Positions 1 through 64,000 of a stretch of 64,000 nucleotides of DNA are shown one piece after another. A model generated the notes under the pieces. That model did no database searches. It saw only the letters and a program-made list of their open reading frames with translations, and had not been told where the DNA came from. The DNA is from Bacteroidota bacterium (lineage in GTDB: Bacteria; Bacteroidota; Ignavibacteria; UBA10030; UBA8401): positions 434,001 to 498,000 of the forward strand of contig DATJPT010000008.1 of the NCBI GenBank assembly GCA_035506275.1. Reading direction: 5' to 3'. Each line of letters begins with the position of its first letter. The stretch's first letter is position 1. A program made the translations under genes and the position numbers.

Positions 1-3000
1 CGTACATCGCATTCGCCGCTTCCATCGTGCGCTTATTGTGCGTCACAACAATGAACTGCGTATTGTCGCTGAATTTTCGAAGGATGCGCGAAAAGCGGTC
101 GATATTGGAATCGTCAAGCGGCGCATCGACCTCGTCGAGGATACAGAAAGGGCTCGGCTTCACAAGATAGATCGCGAAGAGAAGCGCGATAGCGGTCAGC
201 GTCTTCTCTCCTCCCGAGAGCAAGTCGATCGACGTCGGACGCTTGCCCCGCGGTTTTGCGATGATCTCGATCCGGGCTTCAAGAGGGTCGACTCCTTCTT
301 CGAGACGCAGATCGCATTCATCCCCCTCGTCGAACAAACTTTTGAATGTCGCGATGAAATTGTCCCTGATCTTGCTGAACGTCTCGCCGAACGTCCGTTG
401 CGCCGTCGTGTTGATTTCTTCGATCGTAGAGAGAAGGGTCTCTTCTGCCTCCACCAGGTCCCGGCGTTGCGTGGTTATGAAATCAAGCCGTTCGCTCTCG
501 CTTTTGAACTCATCGAAGGCGGCAAAATTAACGGGTCCCAGCGCCGCTATCTTATCCTTCAGCGTTCGTCCCTGTTCCCGTGCCGCTTCGATGTCGAACT
601 GTTCCTTATCGGCGTATGCTTTCAATTCGAGAAGGAATCCATATTCTTCCCGTGCCCGCGTGATAAGGTTTTCGGATTTCATCGTGAGTTCCGAGAGTCT
701 GATCTCAAGCTCATGGGTCACGCCGAGAGAATCGTCGTGCAGTCTCCGCTCGTCCTTGATCTTGAGCTCAACTTCATGCATCTGGTTCCTCTTCGCGTTG
801 TATTCTGTGTCTACGCTTTTTCCCCGTTCGACGATCACGTGGAGTTCCGAGTTCAACCGATGGAGCTCCGCTTCGGTATCCGACAGTTCTTTGACCAGCC
901 GCTCGATCTCACCGTTCGCCTCGGCAATATCCCGGTCGCGCTGCGTAAGGGTCACCGTGATATTTTCTACGGTCTCGCGGATGTACTCAAGTTCGCGGGC
1001 AATTTTCTTTTCCTCGTTTTGGAGGTTGAGAAACGCAACGTGGGCTTTGTTGGTGGCCTCGGAATATTCTGTCCACAGAACCTCCATCGTTTCCATTTCG
1101 CTCGTTGCTGCGCCGGAGCTCTGTTCGGCGGACGACCTCTTCTTCTCGAGCTGGTCGATTTCGGGAAGAAGGACGTCGAGCTCTTTCTGCAGTTCCTCGG
1201 CCTCTGCGGCAAGCTTCACATTCTCCGCCGTGTTCCGTTCCATATTTTCGTTGATGCGTTTTTTCTCGAACTCGATTTGCGCAATGCGCATCTCGACGCC
1301 CGTCATTTGCTGTTCGACGCGCTTCGCAGCGGCGGCAAGGGTCTTGATCTCTATCGATGCCAGAAGGGTTTCCTTTGCTGTGATCTCCTTGCGGAGGGAC
1401 GCCAGCGATTCGGAGAGCCCCGCCGTCTCGCCTTCAAGCTCTGTAATCTGACTTTTTTTGCCGATCATGCCCCCGTCGTCAGTGCGAAGGCTCCCGCCTT
1501 TGAGAACCCCCTGACCGGTAACGACTTCCCCTTCAAGAGTGACGCACTTCAGCAGTGTGCCGGCTCCGATCGCTGCGGAAGCAGCGCTCACATCGCTGAC
1601 AAGAAGCATGTTGTCGAAAATATAATCGCACAAAGTGCTGAATGCCGGATCGCACGTGATGAAGTCACGGGCCCATCCGATAATCCCTTCCCCCGCGATC
1701 TTTGTGTTCGGACTTTTCAACGCAGGCAGCCGGTCAAGGCAAATAAACGTTGCCTTTCCCTTTTGATTCTTTTTCAGCACATCGATGCCTCTGTACGCTT
1801 CTTCGATGTTCTTCACGACGATGAAACTTGCCGTTTCGCCGAGGGCGGATTCTACCGCAACGCGGTAGCGCGGCTCTGTCGACACGGCGTCAGCAACGGT
1901 CGTCTGGACGTTTGCTTTCCACTCATCGTTCGTGATGAGAAACTTTGCGCCTTCGGAGAATCCGTCGTAGCTTTCGATCAACCCTTTGAGAAATTCCAAG
2001 CGGGCACGGCGGCGGTCGAGGACGCCCCGAATCTCAAACTCCTTGTTCCGGAGAGCTTCGATCTCCCGTTCCAGCTCCGATTTCTGGGATTCTCCCTGAT
2101 GGACGCGGACTTCTGCTTCAGCGTATTGCTTGCGGAGTTCGCGGTCTTCGCTGCTCAGCTGATTGACAAGCTCCGAATTCGTCTCGACTTCGCTCTTATA
2201 GATTCCGTTCTCTTCATTGGAAAAATCGATGCGGCCGCGGATATTCTCTATTCTCGCCTTCGTCCGCTCATGCTCCTGCCGTTGCAGGGAGATCTCCTGC
2301 AGCAGCGACAGAATAAGGTCCTGAAGCTTTTTTACCTCGGCTTTCTTGGCATCGAGCTGGACGGTAAACGCATCAAGTTCTTCTTTTTTTCCTGCATAGT
2401 GGCGCTCGGCATTGTCGACCTTCACGTGCATTTCTTCGATCGACGCCCGAAGGATCTTTGATCGCTCCTGCAGCTCGTCCTGTTGACGACGAAGTTCGAC
2501 CTTTTCCTTTTCAAAGCGTTCGATCGATGCCGCGAGAGATTTCTTCCGTTCACTCGATGAAATCCGCATCTGCTGGACGGTGTTGATCCGTTGCTGCTGA
2601 TCGGCCACATCGGTTTGCGCGTCGGTAAGCTTCGCCTCGAGATCTTCCAATTCCTTACGGAGAAGATCGAGGAGAGTCTCCTTTTTGGAAAGCTCCGAAT
2701 CGATCCGTTCCTTCTCGCTGCGCGCTCCTTCGAGCTCGTGTTTCAGCGGTCCCACTTTGTCCGCGATGGCGGAATAGTCGCGTTCCAGCAGGTCAACTTC
2801 CAGCGCCCGAAGTTCCTTGGAAAGCCCATTGTATTTTTCTGCCTTCTGGGCCTGCCGTTCGAGAGAATTGACGGCCTTCTGCACTTCCTTCACAACGTCG
2901 TTCACGCGGACGAGATCCTGCTGCACTGTTTCAAGCCGTCGGAACGCTTCTTTTCTCCGGTGTTTATATTTAGTCACTCCCGCGGCTTCTTCGAACAAGC

Positions 3001-3475
3001 GGCGGCGCTCGTCCGTCCGGTCGCTGAGGATAGTTTCGACCATCTTCAGTTCGATCACCGAGTAGGCGTCCGACCCCATGCCGGTGTCCATGAACAGGTC
3101 TTTGATGTCTTTCAGCCTGCAGAGTGTTTTGTTGAGGTAGTACTCGCTCTCCCCGGAACGGTACACGCGGCGGGTAACGGTCACTTCCGAATATTCGGTC
3201 GGAAGGATTCCTTTCGTGTTTTCGATCGTCAACGAAACATCCGCCATGCCGATCGGCTTGCGGTTTTTTGTCCCGTTGAAGATCACGTCCTCCATTTTAT
3301 CGCTGCGCAGCGTGCTCGGCCGCTGTTCCCCCAAGGCCCATCGAATGGCATCGACGACGTTGGTTTTGCCGCAGCCGTTCGGTCCCACGATCGCAGTGAT
3401 GCCCGAATCAAATTTCAGGTTCACTTTGTTCGCAAACGACTTGAATCCAACGACCTCTAACTTCGATAGATACAT
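1..3475 (-). CDS. smc: Chromosome segregation protein SMC (3' end cut by window edge)
   Basis: The SMC ATPase compacts and segregates the chromosome, usually with ScpA and ScpB. The frame starts with ATG at 3475 (MYLSKLEVVGFKSF) and is still open at base 1. The Walker A motif GPNGCGKTN lies at residues 31-39. Long heptad-rich coiled-coil arms flank a hinge region. The ABC signature LSGGEKTLTA is encoded at about 185-220, and the Walker B/D-loop region (ILDEVDAPLD) at about 100-165. The last visible residues, THNKRTMEAANAMY, belong to the conserved C-terminal end, so only a few dozen codons are missing. It follows the GH2-like gene by 16 bases and is probably co-transcribed with it. Long plus-strand frames here are antisense shadows. 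Confidence 0.97.
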   Translation of the reverse strand, partial: MYLSKLEVVGFKSFANKVNLKFDSGITAIVGPNGCGKTNVVDAIRWALGEQRPSTLRSDKMEDVIFNGTKNRKPIGMADVSLTIENTKGILPTEYSEVTVTRRVYRSGESEYYLNKTLCRLKDIKDLFMDTGMGSDAYSVIELKMVETILSDRTDERRRLFEEAAGVTKYKHRRKEAFRRLETVQQDLVRVNDVVKEVQKAVNSLERQAQKAEKYNGLSKELRALEVDLLERDYSAIADKVGPLKHELEGARSEKERIDSELSKKETLLDLLRKELEDLEAKLTDAQTDVADQQQRINTVQQMRISSSERKKSLAASIERFEKEKVELRRQQDELQERSKILRASIEEMHVKVDNAERHYAGKKEELDAFTVQLDAKKAEVKKLQDLILSLLQEISLQRQEHERTKARIENIRGRIDFSNEENGIYKSEVETNSELVNQLSSEDRELRKQYAEAEVRVHQGESQKSELEREIEALRNKEFEIRGVLDRRRARLEFLKGLIESYDGFSEGAKFLITNDEWKANVQTTVADAVSTEPRYRVAVESALGETASFIVVKNIEEAYRGIDVLKKNQKGKATFICLDRLPALKSPNTKIAGEGIIGWARDFITCDPAFSTLCDYIFDNMLLVSDVSAASAAIGAGTLLKCVTLEGEVVTGQGVLKGGSLRTDDGGMIGKKSQITELEGETAGLSESLASLRKEITAKETLLASIEIKTLAAAAKRVEQQMTGVEMRIAQIEFEKKRINENMERNTAENVKLAAEAEELQKELDVLLPEIDQLEKKRSSAEQSSGAATSEMETMEVLWTEYSEATNKAHVAFLNLQNEEKKIARELEYIRETVENITVTLTQRDRDIAEANGEIERLVKELSDTEAELHRLNSELHVIVERGKSVDTEYNAKRNQMHEVELKIKDERRLHDDSLGVTHELEIRLSELTMKSENLITRAREEYGFLLELKAYADKEQFDIEAAREQGRTLKDKIAALGPVNFAAFDEFKSESERLDFITTQRRDLVEAEETLLSTIEEINTTAQRTFGETFSKIRDNFIATFKSLFDEGDECDLRLEEGVDPLEARIEIIAKPRGKRPTSIDLLSGGEKTLTAIALLFAIYLVKPSPFCILDEVDAPLDDSNIDRFSRILRKFSDNTQFIVVTHNKRTMEAANAMY

Positions 3476-3491
3476 AGTCCTCTCACTCCGA

Positions 3492-6107
3492 TCAGTTCGC
3501 CGCCGGTACCACCGTACTCATCATAAAATGAATGTACGCCATCGTCGCATGGGCATAATCGAAGTAGCCATACCACAAAAGTCCAAGCACCGCGAAGACC
3601 ACAATGGCTATCGCGTAGATCTTGACCGAAGAGCTGTCGTAAATAATCGAGATCCCCTTCAGCGTTCTGAAAAGAATCCACACCATAACGGCCCCGAAAA
3701 TCACCAGAACAGGAACAACATAGACCTCGCTCTCCATCACCCTGTATAAGATCATTCCCAGCGGGATGAAGATCACCATCGGAAGCGTCGACCATACCGC
3801 CACAGAGTATGAATGGAAGAGGTAGACTTTGGTCCGGACAAAAAAAGAAAGGAACTGAACGAGGACCATGACAATAAACATCCAGGCAAAACAGACGAGT
3901 CCGCAATAAGCGATGCACTGAATCGGATGCCAGATGAGTTCGATGATGATCGCTTTAAGGGAATCCGAAGTGATGAACATCGTCAAGATATAATCGAGCA
4001 CCATGCTGGTGCGGAAATGATACAGCACGCTCGACACGACGATGGCAAACGTCACGGCGACGATCGCCGACAGGATCGCAGTGTGGAGATTCGACAATAT
4101 CCTCTGGTCGCGAATATCCGCGTAAAAATTGTACGGACGGCGCAGCGCCCGGAATACCCCTTCGCGGAAGCGGCGGTCGGAATTCAGAAGCCAGAAGAAG
4201 AGGATCAGGAGAACCAGGCCGAGGAGAACGTACGACACCGGCGACGAGGTTGAGTGAGTGCCGACCGGGAGCGCCGCGATCTTTTCTCCAAGAAACATCG
4301 AGCGAACGACGTCATAACTGACTTTTTTCTCCCGATTGAATTCGACGATGCCCTGCGTGTACAGGTCCGGTGTGTTCGATTGCACGGACAGCATCGGCCG
4401 GTCTCCGCGCCAATCGCTAAAGCTCCAGACGAAACTGGCGGCAATGTTGGACCCTTTGATCGCGTCGTAACGCTGAAAAAGATATCTCGCCTGCGCTTCC
4501 TGAGACATCGGATCGCTGTACCCGTTCCGGTTGCCCGTTTCCACGGCTTTGCCATACTGTCCCACGATCAACGGTTGCTCGGGATGAGAGGCCTTCCATC
4601 GCTGAAGCGAGGACGTGAATCCCTTCAGGTCGGCATTCACAAGCCGAACTCCGGCGAGGTCGACGAGGCTTGAATTTTGAACATCATCGAGGGAGAGTGA
4701 AATATAGTAGGTCAAGCGGCTATCCATCGACCGCGCCGTTCCTTGCAGCTGGTCGAGCAGAAGCTTGGCGCGCGGGTCGATCGATTCAAAGCCGTCGCCG
4801 AATCCCCAGGCGACGAGCGACGGATGACTTCTATCCCGACGGATCATCTCTTTCAGGTAATTATCGGCAAGCGCTCGGTAGTTTTCCGTCGAGAAAATAT
4901 CCGCGGGAGTTTCATACAACGGAATTTCCTCAAATGCCAGAAGACCGTACTGATCGCACAGGTCGAGCAAGTAGGGGTGGGGCGGATGGAATGAAAACCG
5001 GACAGCGTTAGCCCCGAGGTTCTTGATCAACGCAACGTCCTTCTCCATCTGCTCGTACGTCATCGCGCTTCCGTGATCGGGCGTGTCTTCTCCCCAGATC
5101 ATCCCCCGCAGCGTCACGGCAGCGCCGTTCAGCATGACGCTCTGCTTCTGTTTTCCAATTGTCCGGATCCCGGTATGGATGGTGCATTCATCAACCACGA
5201 CGCTGTTTTTCCCCTCCCCCGCCGCGAGGACGGCATGCAGGGTATAAAGATTCGGCTGATCCGGGCTCCACATTTTTGCCCCCGGGATCGTCACCGTCGT
5301 TTGCACCGATACGTCTTTGTTGATCCCGGGCGACAAGGAGATCGGAATGCTTTTGCCAGCCGGGAGACCGGTCGCTTTATCGGAACATTCAACCGTAAAA
5401 TTCAGAACAGCTGGCCCGCCATGATCGCCGCTGAAAAGTTTAGAAAAGTCGCGTCCGGAAATTACAGCATGGACATTCAGCTTGACCATTTTCGGGTCGA
5501 TGCTCTCTGTTTCGGAAACGAGGTCATCGATCCATACGAGCGGTGTCGCAACCAAAAAAACGTCGCGAAAAATACCTCCATAGTTTTTCCATCCGCCGAT
5601 CTGCTGACGAAGCGGAAGAGTGCTTCTGGAGTTCAGGGTATTGTCGACAACGATGCGAATGACATTCTCACTCCCGAACTGAATGGTATTTTCCGGCACG
5701 AGAAAAGAAAAGGAGGTGTATCCGCCTTCGTGCTTTCCGACAAAAACTTCGTTGAGATAAATCTCCGCCTGGTAATTGATCCCATAGGCCACAAATTTGA
5801 AGCTGTGGGAAGCGAGCAGTGCCGGCGGGAGGTCGAATTTCCTGGTGAAGATCACTTTCCCCTCAATATCGAACGCGGATGGAACGAGAACTTCTTTCCA
5901 CGTTGCCCCTTCATCCGTCGAACAATTCCATCTCCCGGACAGGTCTACAACAGACCTGGAGGGGGACGAATAATTAAGGATATCGGGCCGGGATTTTCTC
6001 CCGTTTTCGAAAATAAAGGTCTTTGAGGGAGCGAGAGTTGGTGCCGCGAGAAGAAAAACCAGTGCCAGGAGATAGCGACGGGATGAGATTTGCAATAATG
6101 GACTCAA
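3492..6107 (-). CDS. Glycoside hydrolase family 2-like protein fused to a polytopic membrane domain, probably catalytically dead
   Basis: The protein has 871 residues. Residues 10-28 resemble a signal peptide. Residues about 50-190 are a GH2 sugar-binding (jelly-roll) domain, about 190-315 an Ig-like domain, and about 316-610 a TIM barrel. A C-terminal tail at 624-850 carries about six hydrophobic segments. The barrel matches beta-galactosidase/beta-glucuronidase-type proteins (for example GANAVRFSFHPPHPYL, residues 365-380). However, the acid/base motif normally ending in N-E reads AWGFGDG at 433-439, and the nucleophile motif normally E-[YF]-G reads GQYG at 516-519. Both catalytic Glu are therefore apparently replaced. 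It may bind carbohydrate at the membrane rather than hydrolyse it. The start is TTG at 6107 without a clear ribosome binding site, so the N-terminus is uncertain. smc follows after 16 bases. Confidence 0.85.
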   Translation of the reverse strand: MSPLLQISSRRYLLALVFLLAAPTLAPSKTFIFENGRKSRPDILNYSSPSRSVVDLSGRWNCSTDEGATWKEVLVPSAFDIEGKVIFTRKFDLPPALLASHSFKFVAYGINYQAEIYLNEVFVGKHEGGYTSFSFLVPENTIQFGSENVIRIVVDNTLNSRSTLPLRQQIGGWKNYGGIFRDVFLVATPLVWIDDLVSETESIDPKMVKLNVHAVISGRDFSKLFSGDHGGPAVLNFTVECSDKATGLPAGKSIPISLSPGINKDVSVQTTVTIPGAKMWSPDQPNLYTLHAVLAAGEGKNSVVVDECTIHTGIRTIGKQKQSVMLNGAAVTLRGMIWGEDTPDHGSAMTYEQMEKDVALIKNLGANAVRFSFHPPHPYLLDLCDQYGLLAFEEIPLYETPADIFSTENYRALADNYLKEMIRRDRSHPSLVAWGFGDGFESIDPRAKLLLDQLQGTARSMDSRLTYYISLSLDDVQNSSLVDLAGVRLVNADLKGFTSSLQRWKASHPEQPLIVGQYGKAVETGNRNGYSDPMSQEAQARYLFQRYDAIKGSNIAASFVWSFSDWRGDRPMLSVQSNTPDLYTQGIVEFNREKKVSYDVVRSMFLGEKIAALPVGTHSTSSPVSYVLLGLVLLILFFWLLNSDRRFREGVFRALRRPYNFYADIRDQRILSNLHTAILSAIVAVTFAIVVSSVLYHFRTSMVLDYILTMFITSDSLKAIIIELIWHPIQCIAYCGLVCFAWMFIVMVLVQFLSFFVRTKVYLFHSYSVAVWSTLPMVIFIPLGMILYRVMESEVYVVPVLVIFGAVMVWILFRTLKGISIIYDSSSVKIYAIAIVVFAVLGLLWYGYFDYAHATMAYIHFMMSTVVPAAN

Positions 6108-6172
6108 AATATTTGGAGAAAAACGTGTGTTTTCGAGGATTTAGGGAACACGAACCCTTTATTCGGGATAAT

Positions 6173-6202
6173 ATAATACATCTGAGGCCGAAAAGCAATC
6201 AA
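6173..6202 (-). promoter_or_regulatory. Candidate promoter of the GH2-like gene
   Basis: On the minus strand, TTGATT (6202-6197) and TATTAT (6178-6173) are separated by 18 bases, about 65 bases upstream of the start codon at 6107. It lies just after the tpiA terminator, where a new promoter would be expected. The match to a sigma-70-type consensus is fair, not strong. Confidence 0.35.
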
Positions 6203-6245
6203 AAAAAAATGCTCTAAGTCTATAATTTACATAAGCTTAGAGCAT
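6201..6245 (-). terminator. Rho-independent terminator after tpiA
   Basis: A perfect 10-base-pair inverted repeat (ATGCTCTAAG at 6209-6218 and CTTAGAGCAT at 6236-6245, 17-base loop) is followed on the minus strand by an uninterrupted run of T. It lies 50 bases past the tpiA stop and is a textbook intrinsic terminator. Confidence 0.9.
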
Positions 6246-6294
6246 CTTAGGAATGTATACGTCGAGAGCAGGAGGCAGATTATAGCCGTTATTG

Positions 6295-7050
6295 CTAGTT
6301 TCTAGCCCCGGCTACAATTGCTGAAAACGAATCCGCCTTGAGGCAAGCTCCCCCCACAAGAGCGCCGTCAATATCTTGCTGACCTAAAAGTTCCTTTGCA
6401 TTCTCGGGTTTCACGCTCCCGCCGTATTGAATAATTAGCTTTTCTGCAACAGGCCATGAATACAATTGTGCAACAAGCTTTCGAATCAACTGATGAACTT
6501 CTTCTGCCTGCTGAGTCGTCGCCGTTTTACCGGTGCCGATCGCCCACACCGGCTCGTAAGCAACGATCACGCGAGCGAGGTCGGCCTCTGTCAGGCCGGC
6601 AAGGACGCCCTTCACCTGAGCCGTGATGACTTTATCAGTGATCCCCTTCTCCCGTTCTTCCAGCGTCTCCCCGACGCAGATGATCGATCTCAATCCTGCA
6701 GCGAGGACCTTCTTGGCTTTTTGATTGATGAGATCATTCGACTCGTGGAAATATTGACGCCGCTCCGAATGGCCGACGATGACATATTCGCAGCCGACCG
6801 ACTTCAGCATCTTGATCGACACTTCGCCGGTATACGCCCCGTCGTCATGAACGGACACGTCCTGAGCCCCCAGTTTTATCGAACTCCCCTTCACGAGCTG
6901 CTGTGCGACCACCAGGGAAGTATACGGTGGACAAATGATGACCTCAGCTTTCCCGCTCCCGACCAGGCTCTTAAGGCTGTTGATAAGCTCGGCAGTTTCA
7001 AAGACATCTTTATTCATTTTCCAATTTCCGGCAATAACTTTATTTCTCAT
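6295..7050 (-). CDS. tpiA: Triosephosphate isomerase
   Basis: Interconverts dihydroxyacetone phosphate and glyceraldehyde 3-phosphate in glycolysis and gluconeogenesis, as a cytosolic homodimer. The 251-residue length is normal. All catalytic residues are visible: Asn9 and Lys11 in GNWKMN, His94 in VGHSERR, Glu166 in AYEPVWAIGTG, and the phosphate-binding loop GGSVKPEN (residues 210-217). The ATG start at 7050 is preceded by a purine-rich AAGAAG element. It follows gatB at 57 bases and is closed by a strong terminator at 6201-6245, so it is probably the last gene of the sucC-gatB-tpiA transcript. Confidence 0.98.
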   Translation of the reverse strand: MRNKVIAGNWKMNKDVFETAELINSLKSLVGSGKAEVIICPPYTSLVVAQQLVKGSSIKLGAQDVSVHDDGAYTGEVSIKMLKSVGCEYVIVGHSERRQYFHESNDLINQKAKKVLAAGLRSIICVGETLEEREKGITDKVITAQVKGVLAGLTEADLARVIVAYEPVWAIGTGKTATTQQAEEVHQLIRKLVAQLYSWPVAEKLIIQYGGSVKPENAKELLGQQDIDGALVGGACLKADSFSAIVAGARN

Positions 7051-7107
7051 AGGTATTTCTTCTTTCGCTTGTGAGGTTGAGGATTAAATGTAATGGGCAC
7101 CGATTTA

Positions 7108-8559
7108 TTATTGGTTCAATTTGGTTTTCAGAATGTCGTTGACGATTTTCGGATTGGCTTTGCCTTTTGTTGCTTTCATCGTTTCGCCGACGAAAAATCC
7201 GAACAGCTGCGTCTTCCCGTTCCGGTATTGTTCCCTCTGCGACGGATTCTTCGAGAGGATCTCATCGACAATTTTATCTATCGCCGAAGCGTCCGAGAGC
7301 TGGACAAGCCCTAGACGCTCGACGATCGTCTTCGGGCTCTCTTTCGTCTTGACCATCTCTTCGAACACTTCCTTCGCGATTTTTCCGCTGATGACGCCGT
7401 CGGCGATCAGGTTGACCATCGCGGCCAGATTCTCCGGCGAGATCGGAAAATCCTGCAGCGCGATATGCTCGTCGTTCATGACCCGAAGAACATCGGTCAT
7501 CACCCAATTGCTGATCGCTTTATACCCGTCCGGATTCTTCCGTGAAATTTTTGAAACGGCGTTTTCGTAATAATCCGCCAGCGGCTTTTCTAGCGTCAGA
7601 ATGCCAGCATCATATTTCGGCAGTGCATACTCACCGACGAACCGATCGCGCCGCTCTTTGGGAAGCTCTGGCAGGGAAGATCTCACTCGTTGGATCCACG
7701 GTTCATCGACCAGCACCGGCACCAGGTCCGGATCCGGGAAATACCGGTAGTCGTGCGCTTCTTCCTTGCTCCTCATGGAGACGGCCACATTCTTGTCGGC
7801 GTCCCAAAGCAGCGTTTCCTGCACAACCGCGCCGCCGTCCTCGATCAACACGATCTGGCGGTTGATTTCATAGTCAAGGGCCCGTTCGACATTGCGGAAT
7901 GAATTCATGTTCTTCACTTCGGTCTTCGTCCCGAATTTCTTTTCCCCTTTCAACCGGACCGAAACGTTCGCGTCGCAGCGGAGGCTTCCTTCTTCCATGT
8001 TGCCGTCGCATATTCCGAGGTACGTCACGATCTGCTTGATCATCGAAAGATACTCGTATGCTTCGTGCGAATTGCGGATGTCGGGCTCGCTGACAATCTC
8101 GATCAGCGGGACGCCGCAGCGGTTCACATCGACGAGCGTATCGACATCCACATCATGGATCGACTTTCCGGCGTCCTCCTCCATGTGAATACGGGTGATG
8201 CCGATGCGCTTCGTCGAACCATCCTTCAACTCCACGTCCACATGGCCGTTCGCGCAAATCGGCTCTTCATATTGTGAGATCTGATACCCCTTCGGCAGAT
8301 CAGGATAGAAATAATTTTTCCTGGCGAAAATGGATCTCGGCGCAATGGAACAATCAGTTGCAATCCCCATCTTCAGAATGAATTCGACCACCTCTTTGTT
8401 GAGAACAGGGAGCACGCCGGGCATGCCGAGACATACCGGACACGAGTTCGCGTTCGGAGTATTTCCGAACTTGGTGGTGCATGCGCAAAAGGCCTTTGAA
8501 TGTGTCAGCAGCTGGGCATGCACTTCAAGTCCGATCACAGCTTCGTATCTGTCGTTCAT
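7108..8559 (-). CDS. gatB: Aspartyl/glutamyl-tRNA amidotransferase subunit B
   Basis: Subunit B of GatCAB, the kinase/tRNA-binding component that converts misacylated Glu-tRNA(Gln) or Asp-tRNA(Asn) to the cognate amide form. The 483-residue length is typical. The N-terminus [17 protein letters not shown] and the Cys-containing motif C-x-C...CPVCLGMPG are family signatures. [16 protein letters not shown] and the C-terminal YqeY-like helical domain, ending [12 protein letters not shown], are also present. The presence of GatB implies the indirect pathway for Gln-tRNA and/or Asn-tRNA; gatA and gatC are not in this window. It starts 23 bases after the sucC stop. Confidence 0.98.
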
Positions 8560-8582
8560 TGCATTACGATCAGGATGAACGC

Positions 8583-9746
8583 TTATGCTGCAAGAGCGTT
8601 CGTTACTTTTTCAGCAGCATCTTTTAAGTTTTCCGCGACGAGAAAGCTCATTCCCGACTTCTTCAAAATTTCCGCCGCCAGGTCGGCATTCGTTCCGGCA
8701 AGGCGAATAACAACGGGTATCTTCACTTCCACTTTCTTCGCCGCCTCGACCACGCCGGTCGCGACCCGGTCGCACCGCACAATGCCGCCGAAAATGTTGA
8801 TAAGAATTGCCCTCACATTTTTATCGGCAAGAATGATCTTGAAGCCATTTTCGACCGTTTGCGCGTTCGCTCCACCGCCGACATCGAGGAAATTTGCCGG
8901 CTGCCCCCCGGCCAGCTTGATAATATCCATTGTCGCCATTGCGAGCCCGGCTCCGTTGACCATGCACCCTACGTTGCCGTCGAGCTTGATGTAATTCAAA
9001 TTCGATTTCGAGGCCTCGATTTCGAGCGCCTCTTCCTCGTCGAGGTCGCGAAGTTCCGCAAATTCCGGGTGCCGGTAAAGGGCGTTGTCGTCAAAATTGA
9101 TCTTTGCATCGAGAGCCAGAACATCCCCTCCTCTTGTAATGACCAAAGGATTGATCTCAGCGAGAGAGGCGTCCGTCGCATCGTACGCTTTGTAGAGAGC
9201 CTGGAGAAATTTTACGCCGTTCTTGAACGCGTCACCGCTCAACCCGAGCGCGAAAGCGAGTTTCCGGGCCTGGAATTGCTGGAGCCCCACCGCGGGATTG
9301 ACGGGTTCCTTCACGATTTTTTCAGGAGATTCAGCGGCCACTTTTTCGATTTCAACTCCCCCTTCGGTTGAGACCATCAGGACGTTCATTCCGGACATCC
9401 GGTCGAGGGTGATGCCGGCGTACATCTCTTTTGCAATGTCAATGCCTTGTTCGATGAGGAGTCGTTTCACAATTTTCCCCTCCGGTCCCGTTTGATGAGT
9501 GACAAGCCTCATGCCAAGAATTTGCGATGCCAGCGTTCTCACCTCATCGAGACTTTTTGCCACTTTGACACCGCCCCCTTTGCCTCTGCCGCCAGCGTGT
9601 ATTTGGGCCTTTACGACCCAGACATTTCCGCCTAAACGCTGCGCGACAGCAACAGCCTCATCCGCAGAAAAAGCAACGGCGCCTTGCGGCATCGCGACGT
9701 TGTATTGACGGAGAATCTCTTTCCCCTGATACTCATGAATTTTCAT
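8583..9746 (-). CDS. sucC: Succinyl-CoA synthetase (ADP-forming) beta subunit
   Basis: The beta subunit of succinyl-CoA ligase, which couples succinyl-CoA cleavage to nucleotide triphosphate synthesis in the TCA cycle. It has 387 residues. The N-terminal ATP-grasp domain begins [20 protein letters not shown] and contains [15 protein letters not shown]. The C-terminal CoA-ligase domain has the GGIVRCD segment typical of SucC and the active-site helix region. sucD, the alpha subunit, is not adjacent, so the two subunits are encoded apart. Downstream genes gatB and tpiA follow closely. Confidence 0.97.
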
Positions 9747-9788
9747 AGCAATCCTTTTGAATGGAAACCATCTCCACGAAGAGATGAT

Positions 9789-11345
9789 CTATTTGATTTT
9801 TTCCGAGATCGACTTGGCCTGCAAAAAAAGGAGCAGATAGTCGCGACCGCCTGCCTTGGAATCTGTGCCGGACATGTTGAACCCGCCGAACGGATGGACA
9901 CCGACGAGAGCGCCCGTGATCTTCCTGTTCACATAAAAATTTCCCACGTGAAAGATCTTCTTTGCTTTTTCGATCTTTTTCCGGTCCTTCGTCCATATTC
10001 CGCCTGTCAGACCGAACTCTGTATTGTTTGCAATTTCGAGAGCGTGGTTGAAATCCTTCGCTTTGATCACCGCCAAGACGGGCCCAAAAATTTCCTCTTG
10101 TGCGATCGTCGCATCGGGGGCGACGTCGGCGATCACCGTGGGTTGAATGAAGTACCCATCCCCGCCGGCTTTCTTGCCGCCGGCGACAAGTCTTCCCCCC
10201 TCCTGCACCCCCTTCCCGATATACTCAAGTATCTTCTCTTGCGCGCCGCGGTTGATCACCGGCCCCATGGCGTTTCCCGGATTATCGCCGGGGCCGACGG
10301 ACAACTTCTCCGTTTTTTCCTTTATGAGGCCGACAACTTTATCGTAGACTTTTTCAACGACGATCACCCGGGATGCGGCGGAACATTTTTGCCCCTGAAA
10401 TCCGAACGCTGACACCACCGCCGCCTGCGCCGCGGCATTCAGGTCCGTCGCATCGTCGATAACGATAGAATCCTTTCCCCCCATTTCGGCAACAACGCGC
10501 TTCAGCCACTTTTGCCCCGGCTGTACTTTCGCCGCAAGTTCATTGATGTGAATTCCTACCTCTTTCGATCCGGTGAAGGAAACAAAGCGAGTCTTGGGGT
10601 GAGCTACCAAGGTGTCTCCAACAGTTCCTCCTGCTCCGGTAACAAAATTGATAACGCCGTCCGGCAAACCGACCTCGCGCATCAATGAGAAATATTTCCA
10701 CCCGGTCAGAGGCGAATCGCTCGACGGCTTTAATACGACAGTGTTGCCGGTCACGACAGCAGCTGATGTCATGCCTGTGAGAATTGCAAGTGCAAAATTC
10801 CACGGCGGCACGACCACGCCCACACCGAGAGGAATATACTGCAACTCACTTTTTTCCGTCGGAATTTTCGTGACGGGATGCGGCCCGGCATAGCGGAGCA
10901 TTTCGCGCCCATAGAATTCGAGAAAGTCGATCGCTTCGGCGGTGTCGGCATCTGCTTCGGGCCAGGTCTTGCCGACCTCGAAGATCATTGCGGCGCTGAA
11001 TTCATGCTTTCTCTTCCGCATGATCTTTGCGGCCTTGAAAAGATATTCGGCCCGTTTTTTGGAGGGGACAAGCTTCCATGTTTCGAATGTTGCTGCCGCA
11101 CGCTCGATGGCCTTATTCGCCAGCTCCGCGTTCGCTTTTTGAAAAACACCGACGACTTCGCCCGGCGCAGATGGATTGTAGGAGTTCAATTTTTCAGCCG
11201 TACGGAATTCTTCGCCGCCGATCACGATCGGATATTCCTTCAAAAACTCCGACCGGACCTTTGCCAGAGCATTTTCCATTGCTTTTCTGTTCACCGGTTT
11301 GGAATAATCCGTCAACGGTTCATTCTTGAATATTGTTACCGACAT
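9789..11345 (-). CDS. pruA: L-glutamate gamma-semialdehyde (1-pyrroline-5-carboxylate) dehydrogenase
   Basis: Oxidises glutamate semialdehyde to glutamate with NAD+, the second step of proline catabolism. From ATG at 11345 it has 518 residues of the aldehyde dehydrogenase superfamily. General-base Glu287 lies in AEMGGKDS and the catalytic Cys321 in GFQGQKCSAASR, which together with the length points to the RocA/PruA-type P5C dehydrogenase rather than a generic ALDH. The longer frame to 11495 would overlap the kinase gene upstream. The 11345 start has a GAGGT ribosome binding site just before it. No proline dehydrogenase gene is nearby. Confidence 0.95.
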   Translation of the reverse strand: MSVTIFKNEPLTDYSKPVNRKAMENALAKVRSEFLKEYPIVIGGEEFRTAEKLNSYNPSAPGEVVGVFQKANAELANKAIERAAATFETWKLVPSKKRAEYLFKAAKIMRKRKHEFSAAMIFEVGKTWPEADADTAEAIDFLEFYGREMLRYAGPHPVTKIPTEKSELQYIPLGVGVVVPPWNFALAILTGMTSAAVVTGNTVVLKPSSDSPLTGWKYFSLMREVGLPDGVINFVTGAGGTVGDTLVAHPKTRFVSFTGSKEVGIHINELAAKVQPGQKWLKRVVAEMGGKDSIVIDDATDLNAAAQAAVVSAFGFQGQKCSAASRVIVVEKVYDKVVGLIKEKTEKLSVGPGDNPGNAMGPVINRGAQEKILEYIGKGVQEGGRLVAGGKKAGGDGYFIQPTVIADVAPDATIAQEEIFGPVLAVIKAKDFNHALEIANNTEFGLTGGIWTKDRKKIEKAKKIFHVGNFYVNRKITGALVGVHPFGGFNMSGTDSKAGGRDYLLLFLQAKSISEKIK

Positions 11346-11395
11346 AAGAGACCTCGAATTCGCAAAGATGTGTTTAGAAAATGCCAGTAATCGTA

Positions 11396-12343
11396 TTACG
11401 ATCCCGCAAGCGCCATCAAGACCGCCCCATCCTCGGGAGGACAAAGCGGCCTGATGATTTCGATTGCAGCAAACGATTTTGTAATTTGCCGCCAAAGTGA
11501 GTGAGCAAGCGGCGTTTCGTTACCAAGAACTCCGCCGAGAAACGACAAAAGAATCTTTTGACCCGGAGATCTGTCCTCTCCCTGATCGTACCTTGTTAGC
11601 AACGTGCGAAGAAGCTCCGACAATTCGTTTGCAGCCTGTTGGACAATGCGCAACGCTGCGGAATCTCCTTTGTCCGCTGCGGCAAAAACAATCGGAGCAA
11701 CCGATGCAATTTCAAAATCGCTTTTGTGGACCGCCGTAATGATCTCGGAAGAAGTTCTCAGCTTGAGCCTTTTTGCGACCATCTTGGACATGATGCCCGC
11801 ATCGGATCGTTGATCGTATTCGCGACAAACGGCCCTCAATCCTTCCCTTCCAATTGCATAACCGCTCCCCTCATCCCCCAATGTTCTTCCCCAACCTCCG
11901 GCACGATGAATGTTCCCATTGACATCTTTTCCAAAGACGATCGAGCCGGTCCCTGCGATGATCACAATTCCCGGACCTCCCTTAAATGCCCCCTCAAGTG
12001 CGACCCGGGCGTCGCTTTCGATGCTGAGGTTCTTTAGCTTGACTCCTTTTGAAGAAGCAAATTTATGGACCCCGTTTGCAATCTTTTTCTTGTCTTCCGG
12101 CCTTCCGGCTCCCGCAAGTCCGATCACCGTTGCACGGAGGCTTTGGGGAGTACATCCGGCCGAAGCGCAGCAATCTTCTATTAATGCAACTAGTGTGCGC
12201 GATGTACTTTCAACCCCTCTAATATGGAAGTTTGCAGGTCCGGCGGTGTGACGCGCCAGTGTCCTTCCCTGAACGTCAGCGATAACCGCCGCCGTTTTTG
12301 TTCCTCCGCCGTCGATTCCGACGACGAATTGCGCTGACTTCAT
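11396..12343 (-). CDS. BadF/BadG/BcrA/BcrD-type ATPase, probable N-acetylglucosamine kinase
   Basis: A 315-residue ASKHA-fold sugar kinase. Residues 9-17 (GIDGGGTKT) form the first phosphate loop. An IAGTGSIVFG segment forms the second, and a GGWGRTLGDEGSGYAIG stretch is characteristic of N-acetylglucosamine kinases of the BadF/NagK family. It would phosphorylate GlcNAc (or a related amino sugar) in the cytosol. The position directly after an AmpG-like transporter and a SpoIID-type protein supports a role in recovering cell-wall sugars. Substrate is inferred; MurNAc or glucosamine cannot be excluded. Confidence 0.85.
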   Translation of the reverse strand: MKSAQFVVGIDGGGTKTAAVIADVQGRTLARHTAGPANFHIRGVESTSRTLVALIEDCCASAGCTPQSLRATVIGLAGAGRPEDKKKIANGVHKFASSKGVKLKNLSIESDARVALEGAFKGGPGIVIIAGTGSIVFGKDVNGNIHRAGGWGRTLGDEGSGYAIGREGLRAVCREYDQRSDAGIMSKMVAKRLKLRTSSEIITAVHKSDFEIASVAPIVFAAADKGDSAALRIVQQAANELSELLRTLLTRYDQGEDRSPGQKILLSFLGGVLGNETPLAHSLWRQITKSFAAIEIIRPLCPPEDGAVLMALAGS

Positions 12344-12442
12344 GGCATAATGAGCAATGACAAATCGGTTAACGATGTAAATTACGAAGATACGGCTAGA
12401 GAATCAACCTTGAGGCAGGTGTGAAAATGCGAACGGAACAGA

Positions 12443-13795
12443 TCATTGTTTCTCCTCCAGCGGCAAAAAATAGATCGCCGCCAACCCCGGAATCGCTGAT
12501 AGAAAACTCATCAAAAAATATTCTTCGTATCCCATCCGGACCTGGAGATAACCGCTGGCGATGCCCGGAAGCATCATGCCTGCTGCCATCAACGCCGTCG
12601 TAATTGCATAATGCGATGCTTTGAATTCCGGGCGGACGGTTCGCATCAGAAAAACCGTGTAGGCGGAAACTCCGAGCCCGTAGGAAAATTGCTCGAACGA
12701 ATTGACGACATACACCCACTCGATACCTGGTCTATATTTTGCCAGGAGCCAGTAGAGCGCAATCGCAGAATTTTGAAGAAGTGCGGTCGGCCACATCCAT
12801 TTTTTCAACCCTTCTTTTGCAATGATGATTCCGCCCAGGACTCCCCCGGCAAGGAGGAAAATGACGCCGACCGTGCCGTACAAAATTCCCATCTCCGCAG
12901 CCGAAAGCGTCAGCCCTCCTTTGGCGCCGTTGTCCATGAGAAATGGCGGCGCCATCTTCAGCATGAACGCATCGCCAAGCCGGAAGAGCAGAACATATAA
13001 CACGATCCACCCGATTCTTCGCTGAGTAAAGTACGACTTAAAGGCGTCGGCAAAGTTCGCGTCTACCCCAGTCCCTTTCCGGTCGGGGGCGAACGGTGCC
13101 GGATGCGGAAGGTACCAGAGTTGAAACAAATAGACCAGAAGAAAGACAAATGCCGCCGTTGCAAACGAAATCGCCCAGCCGAACGCAGGCGGCTGGAACA
13201 AAAATGTGTTCCCAAAGATTGAGAAATGAATATCCTCGAAAATTCTCGTCCCGTCGGGATTGGTGTTAATGAGCCGTTCGTTGGCGAGATACCCGGCAAG
13301 AAACACCAGCCCTCCGTTACCGGCAAGCCAGGCGATTTTGTAGGTCGTTGAACGAACTCCGACAAAAAGAGCCTGTCGGTCCCTGTCCAGCGCATCCAGA
13401 TAGAATCCGTCAACGGCGATGTCGTGAGTCGCCGAGACGAATGCGATCAACGCAAAGACTCCGATCGAAACCGCGATTGCCTGAGTGCTTAATGTGGCAA
13501 AAGCGAGGAGGACGAATAGAACAGTGCATAAGAGTTCGGTGACCAGAATCCACTTCCGTTTTGTCGCATAGAGATCGACAACCGGTCCCCAAAGCCCCTT
13601 CAACACCCAGGGGATGTACAAGAAACTCGTCAGCCCGATCAATTCATTGCCGGCCCCGAGGTCTTTGAGAAATATCACCGACATCAAATTGACGATCGTG
13701 TACGGAAACCCTTCGGCGAAGTAAATCACCGAGACCCACAATGCCGGACTACGCTTCTTTTCACCCGAAGGAGCTTCGAACGTCTTTTCTTGCAT
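12443..13795 (-). CDS. AmpG-like muropeptide permease (major facilitator superfamily)
   Basis: A 450-residue integral membrane protein with about 12 hydrophobic segments. The opening SVIYFAEGFPYTIVNLM, then PWVLKGLWGPVVD and the conserved THDIAVDGFYLD segment are hallmarks of the AmpG/PAT family, which imports anhydromuropeptides (GlcNAc-anhydroMurNAc peptides). ATG at 13795 is preferred because the longer frame (to 13924) runs into the SpoIID-type gene upstream. With this start the gap to that gene is 8 bases. The neighbouring sugar kinase and SpoIID/LytB protein make peptidoglycan recycling the most likely role. Confidence 0.88.
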   Translation of the reverse strand: MQEKTFEAPSGEKKRSPALWVSVIYFAEGFPYTIVNLMSVIFLKDLGAGNELIGLTSFLYIPWVLKGLWGPVVDLYATKRKWILVTELLCTVLFVLLAFATLSTQAIAVSIGVFALIAFVSATHDIAVDGFYLDALDRDRQALFVGVRSTTYKIAWLAGNGGLVFLAGYLANERLINTNPDGTRIFEDIHFSIFGNTFLFQPPAFGWAISFATAAFVFLLVYLFQLWYLPHPAPFAPDRKGTGVDANFADAFKSYFTQRRIGWIVLYVLLFRLGDAFMLKMAPPFLMDNGAKGGLTLSAAEMGILYGTVGVIFLLAGGVLGGIIIAKEGLKKWMWPTALLQNSAIALYWLLAKYRPGIEWVYVVNSFEQFSYGLGVSAYTVFLMRTVRPEFKASHYAITTALMAAGMMLPGIASGYLQVRMGYEEYFLMSFLSAIPGLAAIYFLPLEEKQ

Positions 13796-13803
13796 TGACG
13801 GCG

Positions 13804-15129
13804 TCAGTACAGTTTTTGTAATTGTGTGTTCTGAAAATAATGTTGAAGGATATCTTCCGCGGAAAACTTCTTTGTTGCCATCACCGCAGCGCCGATTTGA
13901 CAAAGCCCGACACCGTGCCCCCACCCTGCTCCGTAGAAAAGAAAGTGCTTCGGCGTCCCGTCGTCCTCCCGTTCCGTCATGACAACAAACGCCGAGCTGT
14001 AGAGGTGTGTTGTCGATAACCAGCGGCGAATCTCGAGCTCCTTTCCGACAATGACAGTCGCATTCGAACCGACGATCTTCAATTTGAAGATTCTTCCCGA
14101 AGGCCCGCGCTGAACGGGGACAAGGTCGAGAAGGGTTCCGAAGTCAATCCCTGATTTGGAGATGACGATCTCTTCAAGCTCCCGCCGATCGTAATCAACC
14201 GCCCAGCGGAAAAAATTTTTCGTCGCAACATCGGACGGCGGAAGAATCTGCGCTAAAAGAGCATCGTCGGTGGTGTTGCAATAGGCATCAGGGTTGGAAA
14301 GGATCCAGTCCTCCGCGGCCATCTCGCTCTCAAGTTTGGGATGCTGGACCGATGAATCGGGCACGCTTTCGAGGTACGAAACGTGCTTCTCTTCCCACGT
14401 ATTCTCAAACTCTTCCGTCAGCCCGCCGCACGATTTGGAAAACCTCGCATCGCAAATTTCTTCGCCGTGAAGAAGAAAAACCCCCCGAGTGGCTTCAACC
14501 GCCTTCAGGGGCCGTTGCGAATAGATTTTTGTGATTCCTTGATACCGCTGGCAGTGGTCGTCGGCGCAGACGTCGAACATATCGTGATCTTCGCGGCTAT
14601 ACCAACGGATCACCTCGCCTTCACGCGAAAGAGATTGCGGAAGCATACGGGTACCGCCGCGCGCTTTTCGTTCGAGCATGGCTCCAAGCCACGAGCGCGA
14701 AATAATGGCGTGTGCTTTCAAAAATTCCTCGGGGGCTTCGGGGTTCATTTCCGAGGAGACGACGCTCGCAAGATAATCCTCAAGCAGGATGGCATTGACA
14801 ACAGCGAGAGTCCCGTCCTCGCGGACGGCGATGATCAAGTCTCCGCTGAATGTCTCTTCTTGCTTTTGTTCCCAATGAAACTGAGCACCAATCACGACAT
14901 CGTGCAGGATAAACGTCCCGCCAGAAACATTCCTAAATAATGCTTCTTTACCAGCCGTAAAATTTCCACTATCTGCTGTCAACGTAACCCTACCATTCTC
15001 GCTTCGAATGCTGAATTTCCCTTGCAATCGACCACCTCCGGGAGACTCGAATATGCCGTTAAAAATACCTGCAACTTCGCGGCAATGGTCAAGAATTCCG
15101 ACGGCGATGGATGGTTCCTTTGAAATCAT
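13804..15129 (-). CDS. SpoIID/LytB domain protein
   Basis: A 441-residue protein with the SpoIID/LytB fold in its central and C-terminal parts. LLEDYLASVVSSEM followed by EEFLKAHAIISRSWLGA (about residues 115-155) and GWGHGVGLCQIGAAVMA near residue 410 are diagnostic. SpoIID is a lytic transglycosylase acting on denuded glycan strands in sporulating Firmicutes, and LytB is an amidase enhancer. The function in non-sporulating FCB bacteria is unproven. I see no clear signal peptide at MISKEPSIAVGIL, which is odd for a wall enzyme and suggests action on imported or cytosolic fragments. Its ATG overlaps the stop of the DUF4922 gene as ATGA. Confidence 0.9.
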   Translation of the reverse strand: MISKEPSIAVGILDHCREVAGIFNGIFESPGGGRLQGKFSIRSENGRVTLTADSGNFTAGKEALFRNVSGGTFILHDVVIGAQFHWEQKQEETFSGDLIIAVREDGTLAVVNAILLEDYLASVVSSEMNPEAPEEFLKAHAIISRSWLGAMLERKARGGTRMLPQSLSREGEVIRWYSREDHDMFDVCADDHCQRYQGITKIYSQRPLKAVEATRGVFLLHGEEICDARFSKSCGGLTEEFENTWEEKHVSYLESVPDSSVQHPKLESEMAAEDWILSNPDAYCNTTDDALLAQILPPSDVATKNFFRWAVDYDRRELEEIVISKSGIDFGTLLDLVPVQRGPSGRIFKLKIVGSNATVIVGKELEIRRWLSTTHLYSSAFVVMTEREDDGTPKHFLFYGAGWGHGVGLCQIGAAVMATKKFSAEDILQHYFQNTQLQKLY

Positions 15130-16109
15130 ATCCCGGCGATTATCCTTTCAAGTACATCGTGACCCATCGAGACCTCTTCAAAAATACTTTCAATGAGTCT
15201 TTCATCGGTTCTTTCAAAGTCCTTTTCAACCGGCGTGATCACTAAACCGCCCATGTCGACGGCAGCCGGGCTCACAAGAATGCGTTCGTCCCCTTCTTTA
15301 TAATACACATCGGGTCGATGCTTGCCGCGTGGGAATACAATGACACGCCATGTACCTTTTGCGTACGAACAGAGAAGATTGATCATCGGCTCTAGCTCAG
15401 ACCGCGTCTCCCTCTTCATGGATCCGAGAAACCTCGCAAAAAGAGTTCCTAATTCTTCCTTATCGTCAGACTCCATGATGAGCACCCGCCTTCCGTAATT
15501 CGGCAAGACAAGAAATGAAACGTTGCCGATTTTTTTCTTCGGGACTGTTCTTCTTTTGTCATCGGCATTTTGTTCGGCGGGAAGACGCCCTTGCGGGATT
15601 GCCTGGAAGTGCATATGGTCCGGCGCAGAAGCGCCGCATCGAGCACCGTTATAGAGAACGGTAAACTCTGGGGCAATATCTTCCGCGAGCGCAAGGAATG
15701 TTCCAAAAGACCTTTCGATCACCTGGGGAGCGTGGTCAATGTGCGAGACCGTAAAGTGTTGTCGGAAGATCGGCGCCGGATTACAAAGAATAAGGAAAGA
15801 GTCTTTGTAGAGAATTCCTTCTTGCTCTTTTGGAAGATTGTCTGTACACAGAAAGCATTTTCGTTCGCGTACCGATTTATCATCAACCTTTGCCCCTGTG
15901 CTGGCGAGCCGCTTGGGGTTGAACTGCAAAGACACTGTAAAACCCTTGCAATGAATTTCGCGGACCTTCATTCCATCGAACGATGAATATGCGTCGGAAA
16001 GAAGCGGCCAGCTTGTTTTTTGTTTTTCGAGAAGGGAAATCGCCAACTCGGCGAGTGAATTGCCCGGCGAGTTTTGAGAGAAGGATGCAAAAAGTCGATT
16101 CGGAACCAA
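15126..16109 (-). CDS. DUF4922 HIT-like protein, probable nucleotidyltransferase or phosphorylase
   Basis: 327 residues. The HIT-superfamily signature DHMHFQAIPQG is present at about residue 164, together with RKCFLCTDNLP (Cys pair), NPAPIFRQHFTVSHIDH and LYNGARCGASAPDH. These resemble galactose-1-phosphate uridylyltransferase and ADP/GDP-sugar phosphorylases, so transfer of a nucleotidyl group to or from a sugar phosphate is a reasonable inference. From memory, close relatives (DUF4922) in Bacteroidota sit beside SpoIID/LytB, AmpG-like and GT2 genes, as here. The start is TTG at 16109, just after an in-frame stop. An internal Met (MKVREI) looks too short because the family's conserved QK-x3-WP segment precedes it. 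The stop overlaps the next gene. Confidence 0.8.
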   Translation of the reverse strand: MVPNRLFASFSQNSPGNSLAELAISLLEKQKTSWPLLSDAYSSFDGMKVREIHCKGFTVSLQFNPKRLASTGAKVDDKSVRERKCFLCTDNLPKEQEGILYKDSFLILCNPAPIFRQHFTVSHIDHAPQVIERSFGTFLALAEDIAPEFTVLYNGARCGASAPDHMHFQAIPQGRLPAEQNADDKRRTVPKKKIGNVSFLVLPNYGRRVLIMESDDKEELGTLFARFLGSMKRETRSELEPMINLLCSYAKGTWRVIVFPRGKHRPDVYYKEGDERILVSPAAVDMGGLVITPVEKDFERTDERLIESIFEEVSMGHDVLERIIAGI

Positions 16110-16177
16110 CGACGTTCTATTGAAAAATTGAGTTCAAGACGAGGAATACTGCGTTAATCCCTATGTTCTGGGACATC

Positions 16178-17647
16178 TCATCTTTTCCGGTTCATCTTTT
16201 GACGGGCATAAATTTCGATCGAGCGAATCATGTCCTTGTACGCATTATTCCGATTTGTTTGTTCGATCGATAATGCGGCATCGGTGTTTCCTTCCCATCT
16301 CCGGCACAGATAGACCGGCTCATAAATTCTGCCGATCTGGAATTCACGTGACAGCCGAAGAGCAATGCGATAATCCTCCCCGTAGCTGACATTCGGCAAG
16401 GGAATCAGGCGAAGGAGATCTGTCCGGAATGCCCTTGGCGCTCCGAGCCCGTTGATCCGGAGTGCGTTGTTGCGGCCGTTGTTGGGCGTCCACTCTCTAT
16501 GGTCGATCACGCCGGGCGGAATTTCTTGAAGTTGCATATCGACAAGCTTGTACGAACCTACGACCATCGCAAAATCGCCATTCCGAAAGAGACGCACAAT
16601 CCGCTGCAGAGCTTTTTCATCGGAATAGATGTCGTCAGAATCAAGCTGCACGGCATATCTCCCACAGTGTTCTGAGGACACCGCTTCATTCCAGCACCCT
16701 CCAATGCCTAAATCCATTCGGTTCGGGATGATATGCTTCACAGAAGAGTTCTTTTGTGACACTCTTCTCAACGCCTCCGTCGTTCCATCAGACGAATGAT
16801 TGTCCACGACAAGGACATTGAAGGGAAAATCGGCCTGCTGGCCGAGCGCGCTGTCCACGGCTTCAGCGATCGTCTTGACCCTATTTCTCACGGGAATAAT
16901 AACACTGGCCTCGACTGGATACTTGACATTCGACGAGGGAATCCGCTTAAATTTCGGCTTCAAGTATGCGCCGATGTTTTTCAAGTGTCTGGTCGCTACA
17001 TTTTCTAATTCTTGCTGAACCGCAGCATTGCGGGCATCAACGTAATCGAACTGTTTTTCCCCTTTTGCTTGAACACTGTCGACAGCTTTTGTGTACAGAT
17101 ATTCCTTGATATGAAATACCGCATGATCGACCGAGACTTTTAATCGCAGGTCATACAACCCGGCCGAGCTTGTTTTTGAAGGAGGACCATATTTCTTTAG
17201 GGATGCGCGGAGAGCCGAAACCGAAATGAACAGTAGAGGGCCAAATTCAAAATTATCCCTGATACTCCCGACCTGGTAATCGTTAACGGGGTGTTGATGC
17301 CTCACCCCGCTCCCAACCTCATAAAAATCCGAATAAATAATTCCCGCATTCGTCTCCTCGGCAACGGAACAAAATCGGCTGAGAGCGAATTGGCCGAGAT
17401 CTATCCCAACTGGTTCACTCACCAGCAGCAAGTATTCTCCCCTTATTCGCTTGAGAAGAGGGTCCAGCACTGAACCGGAATTCAACGAGCCGGGGCCGAT
17501 CCCATCACATTTCGGCGAAGACGATGTGTAACCGCCGGTGTGGATGACATAGACTTTTTCGATGAGCGGGGATTCGGTGAATTGCTGCAGCGTTTTATTG
17601 AAGTGCGGTTGAAGGGAAAACGGGACAACGGCTGAGATAGAACTCAT
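16178..17647 (-). CDS. Family 2 glycosyltransferase with N-terminal extension domain
   Basis: 489 residues from ATG at 17647 ([12 protein letters not shown]); a TTG at 17734 gives a longer, less likely form. The C-terminal half from about residue 245 is a GT-A domain: [36 protein letters not shown], and the metal-binding DSDD ([13 protein letters not shown]), followed by [11 protein letters not shown]. The N-terminal half, about 240 residues, looks like a second, weaker GT-A-like segment without an obvious DxD and may be a substrate domain. No membrane segments are seen. It leads the group ending with the sugar kinase, suggesting work on a cell-wall-derived or nucleotide-activated sugar. Confidence 0.85.
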
Positions 17648-17779
17648 TCGTGCTCTCTGACGATCAATAATGAGGAGAGAAAGACATCCATGCTGCGGCC
17701 AACGACGAACATTCTCTCCGATTCGATTCAACAAATGTAGAAAGTTTCGGGAGGGAAATCAATAGAACGGGGAAGAACG

Positions 17780-17799
17780 GGGCGGGAATATTCCCGCCC
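17780..17799 (-). terminator. Palindromic hairpin downstream of clpB
   Basis: A perfect palindrome of two 10-base arms (GGGCGGGAAT and ATTCCCGCCC) starts 6 bases after the clpB stop. It is very GC-rich and likely forms a stable hairpin; the tract after it on the minus strand (CCGTTCTTCC) is only weakly T-rich, so termination may be partial. Confidence 0.6.
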
Positions 17800-17805
17800 T
17801 GTATT

Positions 17806-20457
<2,652 letters not shown>

Positions 20458-20510
20458 CCTGATTCCTTCTTTCTGACCTCATGTGCCTCATACCGTCATG
20501 GCATGAAGAC

Positions 20511-20537
20511 AAAAGGCGAGGTTGGTTGCCTCGCCTT
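20511..20537 (-). terminator. Rho-independent terminator after dnaK
   Basis: A 9-base-pair stem (AAGGCGAGG at 20513-20521 and CCTCGCCTT at 20529-20537, 7-base loop) is followed on the minus strand by TTTTGTCTTC. It lies between the dnaK stop and the clpB start and would limit co-transcription. Confidence 0.75.
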
Positions 20538-20594
20538 GCCTTATGTCTGCGCAATCTGTCATCTGCGTGAGATCAGCGCAATATGAGCAATCAA

Positions 20595-22532
20595 TTATTT
20601 ATCATCGACAACTTCGAAGTCTGCATTTTCCACCTTCTTGTCGTCCTTTTTCTCAGAGGAAGATTGCTGGCCCGACCCCGGCCCTTGTTGCGGCCCTGCC
20701 TGGGCTCCCGGTTGAGGTCCGGCTTGTTTCGCCGCTTCGTACATCTTCGTGGACGCTTCGTTCCACACCGCGTTCAAGGCATCCATCTTCGCCTTGATGT
20801 CCGCACCGTTGTTGGCTTTGATCGCATCTTCGAGAGCCGTCGCCGCGGATTCGAGTTTCGACTTCGTCTCGCCGTCCATCTTCTCTCCGAGGTCTTTCAC
20901 CTGCTTCCTGGTTGAGAAGACAAGATTGTCGGCTTGGTTCTTCAGATCGATCTCTTCCTTCCGTTTCACGTCTTCCGCAGAATGGGCTTGCGCGTCCTTT
21001 TTCATCTTCTCCACTTCTTCCTTGCTTAATCCCGACGAAGATGTAATGCGGATGCTCTGTTCCTTATTTGTCGCTTTGTCTTTTGCGAGAACATGCAGCA
21101 TTCCGTTTGCGTCGATGTCGAACGTCACTTCGATCTGAGGAACGCCGCGCGGTGCCGGCGGGATTCCGTCGAGATGAAATTTTCCCAGCGTGCGGTTGTC
21201 GTTCGCCATCGGACGTTCGCCCTGCAGGACGTGAATCTCAACGGACGTCTGGCTGTCCGATGCCGTACTGAACACTTCGCTCTTGCGCGTCGGAATAGTG
21301 GTGTTGGCGTCGATCAACTTGGTCATCACTCCGCCGAGCGTTTCAATACCGAGCGACAGCGGGGTAATATCGAGCAGCAATACATCGGTCACGTCGCCTG
21401 CGAGAACACCCCCTTGAATAGCTGCACCGACTGCGACCACTTCATCCGGGTTCACTCCTTTGTGCCCTTCTTTACCAAAGATCTCTTTCACCAGCTGCTG
21501 AACCCGCGGGACACGCGTCATGCCGCCGACAAGGATCACCTCATCGATCTGGCCCGGCTGCAGGTTTGCATCTTTCAGCGCCCGTTCAACCGGCGGAATA
21601 CATTTCTTGATCAAGTCGTCAACGAGCTGCTCGAACTTTGCCCGTGTAAGATTCAGATTCAAGTGCTTCGGACCTTCAGCCGTTGCGGTGATGAATGGAA
21701 GGTTGATCTCGGTCTGGTTCAGCTGTGAAAGCTCCATCTTCGCTTTTTCTGACGCTTCACGCAAACGCTGCAGCGCCATCGGATCTTTCCGAAGATCAAT
21801 GCCGTCGCTCTTTTTGAATTCTTCGGCGACATAATCCACAAGCCGTTGGTCGAAGTTGTCTCCGCCAAGGTGCGTATCGCCATTGGTCGACTTCACCTCG
21901 AAAACACCTTCGCCGAGTTCGAGCACGGAAATGTCGAAGGTTCCGCCGCCAAGGTCGAATACTGCAACCTTAGAATCCTTATGTTTCTTGTCTAATCCGT
22001 ACGCTAGGGCTGCCGCGGTCGGTTCGTTGATAATCCGCCTGACCGTAAGCCCCGCAATCTCACCTGCCTCTTTCGTTGCCTGGCGCTGTGCATCGTTGAA
22101 ATACGCCGGAACGGTAATGACCGCTTCAGTGACTTTCTGCCCCAAATAATCTTCTGCGGTCTGTTTCATCTTCTGAAGGATCATCGCGGAAATTTCAGGG
22201 GGCGAATAGACGCGGTCGCCGATCTGCACGCGCGCGGTGTTATTGTCTCCCGTAACGACTTTATAAGGAACGAGCTTCATCTCCTCGCTCACTTCGTTCA
22301 TGAACCTTCCCATGAACCGTTTGATCGAGAAAACTGTATTCTGCGAATTGGTCACCGCCTGGCGTTTCGCAGGCTGGCCGACCAGCCGTTCGCCATTCTT
22401 CGCAAAGGCGACGACAGACGGAGTCGTACGCATTCCTTCCGAGTTTGCGATCACCACCGGGTCGTTGCCTTCCATGACCGCGACAACTGAATTTGTCGTT
22501 CCAAGGTCAATGCCGATAATTTTTCCTGCCAT
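20595..22532 (-). CDS. dnaK: Chaperone protein DnaK (Hsp70)
   Basis: An ATP-dependent chaperone of 645 residues. The actin-like ATPase domain starts [19 protein letters not shown] and contains the phosphate-2 motif [16 protein letters not shown] and [11 protein letters not shown]. It is followed by the hydrophobic linker ([16 protein letters not shown]), the substrate-binding beta domain and a helical lid. The C-terminal tail is Gly/Pro/Gln-rich ([13 protein letters not shown]) and ends with the acidic FEVVDDK, close to the usual EEV-D-like end. An AAAGGAGA ribosome binding site lies 6 bases before ATG. No dnaJ or grpE is adjacent. Confidence 0.99.
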
Positions 22533-22841
22533 AAGAAATCTCCTTTTGAAAATCGATTAAAAACTTGATATTACATCCCAACTTTAGGCTTTATTTTTGA
22601 TTAATAATTTACAAGCTTCGTGCCAGGGTCAATCCCTCATTTTCCGCCTGATTTCAACGGTTCTTCATGAGGACAAATCGAGGTTTTGCCAGAATGGCAG
22701 AAAGTGTATTAAATAATCTGCCAAAATCAATGTAATTTGCCATCTTGTCGGAAGAGATGAAAATAAATGATCCTTGACTTTCCATTCAAGAATTCGTTAC
22801 CTTGAGGCAAAATTTTTCAACGCAAATTAATGTGTCATTTC
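22533..22841. other. Divergent intergenic region between dnaK and the M28 peptidase
   Basis: About 300 bases without a gene. It holds the dnaK ribosome binding site, the sigma-54-like site at 22610-22626, and a short inverted repeat TGCCA-GAA-TGGCA near 22687-22699. On the plus strand TTGACT (about 22774) is a possible -35 for the peptidase gene, but the -10 is poor. I find no CIRCE (HrcA) element. Confidence 0.6.
22610..22626 (-). promoter_or_regulatory. Sigma-54-like (-24/-12) site upstream of dnaK
   Basis: The minus-strand sequence CTGGCACGAAGCTTGTA matches the RpoN consensus YTGGCACGrNNNTTGCW at every defined position except the final C of TTGC (here T). It ends 78 bases before the dnaK start and is correctly oriented. 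The mismatch falls in the important -12 GC, so activity is uncertain. Confidence 0.4.
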
Positions 22842-24476
22842 ATGAAGAAATCTCGCGCGATTGTTATCCTCTGCTTCGCTGAATTGCTCTTCATTCCGAA
22901 TATCCTTTCTGCTAAAGATCCGAACTCCGCCGGCCTTAATGGAATGAAAGCGATCACGCCCGAACGGCTCCGTGCGCAACTTACGCTGATTGCTTCGGAC
23001 GAATTTGAAGGGCGCGAGACATCCTACCGGGGACAAAAACTCGCGGCCCTCTATATTGCATCTCAATTCGAGCAGATGGGTTTGCGGCCGGCCGGAGACA
23101 GCGGAACGTTTTTTCAACATTTTCCAGTTGTTCATATCAAAATCGACACAAACAGTTATCTAAGAACGTCGACTACGTCGGGGATGAAAGAATGGAAATC
23201 GTTCGGACGAGATTTTTTTCCGCATTCTTCAGGGCGCGATACGACGATTTCCGGAGATGTCGAATTCGCAGGCTACGGCATCGATTCCAGAATTCTGAGC
23301 TACAGTGACTACGATGCGGCAAAAAATTATGCGGGGAAAATAGTTCTCATTCTTCGGGGAATGCCCCGTGAAGAAGATTCAACCGGCATTTTTGCCCGTA
23401 ATAGATCCGAAGCCTCGCCTATGGCGAAAAGAATTTACGCGCAGCGGAATGGGGCCTCCGCCGTTATGATCGTCGAAGATATCAACGGAAGAACCATGAA
23501 AGAGGCCTTCGACGAGCGTCGCGATGAATTCATGCGCGGGTCAATCACGATCCCCCAGCGGGTGAGGGGTTCGATGCCGACATTTTCCATCAGCAAACGG
23601 ATCGCTGATGAATTACTCCGTTCATCGGGCAGGACGATCAATGATCTGCAGCACGAGATCGATTCAGCGCAAAAGCCCAGATCCTTTTCTGTCATCGGAT
23701 CCCGCGCGACTCTTTCGCTGATGATCCGTCACGAAAACGTGTCATCAGAAAATGTCATCGGGGTTCTCCCCGGTTCCGATTCTTTGCTGAAAAACGAATA
23801 TGTGGTTTTCTCTGCTCACCATGATCACCTCGGCAAAAACAGCGCGACAGGCGAAATCTATAACGGCGCTGATGACGACGGCTCCGGGACTTGCGCCCTC
23901 CTTGAGATCGCCCATGCGTTCGCGTCAATGGAACCTCCCCCTCCGCGAAGTCTTCTTTTCCTTTCAGTCGCCGGGGAAGAGAAGGGGCTCCTCGGCTCGC
24001 TGTATTACACCGAACATTCTACGGTGCCGCTTGAAAAAACGGTTACAGACCTGAACATCGACATGATCGGCAGGTACGACCCGGAACACGAACAGACCGG
24101 CGACACAAACTATGTATACCTTATCGGCTCCGACAAACTGAGCAGCGAGCTGGATTCCATAGGCAAGAAAGCCAACGACGAAAGCGTCCAGCTCCACCTC
24201 GACTACACCTACGACGACGAAACCGAACCGCATCAGTATTACCGGCGAAGCGACCACTATAATTTTGCCCGCAAGAATATTCCGATCATCTTCTACTTCG
24301 ACGGAGAACATGCGGATTATCATCAGCCCACGGACAGGGTTGAGAAGATTAACTTTACCATTCTGACGAAACGGTCACAGTTGGTGTTCTATACGGGATG
24401 GAAGCTTGCCATCAGTCCAAATCGTCCCCGGGTCGATAAAGGCGATTTCACTCCGTCCCCTTCCGGTAAAAGATGA
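22842..24476 (+). CDS. M28-family zinc aminopeptidase with PA domain, exported
   Basis: 544 residues from the ATG at 22842 (MKKSRAIVILCFAELLF); an ATG 12 bases upstream is equally possible. The signal peptide ends near NILSAKD. A PA (protease-associated) domain covers roughly residues 120-235. The C-terminal catalytic domain has the two-zinc ligand set of family M28: SAHHDHLG, NGADDDGSG, AGEEKGLLGS, NIDMIGR and a C-terminal EHADYHQPTDR. It should be a periplasmic or outer-membrane aminopeptidase or carboxypeptidase releasing amino acids from peptides. The stop overlaps birA (ATGA), an unusual pairing that implies translational coupling. Confidence 0.93.
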   Translation: MKKSRAIVILCFAELLFIPNILSAKDPNSAGLNGMKAITPERLRAQLTLIASDEFEGRETSYRGQKLAALYIASQFEQMGLRPAGDSGTFFQHFPVVHIKIDTNSYLRTSTTSGMKEWKSFGRDFFPHSSGRDTTISGDVEFAGYGIDSRILSYSDYDAAKNYAGKIVLILRGMPREEDSTGIFARNRSEASPMAKRIYAQRNGASAVMIVEDINGRTMKEAFDERRDEFMRGSITIPQRVRGSMPTFSISKRIADELLRSSGRTINDLQHEIDSAQKPRSFSVIGSRATLSLMIRHENVSSENVIGVLPGSDSLLKNEYVVFSAHHDHLGKNSATGEIYNGADDDGSGTCALLEIAHAFASMEPPPPRSLLFLSVAGEEKGLLGSLYYTEHSTVPLEKTVTDLNIDMIGRYDPEHEQTGDTNYVYLIGSDKLSSELDSIGKKANDESVQLHLDYTYDDETEPHQYYRRSDHYNFARKNIPIIFYFDGEHADYHQPTDRVEKINFTILTKRSQLVFYTGWKLAISPNRPRVDKGDFTPSPSGKR

Positions 24477-25249
24477 TCTCGGAACACGACATACGAAGAT
24501 CCCTGCACACTAAGTTTTTCGGCGGTACGATCTACACGTTCGACTCGATCGATTCGACGAATACCTTTGCCCGGTCGTTAAAGGAAAATGACCGTCCCGA
24601 TGGAACGCTGATCGTCGCCGACGAACAAACAGCGGGTAAGGGACGTCAAGGACGACGGTGGAGTTCTCAAAAAGGAATGAATTTGCTATTTTCCGTCATC
24701 ACCCGTCCCCTTTTTGTTCAGGAGAAAATCAGGGTGCTCCCTTTCGGTGCGTCGTTAGCCGTAGCGGACGCGATCGAACAAAAAACAAAGATCAAAGTTG
24801 ATTGCAAATGGCCCAACGATGTGTTGATCGATGGCGGAAAGGTCGCGGGGATGTTGATCGAAACCACGACCCAAGACGACGCCATGAACGTGATCCTCGG
24901 CATCGGCGTCAATGTCAATCAAACAGAGTTTGCCGACGATATTAAAACGAAGGCTACTTCGCTGAAACTACACTCACGTCAAGAAATTGACCGTGTTCAA
25001 TTGTTGTGCGCCATACTGGAAGAACTGGAACATCGGTTCGAGCAACTTCGGCATTTTTCGCCGCAGATCGTTCTTGACGAATGGAAACGCCGCACCACGA
25101 TGTTGGGGGCCGAAATAACGCTGGTCGAGCATCAATCATCGATCCGGGTGAGGGCGAAAGATGTGGCCCCCAGCGGCGCGCTGATCATTGAAGAATTGAA
25201 CGGAAGGCGCCGGGAGGTGTTTGCCGGCGATGTTTCGATCCTTCAATAA
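24473..25249 (+). CDS. birA: Biotin--[acetyl-CoA-carboxylase] ligase
   Basis: Activates biotin to biotinyl-AMP and attaches it to the biotin carboxyl carrier protein. The catalytic domain is clear: DSIDSTNTFA near residue 23, the biotin/AMP loop GKGRQGRRWSS (about 55-65), KWPNDVLIDGGKVAGMLIE, and GIGVNVNQ. The last 50 residues form the SH3-like C-terminal domain. At 258 residues it lacks the N-terminal winged-helix DNA-binding domain, so it is a monofunctional ligase rather than a repressor. It overlaps the peptidase gene by ATGA and is followed by coaX after 56 bases, forming a small cofactor operon. Confidence 0.96.
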   Translation: MISEHDIRRSLHTKFFGGTIYTFDSIDSTNTFARSLKENDRPDGTLIVADEQTAGKGRQGRRWSSQKGMNLLFSVITRPLFVQEKIRVLPFGASLAVADAIEQKTKIKVDCKWPNDVLIDGGKVAGMLIETTTQDDAMNVILGIGVNVNQTEFADDIKTKATSLKLHSRQEIDRVQLLCAILEELEHRFEQLRHFSPQIVLDEWKRRTTMLGAEITLVEHQSSIRVRAKDVAPSGALIIEELNGRRREVFAGDVSILQ

Positions 25250-25305
25250 GGACCAGCGCGCAATACGCGACAATTAGCCAACAAACTTCATCATAAAACC
25301 ATCGA

Positions 25306-26088
25306 ATGAGCATGATACTAGCAGTCGACATCGGAAACACACACACGGTCTTCGGAATTTATGACAAGAAAAAACTGCTCGGCGACTGGCGGGTGACGAG
25401 TTTCGTCTCCCGGACCGAGGATGAATTCGGCAGCCTGGTCAAAACATTCTGCGCAGACGTCGGGATTCCGGCAAAGAAGATCTCCGAATTCGGCATTTCA
25501 TCAGTTGTGCCGAATTTGACCGACGTGATGCAGCGGATGTCGAAAAAATATTTCAAGATCGAGCCGGTCGTGGTCTCCTCCGCCCTTCCGCTGGGGATCA
25601 CGATCCTTGTCGAGGACCCTCCTTCCGTCGGCGCCGACCGGCTGTGCAACGCCGTAGCCGGTTATGCGAAATATAAAGGTCCGCTTGTCATTATCGACTT
25701 CGGGACGGCGACGACATTCGACGTCGTCTCGAAAAAAGGGGAATACCTCGGCGGCGTCATTGCGCCGGGCATTGAAACATCCGCCGCGGAACTGCACCGC
25801 CGCGCTGCGAGGCTGCCGAAGATCGACATCCATTTCCCCAAGACCATCGTGGGCAAAAACACGGTGAGCAGTATGCAGTCCGGCATTCTCTACGGGGCGC
25901 TCGACTCCATGGAGACAATGGTGCGCCGCATCTCAAAGGAAATAGACGATTATCCGACCATCATTGCCACCGGAGGATTTTCGGAGCTGATGATGAAACA
26001 TTCAAAGGTCATCAACAAGCATGAACCGACGCTCGTGCTCGAAGGAATTCGGATCATCGTGGAAAAATTGACAGGGAAGAAGAAATAG
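25306..26088 (+). CDS. coaX: Type III pantothenate kinase
   Basis: Phosphorylates pantothenate, the first step of coenzyme A synthesis; type III enzymes resist CoA feedback and need a monovalent cation. It has 260 residues of the ASKHA fold: the first phosphate motif AVDIGNTHTVFGIY at residues 4-17, VGADRLCNAVAGY near 108, the second phosphate motif IDFGTATTFDVVS near 128, and GGVIAPGIETSAAELHRRAARLP. The product ends EGIRIIVEKLTGKKK. It is the last gene of the plus-strand trio with the M28 peptidase and birA. It converges on the T9SS-sorted protein gene, 57 bases away. Confidence 0.97.
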   Translation: MSMILAVDIGNTHTVFGIYDKKKLLGDWRVTSFVSRTEDEFGSLVKTFCADVGIPAKKISEFGISSVVPNLTDVMQRMSKKYFKIEPVVVSSALPLGITILVEDPPSVGADRLCNAVAGYAKYKGPLVIIDFGTATTFDVVSKKGEYLGGVIAPGIETSAAELHRRAARLPKIDIHFPKTIVGKNTVSSMQSGILYGALDSMETMVRRISKEIDDYPTIIATGGFSELMMKHSKVINKHEPTLVLEGIRIIVEKLTGKKK

Positions 26089-26145
26089 CGTCGGGGTACA
26101 ATAAGCGCTTGATTCTTCTGCAGAGAGGGGGACGCTATTTTCCGA

Positions 26146-28239
26146 TCAGCGGATGAGAATCATTTTCTTGCTTTGAACATACCGAGCGGCGTTTCCTGAA
26201 GCCGACATGCGATAGAGATAAACGCCGCTCGGCAACCCGACTCCGTCAAATTCCATCGCATACTTCCCCGGGACCAACCACTGGCGGACGATAGTTCTGA
26301 CCAATTGTCCAAGGATGTTGTACACATCGATCACAACGTAGCTTTGTTCTGCAAGAGTGAATTCAATTCTCGTCGCCGGATTGAATGGATTTGGATAGTT
26401 TTGTCTTAAATCGGCGACGATAGGAATTTGCTGTTGTCTCGGCGGGATGCTGGAGATCGCCACGCCGTTGGCGTTGTATACCGTCGTCCCCATTTCAGCG
26501 GCTATCCAGACATTCCCTCTCGCATCGAATGCGAAATCATTAATGGGCCCGCCAGACAGGCCGTCCGTTTCAGAAAAATGACTCCATGCATTTCCGTTAA
26601 ATCGATAGATATTTCCTTCACTGGATGACGAACCGATCCATACCGAACCGTCCCGGCCGACCCGGATGGATGTAACCGGCGCCGGGCCGGCATTCATCCA
26701 GTCAAGCGGAGTCCATGAAGTATCGTTGAATTGCCAGCCGCCCGCGCTATCGCTGCCACACCATTTGACATCATTGAACCCGATCGCTATCGAATTCATC
26801 CCGCTGTGTTTCGTTAGCGGAAAATAATGTTGAAAAGCAACGCCGTCGAACCGGAGTATTCCTGAATCGGCGGCTGCCCAGACCCTGCCGGAAGAATCGA
26901 TCGCGAGATCTCTCAAGCGTTGGACACCGGTGTTTGCCGGAATGAGCTTCGATTTCCACGAGGCGCCATCGAAGTGCGCAAGGGATGTTCCGGCGACACA
27001 CCATACGGTGTCATCCTTCGAGATGGCCAAAGCAACGATCTCGTTTGAAAGAAGGCCGTCGGACGTTGTATAGATCTTCCACGCTTTACCGTCATACATT
27101 CCGATGCCCGATGGCGTTCCCGCCCAAAGATTTCCTTCATGGTCGTATCGAAGAACTGTGATCGTATCAGACGGTAATCCGGACCGAATCGTCTGCCATG
27201 AACTGCCGTCAAAGATCGATATTCCGTTATTTTCAGTCGCGATTGCCAAGAGCCCGTCAGGCGCTGCGGCAACGCTCGAACAGTGGTAGTCTGGAAGGGA
27301 ACTATGCAATGATTTCGTCTTCCAACCCCCTTTTTCCTGAATCGAAAGGCGTCCGCTTCTGTGGCCGATCCAAAGTTGTCCCCATCGGTCGAATGCCGCG
27401 CTGACGGCAATGCTATCGGCGAGTCCGTCGGACGTTGCAAGTTGAGTCCATGAGTTGCCAATTCCGCGGAATAGGCCGTTCGCCGCAACCCATACCGTGT
27501 CGTGACGGACGGCGATCCCTGTCGGCGGCGCTGCGACGAGGTTTGTCCAGCCGATGAGCTGTCCACCATGCGGCTGATGCCCGAGACACCAAGTGCTGGT
27601 GCCAAACCAGATGGAACTGTCCTCAGCGGCAGTTATGGAGGTTACGTTTCCTCCAGGACCTAGCAGTTGATAGAATTCGACCATATGCCAACCGAGCGTA
27701 TCGTAATAGCTCAAACTGCCATCTGCTCCGCACCAGATGTTCGCCGCACTGTCTTCCGCAACGACGAGATGGTTGCCCTCTCCGATTCCATAAATGAACT
27801 GTGTCCAACCGTTTGGCGCGTCCTGGTACACCGCAGACGATGTACTGCCCCAAAGCCGGCCCATTCTATCTACTAGGATGTCATATGCGTACGGTATCGA
27901 GTCAAAAGGGATCGACGAAAACGTTCCATTCTTAAGGGTCGTAACGGGGAACGATGCAAAATAGAAAGTTGCATCAGCGCCTTGTGCAACATCATAGACA
28001 TTATTCCCGAGAGGGCTGTTCGCGCTCGAATAAAATCCCCACGCACCTGTACGCAAATTCTCTTCGTACAAACCGGTATTCGTGCACACAAACAAAGTGG
28101 AATCGGATGCAACGTACACCCGCTGAACATCTCCGGGTGAAGGAATTCGGACCCATTGCCCGGACGACTGTGATACTCCCCTTTCTATTATGAGAGTAAG
28201 AAGGAAAAAAAGCATAAGTGGGATTCGGCGATCTCTCAT
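26146..28239 (-). CDS. Two-component-regulator-type beta-propeller protein with type IX secretion C-terminal sorting domain
   Basis: 697 residues from ATG at 28239 (MRDRRIPLMLFFLLTLII, a clear signal peptide). Residues about 30-600 are repeating propeller blades with the recurring pattern D-x-x-G-x-x-W-x-[AG] (such as DRMGRLWGS, DHEGNLWAG, DARGNVWIA), as in ligand_sensing propellers of hybrid two-component sensors, but there is no kinase. The last about 80 residues are a T9SS type A sorting domain beginning NYPNPFNPATRIEF and ending KKMILIR, with G-x-YLYRM. It should be exported across the outer membrane and anchored or released. The longer frame (to 28617) overlaps nuoN and is not used. Confidence 0.9.
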   Translation of the reverse strand: MRDRRIPLMLFFLLTLIIERGVSQSSGQWVRIPSPGDVQRVYVASDSTLFVCTNTGLYEENLRTGAWGFYSSANSPLGNNVYDVAQGADATFYFASFPVTTLKNGTFSSIPFDSIPYAYDILVDRMGRLWGSTSSAVYQDAPNGWTQFIYGIGEGNHLVVAEDSAANIWCGADGSLSYYDTLGWHMVEFYQLLGPGGNVTSITAAEDSSIWFGTSTWCLGHQPHGGQLIGWTNLVAAPPTGIAVRHDTVWVAANGLFRGIGNSWTQLATSDGLADSIAVSAAFDRWGQLWIGHRSGRLSIQEKGGWKTKSLHSSLPDYHCSSVAAAPDGLLAIATENNGISIFDGSSWQTIRSGLPSDTITVLRYDHEGNLWAGTPSGIGMYDGKAWKIYTTSDGLLSNEIVALAISKDDTVWCVAGTSLAHFDGASWKSKLIPANTGVQRLRDLAIDSSGRVWAAADSGILRFDGVAFQHYFPLTKHSGMNSIAIGFNDVKWCGSDSAGGWQFNDTSWTPLDWMNAGPAPVTSIRVGRDGSVWIGSSSSEGNIYRFNGNAWSHFSETDGLSGGPINDFAFDARGNVWIAAEMGTTVYNANGVAISSIPPRQQQIPIVADLRQNYPNPFNPATRIEFTLAEQSYVVIDVYNILGQLVRTIVRQWLVPGKYAMEFDGVGLPSGVYLYRMSASGNAARYVQSKKMILIR

Positions 28240-28382
28240 CACCAAGCGTCCGGCTGATTGCAACTTTTCAAAAGAAGACAGAAGAATAGAACGGCGGATA
28301 TTACGGAAGCATTGCAGGCTTTTCATGGCGTCTCTTCCCTTCCAAAAAAAGCCGAGGAGAAGCTGCGATGGGGCGGGTCCCC

Positions 28383-29885
28383 TTATTTCACCCCAAACAT
28401 CGCGACGGAATACTGCGCGAACTCGACGAGCGGTCCGAAATAAATCCCGAGCGCAAGCGTCGGAACGAGGAGGATCAGGAGCAGGACGGTATTCGATGCC
28501 TCGAAAACAAGCGGCTCGTTCGAACCCTCGGATTCGCGCAGAAACATGTTGCGGAAAATTCTGACATAGTAGTAGAGGGAGATGACGCTGTTCAACGCCC
28601 CTACGATCGCCAGCCAAATCAGCTTTGCCCTGATCAGCGCGGCGAACAGATACAGCTTCCCGATAAATCCTGCGGTCGGAGGCAGGCCCGTCAACGAAAC
28701 GAGGAAGATCGCCATCGCAACGGCAAGGAACGGCGCCCGTGAGCCAAGTCCCTTGTAATCGCGGATCTGTTCGCTCCCGGTTTTGTTTGCGACGAGCATC
28801 ACGACATAAAAAGCGCCGAGGTTCATGAAGAGGTAGACGACGAAATAGATCATCGTCGCAGCAAAGCCATCGTTGCCAAGAACGACAAGACCGAGGAGCA
28901 TGTATCCGGCCTGCGCGATGCTCGAATATGCAAGGAGACGCTTCACGTTATCCTGCCAGATGGCGACGAGATTGCCGAGCGTCATTGTCAAAACGGCGAT
29001 GATGATGATGACGTTCGTTAATTCAAACCCTTTGATCATTTCCCACATTCCGAGAGGAACATTGAGGATCGCGCCGTTGCTGAAAGTAACTTTCAGAAAT
29101 CTCATCAGCATTGCAAAGCCGGCTGCCTTCGAACCGACGGAGAGGAACGCGGTGATCGTGATGGGCGCCCCCTCATACACATCGGGGGTCCAAAAATGGA
29201 ACGGCACCGCGGAGATTTTGTATCCGAATCCGGCAAGGGCAAGCACGCCGGCGATGAGCAGAGCCAAGGTTCCCGCCCCCCCCTGCGACAACACTTGGTT
29301 GATCGCATAAATATCCAGGGAGCCGGACAATCCGTAAATAATAGAGATCCCGTACAGCATGAAACCGGAAGAAAGGGCGCCGTAGATAACATATTTCAGC
29401 GATGCTTCCGCGGAGTCGGGGGCGTCTTTCGTGAAGCCGGCAAGGATATACGAACTGATGCTGGTCAGTTCGAGCGACAGATACATCATCAGCAGGTTCG
29501 TGGAGCCGACCATGAAAAACATCCCGGTCGTCATCGCGACCAGAAGCGCATAGTACTCGCCGATCCTGCGGAACGAAGAATTGATCTCTTCGGATGCGAG
29601 TGAGAACATCACGATAAGCAGGGCGCTGACGACAATGACGGCCTTGAAGAAAACCGCAAAGGGGTCGACGGCAAGCATATTGTTGAACGTCATGACGTTG
29701 ATCCCGACCTCGTCGACGACGTAGTAGGCCGTTGCCGCAAACCCGCCGAGGACGATCCCCGCGACGACCGCTTTCCGCTTGAATATAAGGTCGGCAACGA
29801 TCGCGCTGAGGAAGGTGAAGACGAGGGCGAACTCCGGGCGAACGTAGCCCAAGCTTCGCAATATGATATCGAGCATCTGGTTCAT
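28383..29885 (-). CDS. nuoN: NADH-quinone oxidoreductase subunit N
   Basis: One of three antiporter-like membrane subunits of complex I that pump protons. It has 500 residues with about 14 hydrophobic segments. The Mrp-type core includes LTSISSYILAGF, followed by PFHFWTPDVYEGAP with the conserved lysine region of subunit N. It is the last gene of the nuoABCDHIJKLMN operon, 18 bases after nuoM. A 143-base gap follows; on the minus strand it has a T7 run at about 28345 but only a weak stem, so termination there is unclear. Confidence 0.97.
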   Translation of the reverse strand: MNQMLDIILRSLGYVRPEFALVFTFLSAIVADLIFKRKAVVAGIVLGGFAATAYYVVDEVGINVMTFNNMLAVDPFAVFFKAVIVVSALLIVMFSLASEEINSSFRRIGEYYALLVAMTTGMFFMVGSTNLLMMYLSLELTSISSYILAGFTKDAPDSAEASLKYVIYGALSSGFMLYGISIIYGLSGSLDIYAINQVLSQGGAGTLALLIAGVLALAGFGYKISAVPFHFWTPDVYEGAPITITAFLSVGSKAAGFAMLMRFLKVTFSNGAILNVPLGMWEMIKGFELTNVIIIIAVLTMTLGNLVAIWQDNVKRLLAYSSIAQAGYMLLGLVVLGNDGFAATMIYFVVYLFMNLGAFYVVMLVANKTGSEQIRDYKGLGSRAPFLAVAMAIFLVSLTGLPPTAGFIGKLYLFAALIRAKLIWLAIVGALNSVISLYYYVRIFRNMFLRESEGSNEPLVFEASNTVLLLILLVPTLALGIYFGPLVEFAQYSVAMFGVK

Positions 29886-29903
29886 TGTTCTTTCACGTTG
29901 AAA

Positions 29904-31508
29904 TTACCTGCCGAGCAATCCGGCGTTTGCGCCTTCCCGCACGAAATCCACCAGATAATTCGCCGACGCGTTCATCAGGTCAAGCATCGGGGCCGGATAG
30001 ATGCCGAGGAAAATTACGATGATGGCAAGAGGAATGAGCGCTACCAGTTCTCTGCCGTTGATATCGGGCAAGGCCTTCCATTTGTCAGGAAGCGTTCCTA
30101 GAAACACGCGTTGAAGCGTCCAGAGCATGTAGGCCGCCGTGAGGACGATGCCGAGCGTCGACGCTACCGTGAGCCACCGGAAATTCTGGAAGGCGCCGAG
30201 GAACGAAAATGCCTCGGAGACGAATCCGCTGAGTCCCGGCAACCCGAGCGCTGCAAAGAACGCGATGACCATGACGGCGGAATATTTCGGCATCTGGTTC
30301 ATCAATCCGCCGAAGTCGTCGAGCCCGCGCGTGTGCGCACGGTCGTAAATAACGCCCACGATCAAGAAGAGCATCGCGGTGATGGTGCCGTGGTTGAACA
30401 TCTGAAAGACCGCCCCCATCATCCCCTGCGTATTCATCGCCGTCATTCCGAGGATCACTACGCCCATGTGGCTGATGGAGGAATAGGCGATCAGCTTCTT
30501 AAAATCTTTCTGAGCCATGGCGCATAATGCGCCGTACACGATGTTGATGAATCCAATGAAGGCTAATGGATACAAATAATGCATTGCGGCGTCGGGGAAG
30601 ATCGGAAATGCAATGCGCATCAGCCCGTACGTCCCCATTTTCAGGAGTACGCCGGCAAGGATCACGCTGATCGCCGTCGGAGCTTCGACGTGGGCATCGG
30701 GAAGCCACGTATGGAACGGAAAGAGGGGAACTTTGATCGCAAAGCCGATGAAGAGCGCCACGTACGCCATGTACCGCCAATAGGTATTGATGCCGGCAAG
30801 AATCGATCCCGAATCAAAGTTGGCGGGATTCATCATCGCGAGCATGTTGAAGGTGTGGATCTTTTCACCCGTTGCCGGGTCCGGCACGCTGACGCTGAAA
30901 TACAGCGCAAGGAGCGCGAGCAGCATCAACACCGAGCCGAATAATGTGTAGATGAAGAACTTGATGGCGGCATATTCGCGCCGCGGGCCTCCCCAGATAC
31001 CGATGAGGAAATACATCGGCAGCAGCATGATTTCCCAGAACACATAAAAAAGGAAGAAGTCAAGGGCGACAAAGACGCCCATCATGCCGGTGTCGAGAAG
31101 CAGCAGGAGGGCAAAATATCCTTTGACCGACTTTTCAGTTTTCCACGAAGAGATGACGGCGACAAACGAGATCAGCGCCGTGAGCAGCACCATCGGAGCG
31201 CTGATGCCGTCGATGCCCAGAAAATAATCGATATGAATGCGGCCGAACCATGCAACGCTTTTGATGTCGATCCAGGTAAAGAGCTCTTTGAACTGCATTG
31301 TATCGGCGTTGTTGATGCCCGCCAGCCCTCGGTTGAAATTCAGGTAGATGACTGCGGCGAGGACCACTTGAAGCATTGTCACCGCAAGCGAGGTCCAGCG
31401 CGTCACAGCGCTGCTCCCTTTCGGCAACATGAGAACGACGGCCATGCCGACGATGGGAAGAAACGTTATCCACGTAAGAATGCCGATATGAAGGATCGAA
31501 AATGACAT
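29904..31508 (-). CDS. nuoM: NADH-quinone oxidoreductase subunit M
   Basis: An antiporter-like proton-pumping subunit of complex I, with 534 residues and about 14 transmembrane segments. It is recognised by the FYVFWEIMLLPMYFLIGIWGG segment carrying the conserved Glu of transmembrane helix 5, then FPFHTWLPDAHVEAPTAISVILAGVLLKMGTYG with the conserved Lys region. KLIAYSSISHMGVV and GIYPAPMLDLM near the C-terminus also fit. It lies between nuoL and nuoN with gaps of 39 and 18 bases. Confidence 0.98.
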   Translation of the reverse strand: MSFSILHIGILTWITFLPIVGMAVVLMLPKGSSAVTRWTSLAVTMLQVVLAAVIYLNFNRGLAGINNADTMQFKELFTWIDIKSVAWFGRIHIDYFLGIDGISAPMVLLTALISFVAVISSWKTEKSVKGYFALLLLLDTGMMGVFVALDFFLFYVFWEIMLLPMYFLIGIWGGPRREYAAIKFFIYTLFGSVLMLLALLALYFSVSVPDPATGEKIHTFNMLAMMNPANFDSGSILAGINTYWRYMAYVALFIGFAIKVPLFPFHTWLPDAHVEAPTAISVILAGVLLKMGTYGLMRIAFPIFPDAAMHYLYPLAFIGFINIVYGALCAMAQKDFKKLIAYSSISHMGVVILGMTAMNTQGMMGAVFQMFNHGTITAMLFLIVGVIYDRAHTRGLDDFGGLMNQMPKYSAVMVIAFFAALGLPGLSGFVSEAFSFLGAFQNFRWLTVASTLGIVLTAAYMLWTLQRVFLGTLPDKWKALPDINGRELVALIPLAIIVIFLGIYPAPMLDLMNASANYLVDFVREGANAGLLGR

Positions 31509-31547
31509 AGCGATAAATTCCTATTGTTTATTTTTGCGCCGCTTCCG

Positions 31548-33620
31548 TTACACTGCGCGATAAATAAAGAAGAAAACCATGACTCCGACCAGCACGAACA
31601 CAATATACGTCTGCACTCTTCCCGTTTGAATTTTCCGGAGCATTAATCCAAACAACCCCATCAGGTACGCGATAAAATTTACGATGCCGTCGACGGCAAT
31701 GCTGTCGAACCTGCCGCTTGCGAACGATGCCCACCGTGTTACGGTCGCGGCTCCGTTCACAACGCCGTCGATCACTCTGCTGTCAAACCACGCCAGTACG
31801 CGCGATAATCCGATCGTGCCGGCGACGGCAGTGGCCTGGTAGAGCTCGTCAAAGTACCATTTGTTGACGAGGAAGACGTGCACCGGCGCGAACGCTTTTG
31901 CGATTGCGTCCGCGTTGATCTTTTTCCAATAATACGTGGCGAAGGCAAGAAGAATTCCAAGTCCGGCCATCGTCAGGGACAAGTACATCGCTGTCAGGTG
32001 TATTTCGTGGAGCGCTTCCTCGAACATTTGCGACGACGCGGCCGCAACGGCATTCGGGACGACGCTCATCGGGCGTTCGACGGCGTGGAAGAACCACCCG
32101 CTCGACGCTCCGAACGGATTGAAGCTATAGAAAGCAAAGAAGGACAGGCACGCGAGAACAATGAGAGGAATCGTCATCGGTTTCGGCGATTCCTGGAGAT
32201 GTTCGAACCGCGCCGGATCTTTGTGCTCACCCAGGAAGGTGAGGATGACCAGACGGAACATATAAAACGCGGTCAGTCCTGCAACCAAAAATCCTATAAT
32301 CGGAATAAGCATCCGGCCGGTCAACGTTCCAAAGGCAAGGGACCCTGCCAGGATCTCGTCCTTGCTCAAAAAGCCGGACGTCAGCGGCACGCCGGAGATC
32401 GCCAGCGTGAACATCACGAATGCCCAGAATGTCACCGGCATCTTCCTTTTCAATCCCCCCATGTTCCGAATATCCTGGGCGTCCGTTTCATGGTCGTGTT
32501 GATGGTGAAGCGCATTGTGCATCGCATGGATCACCGAGCCCGAACCTAAGAATAATCCGGCTTTGAATGCGGCGTGAGTGACCAGATGGAAAAATCCGGC
32601 GGTATATGCTCCCACTCCCAAACCCATCACCATATACCCTAGCTGGCTCACGGTCGAATAGGCGAGCACTTTTTTGATGTCGTTTTGTGCGATCGCGATC
32701 GTCGCCGCGATGAACGCGGTGATCGCGCCGATGTATGCGATGAAAACAAGCGCATCCGCGGTCATCATCGGAAATGCGCGGGCGATCAGATAGACGCCGG
32801 CCGCAACCATCGTGGCCGCATGGATCAACGCGCTGACGGGCGTGGGACCTTCCATCGCATCGGGAAGCCACACGTGCAGAGGAAATTGCGCCGATTTGCC
32901 CACAGCTCCGCAGAAGATAAGGATGCCGGCGGCAGTGAGCCACGGATTGCTGTCGAACGGGATATGCCCGTTCGCGATCGCAGAGAAGATCCCCTCGAAG
33001 GTCAGGGTGTGGAAATTCGCCCATAAAATGTTGATGCCGATAAACATGCCAACGTCGCCCACGCGGTTGACGATAAACGCTTTCATCGAAGCGTCCGAGG
33101 CAGACTTCTTTTCGTACCAATGACCGATCAAGAGATACGAACTGATGCCGACAAGCTCCCAGAACACGTACATCATGAAAAAGTTGTTCGTGATGACGAT
33201 GCCGAGCATCGAGAAGGAGAAAAATCCGAGATAGGCGAAATACCGCGAGTAGCGGATATCGCCGGTCATATATTCGGTCGAGAAAAGGTGGACCAAAAAG
33301 CTGATGAGCGTGACCACGACCAGCATGACCGCCGTGACGTTGTCGATCATGATGCCAAGGTCGAGCTTGAGCTCCCCGAGGCCGGCGACCGTTCTGAAAT
33401 CGACCCAGGTAAAAGTGAAGTTCAGCAGTTCATCGTGGAACAAGATCAGCTTTGCAAGAAGAATTCCGAGCGATGTGAGCAGAGCAAGTCCGAGAATGGA
33501 CGTCGCTATCACATCGCCCTGCCGCGGAAGCTTCTTTCCGAAGAAGATCAGGATCAAAAAGCTGAGCAACGGCAAGAGGAGGATCGCGGTTGCAAGCTGA
33601 AGAAGTAATTCTTGTGTCAT
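31548..33620 (-). CDS. nuoL: NADH-quinone oxidoreductase subunit L
   Basis: The distal antiporter-like subunit with the long lateral helix. It has 690 residues from ATG at 33620; a GTG two codons upstream is possible. The conserved MYVFWELVGISSYLLIGHWYEK segment carries the Glu of helix 5, followed by QFPLHVWLPDAMEGPTPVSALIHAATMVAAGVYLIAR and KKVLAYSTVSQLGYM, with hydrophobic helices to the end (VFVLVGVMVFFFIYRAV). The length and the C-terminal amphipathic region are normal for NuoL. It precedes nuoM and follows nuoK. Confidence 0.98.
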   Translation of the reverse strand: MTQELLLQLATAILLLPLLSFLILIFFGKKLPRQGDVIATSILGLALLTSLGILLAKLILFHDELLNFTFTWVDFRTVAGLGELKLDLGIMIDNVTAVMLVVVTLISFLVHLFSTEYMTGDIRYSRYFAYLGFFSFSMLGIVITNNFFMMYVFWELVGISSYLLIGHWYEKKSASDASMKAFIVNRVGDVGMFIGINILWANFHTLTFEGIFSAIANGHIPFDSNPWLTAAGILIFCGAVGKSAQFPLHVWLPDAMEGPTPVSALIHAATMVAAGVYLIARAFPMMTADALVFIAYIGAITAFIAATIAIAQNDIKKVLAYSTVSQLGYMVMGLGVGAYTAGFFHLVTHAAFKAGLFLGSGSVIHAMHNALHHQHDHETDAQDIRNMGGLKRKMPVTFWAFVMFTLAISGVPLTSGFLSKDEILAGSLAFGTLTGRMLIPIIGFLVAGLTAFYMFRLVILTFLGEHKDPARFEHLQESPKPMTIPLIVLACLSFFAFYSFNPFGASSGWFFHAVERPMSVVPNAVAAASSQMFEEALHEIHLTAMYLSLTMAGLGILLAFATYYWKKINADAIAKAFAPVHVFLVNKWYFDELYQATAVAGTIGLSRVLAWFDSRVIDGVVNGAATVTRWASFASGRFDSIAVDGIVNFIAYLMGLFGLMLRKIQTGRVQTYIVFVLVGVMVFFFIYRAV

Positions 33621-33648
33621 AATCACGATAGTAAAAATTACAAAAGCG

Positions 33649-33963
33649 TCATTCTCTCATGGTATCGACTTCGTCCACATTCACCGTGTTGAACTGCTGA
33701 TAAATGTTCAGGACGATCGCCAGCGCAACGGCCGCTTCGCACGCCGCGAGGATGATCACGAAGATCGACGCCATCTGTCCGTCCAGGTTGACCGTACCGT
33801 AACGTCCGAACGCGATGAAATTGATATTGGCCGAGTTCAGGATCAATTCGATTCCCATCAACACCATAATCGCGTTGCGGCGCGTGATGACGGCATAGAC
33901 GCCAAGCGAGAACAGGACGGCGCTGATGAAGAGGAAATGGATAAGCGAAACGTGAATGGGCAT
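33649..33963 (-). CDS. nuoK: NADH-quinone oxidoreductase subunit K
   Basis: A small three-helix membrane subunit of complex I (104 residues) that lines the proton path. The GIELILNSANINFIAFGRY segment holds the conserved Glu of helix 2, and VIILAACEAAVALAIVLNIYQ the Glu of helix 3. The ATG at 33963 follows a 62-base gap containing a heptamer repeat array after nuoJ. Confidence 0.98.
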   Translation of the reverse strand: MPIHVSLIHFLFISAVLFSLGVYAVITRRNAIMVLMGIELILNSANINFIAFGRYGTVNLDGQMASIFVIILAACEAAVALAIVLNIYQQFNTVNVDEVDTMRE

Positions 33964-33965
33964 GG

Positions 33966-33998
33966 TGTTCAGTTGTCAGTAAACAGTGATCAGTATTC
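33966..33998 (-). repeat. Tandem heptamer array, ACTGNNN type, in the nuoJ-nuoK gap
   Basis: On the minus strand four 7-base units follow each other: ACTGATC, ACTGTTT, ACTGACA, ACTGAAC. The first four bases are invariant and the period is exact. It fills much of the 62-base gap between the nuoJ stop and the nuoK start. Two further heptamer arrays of other sequence occur at 36296-36323 and 43541-43575. Confidence 0.8.
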
Positions 33999-34025
33999 GG
34001 ACATCCGCTAACATGTCTCGGCAGT

Positions 34026-34559
34026 TCAGCTTTGCTTCTTTCGTTCGCGGCGGGCGATCATCGCAGCGCCGAGCATGGCCACGAGCAAGACAACCGAAGC
34101 GACCTCGAACGGTAGCAGATACGATGTCATCAGCGCTTTTCCGATCCCGACGGAGGTTGTCGGAGGCACGTCGGCGCTCGCCGCGGATTGAACCGGCCAA
34201 TCGGTAATCCAAAAAATTCCGCACAGCGTTCCGACAAGCACCGCCGCGAGGATCGAAGCCGGCAACACCCGGAGCGTTCCCGTTTTCATCTCCACCCCGA
34301 TGACTTTGGTCGTCAACATGACGCCGAAGAGGATCAGGACGAGGATGCCGCCGACGTACACGAGCACCTGCGTTACGGCGATGAAGTCGGCGTTCAGCAT
34401 CACGTAGAGCCCGGCAACGCCGAAAAAGGTAAACATCAACGAAAACGCGGAGTGGACAATATTCTTTGAGAATGCAACAATTGCGGCGGAGACAATCGTG
34501 ATAAGGGCAAAGAAGTAAAAGACAATATCAAAAAGCGTGAGCGACGAGAGCTGATCCAT
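34026..34559 (-). CDS. nuoJ: NADH-quinone oxidoreductase subunit J
   Basis: A membrane subunit of complex I with five helices, 177 residues. The conserved FSLMFTFFGVAGLYVMLNADFIAVTQVLVYVGGILVLILFGVML region includes the pi-bulge helix and is diagnostic. Its ATG follows the nuoI stop by only 2 bases, so translation is probably coupled. The C-terminal ends in a short basic tail (RRERKKQS). Confidence 0.98.
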   Translation of the reverse strand: MDQLSSLTLFDIVFYFFALITIVSAAIVAFSKNIVHSAFSLMFTFFGVAGLYVMLNADFIAVTQVLVYVGGILVLILFGVMLTTKVIGVEMKTGTLRVLPASILAAVLVGTLCGIFWITDWPVQSAASADVPPTTSVGIGKALMTSYLLPFEVASVVLLVAMLGAAMIARRERKKQS

Positions 34560-34561
34560 GC

Positions 34562-35182
34562 TTATTCTGGTTTTGGCTGTGAACCTTCAGGCTGCGGAGC
34601 GGGAGCAGAAGTTTGCGCGGCTGCCTTCGCATCGGCCGCGGCTTTCGCAGCGGCAGCAGCGGCGGCCTTCTTCGCCGCAGCTTCCTCTTCCATTTTTTTC
34701 GCTTTTGCTCTCGCAGTTTCAACTTCAGCGGGTGTCATGGTGCTGAAGCTGTAGATCAAATTATGCCGGTCGAATTCCGAAAATTCATACACGTCGGTCA
34801 TCTTAATGCATTCGGTGGGACAGGGATAAACGCACAGACCGCAGTAACAGCACTTTGCAATGTCGATGTCGAAGACAGGAACATGCAGACGTTTCTTCTG
34901 ACCGGTGGATGTCGTACCGAGGTTGTCTTCCGGGGTGGACTTTATCGTTTCGATGGAAATGCAATCGACGGGGCATGCCATCGAACACTGGTCGCAACCG
35001 ATGCAGTCATCCATGTTGACGTACAGTCTGTTGCGAGCCCTTTCCGGCAGTTTCATCTTCACGGTCGGGTACTGGATCGTCACGGCTTTGGTGAAGAGAT
35101 GCTTGAACGTGATCCGCATCCCGACGGTGGCGGTTTTGAGGCCTCTATAAATATCGTCAAAATATTCTACAACAGGGTTCAT
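34562..35182 (-). CDS. nuoI: NADH-quinone oxidoreductase subunit I with extended Ala/Lys-rich tail
   Basis: A peripheral-arm subunit that carries two [4Fe-4S] clusters (N6a and N6b). The ligands are visible: C60-x2-C63-x2-C66-x3-C70 and C111-x2-C114-x2-C117-x3-C121, the latter reading CCYCGLCVYPCPTEC. The 206-residue length is longer than the family core. The last 50 or so residues (from about 157) are a low-complexity tail of Ala, Lys and Glu (AKAKKMEEEAAAKK then A-rich) ending in Pro and Gln. This tail has no known role in NuoI and may be a flexible assembly or interaction element. It follows nuoH by 15 bases. Confidence 0.97.
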   Translation of the reverse strand: MNPVVEYFDDIYRGLKTATVGMRITFKHLFTKAVTIQYPTVKMKLPERARNRLYVNMDDCIGCDQCSMACPVDCISIETIKSTPEDNLGTTSTGQKKRLHVPVFDIDIAKCCYCGLCVYPCPTECIKMTDVYEFSEFDRHNLIYSFSTMTPAEVETARAKAKKMEEEAAAKKAAAAAAAKAAADAKAAAQTSAPAPQPEGSQPKPE

Positions 35183-35197
35183 GCCTTCCTCTGCATT

Positions 35198-36244
35198 TTA
35201 CCACACCAGCACAAGGCCGAGCGCCAGCACACAGGCAAAAGCGAACGGCGTCAATACTTTCCAGGACATATACATCAATTGGTCAACGCGAAGACGCGGA
35301 AGCGTCCAGCGAAGCCAGATATTCAGGCAGACGAACAACATCCCTTTCGTAATAAACCAGAAGGCGCTCCAGAACGGACCGGTCATCAGAGATGCGAACG
35401 GACTCGCCCATCCGCCGAAAAAGAGGACCGTCGCAACGGCTGACACCGCGAAAAGGTTCGCATATTCTGCCAGATAAAAGATCGCGAACTTCATTCCGCT
35501 GTATTCGGTGTTGTATCCCTGCACAAGCTCAGACTCGGCTTCGGGTATATCGAACGGCGTCCGGTTCACTTCCGCCATCGATGAAATGTAATAGACCAGA
35601 AAGAGAATCAGCATCAGCGGAACAACGATAAGCTTTTTCATCAACGGAAGTGTGCCTCCCAAGATCATCCAGTGGGTGATCCCTCCCGTCTGGAGCGAGC
35701 TTAACTCCTGCAGGCTCATCGTTCCGGCCAGCATCACCACACCGAGGATCGCGAACGCCGAAGGGATCTCGTAGCTGACGATCTGCGCTGCAGAACGGAG
35801 GGCGCCGAACAGAGACCACTTGTTGTTGGAAGCCCATCCCGCCATCAGCAATCCGACGACGACGAGCGACGAGATCGCAACGATGTAGAAGATCCCTATG
35901 TTGATGTTGCTGCCGATGAAGGCAGAGCTGAACGGCAACGCGGCGAACGCGGCATACGTTCCGATAAAAACGATATACGGAGCGAGAATGAAAAGAAATT
36001 TATCCGCCGCCGCGGGAACCGTATCCTCCTTCTGGAGAAGCTTGAGCATATCAGCGATCGGCTGGAGCGTGCCGTGCCAGCCGGTGCGCATGTAGGCAAC
36101 GCGGTCCTGCATGTGCGCCGCGATCTTCATTTCCAGGTAAATGACAACCAGCGCGTACGGCAGAATGAACAAGAGCGGAATCGCCGCCATGATCACATGC
36201 ACGAGAAGCGGCTCCCCGATCAACGATGTAAGAAACTGTTCCAT
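35198..36244 (-). CDS. nuoH: NADH-quinone oxidoreductase subunit H
   Basis: A membrane subunit next to the quinone tunnel, with eight helices and 348 residues. The quinone-site loops are recognisable: [26 protein letters not shown], and [38 protein letters not shown] with conserved acidic residues. The C-terminal [19 protein letters not shown] is also standard. Between nuoD and nuoH is an 80-base gap that contains a tandem heptamer array. Confidence 0.98.
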
Positions 36245-36295
36245 TTAGTGGCTAGAGGTCGGGAGACAGAAGTCAGGATTCATTCCTTTCTTCCT

Positions 36296-36323
36296 GTTCA
36301 TTGTTAATTGTTGATTGTTCATT
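36296..36323 (+). repeat. Tandem heptamer array, GTTNATT type, in the nuoD-nuoH gap
   Basis: Four units on the plus strand: GTTCATT, GTTAATT, GTTGATT, GTTCATT, followed at once by GTCAAC. Only the fourth base varies. The array ends one base short of the nuoD stop codon (36325-36327). The strict period of 7 is shared with arrays at 33966-33998 and 43541-43575. Confidence 0.85.
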
Positions 36324-36324
36324 G

Positions 36325-37491
<1,167 letters not shown>

Positions 37492-37496
37492 GACGG

Positions 37497-37982
37497 TTAA
37501 TACGGGACCTTCATCCCATTATAGTATTCGGGCACCTGATAATCCTTCCGCAGCGGATGCCCCTCCCAGTCGTACGGTAGAAGGATACGCCGCAAATCCG
37601 GGTGGCCGGTAAAATTGATGCCGTACAGGTCGAACGCTTCGCGTTCATGCCAATTCGCAGTTTTCCAGATCGATTCAACCGATTGAACATTCGGCGCATC
37701 GACGGCGACCTCGACTTTGAGAGTGATCTTATGCCGTTTCGCCATCGAGAATAGTTGATAGACCACGGAAAGTTTTCCCTTAAGATCGACGCCGGAAAGG
37801 CATGAGAGGAAGTCGAACAAGCACTCCTCGTCGTCGCGGAGAAACTTGGCTATTTCAAGTATGTGATCGGGAGAAACTCTTATGGCGGGGTCAACGGGGT
37901 TGTCGAGCTTTGCTTCGATGCCTGCATCCGGTAATCCGGAAAATTTTGCTGAGAGTCTTTCTGCGATTTCCTGGGGAGTCAT
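37497..37982 (-). CDS. nuoC: NADH-quinone oxidoreductase subunit C
   Basis: The 30-kDa-type peripheral subunit that scaffolds NuoD, NuoB and NuoI. From ATG at 37982 it has 161 residues. A TTG four codons upstream with GAAGGA before it is an alternative. The family signature [40 protein letters not shown] is present near the C-terminus (about residues 105-150). It sits between nuoB (24 bases) and nuoD. Confidence 0.97.
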
Positions 37983-38006
37983 ACGCCTAAACAATCATCC
38001 TTCACG

Positions 38007-38501
38007 TCAAGCAATTTTTTTCTTCGCAAGGCTTTCGTTTCGTACTTTTTCCTGGAGCTTCATCAATCCTTCGATCAGCGCCTCGGGACGCGGCGGGCAC
38101 CCCGGCACGTAGACGTCCACCGGGATAACGCGGTCAACGCCTTTCAGCACGTGGTATCCATGCTCCCAGTAGGGTCCGCCGCAGTTCGAGCAGCTCCCCA
38201 TCGAGATCACGTACCGCGGCTCCGACATCTGGTCGTATAATCTCTTGATCCTCGACGCCATCTTCAACGTAACCGTTCCCGAAACGATCATCACGTCGCA
38301 CTGACGGGGCGTCGCGCGCGGGATGACGCCGAAGCGCATCATATCAAAATTCGAAGCGGAGGCAGCCATCATCTCGATGGCGCAGCACGCAAGACCGAAT
38401 TGCATTTGCCAGAGCGACGACAACCGGGCCCAGTTCAACAGATTGTCGAGCGAAGTGATGACGATGTTGCTGTTGTCGAATTGTTTATCGAGAAGTCCCA
38501 T
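38007..38501 (-). CDS. nuoB: NADH-quinone oxidoreductase subunit B
   Basis: Carries the terminal iron-sulfur cluster N2 that donates electrons to quinone. From ATG at 38501 it has 164 residues (GTG directly upstream is possible). The adjacent cysteines of the N2 motif are at 39-40 ([11 protein letters not shown]), with further ligands at Cys104 (MGSCSNCGG) and Cys135 ([11 protein letters not shown]). It follows nuoA by 9 bases. Confidence 0.98.
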
Positions 38502-38510
38502 CACGGTATC

Positions 38511-38954
38511 CTACGCTGCTGCATGTTCGTTCATTTCGGGAGCGTCATCAGAGACGACGCCGACTCCTTTGACGTACCTCGAAACTTTCGGCTCCGGCTT
38601 GTCCCAATCGAGATCCCCCTTCACCCACACGTACGCATATCCGACGATGAGGATGGCAAGAAAAACGACCATCTCGATGAAAGCAAACATGCCGAAGCTC
38701 TTAAAGACGAGCGCCCACGGAAAAAGGAAAACAACCTCGACATCGAAGACAAGAAAGATAAGCGCGACGACATAAAAGCGGATGTTGAATTTCACCCATG
38801 AGTTGCCGATCGGCTCTTCCCCGCATTCATACGTCGAAAGTTTTCCCGGATACGGGCGGCGGGGGCGAAGAAGCCACGCCCCGACGAAACCGCCTGCAGT
38901 AAAAACGGCTCCGATAAGGAGAAAGATCAGGATTCTTCCAAAGTCAGTCAACAT
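38511..38954 (-). CDS. nuoA: NADH-quinone oxidoreductase subunit A
   Basis: A three-helix membrane subunit whose loop contacts the quinone tunnel, 147 residues from ATG at 38954. A TTG three codons upstream is an alternative start. Signatures: [48 protein letters not shown] with conserved Cys and acidic residues. It is the first gene of the 11-gene operon; the 92 bases upstream of it, up to the TPR gene, show no convincing promoter. Confidence 0.98.
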
Positions 38955-39055
38955 AAGAGGCAACCACTCTCGGAGGTATAGTCAAGTTGAACAACGTCAA
39001 CGGGCAGCCCGAATATAAAAACCTATTCTCATTGTATCAAGTTCCGCGTACAGTG

Positions 39056-39748
39056 TCACGCACTTATCTCAGCGATATACCGTTCGACTTCCCGCGCCGC
39101 CGTTGATGTCGGGTAATCCTTCTTGACCTTCTTTAACAGTTCGACTGCACGGTCTTTATCGCCCGACCTTCCAAAATTACGCGCAGCGTTCACCAGGTTA
39201 TCCGCGGCATTGGGGTCGTCGGTGTTCTTCAAAGCAGCTTTTTCGTAATTTTCCGCCGCCTTTTTGAAATTCCCCTTCGCTTCGTAACATGCACCGATGC
39301 CGGCTATGGCCGAATTATCGACGAGGGAGTTTCCGCTTCCGCTGAAATCGCTGAAGTAGTCGAGGGCTTTATCATAGTTCTGCGTATTGTAGTACGCGTT
39401 GGCGAGATAGAATTTTGCGAGATTCCCGGATTTCGTGCTCCCATAATTATCCACGATCGACTGCAGCCCGTTGATGTTTCGCTCCGGTATTCCGTTGATG
39501 GCGATCTGGTACTGTCCGTTGTCGTAGAACGAATACACTTTGGCAAGGTCGGTGGTCGCCCGGTCGTTGTTTGCGCGAACATTATTCGAATAGAACCAGA
39601 GCGCGACCGCGATCACGGCGACAACGCCGGCCACCGTCGAGACCCTTCTGCGGTTTTCGTCGTACCAGACCTGTGCCTTGAAATACGTCGTGACGAGCGT
39701 ATCTTCCTTGATGACTTTCTTGGAAATTTTCTTCTGAGCGCGGAGCAT
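39056..39748 (-). CDS. TPR-repeat membrane protein (YfgM-like)
   Basis: A 230-residue protein with a short basic N-terminus, one hydrophobic segment at about residues 38-53 (VAGVVAVIAVALWFY) and four or more tetratricopeptide units (KFYLANAYYNTQNYDKALDYF, GIGACYEAKGNFKKAAENYEKA, AARNFGRSGDKDRAVELLKKV). The topology, one transmembrane segment then TPRs outside the cytoplasm, matches the YfgM-type family that works near the Sec translocon and periplasmic chaperones. No enzymatic domain is seen. It lies between nuoA and tRNA-Arg and may be an independent gene. Confidence 0.85.
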   Translation of the reverse strand: MLRAQKKISKKVIKEDTLVTTYFKAQVWYDENRRRVSTVAGVVAVIAVALWFYSNNVRANNDRATTDLAKVYSFYDNGQYQIAINGIPERNINGLQSIVDNYGSTKSGNLAKFYLANAYYNTQNYDKALDYFSDFSGSGNSLVDNSAIAGIGACYEAKGNFKKAAENYEKAALKNTDDPNAADNLVNAARNFGRSGDKDRAVELLKKVKKDYPTSTAAREVERYIAEISA

Positions 39749-39783
39749 ATGCTTAACGTAGGTTGTAGTGATTGAGTTGCTAG

Positions 39784-39857
39784 TACGCTCGTCGGGAGTC
39801 GAACCCGAAACCTTCAGCTTCGGAGGCTGACGCTCTATCCAGTTGAGCTACGAGCGC
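39784..39857 (-). tRNA. tRNA-Arg (anticodon CCG)
   Basis: The 74-base minus-strand sequence folds as a cloverleaf: acceptor GCGCTCG paired with CGAGCGT (one G-U at the end), a D arm AGCTCAACTGGATAGAGC, anticodon stem TCAGC/GCTGA around the loop CTCCGAA, and the T-arm GGGTTCGACTCC. Anticodon CCG reads the Arg codon CGG. The 3' CCA is not encoded. Confidence 0.95.
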
Positions 39858-40154
39858 GTTTCAGTTTCTATACTCTGCTCCCAGCGAAATCCCGCAGCTT
39901 CATTGCGGGGTGGGGCGAGGAGCCCCGCTGCCAAGCTTCTGTCTTGATCACGCGAATTCCCGCGTCTTGATCCGAATGTCTCACTTCGTGAACGGTGGAA
40001 TTGAGCTGCGACCAACGCCATCCCAAGTGCATGGACGAACTTAACAGGTAAAATGTAGCAAAGAATCGCTGGAATTGCAAGGAGATTTATGAACTTTGCC
40101 TGCGAAAAATACAAAGATCGCCGGCCGACTCCTCTACGATCTTTGGATAATCGC
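39858..40154. other. Intergenic region with paired hairpins, no supported gene
   Basis: Just under 300 bases between tRNA-Arg and the epimerase gene. It contains two neighbouring stem-loops: CCCGCA/TGCGGG at about 39893-39911, and GGGGC/GCCCC within about 39914-39931. A direct repeat GTCTTGATC at about 39942 and 39966 flanks CGCG-AATTCC-CGCG. Short frames here look non-coding. The hairpins could be a terminator or a decayed repeat element. Confidence 0.5.
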
Positions 40155-41291
40155 TTAAATCTTCGTGACCCCGATCCCGGGCCTGTCGTTAAGGGTCACT
40201 TTTCCGTTCACAACTTTCATTCCGTCGAATACATCGTTTCGGATGAGGAGCGCTCCATCCAAGTCTGCCCAGTCGGCCATCGGTGAAAGATGCGAAGCCG
40301 CCGAAACCGCACACGACGTTTCCGTCATGCAGCCGATCATCAATTTCATTCCGAGCGAACGCGCGAGGAGGATCATCTTGTGAGCTTCCCGCATCCCCGT
40401 CGACTTCATCAATTTGACGTTGATGCCTGAATACGCGCCGTGTGCCCTTTGTACATTTTCCAGCCGTTGAACGGCTTCGTCCCCCATGATCGGCAGCGGA
40501 CTCCGCTCCGTCAGCCACGCGTGTTCATCAAACCAGTCCCGCGGCATCGGTTGCTCGACAAACACCACTCCCTTTTCGTTGAGCCAATGGACCATATCAA
40601 GAGCAAACTGCTTGTCCTTCCATCCTTCGTTGACGTCGACACAGAGCGGCTTGTCGGTCACGGAACGTATCGTCTCGATCATTTCTTTGTCGGAGTCGCG
40701 TCCGAGTTTCACTTTGAGGATCTTGAACTCTTCCGCCTCCTTCACTTTTTGACGGACAACGTCCGGCGAATCGATGCCGATCGTAAACGACGTATTCGGC
40801 GTCTTCTCCTTCGGAAAACCCCAGATATTGTACCACGGCTGATTCATGATCTTCCCGACGAGGTCATGGAGCGCAATATCCACCGAGGCTTTCGCGGCCG
40901 GGTTTCCGAGAGCGATCGCATCGACGCCGGTCAATATCGTTTCGAGCTCAAATGGATTCTCGTATTTGCCGAGATCGATCTTCGAGAGAAAGGAAGTTGC
41001 GCTTGCGTGCGATTCCCCGAGGTACGGTGGCATCGACGCTTCTCCGTATCCGGTGAAGTTGCCGAATTGAATTTGCGTCAAGACAATGGGGGTTGTCGAT
41101 CGGGAGTTGGATGAGAGAGTGAAAACGTGCTTCAGTTCGAGGGTATACGGCGTGAAGGACAGCGAGAGTCGGGCCGATGCGGTCCCGCTGAGATACGCCG
41201 CCGCGAGCGCATCGGGAGAGCGGCCGGCGAGGAGCGATGTTCCGGCGGCAATCGCCGACGTTTTCATGAAATCTCTGCGGGTCGGAGACAA
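40155..41291 (-). CDS. Dipeptide epimerase (L-Ala-D/L-Glu epimerase type) with Tat signal
   Basis: An enolase-superfamily enzyme, 378 residues, that epimerises the second residue of dipeptides such as L-Ala-D-Glu from murein. Catalytic set: Lys193 and Lys195 (ILKVKLG), metal ligands Asp219 (CVDVNEGW), Glu246 (FVEQPMP) and Asp271 (MGDEAV), and Lys293 or Lys296 (NVKLMKSTG). The start is TTG at 41291 with GAGGA upstream; it is needed to include the twin-arginine motif RRDFMK at residues 5-10, and a hydrophobic stretch follows. Export is unusual for this family, which is normally cytosolic. It may process wall peptides in the periplasm. Confidence 0.9.
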   Translation of the reverse strand: MSPTRRDFMKTSAIAAGTSLLAGRSPDALAAAYLSGTASARLSLSFTPYTLELKHVFTLSSNSRSTTPIVLTQIQFGNFTGYGEASMPPYLGESHASATSFLSKIDLGKYENPFELETILTGVDAIALGNPAAKASVDIALHDLVGKIMNQPWYNIWGFPKEKTPNTSFTIGIDSPDVVRQKVKEAEEFKILKVKLGRDSDKEMIETIRSVTDKPLCVDVNEGWKDKQFALDMVHWLNEKGVVFVEQPMPRDWFDEHAWLTERSPLPIMGDEAVQRLENVQRAHGAYSGINVKLMKSTGMREAHKMILLARSLGMKLMIGCMTETSCAVSAASHLSPMADWADLDGALLIRNDVFDGMKVVNGKVTLNDRPGIGVTKI

Positions 41292-41330
41292 AAAATCCTC
41301 AGTCGTTTCTAAAAATTCCCCCCGCGAACG

Positions 41331-41885
41331 TCATACTCGCTCGTCCACAAAATCGCGTTCATCCGACCGAACGACGAGCACCGGACACGGGGCCTTGCGG
41401 ACGATTTTTTCCGCCGTGCTTCCGAACAGGACATGCTCAACGCCCGTGTGTCCGTGCGTCGCGACAATGATGAGCTCGACCTTTTCGTCTTTCGCAAACG
41501 ACACCACTTCGACGAACGGCAGCCCGACCTTGACGAATGCTTCGGCGGGAACAGCGCCCTTGATCTCATGGGTGATCAGTTCGTGAAGTTCTTGCTCCCC
41601 TTTTGTCCGCAGTTCGTTCTCGACGTTCGGCATTCCGATCTGGCCGAAACTGAAATCTGCAGGATAGATCGTCGGCTCTACGACATACAACAGATAGATC
41701 GTCGCCTTGAACTGGCGCGCGAACGGGATGGCATAATGAAGCGCCTTTTTTGAATAATCGGAAAAGTCGATCGGAACGAGGATCTTACGGAGCTCAATGG
41801 GCGAAGGGGGCGATGCCGGTTTCTTCGTGCGGGCCGGCGTTCTTTTCGGCTGAACATTTTTCTTGCGCGCAATTTTCTTTTTCAT
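41331..41885 (-). CDS. Universal stress protein (UspA family)
   Basis: 184 residues. A basic N-terminal extension of about 30 residues (KKKIARKKN, then PARTKKPASPP) precedes the Usp fold starting ELRKILVPIDFSDYSKKALHYA. The ATP-binding signature G-x2-G-x9-G-[ST] is present in THGHTGVEHVLFGSTAEKIVRKAPCPVLVV near the C-terminus, so it is probably an ATP-binding type. The extension may bind nucleic acid or acidic partners. It follows the cyclic-nucleotide-binding gene by 16 bases, suggesting a stress-response pair. Confidence 0.93.
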   Translation of the reverse strand: MKKKIARKKNVQPKRTPARTKKPASPPSPIELRKILVPIDFSDYSKKALHYAIPFARQFKATIYLLYVVEPTIYPADFSFGQIGMPNVENELRTKGEQELHELITHEIKGAVPAEAFVKVGLPFVEVVSFAKDEKVELIIVATHGHTGVEHVLFGSTAEKIVRKAPCPVLVVRSDERDFVDERV

Positions 41886-41901
41886 GTCGGCCTCCGGATC
41901 G

Positions 41902-42459
41902 TTATGAGGATTTCACTGCGTCAAGTTCTCCACGCAGCGTAGAGATTTCCTGATTGGCGTGCCGCAGCCGCTCTCCGATCATCCCTGCAACTTTCAGGAC
42001 AATTTTCAAGCCGGTCCCCGGCGTCTTTTCCATGATCTCAAACAAGTCCTGGCGGAAAAATCCTATCAAATTTGTGTCGGTCAGCGCAATGACAGAAGCG
42101 GAACGCGGGGATTCATCGAGGAGCGACAATTCTCCGAAGAAGTCCCCGTCCTTCAGCACGGCAAGTTCTTTTTTGGCGCCGTTCGTTCCGAGAAGAATGA
42201 CAGAAACTTCTCCTTGTTCGACCACGTACATTCCCAGTCCCGGGTCGTTCTGAAAACAAACATATTCGCCGGCAACGTACTGCCGCCGGTGGACAATGCC
42301 CGCAACAAGGCGAAGCTCCGACGGCTTCAAGTTTTCAAACGTCGGGATCTTCATGAGCATCTCTTCAATGGAGGTCGGTTTCCGTTTGATCCGGAAGACA
42401 TTCTTCCATTCTAAATTCTCTGATTTCTGGATGATTCTTCGAAACCGTTCTATTGCCAC
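41902..42459 (-). CDS. Cyclic nucleotide-binding domain protein
   Basis: 185 residues from GTG at 42459, preceded by AAAGGAAGG as a strong ribosome binding site. Residues about 35-150 are a cNMP-binding beta barrel: IPTFENLKPSELRLVAG, YVAGEYVCFQNDPGLGMYVVEQGEVSVIL, and the phosphate cassette FFGELSLLDESPRSASVIAL. The expected Arg of the cassette is present (PRSAS). There is no helix-turn-helix; the end is a coiled-coil-like helix (ERLRHANQEISTLRGELDAV). It is not a CRP-type transcription factor but perhaps a partner for a cyclic-nucleotide response. Confidence 0.9.
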   Translation of the reverse strand: MAIERFRRIIQKSENLEWKNVFRIKRKPTSIEEMLMKIPTFENLKPSELRLVAGIVHRRQYVAGEYVCFQNDPGLGMYVVEQGEVSVILLGTNGAKKELAVLKDGDFFGELSLLDESPRSASVIALTDTNLIGFFRQDLFEIMEKTPGTGLKIVLKVAGMIGERLRHANQEISTLRGELDAVKSS

Positions 42460-42526
42460 GGCAAGCCTTCCTTTGTCCGAGCGGGACGATGAGGGTCAGG
42501 GAGCGATCGTACACAATGGTACTGCT

Positions 42527-42574
42527 AAAAGGCTCTCTCTTCAACAGGTCCGATGCGGGAGATGAAGAGAGAGC
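42527..42574 (-). terminator. Rho-independent terminator after ilvE
   Basis: A perfect 12-base-pair stem (GCTCTCTCTTCA at 42532-42543 and TGAAGAGAGAGC at 42563-42574, 19-base loop) starts 7 bases after the ilvE stop. On the minus strand it is followed by CTTTTAG, a short T tract. Confidence 0.75.
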
Positions 42575-42580
42575 ACGTTT

Positions 42581-43501
42581 CTATTTAATGAAGTATAACC
42601 ATCCATGGGGATCTTTGCCCGCCTCAACCACGCTCATGAAACGCTTTTGGAGTTCGCGGGTCACCGGCCCAGGCTTTCCTTCCCCCACCTTCATCCGGTC
42701 GACCGTTCTGATCGGGGTGATCTCGGCTGCGGTTCCCGTGAAAAAGATCTCGTCGGCGATATACAGCATCTCACGCGGAATATGCGCTTCCGTCACCGGA
42801 ATGCCCGCGTCCTTTGCAAGGGCGATCACTGAAGAACGCGTCACGCCGGGAAGCAGCGCGTCGATGAGCGGAGGAGTAACGATGCTGCCGTCCCGGACGA
42901 CAAAAATATTCTCCCCGCTCCCCTCGCTGATCTGTCCATGAGTGTCGAGGGCGATTCCTTCCGCATAGCCGTCGGCAAGCGCCTCGAGCTTGATCAGCTG
43001 GGAGTTCATGTAATTCGCCCCGGTCTTTGCCATCGTCGGAAGCGTGTTTGGGGCGGGACGCGCCCACGACGCCACGCGCACGTCGATGCCTTTCTCAAGC
43101 GCGTCGGCGCCGAGATATTTACCCCACTCCCATACCACAATGCTGACATCCACGGGACATCCGACCGGGCTCACGCCGACGTCGCCGTATCCCCGGTACA
43201 CGACCGGACGAATGTAGCAGGCTTTCAATTTGTTCGCTTTGATCGTTTCCTTGATCGCAACTTCGATCTCCTTTTTCGAGTAGGGAATTTCTGCCCGGTA
43301 AATTCTGGCGGAATCGAACAGCCGATCGATGTGCTTATCAAGGCGGAAGATCGCCGAACCTTTTTTTGTCTCGTAACAGCGAATCCCTTCAAACCAGCTG
43401 CTGCCGTAGTGAACGACGTGAGACATTACGTGAATTTTAGCGTCGTCCCAATTGACGAGCTTTCCGTTCATCCATATTTTATCAACTTTTTTCACTGCCA
43501 T
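42581..43501 (-). CDS. ilvE: Branched-chain amino acid aminotransferase
   Basis: Fold-type IV PLP transaminase interconverting Leu/Ile/Val and their 2-keto acids. It has 306 residues, normal for IlvE. Features: [29 protein letters not shown] near residue 35, [28 protein letters not shown] (with the PLP lysine region), and [18 protein letters not shown]. An AGAAGG ribosome binding site lies upstream. The gap back to the GNAT gene carries a heptamer array. A terminator follows at 42527-42574. Confidence 0.96.
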
Positions 43502-43540
43502 AGTCGTAACCTTCTGTTGAGTTTCTTTGTTCCTGCTTCA

Positions 43541-43575
43541 ATTCCTAATCCATAATTCATAATTCATAATTGTTC
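43541..43575 (+). repeat. Tandem heptamer array, ATTCATA type, between GNAT gene and ilvE
   Basis: Five consecutive 7-base units on the plus strand: ATTCCTA, ATCCATA, ATTCATA, ATTCATA, ATTGTTC. The first four match closely and the fifth is degenerate. It abuts the stop of the GNAT gene at 43576 and lies in a 74-base gap. It resembles the arrays at 33966 and 36296 in period but not in sequence. Confidence 0.75.
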
Positions 43576-44694
43576 CTATACTTCCATCTCATAAATTCTG
43601 TACGTCTTGTACTTTTTTCCGTTCATCATTTCGGCGGCGCGGTTCATCATGACATTGTCTTCGAGGACCCAGCTCGCCTCGCCATAGCGATAACCAAGCT
43701 TTTTCGCACGCACGGCGGTCTCATAGAACAATACCCCCGCCGCTCCGGTTCGCTGGTGCTCGGGCACAACCCCAAGCACAATGATACGCACGAGGTCGAT
43801 GAGTTTCTTTTTGGTGTACAAATGGTACAAACCCGACAGCAGGCCTCCGTTCTTATTGAATTTCAGCGGAACGTTGATGTCGGGAAGAGAAAGCGCAAAA
43901 CCGATCGGCACCCCCTTTGCCTCCGCCATGATGATCAATTCCGGAACGACGACCGGTTTCAGGTCGGCGGCAAGGGCGTCGAATTCGGCGTCCGTCATCG
44001 GCACCGCTCCCCAATTTTTAGACCACGCTTTGTTGTAGACGACCTTGATCCGGTCGACTTCTTCCTTAAAATGCTTCATGTCGATCGACCGGAACGTCAG
44101 CCCTTCACGCTGCTTGACGAGGTCGTTGAATCGGACGAAACGTTCCGAGTAAACCGTGTTCTGATCGAGCAGGTATGCAAATAGATTTTTTAGCTTCTTA
44201 AGACCGTACGTCTCGAACAGCGATCCGTAGTAGGGCGGGTTATACGTCATCAGAACGACGGGAGGACGGTCAAAGCCGTCGACAAGCAAACCGTACTCGT
44301 CATTCACGGACGGGTTCGCCGGCCCGCGCATTGCCGTCATACCCTTTGACTGCAAATAGTTCTTGGCGGCGTCGAAAAGGGCATTGGCGACGGACTGGTC
44401 GTTGATCGATTCGAAGAATCCGAAGAAGCCGACCTTGTCTTGATGTTCTTTGTTGTGATGATGATTTACGATCGCGCCGATTCGCCCGACGATCTTGCCG
44501 CCGCGCTCCGCGAGAAAAAGCTCCATGTCCGAATGCGCATAGAATGGATTTTTCTTTCTGTCGATCAGCTTTTCCCTGTCCATCATCAGCGGCGGAACCC
44601 ATTGCGGGTCATTCCGATAGATATCCCATAAGAAACGAATGAATTTCTTCTCATCTTTTTTTGAGCGGACAGGTACGATTGAAATATTCTCCAT
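43576..44694 (-). CDS. GNAT-fold N-acyltransferase, candidate bacterial ceramide synthase
   Basis: 372 residues. The N-terminus SIVPVRSKKDEKKFIRFLWDIYRNDPQWVPPL is typical of the YghO-like acyltransferase family. The C-terminal GNAT domain has motif A VLGVVPEHQRTGAAGVLFYETA, with the CoA pyrophosphate loop QRTGAAG, near residue 312. It is transcribed in the same direction as serine palmitoyltransferase 86 bases upstream, across a terminator-like hairpin. In Caulobacter, ceramide synthase bCerS is a GNAT protein in the spt region, so N-acylation of 3-ketosphinganine is a plausible role. That role is inferred from context. A CAGGAG ribosome binding site precedes the ATG. Confidence 0.8.
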   Translation of the reverse strand: MENISIVPVRSKKDEKKFIRFLWDIYRNDPQWVPPLMMDREKLIDRKKNPFYAHSDMELFLAERGGKIVGRIGAIVNHHHNKEHQDKVGFFGFFESINDQSVANALFDAAKNYLQSKGMTAMRGPANPSVNDEYGLLVDGFDRPPVVLMTYNPPYYGSLFETYGLKKLKNLFAYLLDQNTVYSERFVRFNDLVKQREGLTFRSIDMKHFKEEVDRIKVVYNKAWSKNWGAVPMTDAEFDALAADLKPVVVPELIIMAEAKGVPIGFALSLPDINVPLKFNKNGGLLSGLYHLYTKKKLIDLVRIIVLGVVPEHQRTGAAGVLFYETAVRAKKLGYRYGEASWVLEDNVMMNRAAEMMNGKKYKTYRIYEMEV

Positions 44695-44715
44695 TGAGGA
44701 ACTCCTGTGCTATGA

Positions 44716-44755
44716 AAATAAAAAGCCACGCATAGGTCTTGACCCGGCGCGGCTT
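44716..44755 (-). terminator. Rho-independent terminator after serine palmitoyltransferase
   Basis: A 9-base-pair stem with one G-U (AAGCCACGC at 44723-44731 and GCGCGGCTT at 44747-44755) is followed on the minus strand by TTTTATTTTC. It lies 26 bases after the stop of the palmitoyltransferase gene and before the GNAT gene, so the two may be only partly co-transcribed. Confidence 0.7.
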
Positions 44756-44780
44756 CTTCGTGGAGAGTGAAAAAGGATCG

Positions 44781-45977
44781 TTAGTTTATCACGCCGAGCT
44801 TTTTCCCGATGGTGCCGAAAATTTCCAGGATCTTATCGAGATGCTTATCTTCATGCGTTGCCATATAGCTTGTTCTCAGCATTTCCAGTCCGGGCGGGAC
44901 GCCGGGGCGAACAAAAGCGTTCACAAAGACTCCCGCATCGTATAAGTACCGCCAGAAGACCAGCGTCTTGTCGGTTTCGCCGATGATGACGGGAACGATC
45001 GCCGATTCATGTCCATCGATAATCCTGAAGCCCATCGACTTGAATCCATTCCGCATCTTTGACGCATTGCGGTTCAGTTTCGTGATCCGCTCCGGTTCTG
45101 CTTCCAGAATATTCAGCGCGGCAAGCGCGGCGGCAACGGAAGCCGGTGTCGGGCTTGCGCTGAAGATCAGCGCCGGGGCAAAGTGCTTCATGTAATTGAT
45201 GACCGAACGTTTTCCGCAGACAAAGCCGCCGAGCGATGCAAACGTCTTGCTGAAGGTTCCCATCGTCAGGTCCACCTCGGCCTCGAGATTGAAATGGCTC
45301 GCCGTGCCGCGCCCTCCTTTGCCGATCACCCCGGTCGCGTGAGCGTCGTCGATCAAAATCCGGGCGTTGTATTTTCTTGCCGCATCAACGAGCGCGGGAA
45401 GGTTGACGATCTCTCCAGACGTGCTGAACACACCGTCCGAAACGATCAGCTTTCCGGCATCCAGAGGAAGCTTGGAAAGGACCAGCTCCAGGTGTTTCAT
45501 GTCGTTGTGCTTGTACCGAACGACGTCCGAAGTCATTCCGGCAGCGATCAAGTTGCCGGCAACGATGCAGGCATGATTGTCCTTGTCCGAGACGACGTAT
45601 TCGCCCCGCTGCACAAGCGTCGGGATGATTCCTTGAGCGGTTTGAAACCCCGTGCTGAAGAGAAGGCATTCTTCGCTCCCGAGAAACTTTGCCAGGCGGC
45701 CTTCCAGCTCGACATGAAGATCAAGAGTGCCGGTCAGGTAACGCGATCCCGAGCATCCGGTACCGTATTTAGCGACGGCTTTCGCCGCCGCCTCTTTTAC
45801 TTTTGGATGTGCGGTCAGGCCGAGATAATTGTTGGAGCCTGCCATAATGACCTGCCGTCCTTCCATCTGAACGACTGGTCCTTCGTTTGCCTGTATCGGG
45901 CGAAAATACGGGTAGTAACCTTTTTGTTTAACCTCATCAGCAAGAGTGAAATTCGAACATTTATCAAATAGATCCAA
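44781..45977 (-). CDS. Serine palmitoyltransferase / alpha-oxoamine synthase
   Basis: A PLP enzyme of the alpha-oxoamine synthase family that condenses an acyl-CoA with an amino acid, here probably palmitoyl-CoA and serine to 3-ketosphinganine. It has 398 residues from TTG at 45977 ([20 protein letters not shown]). That TTG is preceded by AAGGAGA with 4 bases spacing, and the predicted N-terminus aligns with family members. The upstream ATG at 46097 has no such site. Signatures: [55 protein letters not shown] and the PLP lysine in [15 protein letters not shown] (2-amino-3-ketobutyrate CoA ligase) or BioF are alternatives. The neighbours favour sphingolipid synthesis. Confidence 0.85.
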
Positions 45978-45988
45978 GATGTCTCCTT
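45978..45988 (-). promoter_or_regulatory. Ribosome binding site deciding a TTG start
   Basis: On the minus strand AAGGAGA (45988-45982) is followed by CATC and TTG at 45977. It is a near-perfect Shine-Dalgarno sequence at normal spacing and is the main reason for choosing TTG as the palmitoyltransferase start. Confidence 0.8.
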
Positions 45989-46058
45989 GTGAAAGTATTT
46001 TCCCATCACCGCAAAATCTCTCATACGCAACCCCGCAATCTACCTTTAATAAGTTACG

Positions 46059-46087
46059 TTGATTATTAAAAGTGTTTTCAATATACT
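46059..46087 (+). promoter_or_regulatory. Promoter of the plus-strand NAD-dependent reductase gene
   Basis: TTGATT (46059-46064), a 17-base spacer, and TATACT (46082-46087) lie 34 bases upstream of the ATG at 46122. Each element has two or fewer mismatches to the sigma-70 consensus. It lies in the divergent gap with the palmitoyltransferase gene. Confidence 0.6.
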
Positions 46088-46121
46088 CTATCGTCAAAAA
46101 AAAGTCAACCGAAAGAACGTC

Positions 46122-47111
46122 ATGAGTTCACCGATCGCCTTCGTTACCGGCGGCACAGGTTTTATCGGCAGCCATCTTGTTGAACGGTTGCTCGCCAAAG
46201 GATACATGGTCCGCTGCCTCATCCGCAACGATAAAAAGAAGGGATATCTCGAAAAGCTCCCGGTCGAGTTTTTTGTCGGCGACCTTTTTTCAACGGAAGT
46301 TCTCGCGAAGGGAATTTCCGGGGCCGATTTCGTCTACCATGTCGCCGGGGTCGTCGGGTCGAGGAACAAAGAAGGTTTCTACAGGCAGAACAGGGACGGG
46401 ACCAGGAACGTTGTCGAATGCACGGCGCATGTCAACCCGAGGCTGAAAAAATTCGTTTTTGTCAGCAGCGGTGCGGCAGTCGGTCCGGCGAACGCCTCAT
46501 CCATGGTGAACGAGACGACCCCCTACCATCCGATCACGACGTACGGCAAAAGCAAGATGGAAGCGGAACTGGAAGTATTGAAGTTCAAGGATTCCCTGCC
46601 GATAACGATCGTTCGTCCGACGGCCGTGTACGGTCCGCGCGATCCTGCAACGTTCGATTATTTTAATACGATGAACAAAGGGCTTGAGCCGCTTGTCGGT
46701 TTCAAAGATAAGCTTGTCAGCCTCGTGCACTCCACCGACCTCGTGACCGGAATTATTCTTGCGGGGGAAACCGGCCTTTCCACCGGCCAGGCATATTTTC
46801 TTGGAAGCGAACGCCCGTACACCTGGAGCGAGATCGGAGAGACGACGAAGAAAGTGATCGGCAGAAATGTTTTCAGGGTGAGGCTCCCCGAACCGCTGGT
46901 CTATGCCGTCGCCGCGGTCGCCGGCCTCTTGTCCTCGTTCAGCGACAAGCCGTCCGTCCTGAATTTCGAAAAAGGGCGCGACATGGTGCAGGACTCTTGG
47001 ACATTCGATTCGTCCAAGGCCAAACGCGAACTCGGATACAACCCGTCCGTAACGCTCGTCGATGGCATACAGGAAACGGTGGAGTGGTACAGAAAGAATG
47101 GCTGGATGTAA
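46122..47111 (+). CDS. NAD-dependent epimerase/dehydratase family protein, candidate ceramide reductase
   Basis: 329 residues, extended short-chain dehydrogenase. From ATG at 46122 it opens [23 protein letters not shown], the NAD(P) motif GxxGxxG. The catalytic YxxxK is Y-G-K-S-K in [13 protein letters not shown] (preceded by Ser/Thr-rich [10 protein letters not shown]). It is divergent from serine palmitoyltransferase. In Caulobacter and Bacteroides the cerR product, an SDR of this kind, reduces the 3-keto group of the ceramide precursor, so that role fits here. Other roles in nucleotide-sugar or isoprenoid metabolism are possible. The upstream in-frame extension (46059) overlaps the promoter and is not used. 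Confidence 0.83.
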
Positions 47112-47234
47112 AAGTGATGCTGTTTCCCGAACCAGCGCTCACACGTCGTTAGATTTTTCCCCTTCAACCCGTATTGAAACCCTCTCCGATTTTCGATATA
47201 TTTGTCCAACCAACATCAGCCACATCACGCACGA

Positions 47235-48653
47235 ATGCCGAAGCAGCGCCGTAACGATTTCCTGATCCCGCTCCTTGCCGTTGTCTCGGACGCCGCCGCC
47301 ATTGAAGCGGCATTTCTGGCCTCGTACTGGCTCCGTTTTTTTTCTCCGCTGACGTCAACCTTCGAAGTCACGCTCGGCATTCCGCCGCTGTCGACGTACG
47401 TTGGCAGCTCGCTGATCTTCATCCCGATATGGCTGGCTGTTTTCCAATCGCGCAAGCTGTACGGCGCGCGCCGCAATTCGCATCTGAGCGACGAGTTCTT
47501 TGCGATCGTCCGGGTGGTGACCATCGGCCTGCTCATCATCATGAGCGCCACGTTCTTCTATCGAGGATTCTCGTATTCGCGCGGCGTCTTCATTCTCTTG
47601 TGGGCGACCTCCATCGCAACGATCACCATCGGCCGATTTTTGATCATGGAGTTCGAGAAGTTTCTCTACCGGCAAGGGAAAGAATTGAAGACCGTCGCCA
47701 TTGTCGGCTCAAACACTACCGCCGACGGCATTTTTTCGCTTCTTTCTTCCCATCATTCTCTCGGATACGAAGTGGTCGGCTATTATGCCGAAACTCCGGC
47801 TCACGCTTCTCTGAATCTTTCCCGCGCAACGTATCTCGGCTCGCTCAAAGAACTTCCCGCAGGTGTCACCACGTACCGTCTTCAAGCCGCATTGATCGCG
47901 CTGCCGTACTCCGACCATCCGCAGCTCCTGGAAATGATCCGTGATGCTGAAGGGGTGAACGTTGAACTGATGATGGTCCCCGACATGCTCGATATGATGA
48001 CCAGCCGCGTCCGCATTCAGGATATCGAGGGGATCCCGTTTCTCAAGATCAAGGAAATACCGCTCTCAACCTGGAACCGCATCAGCAAGCGCGCCTTCGA
48101 CGTCGTTTTCTCGACCGTCGTTCTTCTGCTGACTCTCCCGGTCACGATCATTCTTGCTGTGATCATCAAAGCGACCTCCCGCGGTCCGATCTTTTTCAAC
48201 CAGGAAAGAATCAGCCTAGACGGCAAACCCTTCAGCGTCATTAAGTTCAGGACCATGCGGACGGACGCGGAGGAATCGACCGGTCCGGTGCGTGCCAAGA
48301 AGGGAGATGCCCGTGCGACATCGATCGGAAGAATTCTCCGCCGGACGAGCCTGGACGAGCTTCCGCAATTATGGAATGTGCTCACCGGACACATGAGCAT
48401 CGTGGGTCCGAGACCGGAGCGGCCGTTTTTCGTTGAACAGTTCAAAGAGAAAATTCCGCGCTATCTTGAACGTCATCGTGTAAAAACCGGAATGACGGGA
48501 TGGGCGCAGGTCAACGGACTCCGCGGCGATGCCCCCATCGAAGAGCGGACCAAGTACGACATCTATTACGTCGAAAATTGGTCTCTCGTATTCGACATGA
48601 AAATCATCTTAAAGACGATCCGTGCGGTGATCTTCGGGAAGGATGCTTATTGA
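47235..48653 (+). CDS. Exopolysaccharide polyprenyl glycosylphosphotransferase
   Basis: Transfers the first sugar phosphate from a nucleotide sugar to undecaprenyl phosphate, starting a polysaccharide repeat unit. It has 472 residues from ATG at 47235 (MPKQRRNDFLIPLLAVVSDA). Four N-terminal membrane helices are followed by a Rossmann-like middle domain. The C-terminal catalytic domain (WbaP/WcaJ type) starts KRAFDVVFSTVVLLLTLPVTIILAV and contains RTMRTDAEEST, RRTSLDELPQLWNVLTGHMSIVGPRPERPFFVEQF and GMTGWAQVNGLRGD. No other polysaccharide genes are adjacent apart from the divergent lipid cluster, so the polymer is unknown. Confidence 0.95.
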   Translation: MPKQRRNDFLIPLLAVVSDAAAIEAAFLASYWLRFFSPLTSTFEVTLGIPPLSTYVGSSLIFIPIWLAVFQSRKLYGARRNSHLSDEFFAIVRVVTIGLLIIMSATFFYRGFSYSRGVFILLWATSIATITIGRFLIMEFEKFLYRQGKELKTVAIVGSNTTADGIFSLLSSHHSLGYEVVGYYAETPAHASLNLSRATYLGSLKELPAGVTTYRLQAALIALPYSDHPQLLEMIRDAEGVNVELMMVPDMLDMMTSRVRIQDIEGIPFLKIKEIPLSTWNRISKRAFDVVFSTVVLLLTLPVTIILAVIIKATSRGPIFFNQERISLDGKPFSVIKFRTMRTDAEESTGPVRAKKGDARATSIGRILRRTSLDELPQLWNVLTGHMSIVGPRPERPFFVEQFKEKIPRYLERHRVKTGMTGWAQVNGLRGDAPIEERTKYDIYYVENWSLVFDMKIILKTIRAVIFGKDAY

Positions 48654-48685
48654 GGCTCAATGAACCATCGATGCGGTAAACAACT

Positions 48686-48982
48686 ATGATCCCGTTGTTT
48701 GTGTTCTACGTTCACACCATTGCGGCAGTGTACGCTTTCACACAGCAGTACCAGGAGGAAGGCATTGGAGCCGGCGCCCTGGCGGTGGCCTTCATGGGAA
48801 TTATTTTTTCAGTCGGATGGAGCATCAGCACGTTCATATTGAAATTTATTATCAGCGAAAGAGGATTCGGGCTGTACTGCAACCGGGACGCTCTTTCTCT
48901 CGCCCTGTTGACGGCGGGTGAGGCGATATTTTACTATTTGTATCTCAGGGGGATGAAAAAGAAAGGCGCTACTTCATCTTGA
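48686..48982 (+). CDS. Small hypothetical membrane protein
   Basis: 98 residues with three hydrophobic segments, near 4-20, 27-54 and 69-88, and a basic C-terminal tail (RGMKKKGATSS). I do not recognise the family. It follows the glycosylphosphotransferase by 32 bases on the same strand. Its last 14 bases overlap the 3' end of the convergent TonB gene. Codon use and hydrophobicity look like a real gene, but no ribosome binding site is obvious. Confidence 0.6.
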   Translation: MIPLFVFYVHTIAAVYAFTQQYQEEGIGAGALAVAFMGIIFSVGWSISTFILKFIISERGFGLYCNRDALSLALLTAGEAIFYYLYLRGMKKKGATSS

Positions 48983-49763
48983 AGTTGAAGGTGATGGTGC
49001 ATTGCTGGTCGAGCGCCGGCTGAGAGCTTTGCAGGGCCTGAAATCTCCACAGCTTGACCTCTTTGATGGCTGCATCTTCCAATCGCGTATCCCCTTTTCG
49101 GAGCGGTTGAATCGACTTGACGGTTCCCCGCGGCTGAACGACCACGCGCAGCCGAATTTGCGCTTCGACGTTCACGCCTTGCGGATATTTCGGCAGGTCC
49201 CCCGAGAGAAGGTTCCGCACTTTTCCCCCCGCCCACTGGACATTATAGGAGATATTATCCCCGATCGTGCCACCGCCTCCTCCGGCATTAAAGGGCGGCG
49301 CCACGTCTGATCCGTTCGGGACTCCCGGTTTTCCCGTCGCATCTTTTTCTCCCCCCGGAAACCCCGGCGTCGAGGCAGACGGGGCCTCCCTCTGAACATC
49401 CGCCATGCCTTTTCGTTCTCCGGGCATCGCTACCGGATTGTCATTCTCTTCTATTTTCTTGGTCGGCCGCTCGCTGACGACTTCATCGGACGGAAGGGCA
49501 TGCTGCTGGGTGGGAAGATCCACGCCGACCCCCGATGCGGGAACGCCGGTCTGTCCAGCCGGAGGAGGAGCGGCTCCTTCGGGAAGCACGTCGCCTTTGG
49601 GCATCGGTCCAAAGGAAGAGGCAGATCCTCCTCCAAAAGAGAACTCCACAAATTCCTGCTGTTGTTGATCGGGCTGCGCCGGTCGGACAACAAACAGCAA
49701 ACATCCCGCGGCAATGTGGAAGAGAATGGAACCGGTCCAGCCCAGTGTAGTTTCGCGTGACAT
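48969..49763 (-). CDS. tonB: TonB family energy transducer
   Basis: 264 residues: a membrane anchor at about 8-25 (GWTGSILFHIAAGCLLFVV), a long Pro/Gly-rich periplasmic spacer (about 30-165), and a C-terminal TonB-like domain from about 180 (KYPQGVNVEAQIRLRVVVQPRGTVKSIQPLRKGD) with AAIKEVKLWRFQAL before the end. The middle spacer suits a protein crossing the periplasm. It is the last gene of the TPR-barrel-SPOR-ExbB-ExbD-TonB operon, 10 bases after exbD. It would couple the proton gradient to an outer-membrane partner, most simply the barrel protein of the same operon. Confidence 0.9.
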   Translation of the reverse strand: MSRETTLGWTGSILFHIAAGCLLFVVRPAQPDQQQQEFVEFSFGGGSASSFGPMPKGDVLPEGAAPPPAGQTGVPASGVGVDLPTQQHALPSDEVVSERPTKKIEENDNPVAMPGERKGMADVQREAPSASTPGFPGGEKDATGKPGVPNGSDVAPPFNAGGGGGTIGDNISYNVQWAGGKVRNLLSGDLPKYPQGVNVEAQIRLRVVVQPRGTVKSIQPLRKGDTRLEDAAIKEVKLWRFQALQSSQPALDQQCTITFNFKMK

Positions 49764-49773
49764 GGGAGGCTTC

Positions 49774-50187
49774 TTATTGTCCTGCCTGCGTCGGCGATTC
49801 TGTTGCGATCATGAACCGCTGCGCGCCGACTCCTTTGGCAATGTCGATCAAATCGACGGCACTCTGCAGGGATACTGACTGGTCGGCCCGCACGACGATC
49901 ACATGGTCGCGGTCACGGTCGATGATGGGGATAAGTTTTTGCGCCAGCGTCGTTCTTGTGACCTCCTCATTCCCCAAAAAGATCCTTCCCGTGCTTGTCA
50001 ACGTCACGACCGATTGACGGTCGGACTGTACTTCCCCCGTCTGCATCTTCGGCAGTTGTACTTTAATGCCGGGGTTGACGACGAAAGACCATGAAAGGAG
50101 AAAAAAGATGAGCCACTGCATCACCATATCGGCGAACGATGCATAATTGAAGGCCGGATTAAATTTATTTCGCGCGGGGAATTTCAT
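49774..50187 (-). CDS. exbD: ExbD-type biopolymer transport protein
   Basis: 137 residues with one N-terminal membrane helix (about 20-37, SFADMVMQWLIFFLLSWSFVV). Asp20 corresponds to the essential Asp of ExbD/TolR/MotB helices. A periplasmic domain follows (TGRIFLGNEEVTRTTLAQKL, VRADQSVSLQSAVDLIDIAK). Fourteen bases separate it from exbB and 10 from tonB. Confidence 0.93.
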   Translation of the reverse strand: MKFPARNKFNPAFNYASFADMVMQWLIFFLLSWSFVVNPGIKVQLPKMQTGEVQSDRQSVVTLTSTGRIFLGNEEVTRTTLAQKLIPIIDRDRDHVIVVRADQSVSLQSAVDLIDIAKGVGAQRFMIATESPTQAGQ

Positions 50188-50201
50188 TGCATCTCCGATC
50201 G

Positions 50202-50912
50202 TTAATCTTTCGGCTCGAAGAACTCGTCCTCTTCGGAGAACACTCTCTTCGCACGCTGATCCTTGCCGCCGGCGTGGGGAGCCGGTTCGGCTGCGGGGTG
50301 CGCATTCGGCTTCATATAGCCGAGAAATTCATCAGTTGCGGCTTCGAGAGAGAACGTGATCTGACTCACTCTCCCCACAAAATAATTATAGAACCCGAGC
50401 GCAGGAATGCCGACGACCAGACCGAACGCGCTGGAGAGCATCGCTTCCCATATTCCTCCGGCGAGGTTTCCGGAGTTCACGTTCCCCCCGAGCATCTCGA
50501 TCGTCCGAAAAGCATTGATCATTCCCACCACCGTCCCAAGGAACCCGAGCATCGGCCCGATGCCGGCGATGTTCGCAAGAATTCCGAGATGATTCTCGAG
50601 ACGGTTCACTTCTTCCTTCCCCGCGGATTCGATCGTCGACCGTACCGCTTCGGGGCCGCTCTCGATACTGGCAACCCCTTTGCGCAGGACCGTCGGAACG
50701 GTCGCATTACTTTGTGAACAGGCATTGAGGGCGCCGACGATATCGTTCCGAGACAAGGCGCTGCGCAGCTTCAGCATCAGGGGCTTCGCATCGAACTTCG
50801 CCCGGCTTAGGACGAAGAACCGTTCGAAGATGATCGCCACCGCGAGAAGAGAACACAAGAAGATCGGCCACATCACAATCCCGCCCTTCAAAAAAAGCTC
50901 AAGTAGATTCAT
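50202..50912 (-). CDS. exbB: ExbB/TolQ/MotA-type proton channel
   Basis: 236 residues with three hydrophobic segments: about 12-28, then LGILANIAGIGPMLGFLGTVVGMINAF (about 107-133) and SAFGLVVGIPALGFYNYFV (about 157-175). GPMLGFLGTVVGMI is the MotA/TolQ/ExbB signature. It assembles with ExbD to drive TonB. The C-terminal tail is charged. Its position between the SPOR gene and exbD puts it in the envelope operon. Confidence 0.95.
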   Translation of the reverse strand: MNLLELFLKGGIVMWPIFLCSLLAVAIIFERFFVLSRAKFDAKPLMLKLRSALSRNDIVGALNACSQSNATVPTVLRKGVASIESGPEAVRSTIESAGKEEVNRLENHLGILANIAGIGPMLGFLGTVVGMINAFRTIEMLGGNVNSGNLAGGIWEAMLSSAFGLVVGIPALGFYNYFVGRVSQITFSLEAATDEFLGYMKPNAHPAAEPAPHAGGKDQRAKRVFSEEDEFFEPKD

Positions 50913-50937
50913 CTATGCTCCTTTACGCAGTCTGGAT

Positions 50938-51612
50938 TTATTTGCTCAAACGAACAACCCAATAGCCGCCTTCAAGCATGTGCGCCATTTTTTCGGCGGA
51001 ACCGCGGGCCGCTCTATCAGTATCGAATCGTCCGACGTAGACACGGAACCGTTTCTCTCCGCCGCCGATGTTTGCCTTTTCCACAAAGGCAGGGAACCCG
51101 GCCCGCGTCATGACATCCGCTTCAATTCTTGCCTTCTGTTCGCTGGACCATGAAGAGACTTGAACGCTGTACCGGCCGCTTGCCGACATCGAAATTTTCG
51201 GCATCATGCTCGAGGAAACCGTAGAATTTGCCGTCGACGGGGCGCTCATTGCCGCCGGCTTCACGCCCGGTTTTGCCGGCTCCTTCTTTTCTCCAGCCGT
51301 TCCCGGTTTCTCTTTGAACTCTACCAACCCTTCATTCTCCGGCGGCGCCGATGTGATCGCAGCCGCGGTGTCTTCAGCCGTTGCAGGCGGAGGAGTGACA
51401 ACGACCGGCGCAGCTTTTTTCTTGCCGATGATGCCGGCTTTGTTCAGGGCAAAGTACCCGCCCCCGAGAACGATGACCACCACGAGAATGATGAACACTG
51501 CTGACGGCATCCCGGCAATTTTTCCGCCGCCGGATCCATCCCCGGGCTTGCCGGCCGGTCTCACTCCCGGCATCGGAGCGGGAGCACCAGCTTTAAGATT
51601 TAGGTTTGGCAT
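50938..51612 (-). CDS. SPOR-domain membrane protein
   Basis: 224 residues. A cytosolic Pro/Gly-rich N-terminus, one transmembrane segment at about 36-55 (SAVFIILVVVIVLGGGYFAL), a Pro/Ala/Thr-rich linker, and a C-terminal SPOR domain (about 147-222: GRYSVQVSSWSSEQKARIEADVM, RFRVYVGRFDTDRAARGSAEKM). SPOR domains bind glycan strands lacking stem peptides at division sites. Here it lies next to ExbB/ExbD/TonB, which suggests anchoring the energised complex to the cell wall. Confidence 0.92.
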   Translation of the reverse strand: MPNLNLKAGAPAPMPGVRPAGKPGDGSGGGKIAGMPSAVFIILVVVIVLGGGYFALNKAGIIGKKKAAPVVVTPPPATAEDTAAAITSAPPENEGLVEFKEKPGTAGEKKEPAKPGVKPAAMSAPSTANSTVSSSMMPKISMSASGRYSVQVSSWSSEQKARIEADVMTRAGFPAFVEKANIGGGEKRFRVYVGRFDTDRAARGSAEKMAHMLEGGYWVVRLSK

Positions 51613-51658
51613 GTTCTACTTCCTCCTTCCTATGTGATAAATAAGAATATTTTTCTGA

Positions 51659-53344
51659 TCACCATGCGAATGACACCCCCAGAGAAGCAAACAATGGACG
51701 CTCGACATATCCATCCCAGGTATAGTACTGCCGGTCCAAAAGATTGTCCACCTGCAGCAGGGCGCGAAAATTCTCAAAGAGTTGATACTCGGCTTTGCCG
51801 CCGACATTCACGTACCCCGCGTTGGCATGGGTGTGCGAGAAATCTTTCCACCGCTGCGAGAAATATTCCGCGAACAGTTCTACCACGATGCCGTTGCTGA
51901 ACGAATGCCGGTAGATGCCGCTCAACGTAAGCAACGGAATGTTCGGCACTGCGTTTGCTGAATCCTCGGCCTGCGTCGAATTCAGCGATCCCGAGAGCGT
52001 CGCCGAATTTGACTGATTGAAAGCATACGAGCCTTCCAGGTCAAAGCGGGCAACGGAGACATCCGGAAGATACATAACATCCCAGACTTTTGCACTATTT
52101 AATTCAACAAAGAAGGGAAAATTCCGCTCGGAATAATAGGAGAAGGAACCGCTCCAGTAGAGTCTGTCGCTGAAGGCGTATTGCGTGCCCAGCGTAAGCG
52201 CAAATGGAATTTCGTTCGGCCTGAGTTCAAGCCGATTTTGGATATAGTTATCGGCATTAACGAGCGAGCCAAGAGTGTTTCTTTCGACGGTCGGCGCGAC
52301 GGAAAAGTAAACCGTGGCTGCATCGCTCGCGAAATACCGAAGCTCGGCCCCCGGGAAAAACCTGCCGCTGGAGGTCGAAACATTTCCTCTGTAAATGAAT
52401 TGCTGGACGCTCACGAGAGCTTCAAGGTCCGGGAGAAAGAACTTTTCCCCGGAAAGGCGGAGGTCGAACCACTCCGGCGCGTGCGTGCCGGTATTCGGCG
52501 GAAGCTGCATCGAGACACCGGAAACGATATATTCCATCGACCCGCGGAACTGGATATCGTTTTCTTTTGTCGATCCGGACACGAGTAAGCCAAAATCGTT
52601 CTGCGAAGAAGCTGTCGAGTCGTCCAGCGAGGTCCCGCTCCACGAGATACGGGCCGAATAATCGAGCGGATTGCTGAGAAGATCGGTATCCGTGGTCCGC
52701 GAAGAAAGCCCCAGATTAACATTGACGTTGTCGAGAGTCCTTTGCTGAGACGGGGTCGAAGAGCCGTAGGCCCTGTAGGTTTGGCCGGAAAAATCCAAAC
52801 CGCCGTTCAACCTGCTTCCCGCTAAAATTCCGAATGTCTTCGGTGAGAGGTAGTCTCCCTGAATTCCTATACCAGTCTTTTGCCAATCCGCGTTGGTCAC
52901 CTGGCCGCTGGTCGAAGCGTAGTTTGCATGAAAGAGAACCCCCCCTGCGTCATAATTTTTCCCAAACCATCCGTCGAGGAACGGCGACGTGTAATTTCCG
53001 ATGCCCCCCTGCACTCTTCCGCTCATCTCGTTTGCCACCCCGCCGAGATCCTTCTGCACTTTCGTACCGCTTCCAATCCCCGCATCCTTCGCACCGGGCG
53101 TCGGCGACCCTGCAACGTAGACCTTGTCTTCCTCGATCATCGACTTCAACGAGACGGGAAGGTCGATCGTCTCCTGTCCGGTGATGAGAAATTCGGGAAG
53201 GTCGATCTTGGGAAGGTTCGCCTGGCTCTGATCCGGCACCGTTGCATCGCGCTGCGCGGGTTCTTTTTTCTCCTGCGCTGAAAGCGAGACAGCAAAAACA
53301 ATTACGCCGACAGCCAGTAGGCTGTTGTGGCTAGGCAGATTCAT
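51659..53344 (-). CDS. Plugless TonB-dependent-receptor-like outer-membrane beta-barrel
   Basis: 561 residues. The N-terminus has a signal peptide (SLLAVGVIVFAVSLSAQ, about 8-24), then a soluble segment with KIDLPEFLITGQETIDLP. From about residue 105 alternating hydrophobic/polar strands form a large barrel that ends LFASLGVSFAW; a terminal aromatic residue is the outer-membrane insertion signal. Late strands resemble TonB-dependent receptors (LQVDNLLDRQYYTWDGYVERP). I find no plug domain, so it is not a standard siderophore-type receptor. The EFLITGQ segment could contact TonB. The first base of its ATG is the last base of the upstream TPR stop (TGATG). Confidence 0.8.
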   Translation of the reverse strand: MNLPSHNSLLAVGVIVFAVSLSAQEKKEPAQRDATVPDQSQANLPKIDLPEFLITGQETIDLPVSLKSMIEEDKVYVAGSPTPGAKDAGIGSGTKVQKDLGGVANEMSGRVQGGIGNYTSPFLDGWFGKNYDAGGVLFHANYASTSGQVTNADWQKTGIGIQGDYLSPKTFGILAGSRLNGGLDFSGQTYRAYGSSTPSQQRTLDNVNVNLGLSSRTTDTDLLSNPLDYSARISWSGTSLDDSTASSQNDFGLLVSGSTKENDIQFRGSMEYIVSGVSMQLPPNTGTHAPEWFDLRLSGEKFFLPDLEALVSVQQFIYRGNVSTSSGRFFPGAELRYFASDAATVYFSVAPTVERNTLGSLVNADNYIQNRLELRPNEIPFALTLGTQYAFSDRLYWSGSFSYYSERNFPFFVELNSAKVWDVMYLPDVSVARFDLEGSYAFNQSNSATLSGSLNSTQAEDSANAVPNIPLLTLSGIYRHSFSNGIVVELFAEYFSQRWKDFSHTHANAGYVNVGGKAEYQLFENFRALLQVDNLLDRQYYTWDGYVERPLFASLGVSFAW

Positions 53345-56300
53345 CAGAGCTGTTCCAGTTTTCGAAGTCTTTGTTCGGCTTCGGCCGCAAGGTCCCCGCC
53401 GTGTTTAACGACAAAACTGTAGGCGTCCTTTGCCTTCTCTTTCTGATTTGTTTTCTCGTAACAGTCGCCGAGGTTGAAATACGATTTGACGATCCAGTCA
53501 TCGGCCGAAGGAAAAACATATTTCACCCGAAGAAACGAGAGGATGGCTTCGGAATAATTCTTCGACGCCTGCTGGGTGGCCCCCACCGCATACTGCGCCT
53601 CTGCCCCCAGCTCGTCGGTCCTGTTCGTCGCAACAGACTTAAAATACTCAAGCGCCGGAGCATAATTCTCTACCGATTCGTTCATCCAGCCGAGGGCGAC
53701 CTTGCTCCTGTCGCTTGCGGCCGTTTTTGGATATTGCGCGATCGTTGCCTGGAATTTTCTGACGGCGTCATCGGTCTGATTGGTAGATTTCAGCACCACG
53801 CCCTGCTGATAGGAGGCTTCGGCCGCGTCTTCGGACTTTGGATACTGGTCCAGAATTTTTTGGAACGATGCCAGCGCATCCGCCGGCTTCCCGAGCTGGG
53901 CATATATTCCTCCCTGCTCGAACAATGCTGCGCTTGCGAGCTTGTTGGACGGATATTTTTCCACGACCGACTGGAATGATTGAAGCGCCTCTTGCCGGTT
54001 GTTCAGCGCGGCGTAGCATTTTCCCGTCCAATAATATGCGTCCGGAGCAAGCTTGCTCTTTGGGAATCGCTGCAGCAAATCCTGGTAGGCCTTGACGGCG
54101 TCCTCGTACTGCTTCTGGCTGAAATAGATGTCCGCTTTCTTATAGAAGAGTTCATCCGCAGATCTTGCGTTCGGATTATTCTTCACATACTCATCGATGG
54201 TCCGCGCCGCATCCCCCGGTTTGTCGAGAAGGACGTAGCAATACTGGATGCCGTTGACCGCATCGCTCGCGTACGCCGAGCCGGGAAATTTTGCTACAAC
54301 ATTTTGGTATGCCTGGATCGCCTCGTCGTATTTCTCCAGATTATAGTATGAATCGCCGATACTGTAGTAAGCCTTGGGAACAAGTTCGCTCTTCGGGTAT
54401 CGGGAGACGACGTTCTGAAAGACAGCGATCGCCTTGTCGTATTTTTTCGTTTGAAAATAGATCCATCCGATGCCGTAATCCGCATCATCGGCGAGGTCGG
54501 AATTCGGGAAATGGGCGATCAGATTCTCGAAATCCTTCACGCCGATGTCAAGTTTGTCGGATTTGTAGTCAGATTGCGCAAGCTGATAATATGCATAGTC
54601 GATCCCGCTTTGCGACGGGAACGATTGAATCGCTCCTCTGTACGCTTCGGCAGCTTTGACGTATTCTTTCATATAGTAGTACGAGTCGCCTAGCCGGAGC
54701 TGCGCATCAAAGACAAATTGTGAAGACGTCCCGGCGTTCAGTACCTTGCGGAATGATTCTGCCGCCTCATTGTATTTTCCTTCCTTGTAATAGCTCCAGG
54801 CGAGTCCATACTGAGCATCAAGGAGTTTCGGCTGGTTTGATCCTTGCTTCAAATACTGAGAATAGTACTTTTCCGCTTCCGCATACTGGCCGGCCTGGAA
54901 CTCCGATTCCCCGGTCCAAAAGAGGGCTTCGGGCGCCTTGACGTTCTGCGGGTACTCATTCAAGAAAAAAACGAATTGAGCAGCAGCATCCGGAAATTTC
55001 CCCATTTTATACAGCGACCAGGCTTCCTGGAAGGACGCGATTCCCTTTACCGAATCATTCGCCGGAGAAAGCGACCTGATCGACCGGAATGCCTGCGCCG
55101 CATCCTCGTAATTCTTCTTTGCGATATAGGATTCGCCGAGCATCCGGTATGCATCAGCCGCGGCATCACCCGACGGATATTTCTTTGTCACTTGCACGAA
55201 GAACGGAATTGCTGCGTCATAATTTTTTTGATCGTAATACACCATTCCCGATTCATACAATGCATTGTCTGCATATTCGCCATTCGGCCTTTGCGCAACG
55301 ACCCGGTCATAGATCTCCAAAGCTCCCTTCGTATCCCCCGAAAGACGGACGGCCTGGGCCTTGCGGAAAAGAGAATTATAGGCAATGTCGTCCGAGCCGG
55401 CTGCCAGATCGCCGAAAATCCTGGCCGCTTGCGAGAATTCGTTCGTCTTCAAGTAGGTCCAACCGATCGAATAGGTTACAGTGCGCACAAGCTGGTTGGA
55501 GGGATAATTCCTGCAGAATTCTTCATACAGCGACCGCGCTTTCGGATAATTCTGCAAATTATAATAATCCTCTGCAACGCAATAATCCGCCCCCGCTTTC
55601 TCGCTTGAGTCGGTGATGGAAGGTTTTGCCGCGGTAAGAAAATCAATGCTCTTCTGGAATTGCCCGCTTTTGCTGTAACAATCACCGATACGAACAGAAG
55701 TGGTGGAAAGAAGTTCGCTCTGCTTCTTTTCCACAAGGAGCTTTTGATAGTAGCCTATCGCTTTTTGATACTCCTTCTGTCGTTCTGCAGTCCATCCAAG
55801 CGAGTAGAGCGCGTAATCCGAGAGTCTGTTTGAAGGATATTTTTCAGCGCTGAGGGTATAGTACTTTGACGCAGACGCTAGGTCGTCAGTCTTGAAATAT
55901 GCCTCTCCTGCCCAATACGCCGCCTCGCCAGCCAGGTCATTCTCGCTGTAGTTTTCTACGATCTCTTTATAGACCGGGATCGCCTCCGCAAAATGATGGA
56001 GTTTGAAATCGGCTTCGCCTATCCTGAAGAGGGCGTCGGGACGAAGCTTGTGCCTCGGGAATTCTCGGATAAACGCCTGCAAATCGGCGATCGCCTCGTC
56101 ATAGTTTCCCATCGCAAAACGGCATTCGGCATAGAGAAAGATCGCGTCGGGACGTTTCGTGCTGGCGGGATACTGATCTATGAATTTTTGGAATTGGTCT
56201 GAGGCGAGTTGGTAAAGCTTATCCTGGTATAACCCAAACGCAAACGCATAGTCCTGGGATTCCTGGACTCCGGTAGTATTGATTTGAGAAATGAGAGGCT

Positions 56301-56388
56301 GCACCGACCCGAGGCCGAGCAGACAAGATAGCAGCAAAAGATGAACAATCCTTCCCCTTGAAAGCTTTTCCTTCCAGAAATTGTCCAT
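53344..56388 (-). CDS. Large exported TPR-repeat protein (about 25 repeats)
   Basis: 1014 residues. The N-terminus has a signal peptide or anchor at about 13-32 (IVHLLLLSCLLGLGSVQPLIS). The rest is almost entirely tetratricopeptide repeats, including repeated K-Y-P-x-S-x-x-A-x-x-A-x-Y-x-x-G elements and many near-copies of Y-x-x-A-x-x-x-F/Y-Q-x-x-[VI]. The spacing resembles BamD/YbgF-type TPR proteins of the outer-membrane periplasmic face. It heads the operon ending with TonB, and its stop overlaps the barrel gene start. It probably scaffolds partners of the barrel or the peptidoglycan. Confidence 0.88.
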   Translation of the reverse strand: MDNFWKEKLSRGRIVHLLLLSCLLGLGSVQPLISQINTTGVQESQDYAFAFGLYQDKLYQLASDQFQKFIDQYPASTKRPDAIFLYAECRFAMGNYDEAIADLQAFIREFPRHKLRPDALFRIGEADFKLHHFAEAIPVYKEIVENYSENDLAGEAAYWAGEAYFKTDDLASASKYYTLSAEKYPSNRLSDYALYSLGWTAERQKEYQKAIGYYQKLLVEKKQSELLSTTSVRIGDCYSKSGQFQKSIDFLTAAKPSITDSSEKAGADYCVAEDYYNLQNYPKARSLYEEFCRNYPSNQLVRTVTYSIGWTYLKTNEFSQAARIFGDLAAGSDDIAYNSLFRKAQAVRLSGDTKGALEIYDRVVAQRPNGEYADNALYESGMVYYDQKNYDAAIPFFVQVTKKYPSGDAAADAYRMLGESYIAKKNYEDAAQAFRSIRSLSPANDSVKGIASFQEAWSLYKMGKFPDAAAQFVFFLNEYPQNVKAPEALFWTGESEFQAGQYAEAEKYYSQYLKQGSNQPKLLDAQYGLAWSYYKEGKYNEAAESFRKVLNAGTSSQFVFDAQLRLGDSYYYMKEYVKAAEAYRGAIQSFPSQSGIDYAYYQLAQSDYKSDKLDIGVKDFENLIAHFPNSDLADDADYGIGWIYFQTKKYDKAIAVFQNVVSRYPKSELVPKAYYSIGDSYYNLEKYDEAIQAYQNVVAKFPGSAYASDAVNGIQYCYVLLDKPGDAARTIDEYVKNNPNARSADELFYKKADIYFSQKQYEDAVKAYQDLLQRFPKSKLAPDAYYWTGKCYAALNNRQEALQSFQSVVEKYPSNKLASAALFEQGGIYAQLGKPADALASFQKILDQYPKSEDAAEASYQQGVVLKSTNQTDDAVRKFQATIAQYPKTAASDRSKVALGWMNESVENYAPALEYFKSVATNRTDELGAEAQYAVGATQQASKNYSEAILSFLRVKYVFPSADDWIVKSYFNLGDCYEKTNQKEKAKDAYSFVVKHGGDLAAEAEQRLRKLEQL

Positions 56389-56410
56389 TTAAAGTAAAGG
56401 TTTTAATAGA

Positions 56411-56436
56411 TGTATTAACTTAATCAATTTAATACA
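56411..56436. promoter_or_regulatory. AT-rich inverted repeat upstream of the TPR operon
   Basis: TGTATTAA (56411-56418) and TTAATACA (56429-56436) form an exact 8-base inverted repeat with a 10-base spacer, 23-48 bases before the operon's first start codon (56388). The position suits a regulator-binding site or promoter-region palindrome. No regulator gene is adjacent. Confidence 0.35.
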
Positions 56437-56571
56437 TAGAAGAGTTCGTGTCAAGGGGACGGAAACGGGGGTGTGACCCAGGCGATCAGTTGTCCGGGGT
56501 ATCCAAAAGGCATCAATTTTCGGTTTGGCGGGAAAAAGAAGGCTTGGATTGCGATGCCACCCCCCAAGAAA

Positions 56572-59500
56572 TCACGCGCGGTGGAATTCCTGCAGGCTCT
56601 TCACCGACATTTTTCCATGCCGGATTTCTTCGATTGCTCGTACCGCGGTCGCCGCGGCCGAAAGCGTTGTGATGAACGCAACCTTGTGTTCGATCGCGGC
56701 CCATCCGATAGAGTACTCGTCAAAACGGGATTCTTCGCCGAGCGGGGTATTGATGACCAACGCCACTTCACCGTTCTTGATATGGTCGACGATGTTCGGC
56801 CGCCCTTCCTGAACCTTAAATACCTGCTTGTTGGCGATCCCGTGAGAGGTGAGAAATTTTGAAGTCCCTTCAGTAGAGACGATATCGAAACCGAGCTGAA
56901 TATAATCCTTCACGATCTCGAGCGTCTCTTCAGTTTTGTCATTTTCGTTGACGCTGACAAAGACCGTTCCTCGCTCAGGCAGCGCGTTCCCTGCGCTGAT
57001 CTGAGATTTGGCAACAGACGCTCCGAACGAAGAAGAAATTCCCATGACCTCCCCGGTCGAGCGCATTTCGGGACCGAGAAACATCGTGACTTTCGGGAAT
57101 TTGGAGAAGGGGAATACGGCCTCCTTCACCGAAATATGCTTGACCTTTTTGAAATCGAAACCTAAAACGCCGAGTTCCTTCAACTTCTTCCCTGCCATCA
57201 CTTTTGCGGCAACCTTCGCCAACGGAAGCCCGGTGGCTTTGCTGACAAACGGCACCGTGCGCGACGCGCGAGGATTGACTTCCAGCACGTAAACAACATT
57301 GTCCTTCATCGCGAACTGCACGTTGATCAGGCCGACGACGCGGAGGGCAAAAGCAAGTTTCTTCGTGATCTGAATGATCTCGTCGGTCTTCTCGGCGCTC
57401 AGCATGAACGGCGGAAGCGCGCACGCGCTGTCGCCGGAGTGAATTCCGGCTTCTTCAATATGCTCCATCACGCCGCCGATCAGAACGTCATCCCCGTCGC
57501 ATACCGCGTCGACGTCGAACTCAAAAGCGTCCTCTAAGAAATTATCGATCAAGATCGGATGCTCGGGAGAAACGTCCACAGCCCGTTTCATGTATTCCTT
57601 CAGCGAGGAGGTGTTGTAGCAGATCTCCATCGCGCGGCCCCCAAGGACGTACGACGGACGAACAAGCACAGGAAACCCGATCTCTTCGGCAACGACGACG
57701 GCGTCCCGAATGGAAAATGCGGTCCCGTACTTCGGATGGGAAATTTTATGCTGACGGAGGAGCGCACCGAAGCGTTTCCTGTCCTCGGCAAGGTCGATGC
57801 CTTCCGTCGACGTTCCGAGAATGCGCACTCCATGCGACTCGAGCTCTTTCGCGATCTTCAGCGGTGTTTGCCCGCCGAAGCTGACAATGATCCCTTCCGG
57901 CTTCTCATACTCGCAGATATTCAGCACATCTTCGACCGTCAGCGGCTCAAAATAAAGTTTGTCGGTCGTATCGTAATCGGTGGACACCGTCTCCGGGTTG
58001 CAATTGATCATGATCGTCTCATATCCTTCGTCGCGAAGGGCATAGACGCCGTGAACACAGCAATAATCGAACTCGATGCCCTGCCCGATTCTATTCGGTC
58101 CGCCGCCGAGGATGATCACTTTCTTTTTTGGCGAGCGGACCGACTCGTTCTCCTTCTCGTATGTCGAATAGTGATACGGCGTGTGGGCTTCGAATTCTGC
58201 GGCGCACGTGTCCACCGTTTTGAAGACAGGGATCACGCCCATCTTTTTCCGCAGATCTCTGACGGCGTCCTCGTCCGTCTTCCAGAGATGAGCGAGCTGT
58301 TTGTCGGAAAATCCGTACCGCTTCGCTTCTAAGAGAACTTCGGCAGTAACAGAGGAAAATCTATTCCTGGCAGAATGAGATCTGACATCCTCATCGTGCT
58401 TCCATACCAGCGACCACAGCTCGTCCTCTGCATCGACGATCTGCTTGATATTGAACAGGAACCAGGGGTCGATCTTCGTAAGCGAAAATATCTCTTCGAT
58501 CGTGAATCCAAGCTGGAAAGCATACCTGATGAAGAAAATATTGCTCGGTTTAGGCCTCCGCAGCTGGTCTTTGACCTTGCGGACCCATTCGGTCTTCGAT
58601 TTTTCGGAAAGCTTTCGGTGGTCGAAGAGGTCTTTTCCGTCCGCTCCGAGTCCAGCCCTTCCTGTTTCGAGCGAGCGGAGGGCTTTCTGCAGCGCCTCTT
58701 TGAACGTACGCCCGAACGCCATCGCCTCGCCGACCGATTTCATCTGCACGCCGAGCGTTTCGTCGACGCCTTTGAACTTCTCAAAATCCCACCGGGGGAT
58801 CTTCACGACGGTGTAGTCGATCGTCGGTTCAAACGATGCGGGAGTGAGTTTCGTGATGTCGTTTGGAATTTCGTCGAGCGTGTAGCCGACCGCAAGCTTG
58901 GCGGCTATTTTTGCGATCGGGAACCCTGTCGCCTTTGAAGCGAGCGCCGAGCTTCGCGAGACGCGCGGGTTCATCTCGATGATGTACATGCGGCCGTCAG
59001 CCGGATTGATCGCGAACTGAACGTTCGATCCCCCGGTGTCGACGCCGATGGCACGCATCACCGTGATCGCCGCGTCGCGCATAAATTGATATTCTTTATC
59101 GGTCAGCGTCTGCGCAGGGGCAACGGTGATCGAATCGCCGGTGTGCACCCCCATCGGGTCCAGATTCTCGATCGAACAGATGATGACGACATTGTCCTTT
59201 GTGTCGCGCATTACCTCGAGTTCATATTCCTTCCAGCCGATGACCGATTCTTCGATAAGGACTTCGTGGATCGGACTGTTCGTGATGCCGTGCTCAACGA
59301 TGCTGCGGAATTCTTCAATGTTGTAGGCGATACCGCCGCCGGTTCCGCCAAGAGTGAACGAGGGCCGGATAATGATGGGAAAACCGATACCATCGACAAT
59401 TTTCAGAGCTTCCTCATAGCTGTAAACAAAACCGCCGCGGGGCATATGAAGTCCGGCGGCGCGCATCGTCTTCTGAAACAGCTGGCGGTCCTCCGCCTTC

Positions 59501-59931
59501 CTGATCGCATCGAGCTTCGCTCCGATCAGCTCGACGCCGTATTTCTCGAGGGTCCCCCGTTCGGCGAGGGCGACCGCTGTGTTGAGAGCGGTTTGCCCTC
59601 CCATCGTCGGAAGGATCGCATCCGGCTTTTCTTTCTCGATGATCATTTCAACAAAGTCCGGGGTGATCGGCTCGACGTAGGTCGCATCCGCAAGGTCCGG
59701 ATCCGTCATGATCGTGGCCGGATTGCTGTTGATCAGAATAACGCGGTATCCTTCTTCGCGAAGAACCTTGCACGCCTGTGTTCCCGAATAATCGAACTCG
59801 CATGCCTGGCCGATGACGATCGGACCGCTGCCGATGATGAGAATCGATTTGATGTCTGTACGTTTTGGCATTGACGGAAGAGTTGTTTTAGGTACACAAA
59901 AACCTGACCGCATTGCGCGCGTCAGGTTCAT
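56572..59931 (-). CDS. carB: Carbamoyl-phosphate synthase large subunit
   Basis: Makes carbamoyl phosphate from bicarbonate, ammonia and two ATP for pyrimidines and arginine. It has 1119 residues from ATG at 59931, or 1099 from the conserved ATG at 59871 ([30 protein letters not shown]). The two ATP-grasp halves are clear ([17 protein letters not shown] near residue 190; [18 protein letters not shown] in the second half), followed by the C-terminal MGS-like allosteric domain. ATG 59931 has GAAGGA five bases upstream while 59871 has no such site, so initiation at 59931 is favoured. The 20-residue leader encodes a terminator-like hairpin (59898-59928). carA is not adjacent. Confidence 0.95.
59898..59928 (-). 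terminator. Terminator-like hairpin in the carB leader (downstream of cstA)
   Basis: AACCTGAC (59901-59908) and GTCAGGTT (59921-59928) form an 8-base-pair stem with a 12-base loop, followed on the minus strand by TTTTTGTGT. It lies about 100 bases after the cstA stop and inside the extended carB leader reading frame, three bases past the 59931 start codon. Confidence 0.65.
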
Positions 59932-60026
59932 TTGATTCCTTCATCATTATACAAAAAAATTTTGAGGATTACAATTTGGTCGAAGGCGTTTTTTGAATGA
60001 GAGCGCCGTCCGGTTGACGGAATGAC

Positions 60027-61880
60027 CTAGCAACAGCCGAATTCCGGGGGATCGTTCTTTCCGTTCGAAGCATAGACCACGTGCCCCTGGGTGAAGAATT
60101 CTTTCTTCACAAGAATTCGGTACCACCGCCTCCCGGAATCGAAGAGGATAATTGCCGCGCAGGCCATGATAACGACGGTGAGCGCGGAATTAAGATATCC
60201 CTGGAACATTGTTGCCGGGTTGCTTGTCATCGGCAAAAAATTATCGGTGATATTCAGGAAACCGGCTGAGAATGTCGTAACGGAAACGAACACCAGCGGA
60301 ACCATCGCCACCCACACATATCTCTGCTTTCCCGAATTAATGATCGCCGTGGCGGCAACGCAGAGGGCAACGCTCGCCAGCAATTGGTTTGCGACGCCGA
60401 ACATCGGCCAGATGCTGCTGATGTTCCCCGTGTGAATAAAATACGCCCAAGAACAGACGATGAACGCAGTCGAGATCAGCGTGCCGGGAAGCCAATCGGC
60501 TTTTTCAAAAGGCTTGTAGAATTTTCCGACGAATTCCTGGACGAGGAATCTTCCGATGCGTGTTCCGGCGTCGATCGTGGTGAGAATGAACAGCGCCTCG
60601 AACATGATCGCAAAATGGTACCAATATGACATCAAACTTTTCATCCCGGGGAGCGCCGTGAAGATCTGCGCAAAACCGACGGCCAGCGATACAGCGCCCC
60701 CCGGACGCCCCGCAATTGTTTCCCCGACCTCACGGGAGAGTTCCGAGAGATTGACGGTCGACATCCCCAGCGTTGAGAATTTTTGAACCGGGACGTTGAT
60801 GGCGAAATAGTCTCCGGGATAGAGCGAACTCGCGGCCACTAGGGCGATGATCCCGACCAATCCTTCCATGAGCATGGCGCCGTACCCGATCATCGGCGCG
60901 TCGGTCTCTTTATCGAGCATCTTCGGCGTCGTCCCGGATGAGACGAGCGCGTGGAATCCGGAGATCGCTCCGCATGCGATCGTCACGAACACGAACGGAA
61001 AGATCTTTCCCGGAATGATCGGCCCGCCGCCGTGAATGAAACCGGTCACCATCGGCATTTTCAGTTCCGGCATGACGATAAACACCCCGATGACGAGCGC
61101 GGCGATCGTTCCAATTTTCATGTACGAGCTTAGATAATCACGCGGAGCAAGCAGCAGCCACACCGGAAGGATCGAAGCAAAGAAACCGTAGATCGCCATC
61201 AAATTGATGATGCCGGCCCGCGAAAAGGTAAAGTACGGCTCAAGCCAGGAGCCGGGAATGTAGCTTCCCACAAAAACAGAAATGAGCACTCCGATGACGC
61301 CGATGACGCTCGCTTCCGCGATCCTTCCTTTGCGAATCCTGTACATATAGAGGCCGACAAACAACGCCAGCGGGATCGTCATCGCAATCGTGAACGTTCC
61401 CCACGAGCTGTCGTGAAGCGCGTTCGCGACTGCCAGCCCAAGCCCGGCCAGCGCAATGATGACGATGAAAAGAATTGCAATGGATGCGATCGCTCCCGAC
61501 AACGGGCTCACTTCATGCCTGGCAATCTCTGCGAGCGACTTCCCGTTCCGGCGGATCGAGAGACCGAGAATCAGAAAGTCGTGCACGGCTCCCCCGAGGA
61601 CGACTCCGATCAGCAGCCACAAAAATCCGGGAAGGAACCCGAATTGTGCGGCGAGCACCGGGCCGATCAGAGGGCCGGCGCCGGAAATTGCCGCGAAATG
61701 ATGTCCGAAGAGGACCCATTTATTCGTGGGGAGATAGTTGCTTCCGTCCGTAAAGGTGTGCGCAGGAGTCACACGGCTGTCGTTCAGCGCGATGACCTTC
61801 GCAGCAATGAACGCGCTGTAGTACCGGTACATGATCGCCATGACACACAACGCGCCAAGCAAAAACGGAAAAGCATTCAT
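60027..61880 (-). CDS. cstA: Carbon starvation protein CstA (peptide/pyruvate transporter family)
   Basis: 617 residues with many hydrophobic segments. Typical CstA stretches are [18 protein letters not shown] near the start, then [22 protein letters not shown] (about 58-80), [29 protein letters not shown], and later [21 protein letters not shown]. CstA transports peptides or pyruvate under starvation. The product ends PPEFGCC with a Cys pair. The ATG start at 61880 is preferred over a TTG at 61922; neither has a clear ribosome binding site. It is probably transcribed after yraN (50-base gap). Confidence 0.96.
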
Positions 61881-61930
61881 AACGTCGGCAGAATTATTGA
61901 ATGGTAAAGAACCCGGGGACAACCCAAAGG

Positions 61931-62287
61931 CTAAAATGCGTTCTTATAATGGATGAATTTCTTTATACCCTTTTCTATTCTAATGGCGACAACATCGAAC
62001 CTGCACGGGACGTTGTCCAAATGTCTCTCCAAGACATAGCCTTCAGCAGTCCGGCGGATCAGTTCTTGTTTTGCGTACGTGACCGATTCTTCCGGCAAGC
62101 CGAACTGGGCGCTGCGGCGTGTTTTAACCTCAACAAAAACAAGCTCGTCGCCGTCCTTTGCGACGACGTCGATTTCACCGTGGTGGTAAGTAAAATTCCG
62201 GTCAAGGATGGCAAGTCCCCGACGTTGCAAGTAATACACTGCGTCACGTTCGCCGGCATCCCCGATAGCCCGCGCATTTTTTTTCAT
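61931..62287 (-). CDS. YraN family protein (UPF0102, endonuclease-like fold)
   Basis: 118 residues. [43 protein letters not shown] and a C-terminal RFDVVAI segment match the YraN/UPF0102 family with a Holliday-junction-resolvase/restriction-endonuclease fold: the Glu-Asp...Glu-x-Lys catalytic pattern is intact (GEID, EVKTR). The precise substrate is unknown. It lies 13 bases downstream of the cyclase-like gene. rnhB beside yraN is a common arrangement and suggests a DNA/RNA maintenance operon. Confidence 0.93.
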
Positions 62288-62300
62288 CCCCCGATTTCCT

Positions 62301-62996
62301 TCACAAGAATTTCAAGACTTTCAGCAGGACAAAGAGGAACAAAGCAAACAAAATCAAAACGATCGGGGACCCTTTTTTTGAAGTATCGATCCCTAGTTTC
62401 GACGAAAGCCGCGTTGCCCGTTGAAGATCATCCTGATCCAGCCGCTTGAGTGAAGCTTTCAGATTCTCCGTAACCGATTGCCATCCGACGGAGAACACCT
62501 CTTTCTCGTCGTTTGAAGCCGAGGACGTTCTCTTCCCGATACTTTCAAACTTCAGCGGCAGGAGAAGCCTTACCCTGACAAAGACATCCCTCGTCATGTA
62601 AATGCTGGAGGCAGGGATGGACGCCAAGAGCTCCTTCAGCACCTCTACTCCTTGCCCGTGACAAACTCCATCAGAAAGATACGATTCACCGAAATGAATT
62701 CCAATGCTTGTTTTGAGAGTCGGCTCACCGGGGGTGGAATTATCCCGGCGAGCGAAACGTTCCTGCAAGTCGATGGCGCAATTGACCGCCTCGGCGGCGT
62801 CCTCAAATTCGGCAAGCAGGAGTTCGCCCGAGGATTGGACAAGAGTGCCTCCATGCACCGAAATCCGGGCCGCCGAGAGATCGGCGATGCTTCCGGCTGA
62901 GTTTTGATGTATCGGCTCCGCGGGATGAAGCTGCAGACCCAGAAGGACGGATATCCGCCGATCGGATGGTGATTGAGAGCTCAATGAATTATTCAT
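62301..62996 (-). CDS. Tail-anchored degenerate class III nucleotide-cyclase-like protein
   Basis: 231 residues. Residues about 45-140 resemble the cyclase homology domain: HGGTLVQSSGELLLAEFEDAAEAVNCAIDLQERF, LKTSIGIHFGESYLSDGVCHGQGVEVLKELLASIPASSIYMTRDVF. The first metal Asp, normally near the N-terminus, is absent. The second, usually G-D, is Glu58 (SSGELL). A catalytic role is unlikely. A 20-residue hydrophobic helix at 211-230 ends the protein, giving a tail-anchored topology. It overlaps rnhB as ATGA. It may sense or bind a nucleotide or act as a protein partner. Confidence 0.8.
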   Translation of the reverse strand: MNNSLSSQSPSDRRISVLLGLQLHPAEPIHQNSAGSIADLSAARISVHGGTLVQSSGELLLAEFEDAAEAVNCAIDLQERFARRDNSTPGEPTLKTSIGIHFGESYLSDGVCHGQGVEVLKELLASIPASSIYMTRDVFVRVRLLLPLKFESIGKRTSSASNDEKEVFSVGWQSVTENLKASLKRLDQDDLQRATRLSSKLGIDTSKKGSPIVLILFALFLFVLLKVLKFL

Positions 62997-63661
62997 GCGA
63001 TGACGATGGCCTCGCCGAAGTCAAGGTTTGGGACATGAAACGTTTTTCGATGAATCGCGGAAAGACCGTACCGGTGAATTGCTGCGACATGCTCTCTGGT
63101 CCCGTATCCCTTATGCTTTGCGAAACCGTAGTGCGGATACTCGACATCGTATTCCCTCATCAACGAGTCACGCGTGACCTTTGCAATGATCGACGCCGCG
63201 GCGATGCAGTGCGAGAGCGCGTCTCCCTTGACGACATTCTCGACCGGGATCCGTTCATGCCGGAAAAAGTTTCCATCCACGAGAAGCTGCGCGGGTTGAA
63301 CGCTCAGCTGGTCAATGGCTTTGTGCATTGCAAGCATCGAGGCCTGCAGAATGTTGATCCGGTCGATCACCTCGTGGCTCACGGTTCCGACCCCGACGGC
63401 GACGGCTTCGCGGCAAATCGCATGGTACAGTTCCTCGCGTCTTTGTTCGGAGAGTTTTTTCGAGTCGTCGACGAACGGAATGCACACGTTGGGCTTGAAG
63501 ACAACCGCGGCCGCAACGACGGGTCCCGCCAGCGGTCCCCTCCCCGCTTCATCGACTCCTGCGACGGAAAGAATATTTCTCTCCCAATATTGCCGTTCAA
63601 AAAAGAGAAGATCTTTCTTCTCCTGCTCTCGTCGCCTGGCGCGATGTACGGTTTCTTCCAT
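62993..63661 (-). CDS. rnhB: Ribonuclease HII
   Basis: Removes RNA from RNA-DNA hybrids, including single ribonucleotides misincorporated in DNA. It has 222 residues from ATG at 63661, preceded by AAGGGAG eight bases upstream; a further frame to 63712 includes that site and is not used. Catalytic residues: Asp/Glu in GVDEAGRGPLAGPVVAAAVV, Asp in FVDDSKKLSEQRREEL, and a further acidic residue in the AASIIAKVTRDSLM-EYD region. It precedes the cyclase-like gene and yraN. Confidence 0.96.
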   Translation of the reverse strand: MEETVHRARRREQEKKDLLFFERQYWERNILSVAGVDEAGRGPLAGPVVAAAVVFKPNVCIPFVDDSKKLSEQRREELYHAICREAVAVGVGTVSHEVIDRINILQASMLAMHKAIDQLSVQPAQLLVDGNFFRHERIPVENVVKGDALSHCIAAASIIAKVTRDSLMREYDVEYPHYGFAKHKGYGTREHVAAIHRYGLSAIHRKTFHVPNLDFGEAIVIA

Positions 63662-63692
63662 TCGGTATTCTCCCTTACAATCACGGCCCATG

Positions 63693-64000
63693 TTATCCAA
63701 GATAGATGGCAAGCAGACCGATCAGCATGTCATATTTCAGCAGAGCGCTGAGCCTATTAAGGTTCTTCGGTGTCGTATCCCTCCACATCGAAACCATCGT
63801 GAACGCGACCACGCAGTCGACTCCGGCGACAACGACAACAAAATAAAGCACCCCGTATTGATGATTGACAAAAGGAATGATCGTTGACGCGATCACGGCT
63901 CCGAGAAATACCGATGCGGCGATCAAGCCGGATTTCATCCCGTACTTTACCGGTAACGTTCCGGCCTGGTCCATTGCATCTCCTTCCACGTCTTCCATAT
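63693..64000 (-). CDS. UbiA-type prenyltransferase, C-terminal part (5' end beyond window)
   Basis: About 102 residues, open at the window edge. MEDVEGDAMDQAGTLPVKYGMKSG is the second aspartate-rich region of UbiA-family enzymes (D-x-x-G-D with nearby T-L-P), followed by hydrophobic helices (AASVFLGAVIASTIIPF, LYFVVVVAGVDCVVAF) to the C-terminus. Such enzymes attach prenyl chains to aromatic or glycerol-phosphate acceptors in membranes. The substrate cannot be told from this fragment. It is 31 bases upstream of rnhB. Confidence 0.8.
   Translation of the reverse strand, partial: MEDVEGDAMDQAGTLPVKYGMKSGLIAASVFLGAVIASTIIPFVNHQYGVLYFVVVVAGVDCVVAFTMVSMWRDTTPKNLNRLSALLKYDMLIGLLAIYLG

Follow-up and report, generated by a model that had tools for sequence, protein, structure and literature searches.

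The window, the whole 64,000-nucleotide stretch of DNA analysed here, carries six open reading frames on its minus strand (56388-48969) that form one operon in the order TPR, barrel, SPOR, ExbB, ExbD and TonB. From the TPR gene to tonB the intergenic spacing is -1, 46, 25, 14 and 10 bp, and the ATG of the barrel gene overlaps the stop codon of the TPR gene, the arrangement described in the original prediction. The first gene (53344..56388) encodes a 1014-aa periplasmic protein with 14 TPR_6 stretches and a Sec-type signal sequence without a lipobox cysteine. It is followed by a 561-aa plugless, 22-strand outer-membrane barrel related to TonB-dependent receptors (51659..53344), and by a 224-aa SPOR protein (50938..51612; PF05036, 2.5e-9). 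The transmembrane segment of the latter, as read from the sequence, makes it a single-pass inner-membrane protein with a short cytoplasmic N-terminus and a periplasmic C-terminal SPOR domain. The remaining genes encode a 236-aa ExbB/TolQ-type motor subunit (50202..50912; MotA_ExbB PF01618, 1e-29), a 137-aa ExbD/TolR-type motor subunit (49774..50187; PF02472, 2.4e-22), and a 264-aa TonB (48969..49763; TonB_C, 4e-7; TIGR01352, 7.6e-8). Pfam and NCBIfam searches back every one of these assignments except the barrel, and so bear out the TPR protein, the SPOR protein and the full ExbB-ExbD-TonB motor proposed earlier. The motor subunit stays below the NCBIfam equivalog thresholds for both TolQ and ExbB.

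TonB consists of a transmembrane helix with a Ser12-x3-His16 motif, a Pro-rich linker and the TonB C-terminal domain. Since both this motor contact and the transmembrane Asp20 of ExbD are present, the motor looks functional, a prediction made from the two residues Asp20 and His16. A possible promoter (TTGACA-17-TAAATT, minus strand, 56426..56454) lies 38 bp upstream of the TPR start; it is a consensus match only, and a weak one, as the search returned 10 sites in the region against 5.0 expected. Directly upstream of the operon and on the same strand is carB (56572-59931), as is also the case in locus L045. At the other end, a gene for a 98-aa membrane protein (48686-48982) is convergent with tonB, and in several families (L031, L047, L050 and L051) homologues of this protein are encoded next to the sugar-phosphate transferase gene (47202-48653).

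The barrel has no Pfam match, including none to the plug domain PF07715, and only weak matches of its C-terminal strands to TonB-receptor models. Sequence searches found no solved relative of either the barrel or the SPOR protein. Using an alignment of 33 relatives, we generated an AlphaFold2 model (mean pLDDT 79.5) in which residues 1-102 are disordered and approximately 22 strands run from residue 107 to 560. The best 50 matches of this model in a fold search of the PDB are all TonB-dependent receptors, with FrpB at the top (E 1.8e-17). A barrel without a plug, as had been suggested, is thus what both the model and the domain search return. The predicted fold indicates that the barrel is a descendant of TonB-dependent receptors that has kept a TonB-box-like motif. 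A reading of the barrel as a BAM subunit was considered and rejected; the BAM barrel of Bacteroidota, BamG, is a FadL homologue.

The TonB-box-like motif lies in the disordered N-terminal arm, which is otherwise poorly conserved across the 33 barrels. The one element kept in the arm is PEFVITG (PEFxITG), with columns P50, E51 and I54 at least 90% conserved; in the window it reads PEFLITGQ (barrel residues 50-57; 53174..53197, minus strand). We built a TonB-box matrix from the TonB boxes of the plugged receptors of the same genome, and its best match falls exactly at PEFxITG in 31 of the 33 barrels. Scored one at a time against shuffled versions, a majority of the 33 barrels, though not every one, fall below p = 0.05. 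By this matrix PEFxITG is TonB-box-like and a putative TonB contact. Both exceptions (L047 and L051) belong to genus g17, and no TonB gene was found at either locus. The third of the three g17 genomes likewise does not have the motif.

The genes stay together in many Bacteroidota lineages, and the set is found across much of the phylum. Because the barrel alignment was too variable, named genomes were scanned with the TPR alignment alone, which gave matches in Ignavibacteria, Ignavibacteriae, Melioribacter, Ignavibacterium, Candidatus Kryptonium and Chlorobiota as well as a single record of Candidatus Latescibacterota, and so placed the window in the Ignavibacteria (phylum Bacteroidota in GTDB). 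In all 72 assessable loci found this way, the gene that immediately follows TPR is the barrel, which excludes chance as the source of the pairing. All sources together gave 136 distinct barrels; of the 129 for which this could be assessed, 124 have TPR as the neighbouring gene. Enough flanking sequence was available for 115, with TonB near the barrel in 97, SPOR in 93 and ExbB in 77. The barrel is thus not split from its motor set in most genomes; neither such a split nor a plug in the predicted structure, the two outcomes that would have spoken against the original prediction, was observed. Barrel relatives in other Bacteroidota classes align to the window's group with a probability of 100 (E 1.2e-41) and are identical in type of fold, and the gene order is often kept there as well, for example as TPR-barrel-HU/SPOR-ExbB-ExbD-TonB in L132 and L138. 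Beyond the six genes, the neighbourhoods of the retrieved loci contain no constant neighbour and no recurring transporter, SusD or substrate gene. The Latescibacterota locus (L243), whose record bears the name of a different phylum, has TPR-barrel-ExbB-ExbD-TonB without SPOR. From this locus, a set of the six-gene type may predate the Bacteroidota.

The wall-binding slot varies between lineages: it holds a plain SPOR protein in the window's family, an HU-CCDC81-SPOR protein in other classes, and, in the sister family f3, an outer-membrane OmpA protein encoded between TonB and TPR. The original claim that no OmpA-type gene is present is therefore correct for the operon in the window but does not extend to this sister family. 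HU-CCDC81 domains in the SPOR-gene slot were seen at L132:6468-7628, L131:6659-7828 and L138:6723-7823, fused to SPOR in L131 and L132; a link from the nucleoid or cytoplasm to the septal wall is possible. In L122, barrel-SPOR-ExbB-ExbD-TonB occurs without TPR, and upstream of it (3177-7407) are ftsK, a lolA-like gene and a gene for an LPG-synthase-type membrane protein. The lolA-like match is weak and just below cut-off, and a clear lolA lies upstream in L047. Some lineages (f30 and f25) have the TPR-barrel pair without SPOR or motor at the locus. Several families lack ExbB/ExbD at the locus, and some of the TonBs there have lost the motor-contacting His, so energisation is not universal. In raw counts, His is missing from the TonB helix at 15 of the 29 loci without a motor and at 1 of the 72 with one. 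A tree-corrected test on independent pairs went in the same direction and was not significant, and we therefore treat the association as a lead only. Where the motor is missing, the system may in essence be a passive tether.

The rest of the window's genome has another ExbB-TonB pair, on contig C6, as well as 23 matches to the plug domain at scattered sites, from which we conclude that the operon's motor set is not the general uptake motor. The operon itself contains no plugged receptor or SusD, consistent with its reported dissimilarity to nutrient-uptake loci. The absence of Pal and TolB noted for the operon extends to the whole genome: an OmpA-domain search found no Pal in either, and no TolB_N was found in the genome, where only partial propellers match TolB. 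The OmpA domains above cut-off directly follow MotA-type genes, in the MotB position, and a fourth match is below cut-off and inside a 1595-aa frame.

Across the phylum sample, full-length TolB occurs in 53 genomes, all of family f26; the next-best match elsewhere is a partial propeller (5e-35). Family f26 corresponds to the Chlorobiaceae, the green sulfur bacteria, with the FMO protein in 21 of 21. (In G131, the FMO match at C1:1687396-1687998 is partial, covering positions 1-202 inside a 3524-aa open frame unlike that of its relatives, and reflects a fusion or an assembly error.) Within f26, L173 has tolR-tolA-tolB-pal on one contig and L170 has tolB-pal, and the TolB and Pal domains were confirmed in a second f26 contig. 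None of 61 f26 genomes has a full-length plugless barrel, and the matches to the barrel model in this family are the last third of longer, plug-bearing receptor frames. An initial tally across the phylum, with barrel matches in 331 of 345, is accordingly not a count of plugless barrels, since its f26 matches are plugged receptors and other weak matches may be likewise. Among the sampled genomes, then, the family with TolB is without the plugless barrel and the families with the barrel are without TolB. This exclusion rests on one clade and hence possibly on one event. Since the only sampled family without the barrel is also the only one with Tol-Pal, the operon is probably the Bacteroidota's own way of coupling the outer membrane, the cell wall and the inner membrane.

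We favour, with moderate confidence, a TonB-powered machine that couples outer membrane, peptidoglycan and inner membrane and does the job of Tol-Pal, with the barrel acting as a mechanical anchor rather than a transporter. ExbB-ExbD would move TonB, whose C-terminal domain would grip the TonB-box-like motif on the disordered arm by strand addition, so that the pull on the arm draws the outer membrane inward. Contact with the wall would come from the SPOR or OmpA partner, and the TPR protein would be the periplasmic scaffold that keeps barrel, wall and motor in register. In other bacteria, SPOR domains reach the septum through denuded glycans. The inner-membrane SPOR protein of the operon would likewise bind bare glycan strands at the division site and place the machine there, and the anatomy of the operon would suit a role in constriction or envelope integrity. 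Besides the plugless receptor fold with its motif, the interchangeable wall binder, the separate uptake motor and the complementary distribution with TolB, this coupling is supported by the near-absolute pairing of TPR and barrel with SPOR, ExbB, ExbD and TonB alongside, the lack of any constant neighbour supplying a substrate, and the joint loss in g17, where the motif is gone and the two assessed loci are also without TonB. The fullest form of the reading is close to an even call, namely that most Bacteroidota possess an undescribed machine in which a receptor devoid of plug and substrate is the anchor that TonB pulls toward septal peptidoglycan, and which replaces Tol-Pal, is mutually exclusive with it and can decay to a motor-less tether.

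The same receptor ancestry and TonB-box-like motif could also be expected of a TonB-gated channel, in which the arm is a minimal plug removed by TonB, a common solute or an exported molecule passes through, and TPR and SPOR are merely positional. At about 100 residues the arm is long enough to enter the lumen. However, it has no predicted structure and is poorly conserved outside the motif, the barrel has no recurring transporter, SusD or substrate gene next to it, a SPOR or OmpA partner is not expected for uptake, and the barrel is missing where TolB is present; we regard such a channel as unlikely. Slightly less likely still is a conveyor that carries lipids, lipoproteins or surface polymers across the envelope, for example as part of the surface-lipoprotein route of Bacteroidota. 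Transport of a large substrate could be within reach of a hollow 22-strand barrel combined with a very long TPR superhelix and a motor. Two distant lineages (L122 and L047) have LolA-like genes immediately upstream, and the surface-lipoprotein flippase of Bacteroidota is still unidentified (PMC12578637). LolA is nevertheless not a constant neighbour, the conveyor leaves the wall-binding SPOR/OmpA slot unexplained, and an abundance of surface lipoproteins in Ignavibacteria is not established.

A purely passive tether between inner membrane, wall and outer membrane, with the motor as an optional addition, would fit the many loci that have TPR, barrel, SPOR and TonB but not ExbB/ExbD, as well as the raw excess of His-less TonB helices at motor-less loci. 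We consider it improbable as the general explanation, given that roughly two thirds of the assessable loci carry ExbB/ExbD, among them the window, where Asp and His are intact, and that the His excess is not significant once corrected for the tree. The energised coupling machine remains the reading we prefer. Bacteroidota are dominant in guts and sediments, and how they couple the outer membrane to the wall and inner membrane without Tol-Pal is an open question, for which this conserved operon of motor and plugless receptor offers a concrete, single-locus candidate. If correct, a nutrient receptor has been turned into a structural, force-bearing part, and the pull of TonB can serve a barrel that has nothing to open.

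The motor itself is known, but as far as the open literature searched goes, its combination with a plugless receptor and with TPR and wall-binding partners is not described, in agreement with the original view that no system of this composition had been reported. The closest functional parallel we propose is Tol-Pal (TolQ-TolR-TolA-TolB-Pal-CpoB), whose operon likewise encodes a motor driven by the proton motive force, a transducer of the TonB/TolA type, a protein that binds the wall and a periplasmic TPR protein, and whose taxonomic distribution is complementary in the genomes sampled. The operon differs in having no Pal or TolB, in its output to a plugless receptor barrel, and in its wall binder, an inner-membrane SPOR protein (an OmpA protein in f3). 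Many matches to the YbgF model fall in the repeats of its TPR protein, which at approximately 1000 aa compared with approximately 260 aa nevertheless differs from CpoB in length and architecture. In a 2025 survey no tol-pal loci turned up in Bacteroidetes, and PorE, a cpoB-tolB-pal fusion tether, was proposed as the stand-in for Tol-Pal functions; the survey mentions neither SPOR nor the six-gene composition (PMC12204202). As a single lipoprotein, PorE carries an OmpA-type domain but has no dedicated motor (PMC12204202), and its TolB and Pal parts have no counterpart in the operon. PorE and the operon's machine could act together.

With the Ton system (ExbB-ExbD-TonB and its transporters) the operon shares the motor, the TonB C-terminal domain, the 22-strand receptor barrel and the TonB-box-like motif. 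In contrast to that system, it has no plug domain or substrate genes and its motor is dedicated to one barrel, while the plugged receptors of the same genome have the other ExbB-TonB pair, on C6, available to them. The Agl-Glt gliding machinery of Myxococcus xanthus likewise combines a TolQR-type motor (AglRQS), TPR and outer-membrane proteins, and a transducer, GltG, with a TonB-like Pro-rich motif (PMC3169522). Agl-Glt, however, has other genes in another order, has no SPOR and functions in motility, and the NCBIfam models GltJ and GltC match the operon weakly, far below their cut-offs. Finally, the Bacteroidota BAM complex with BamG is also a phylum-specific outer-membrane machine with an extra barrel (PMC12578637, PMC12611786), but BamG has the 14 strands of a FadL homologue, whereas the barrel of the operon is of the 22-strand receptor type.
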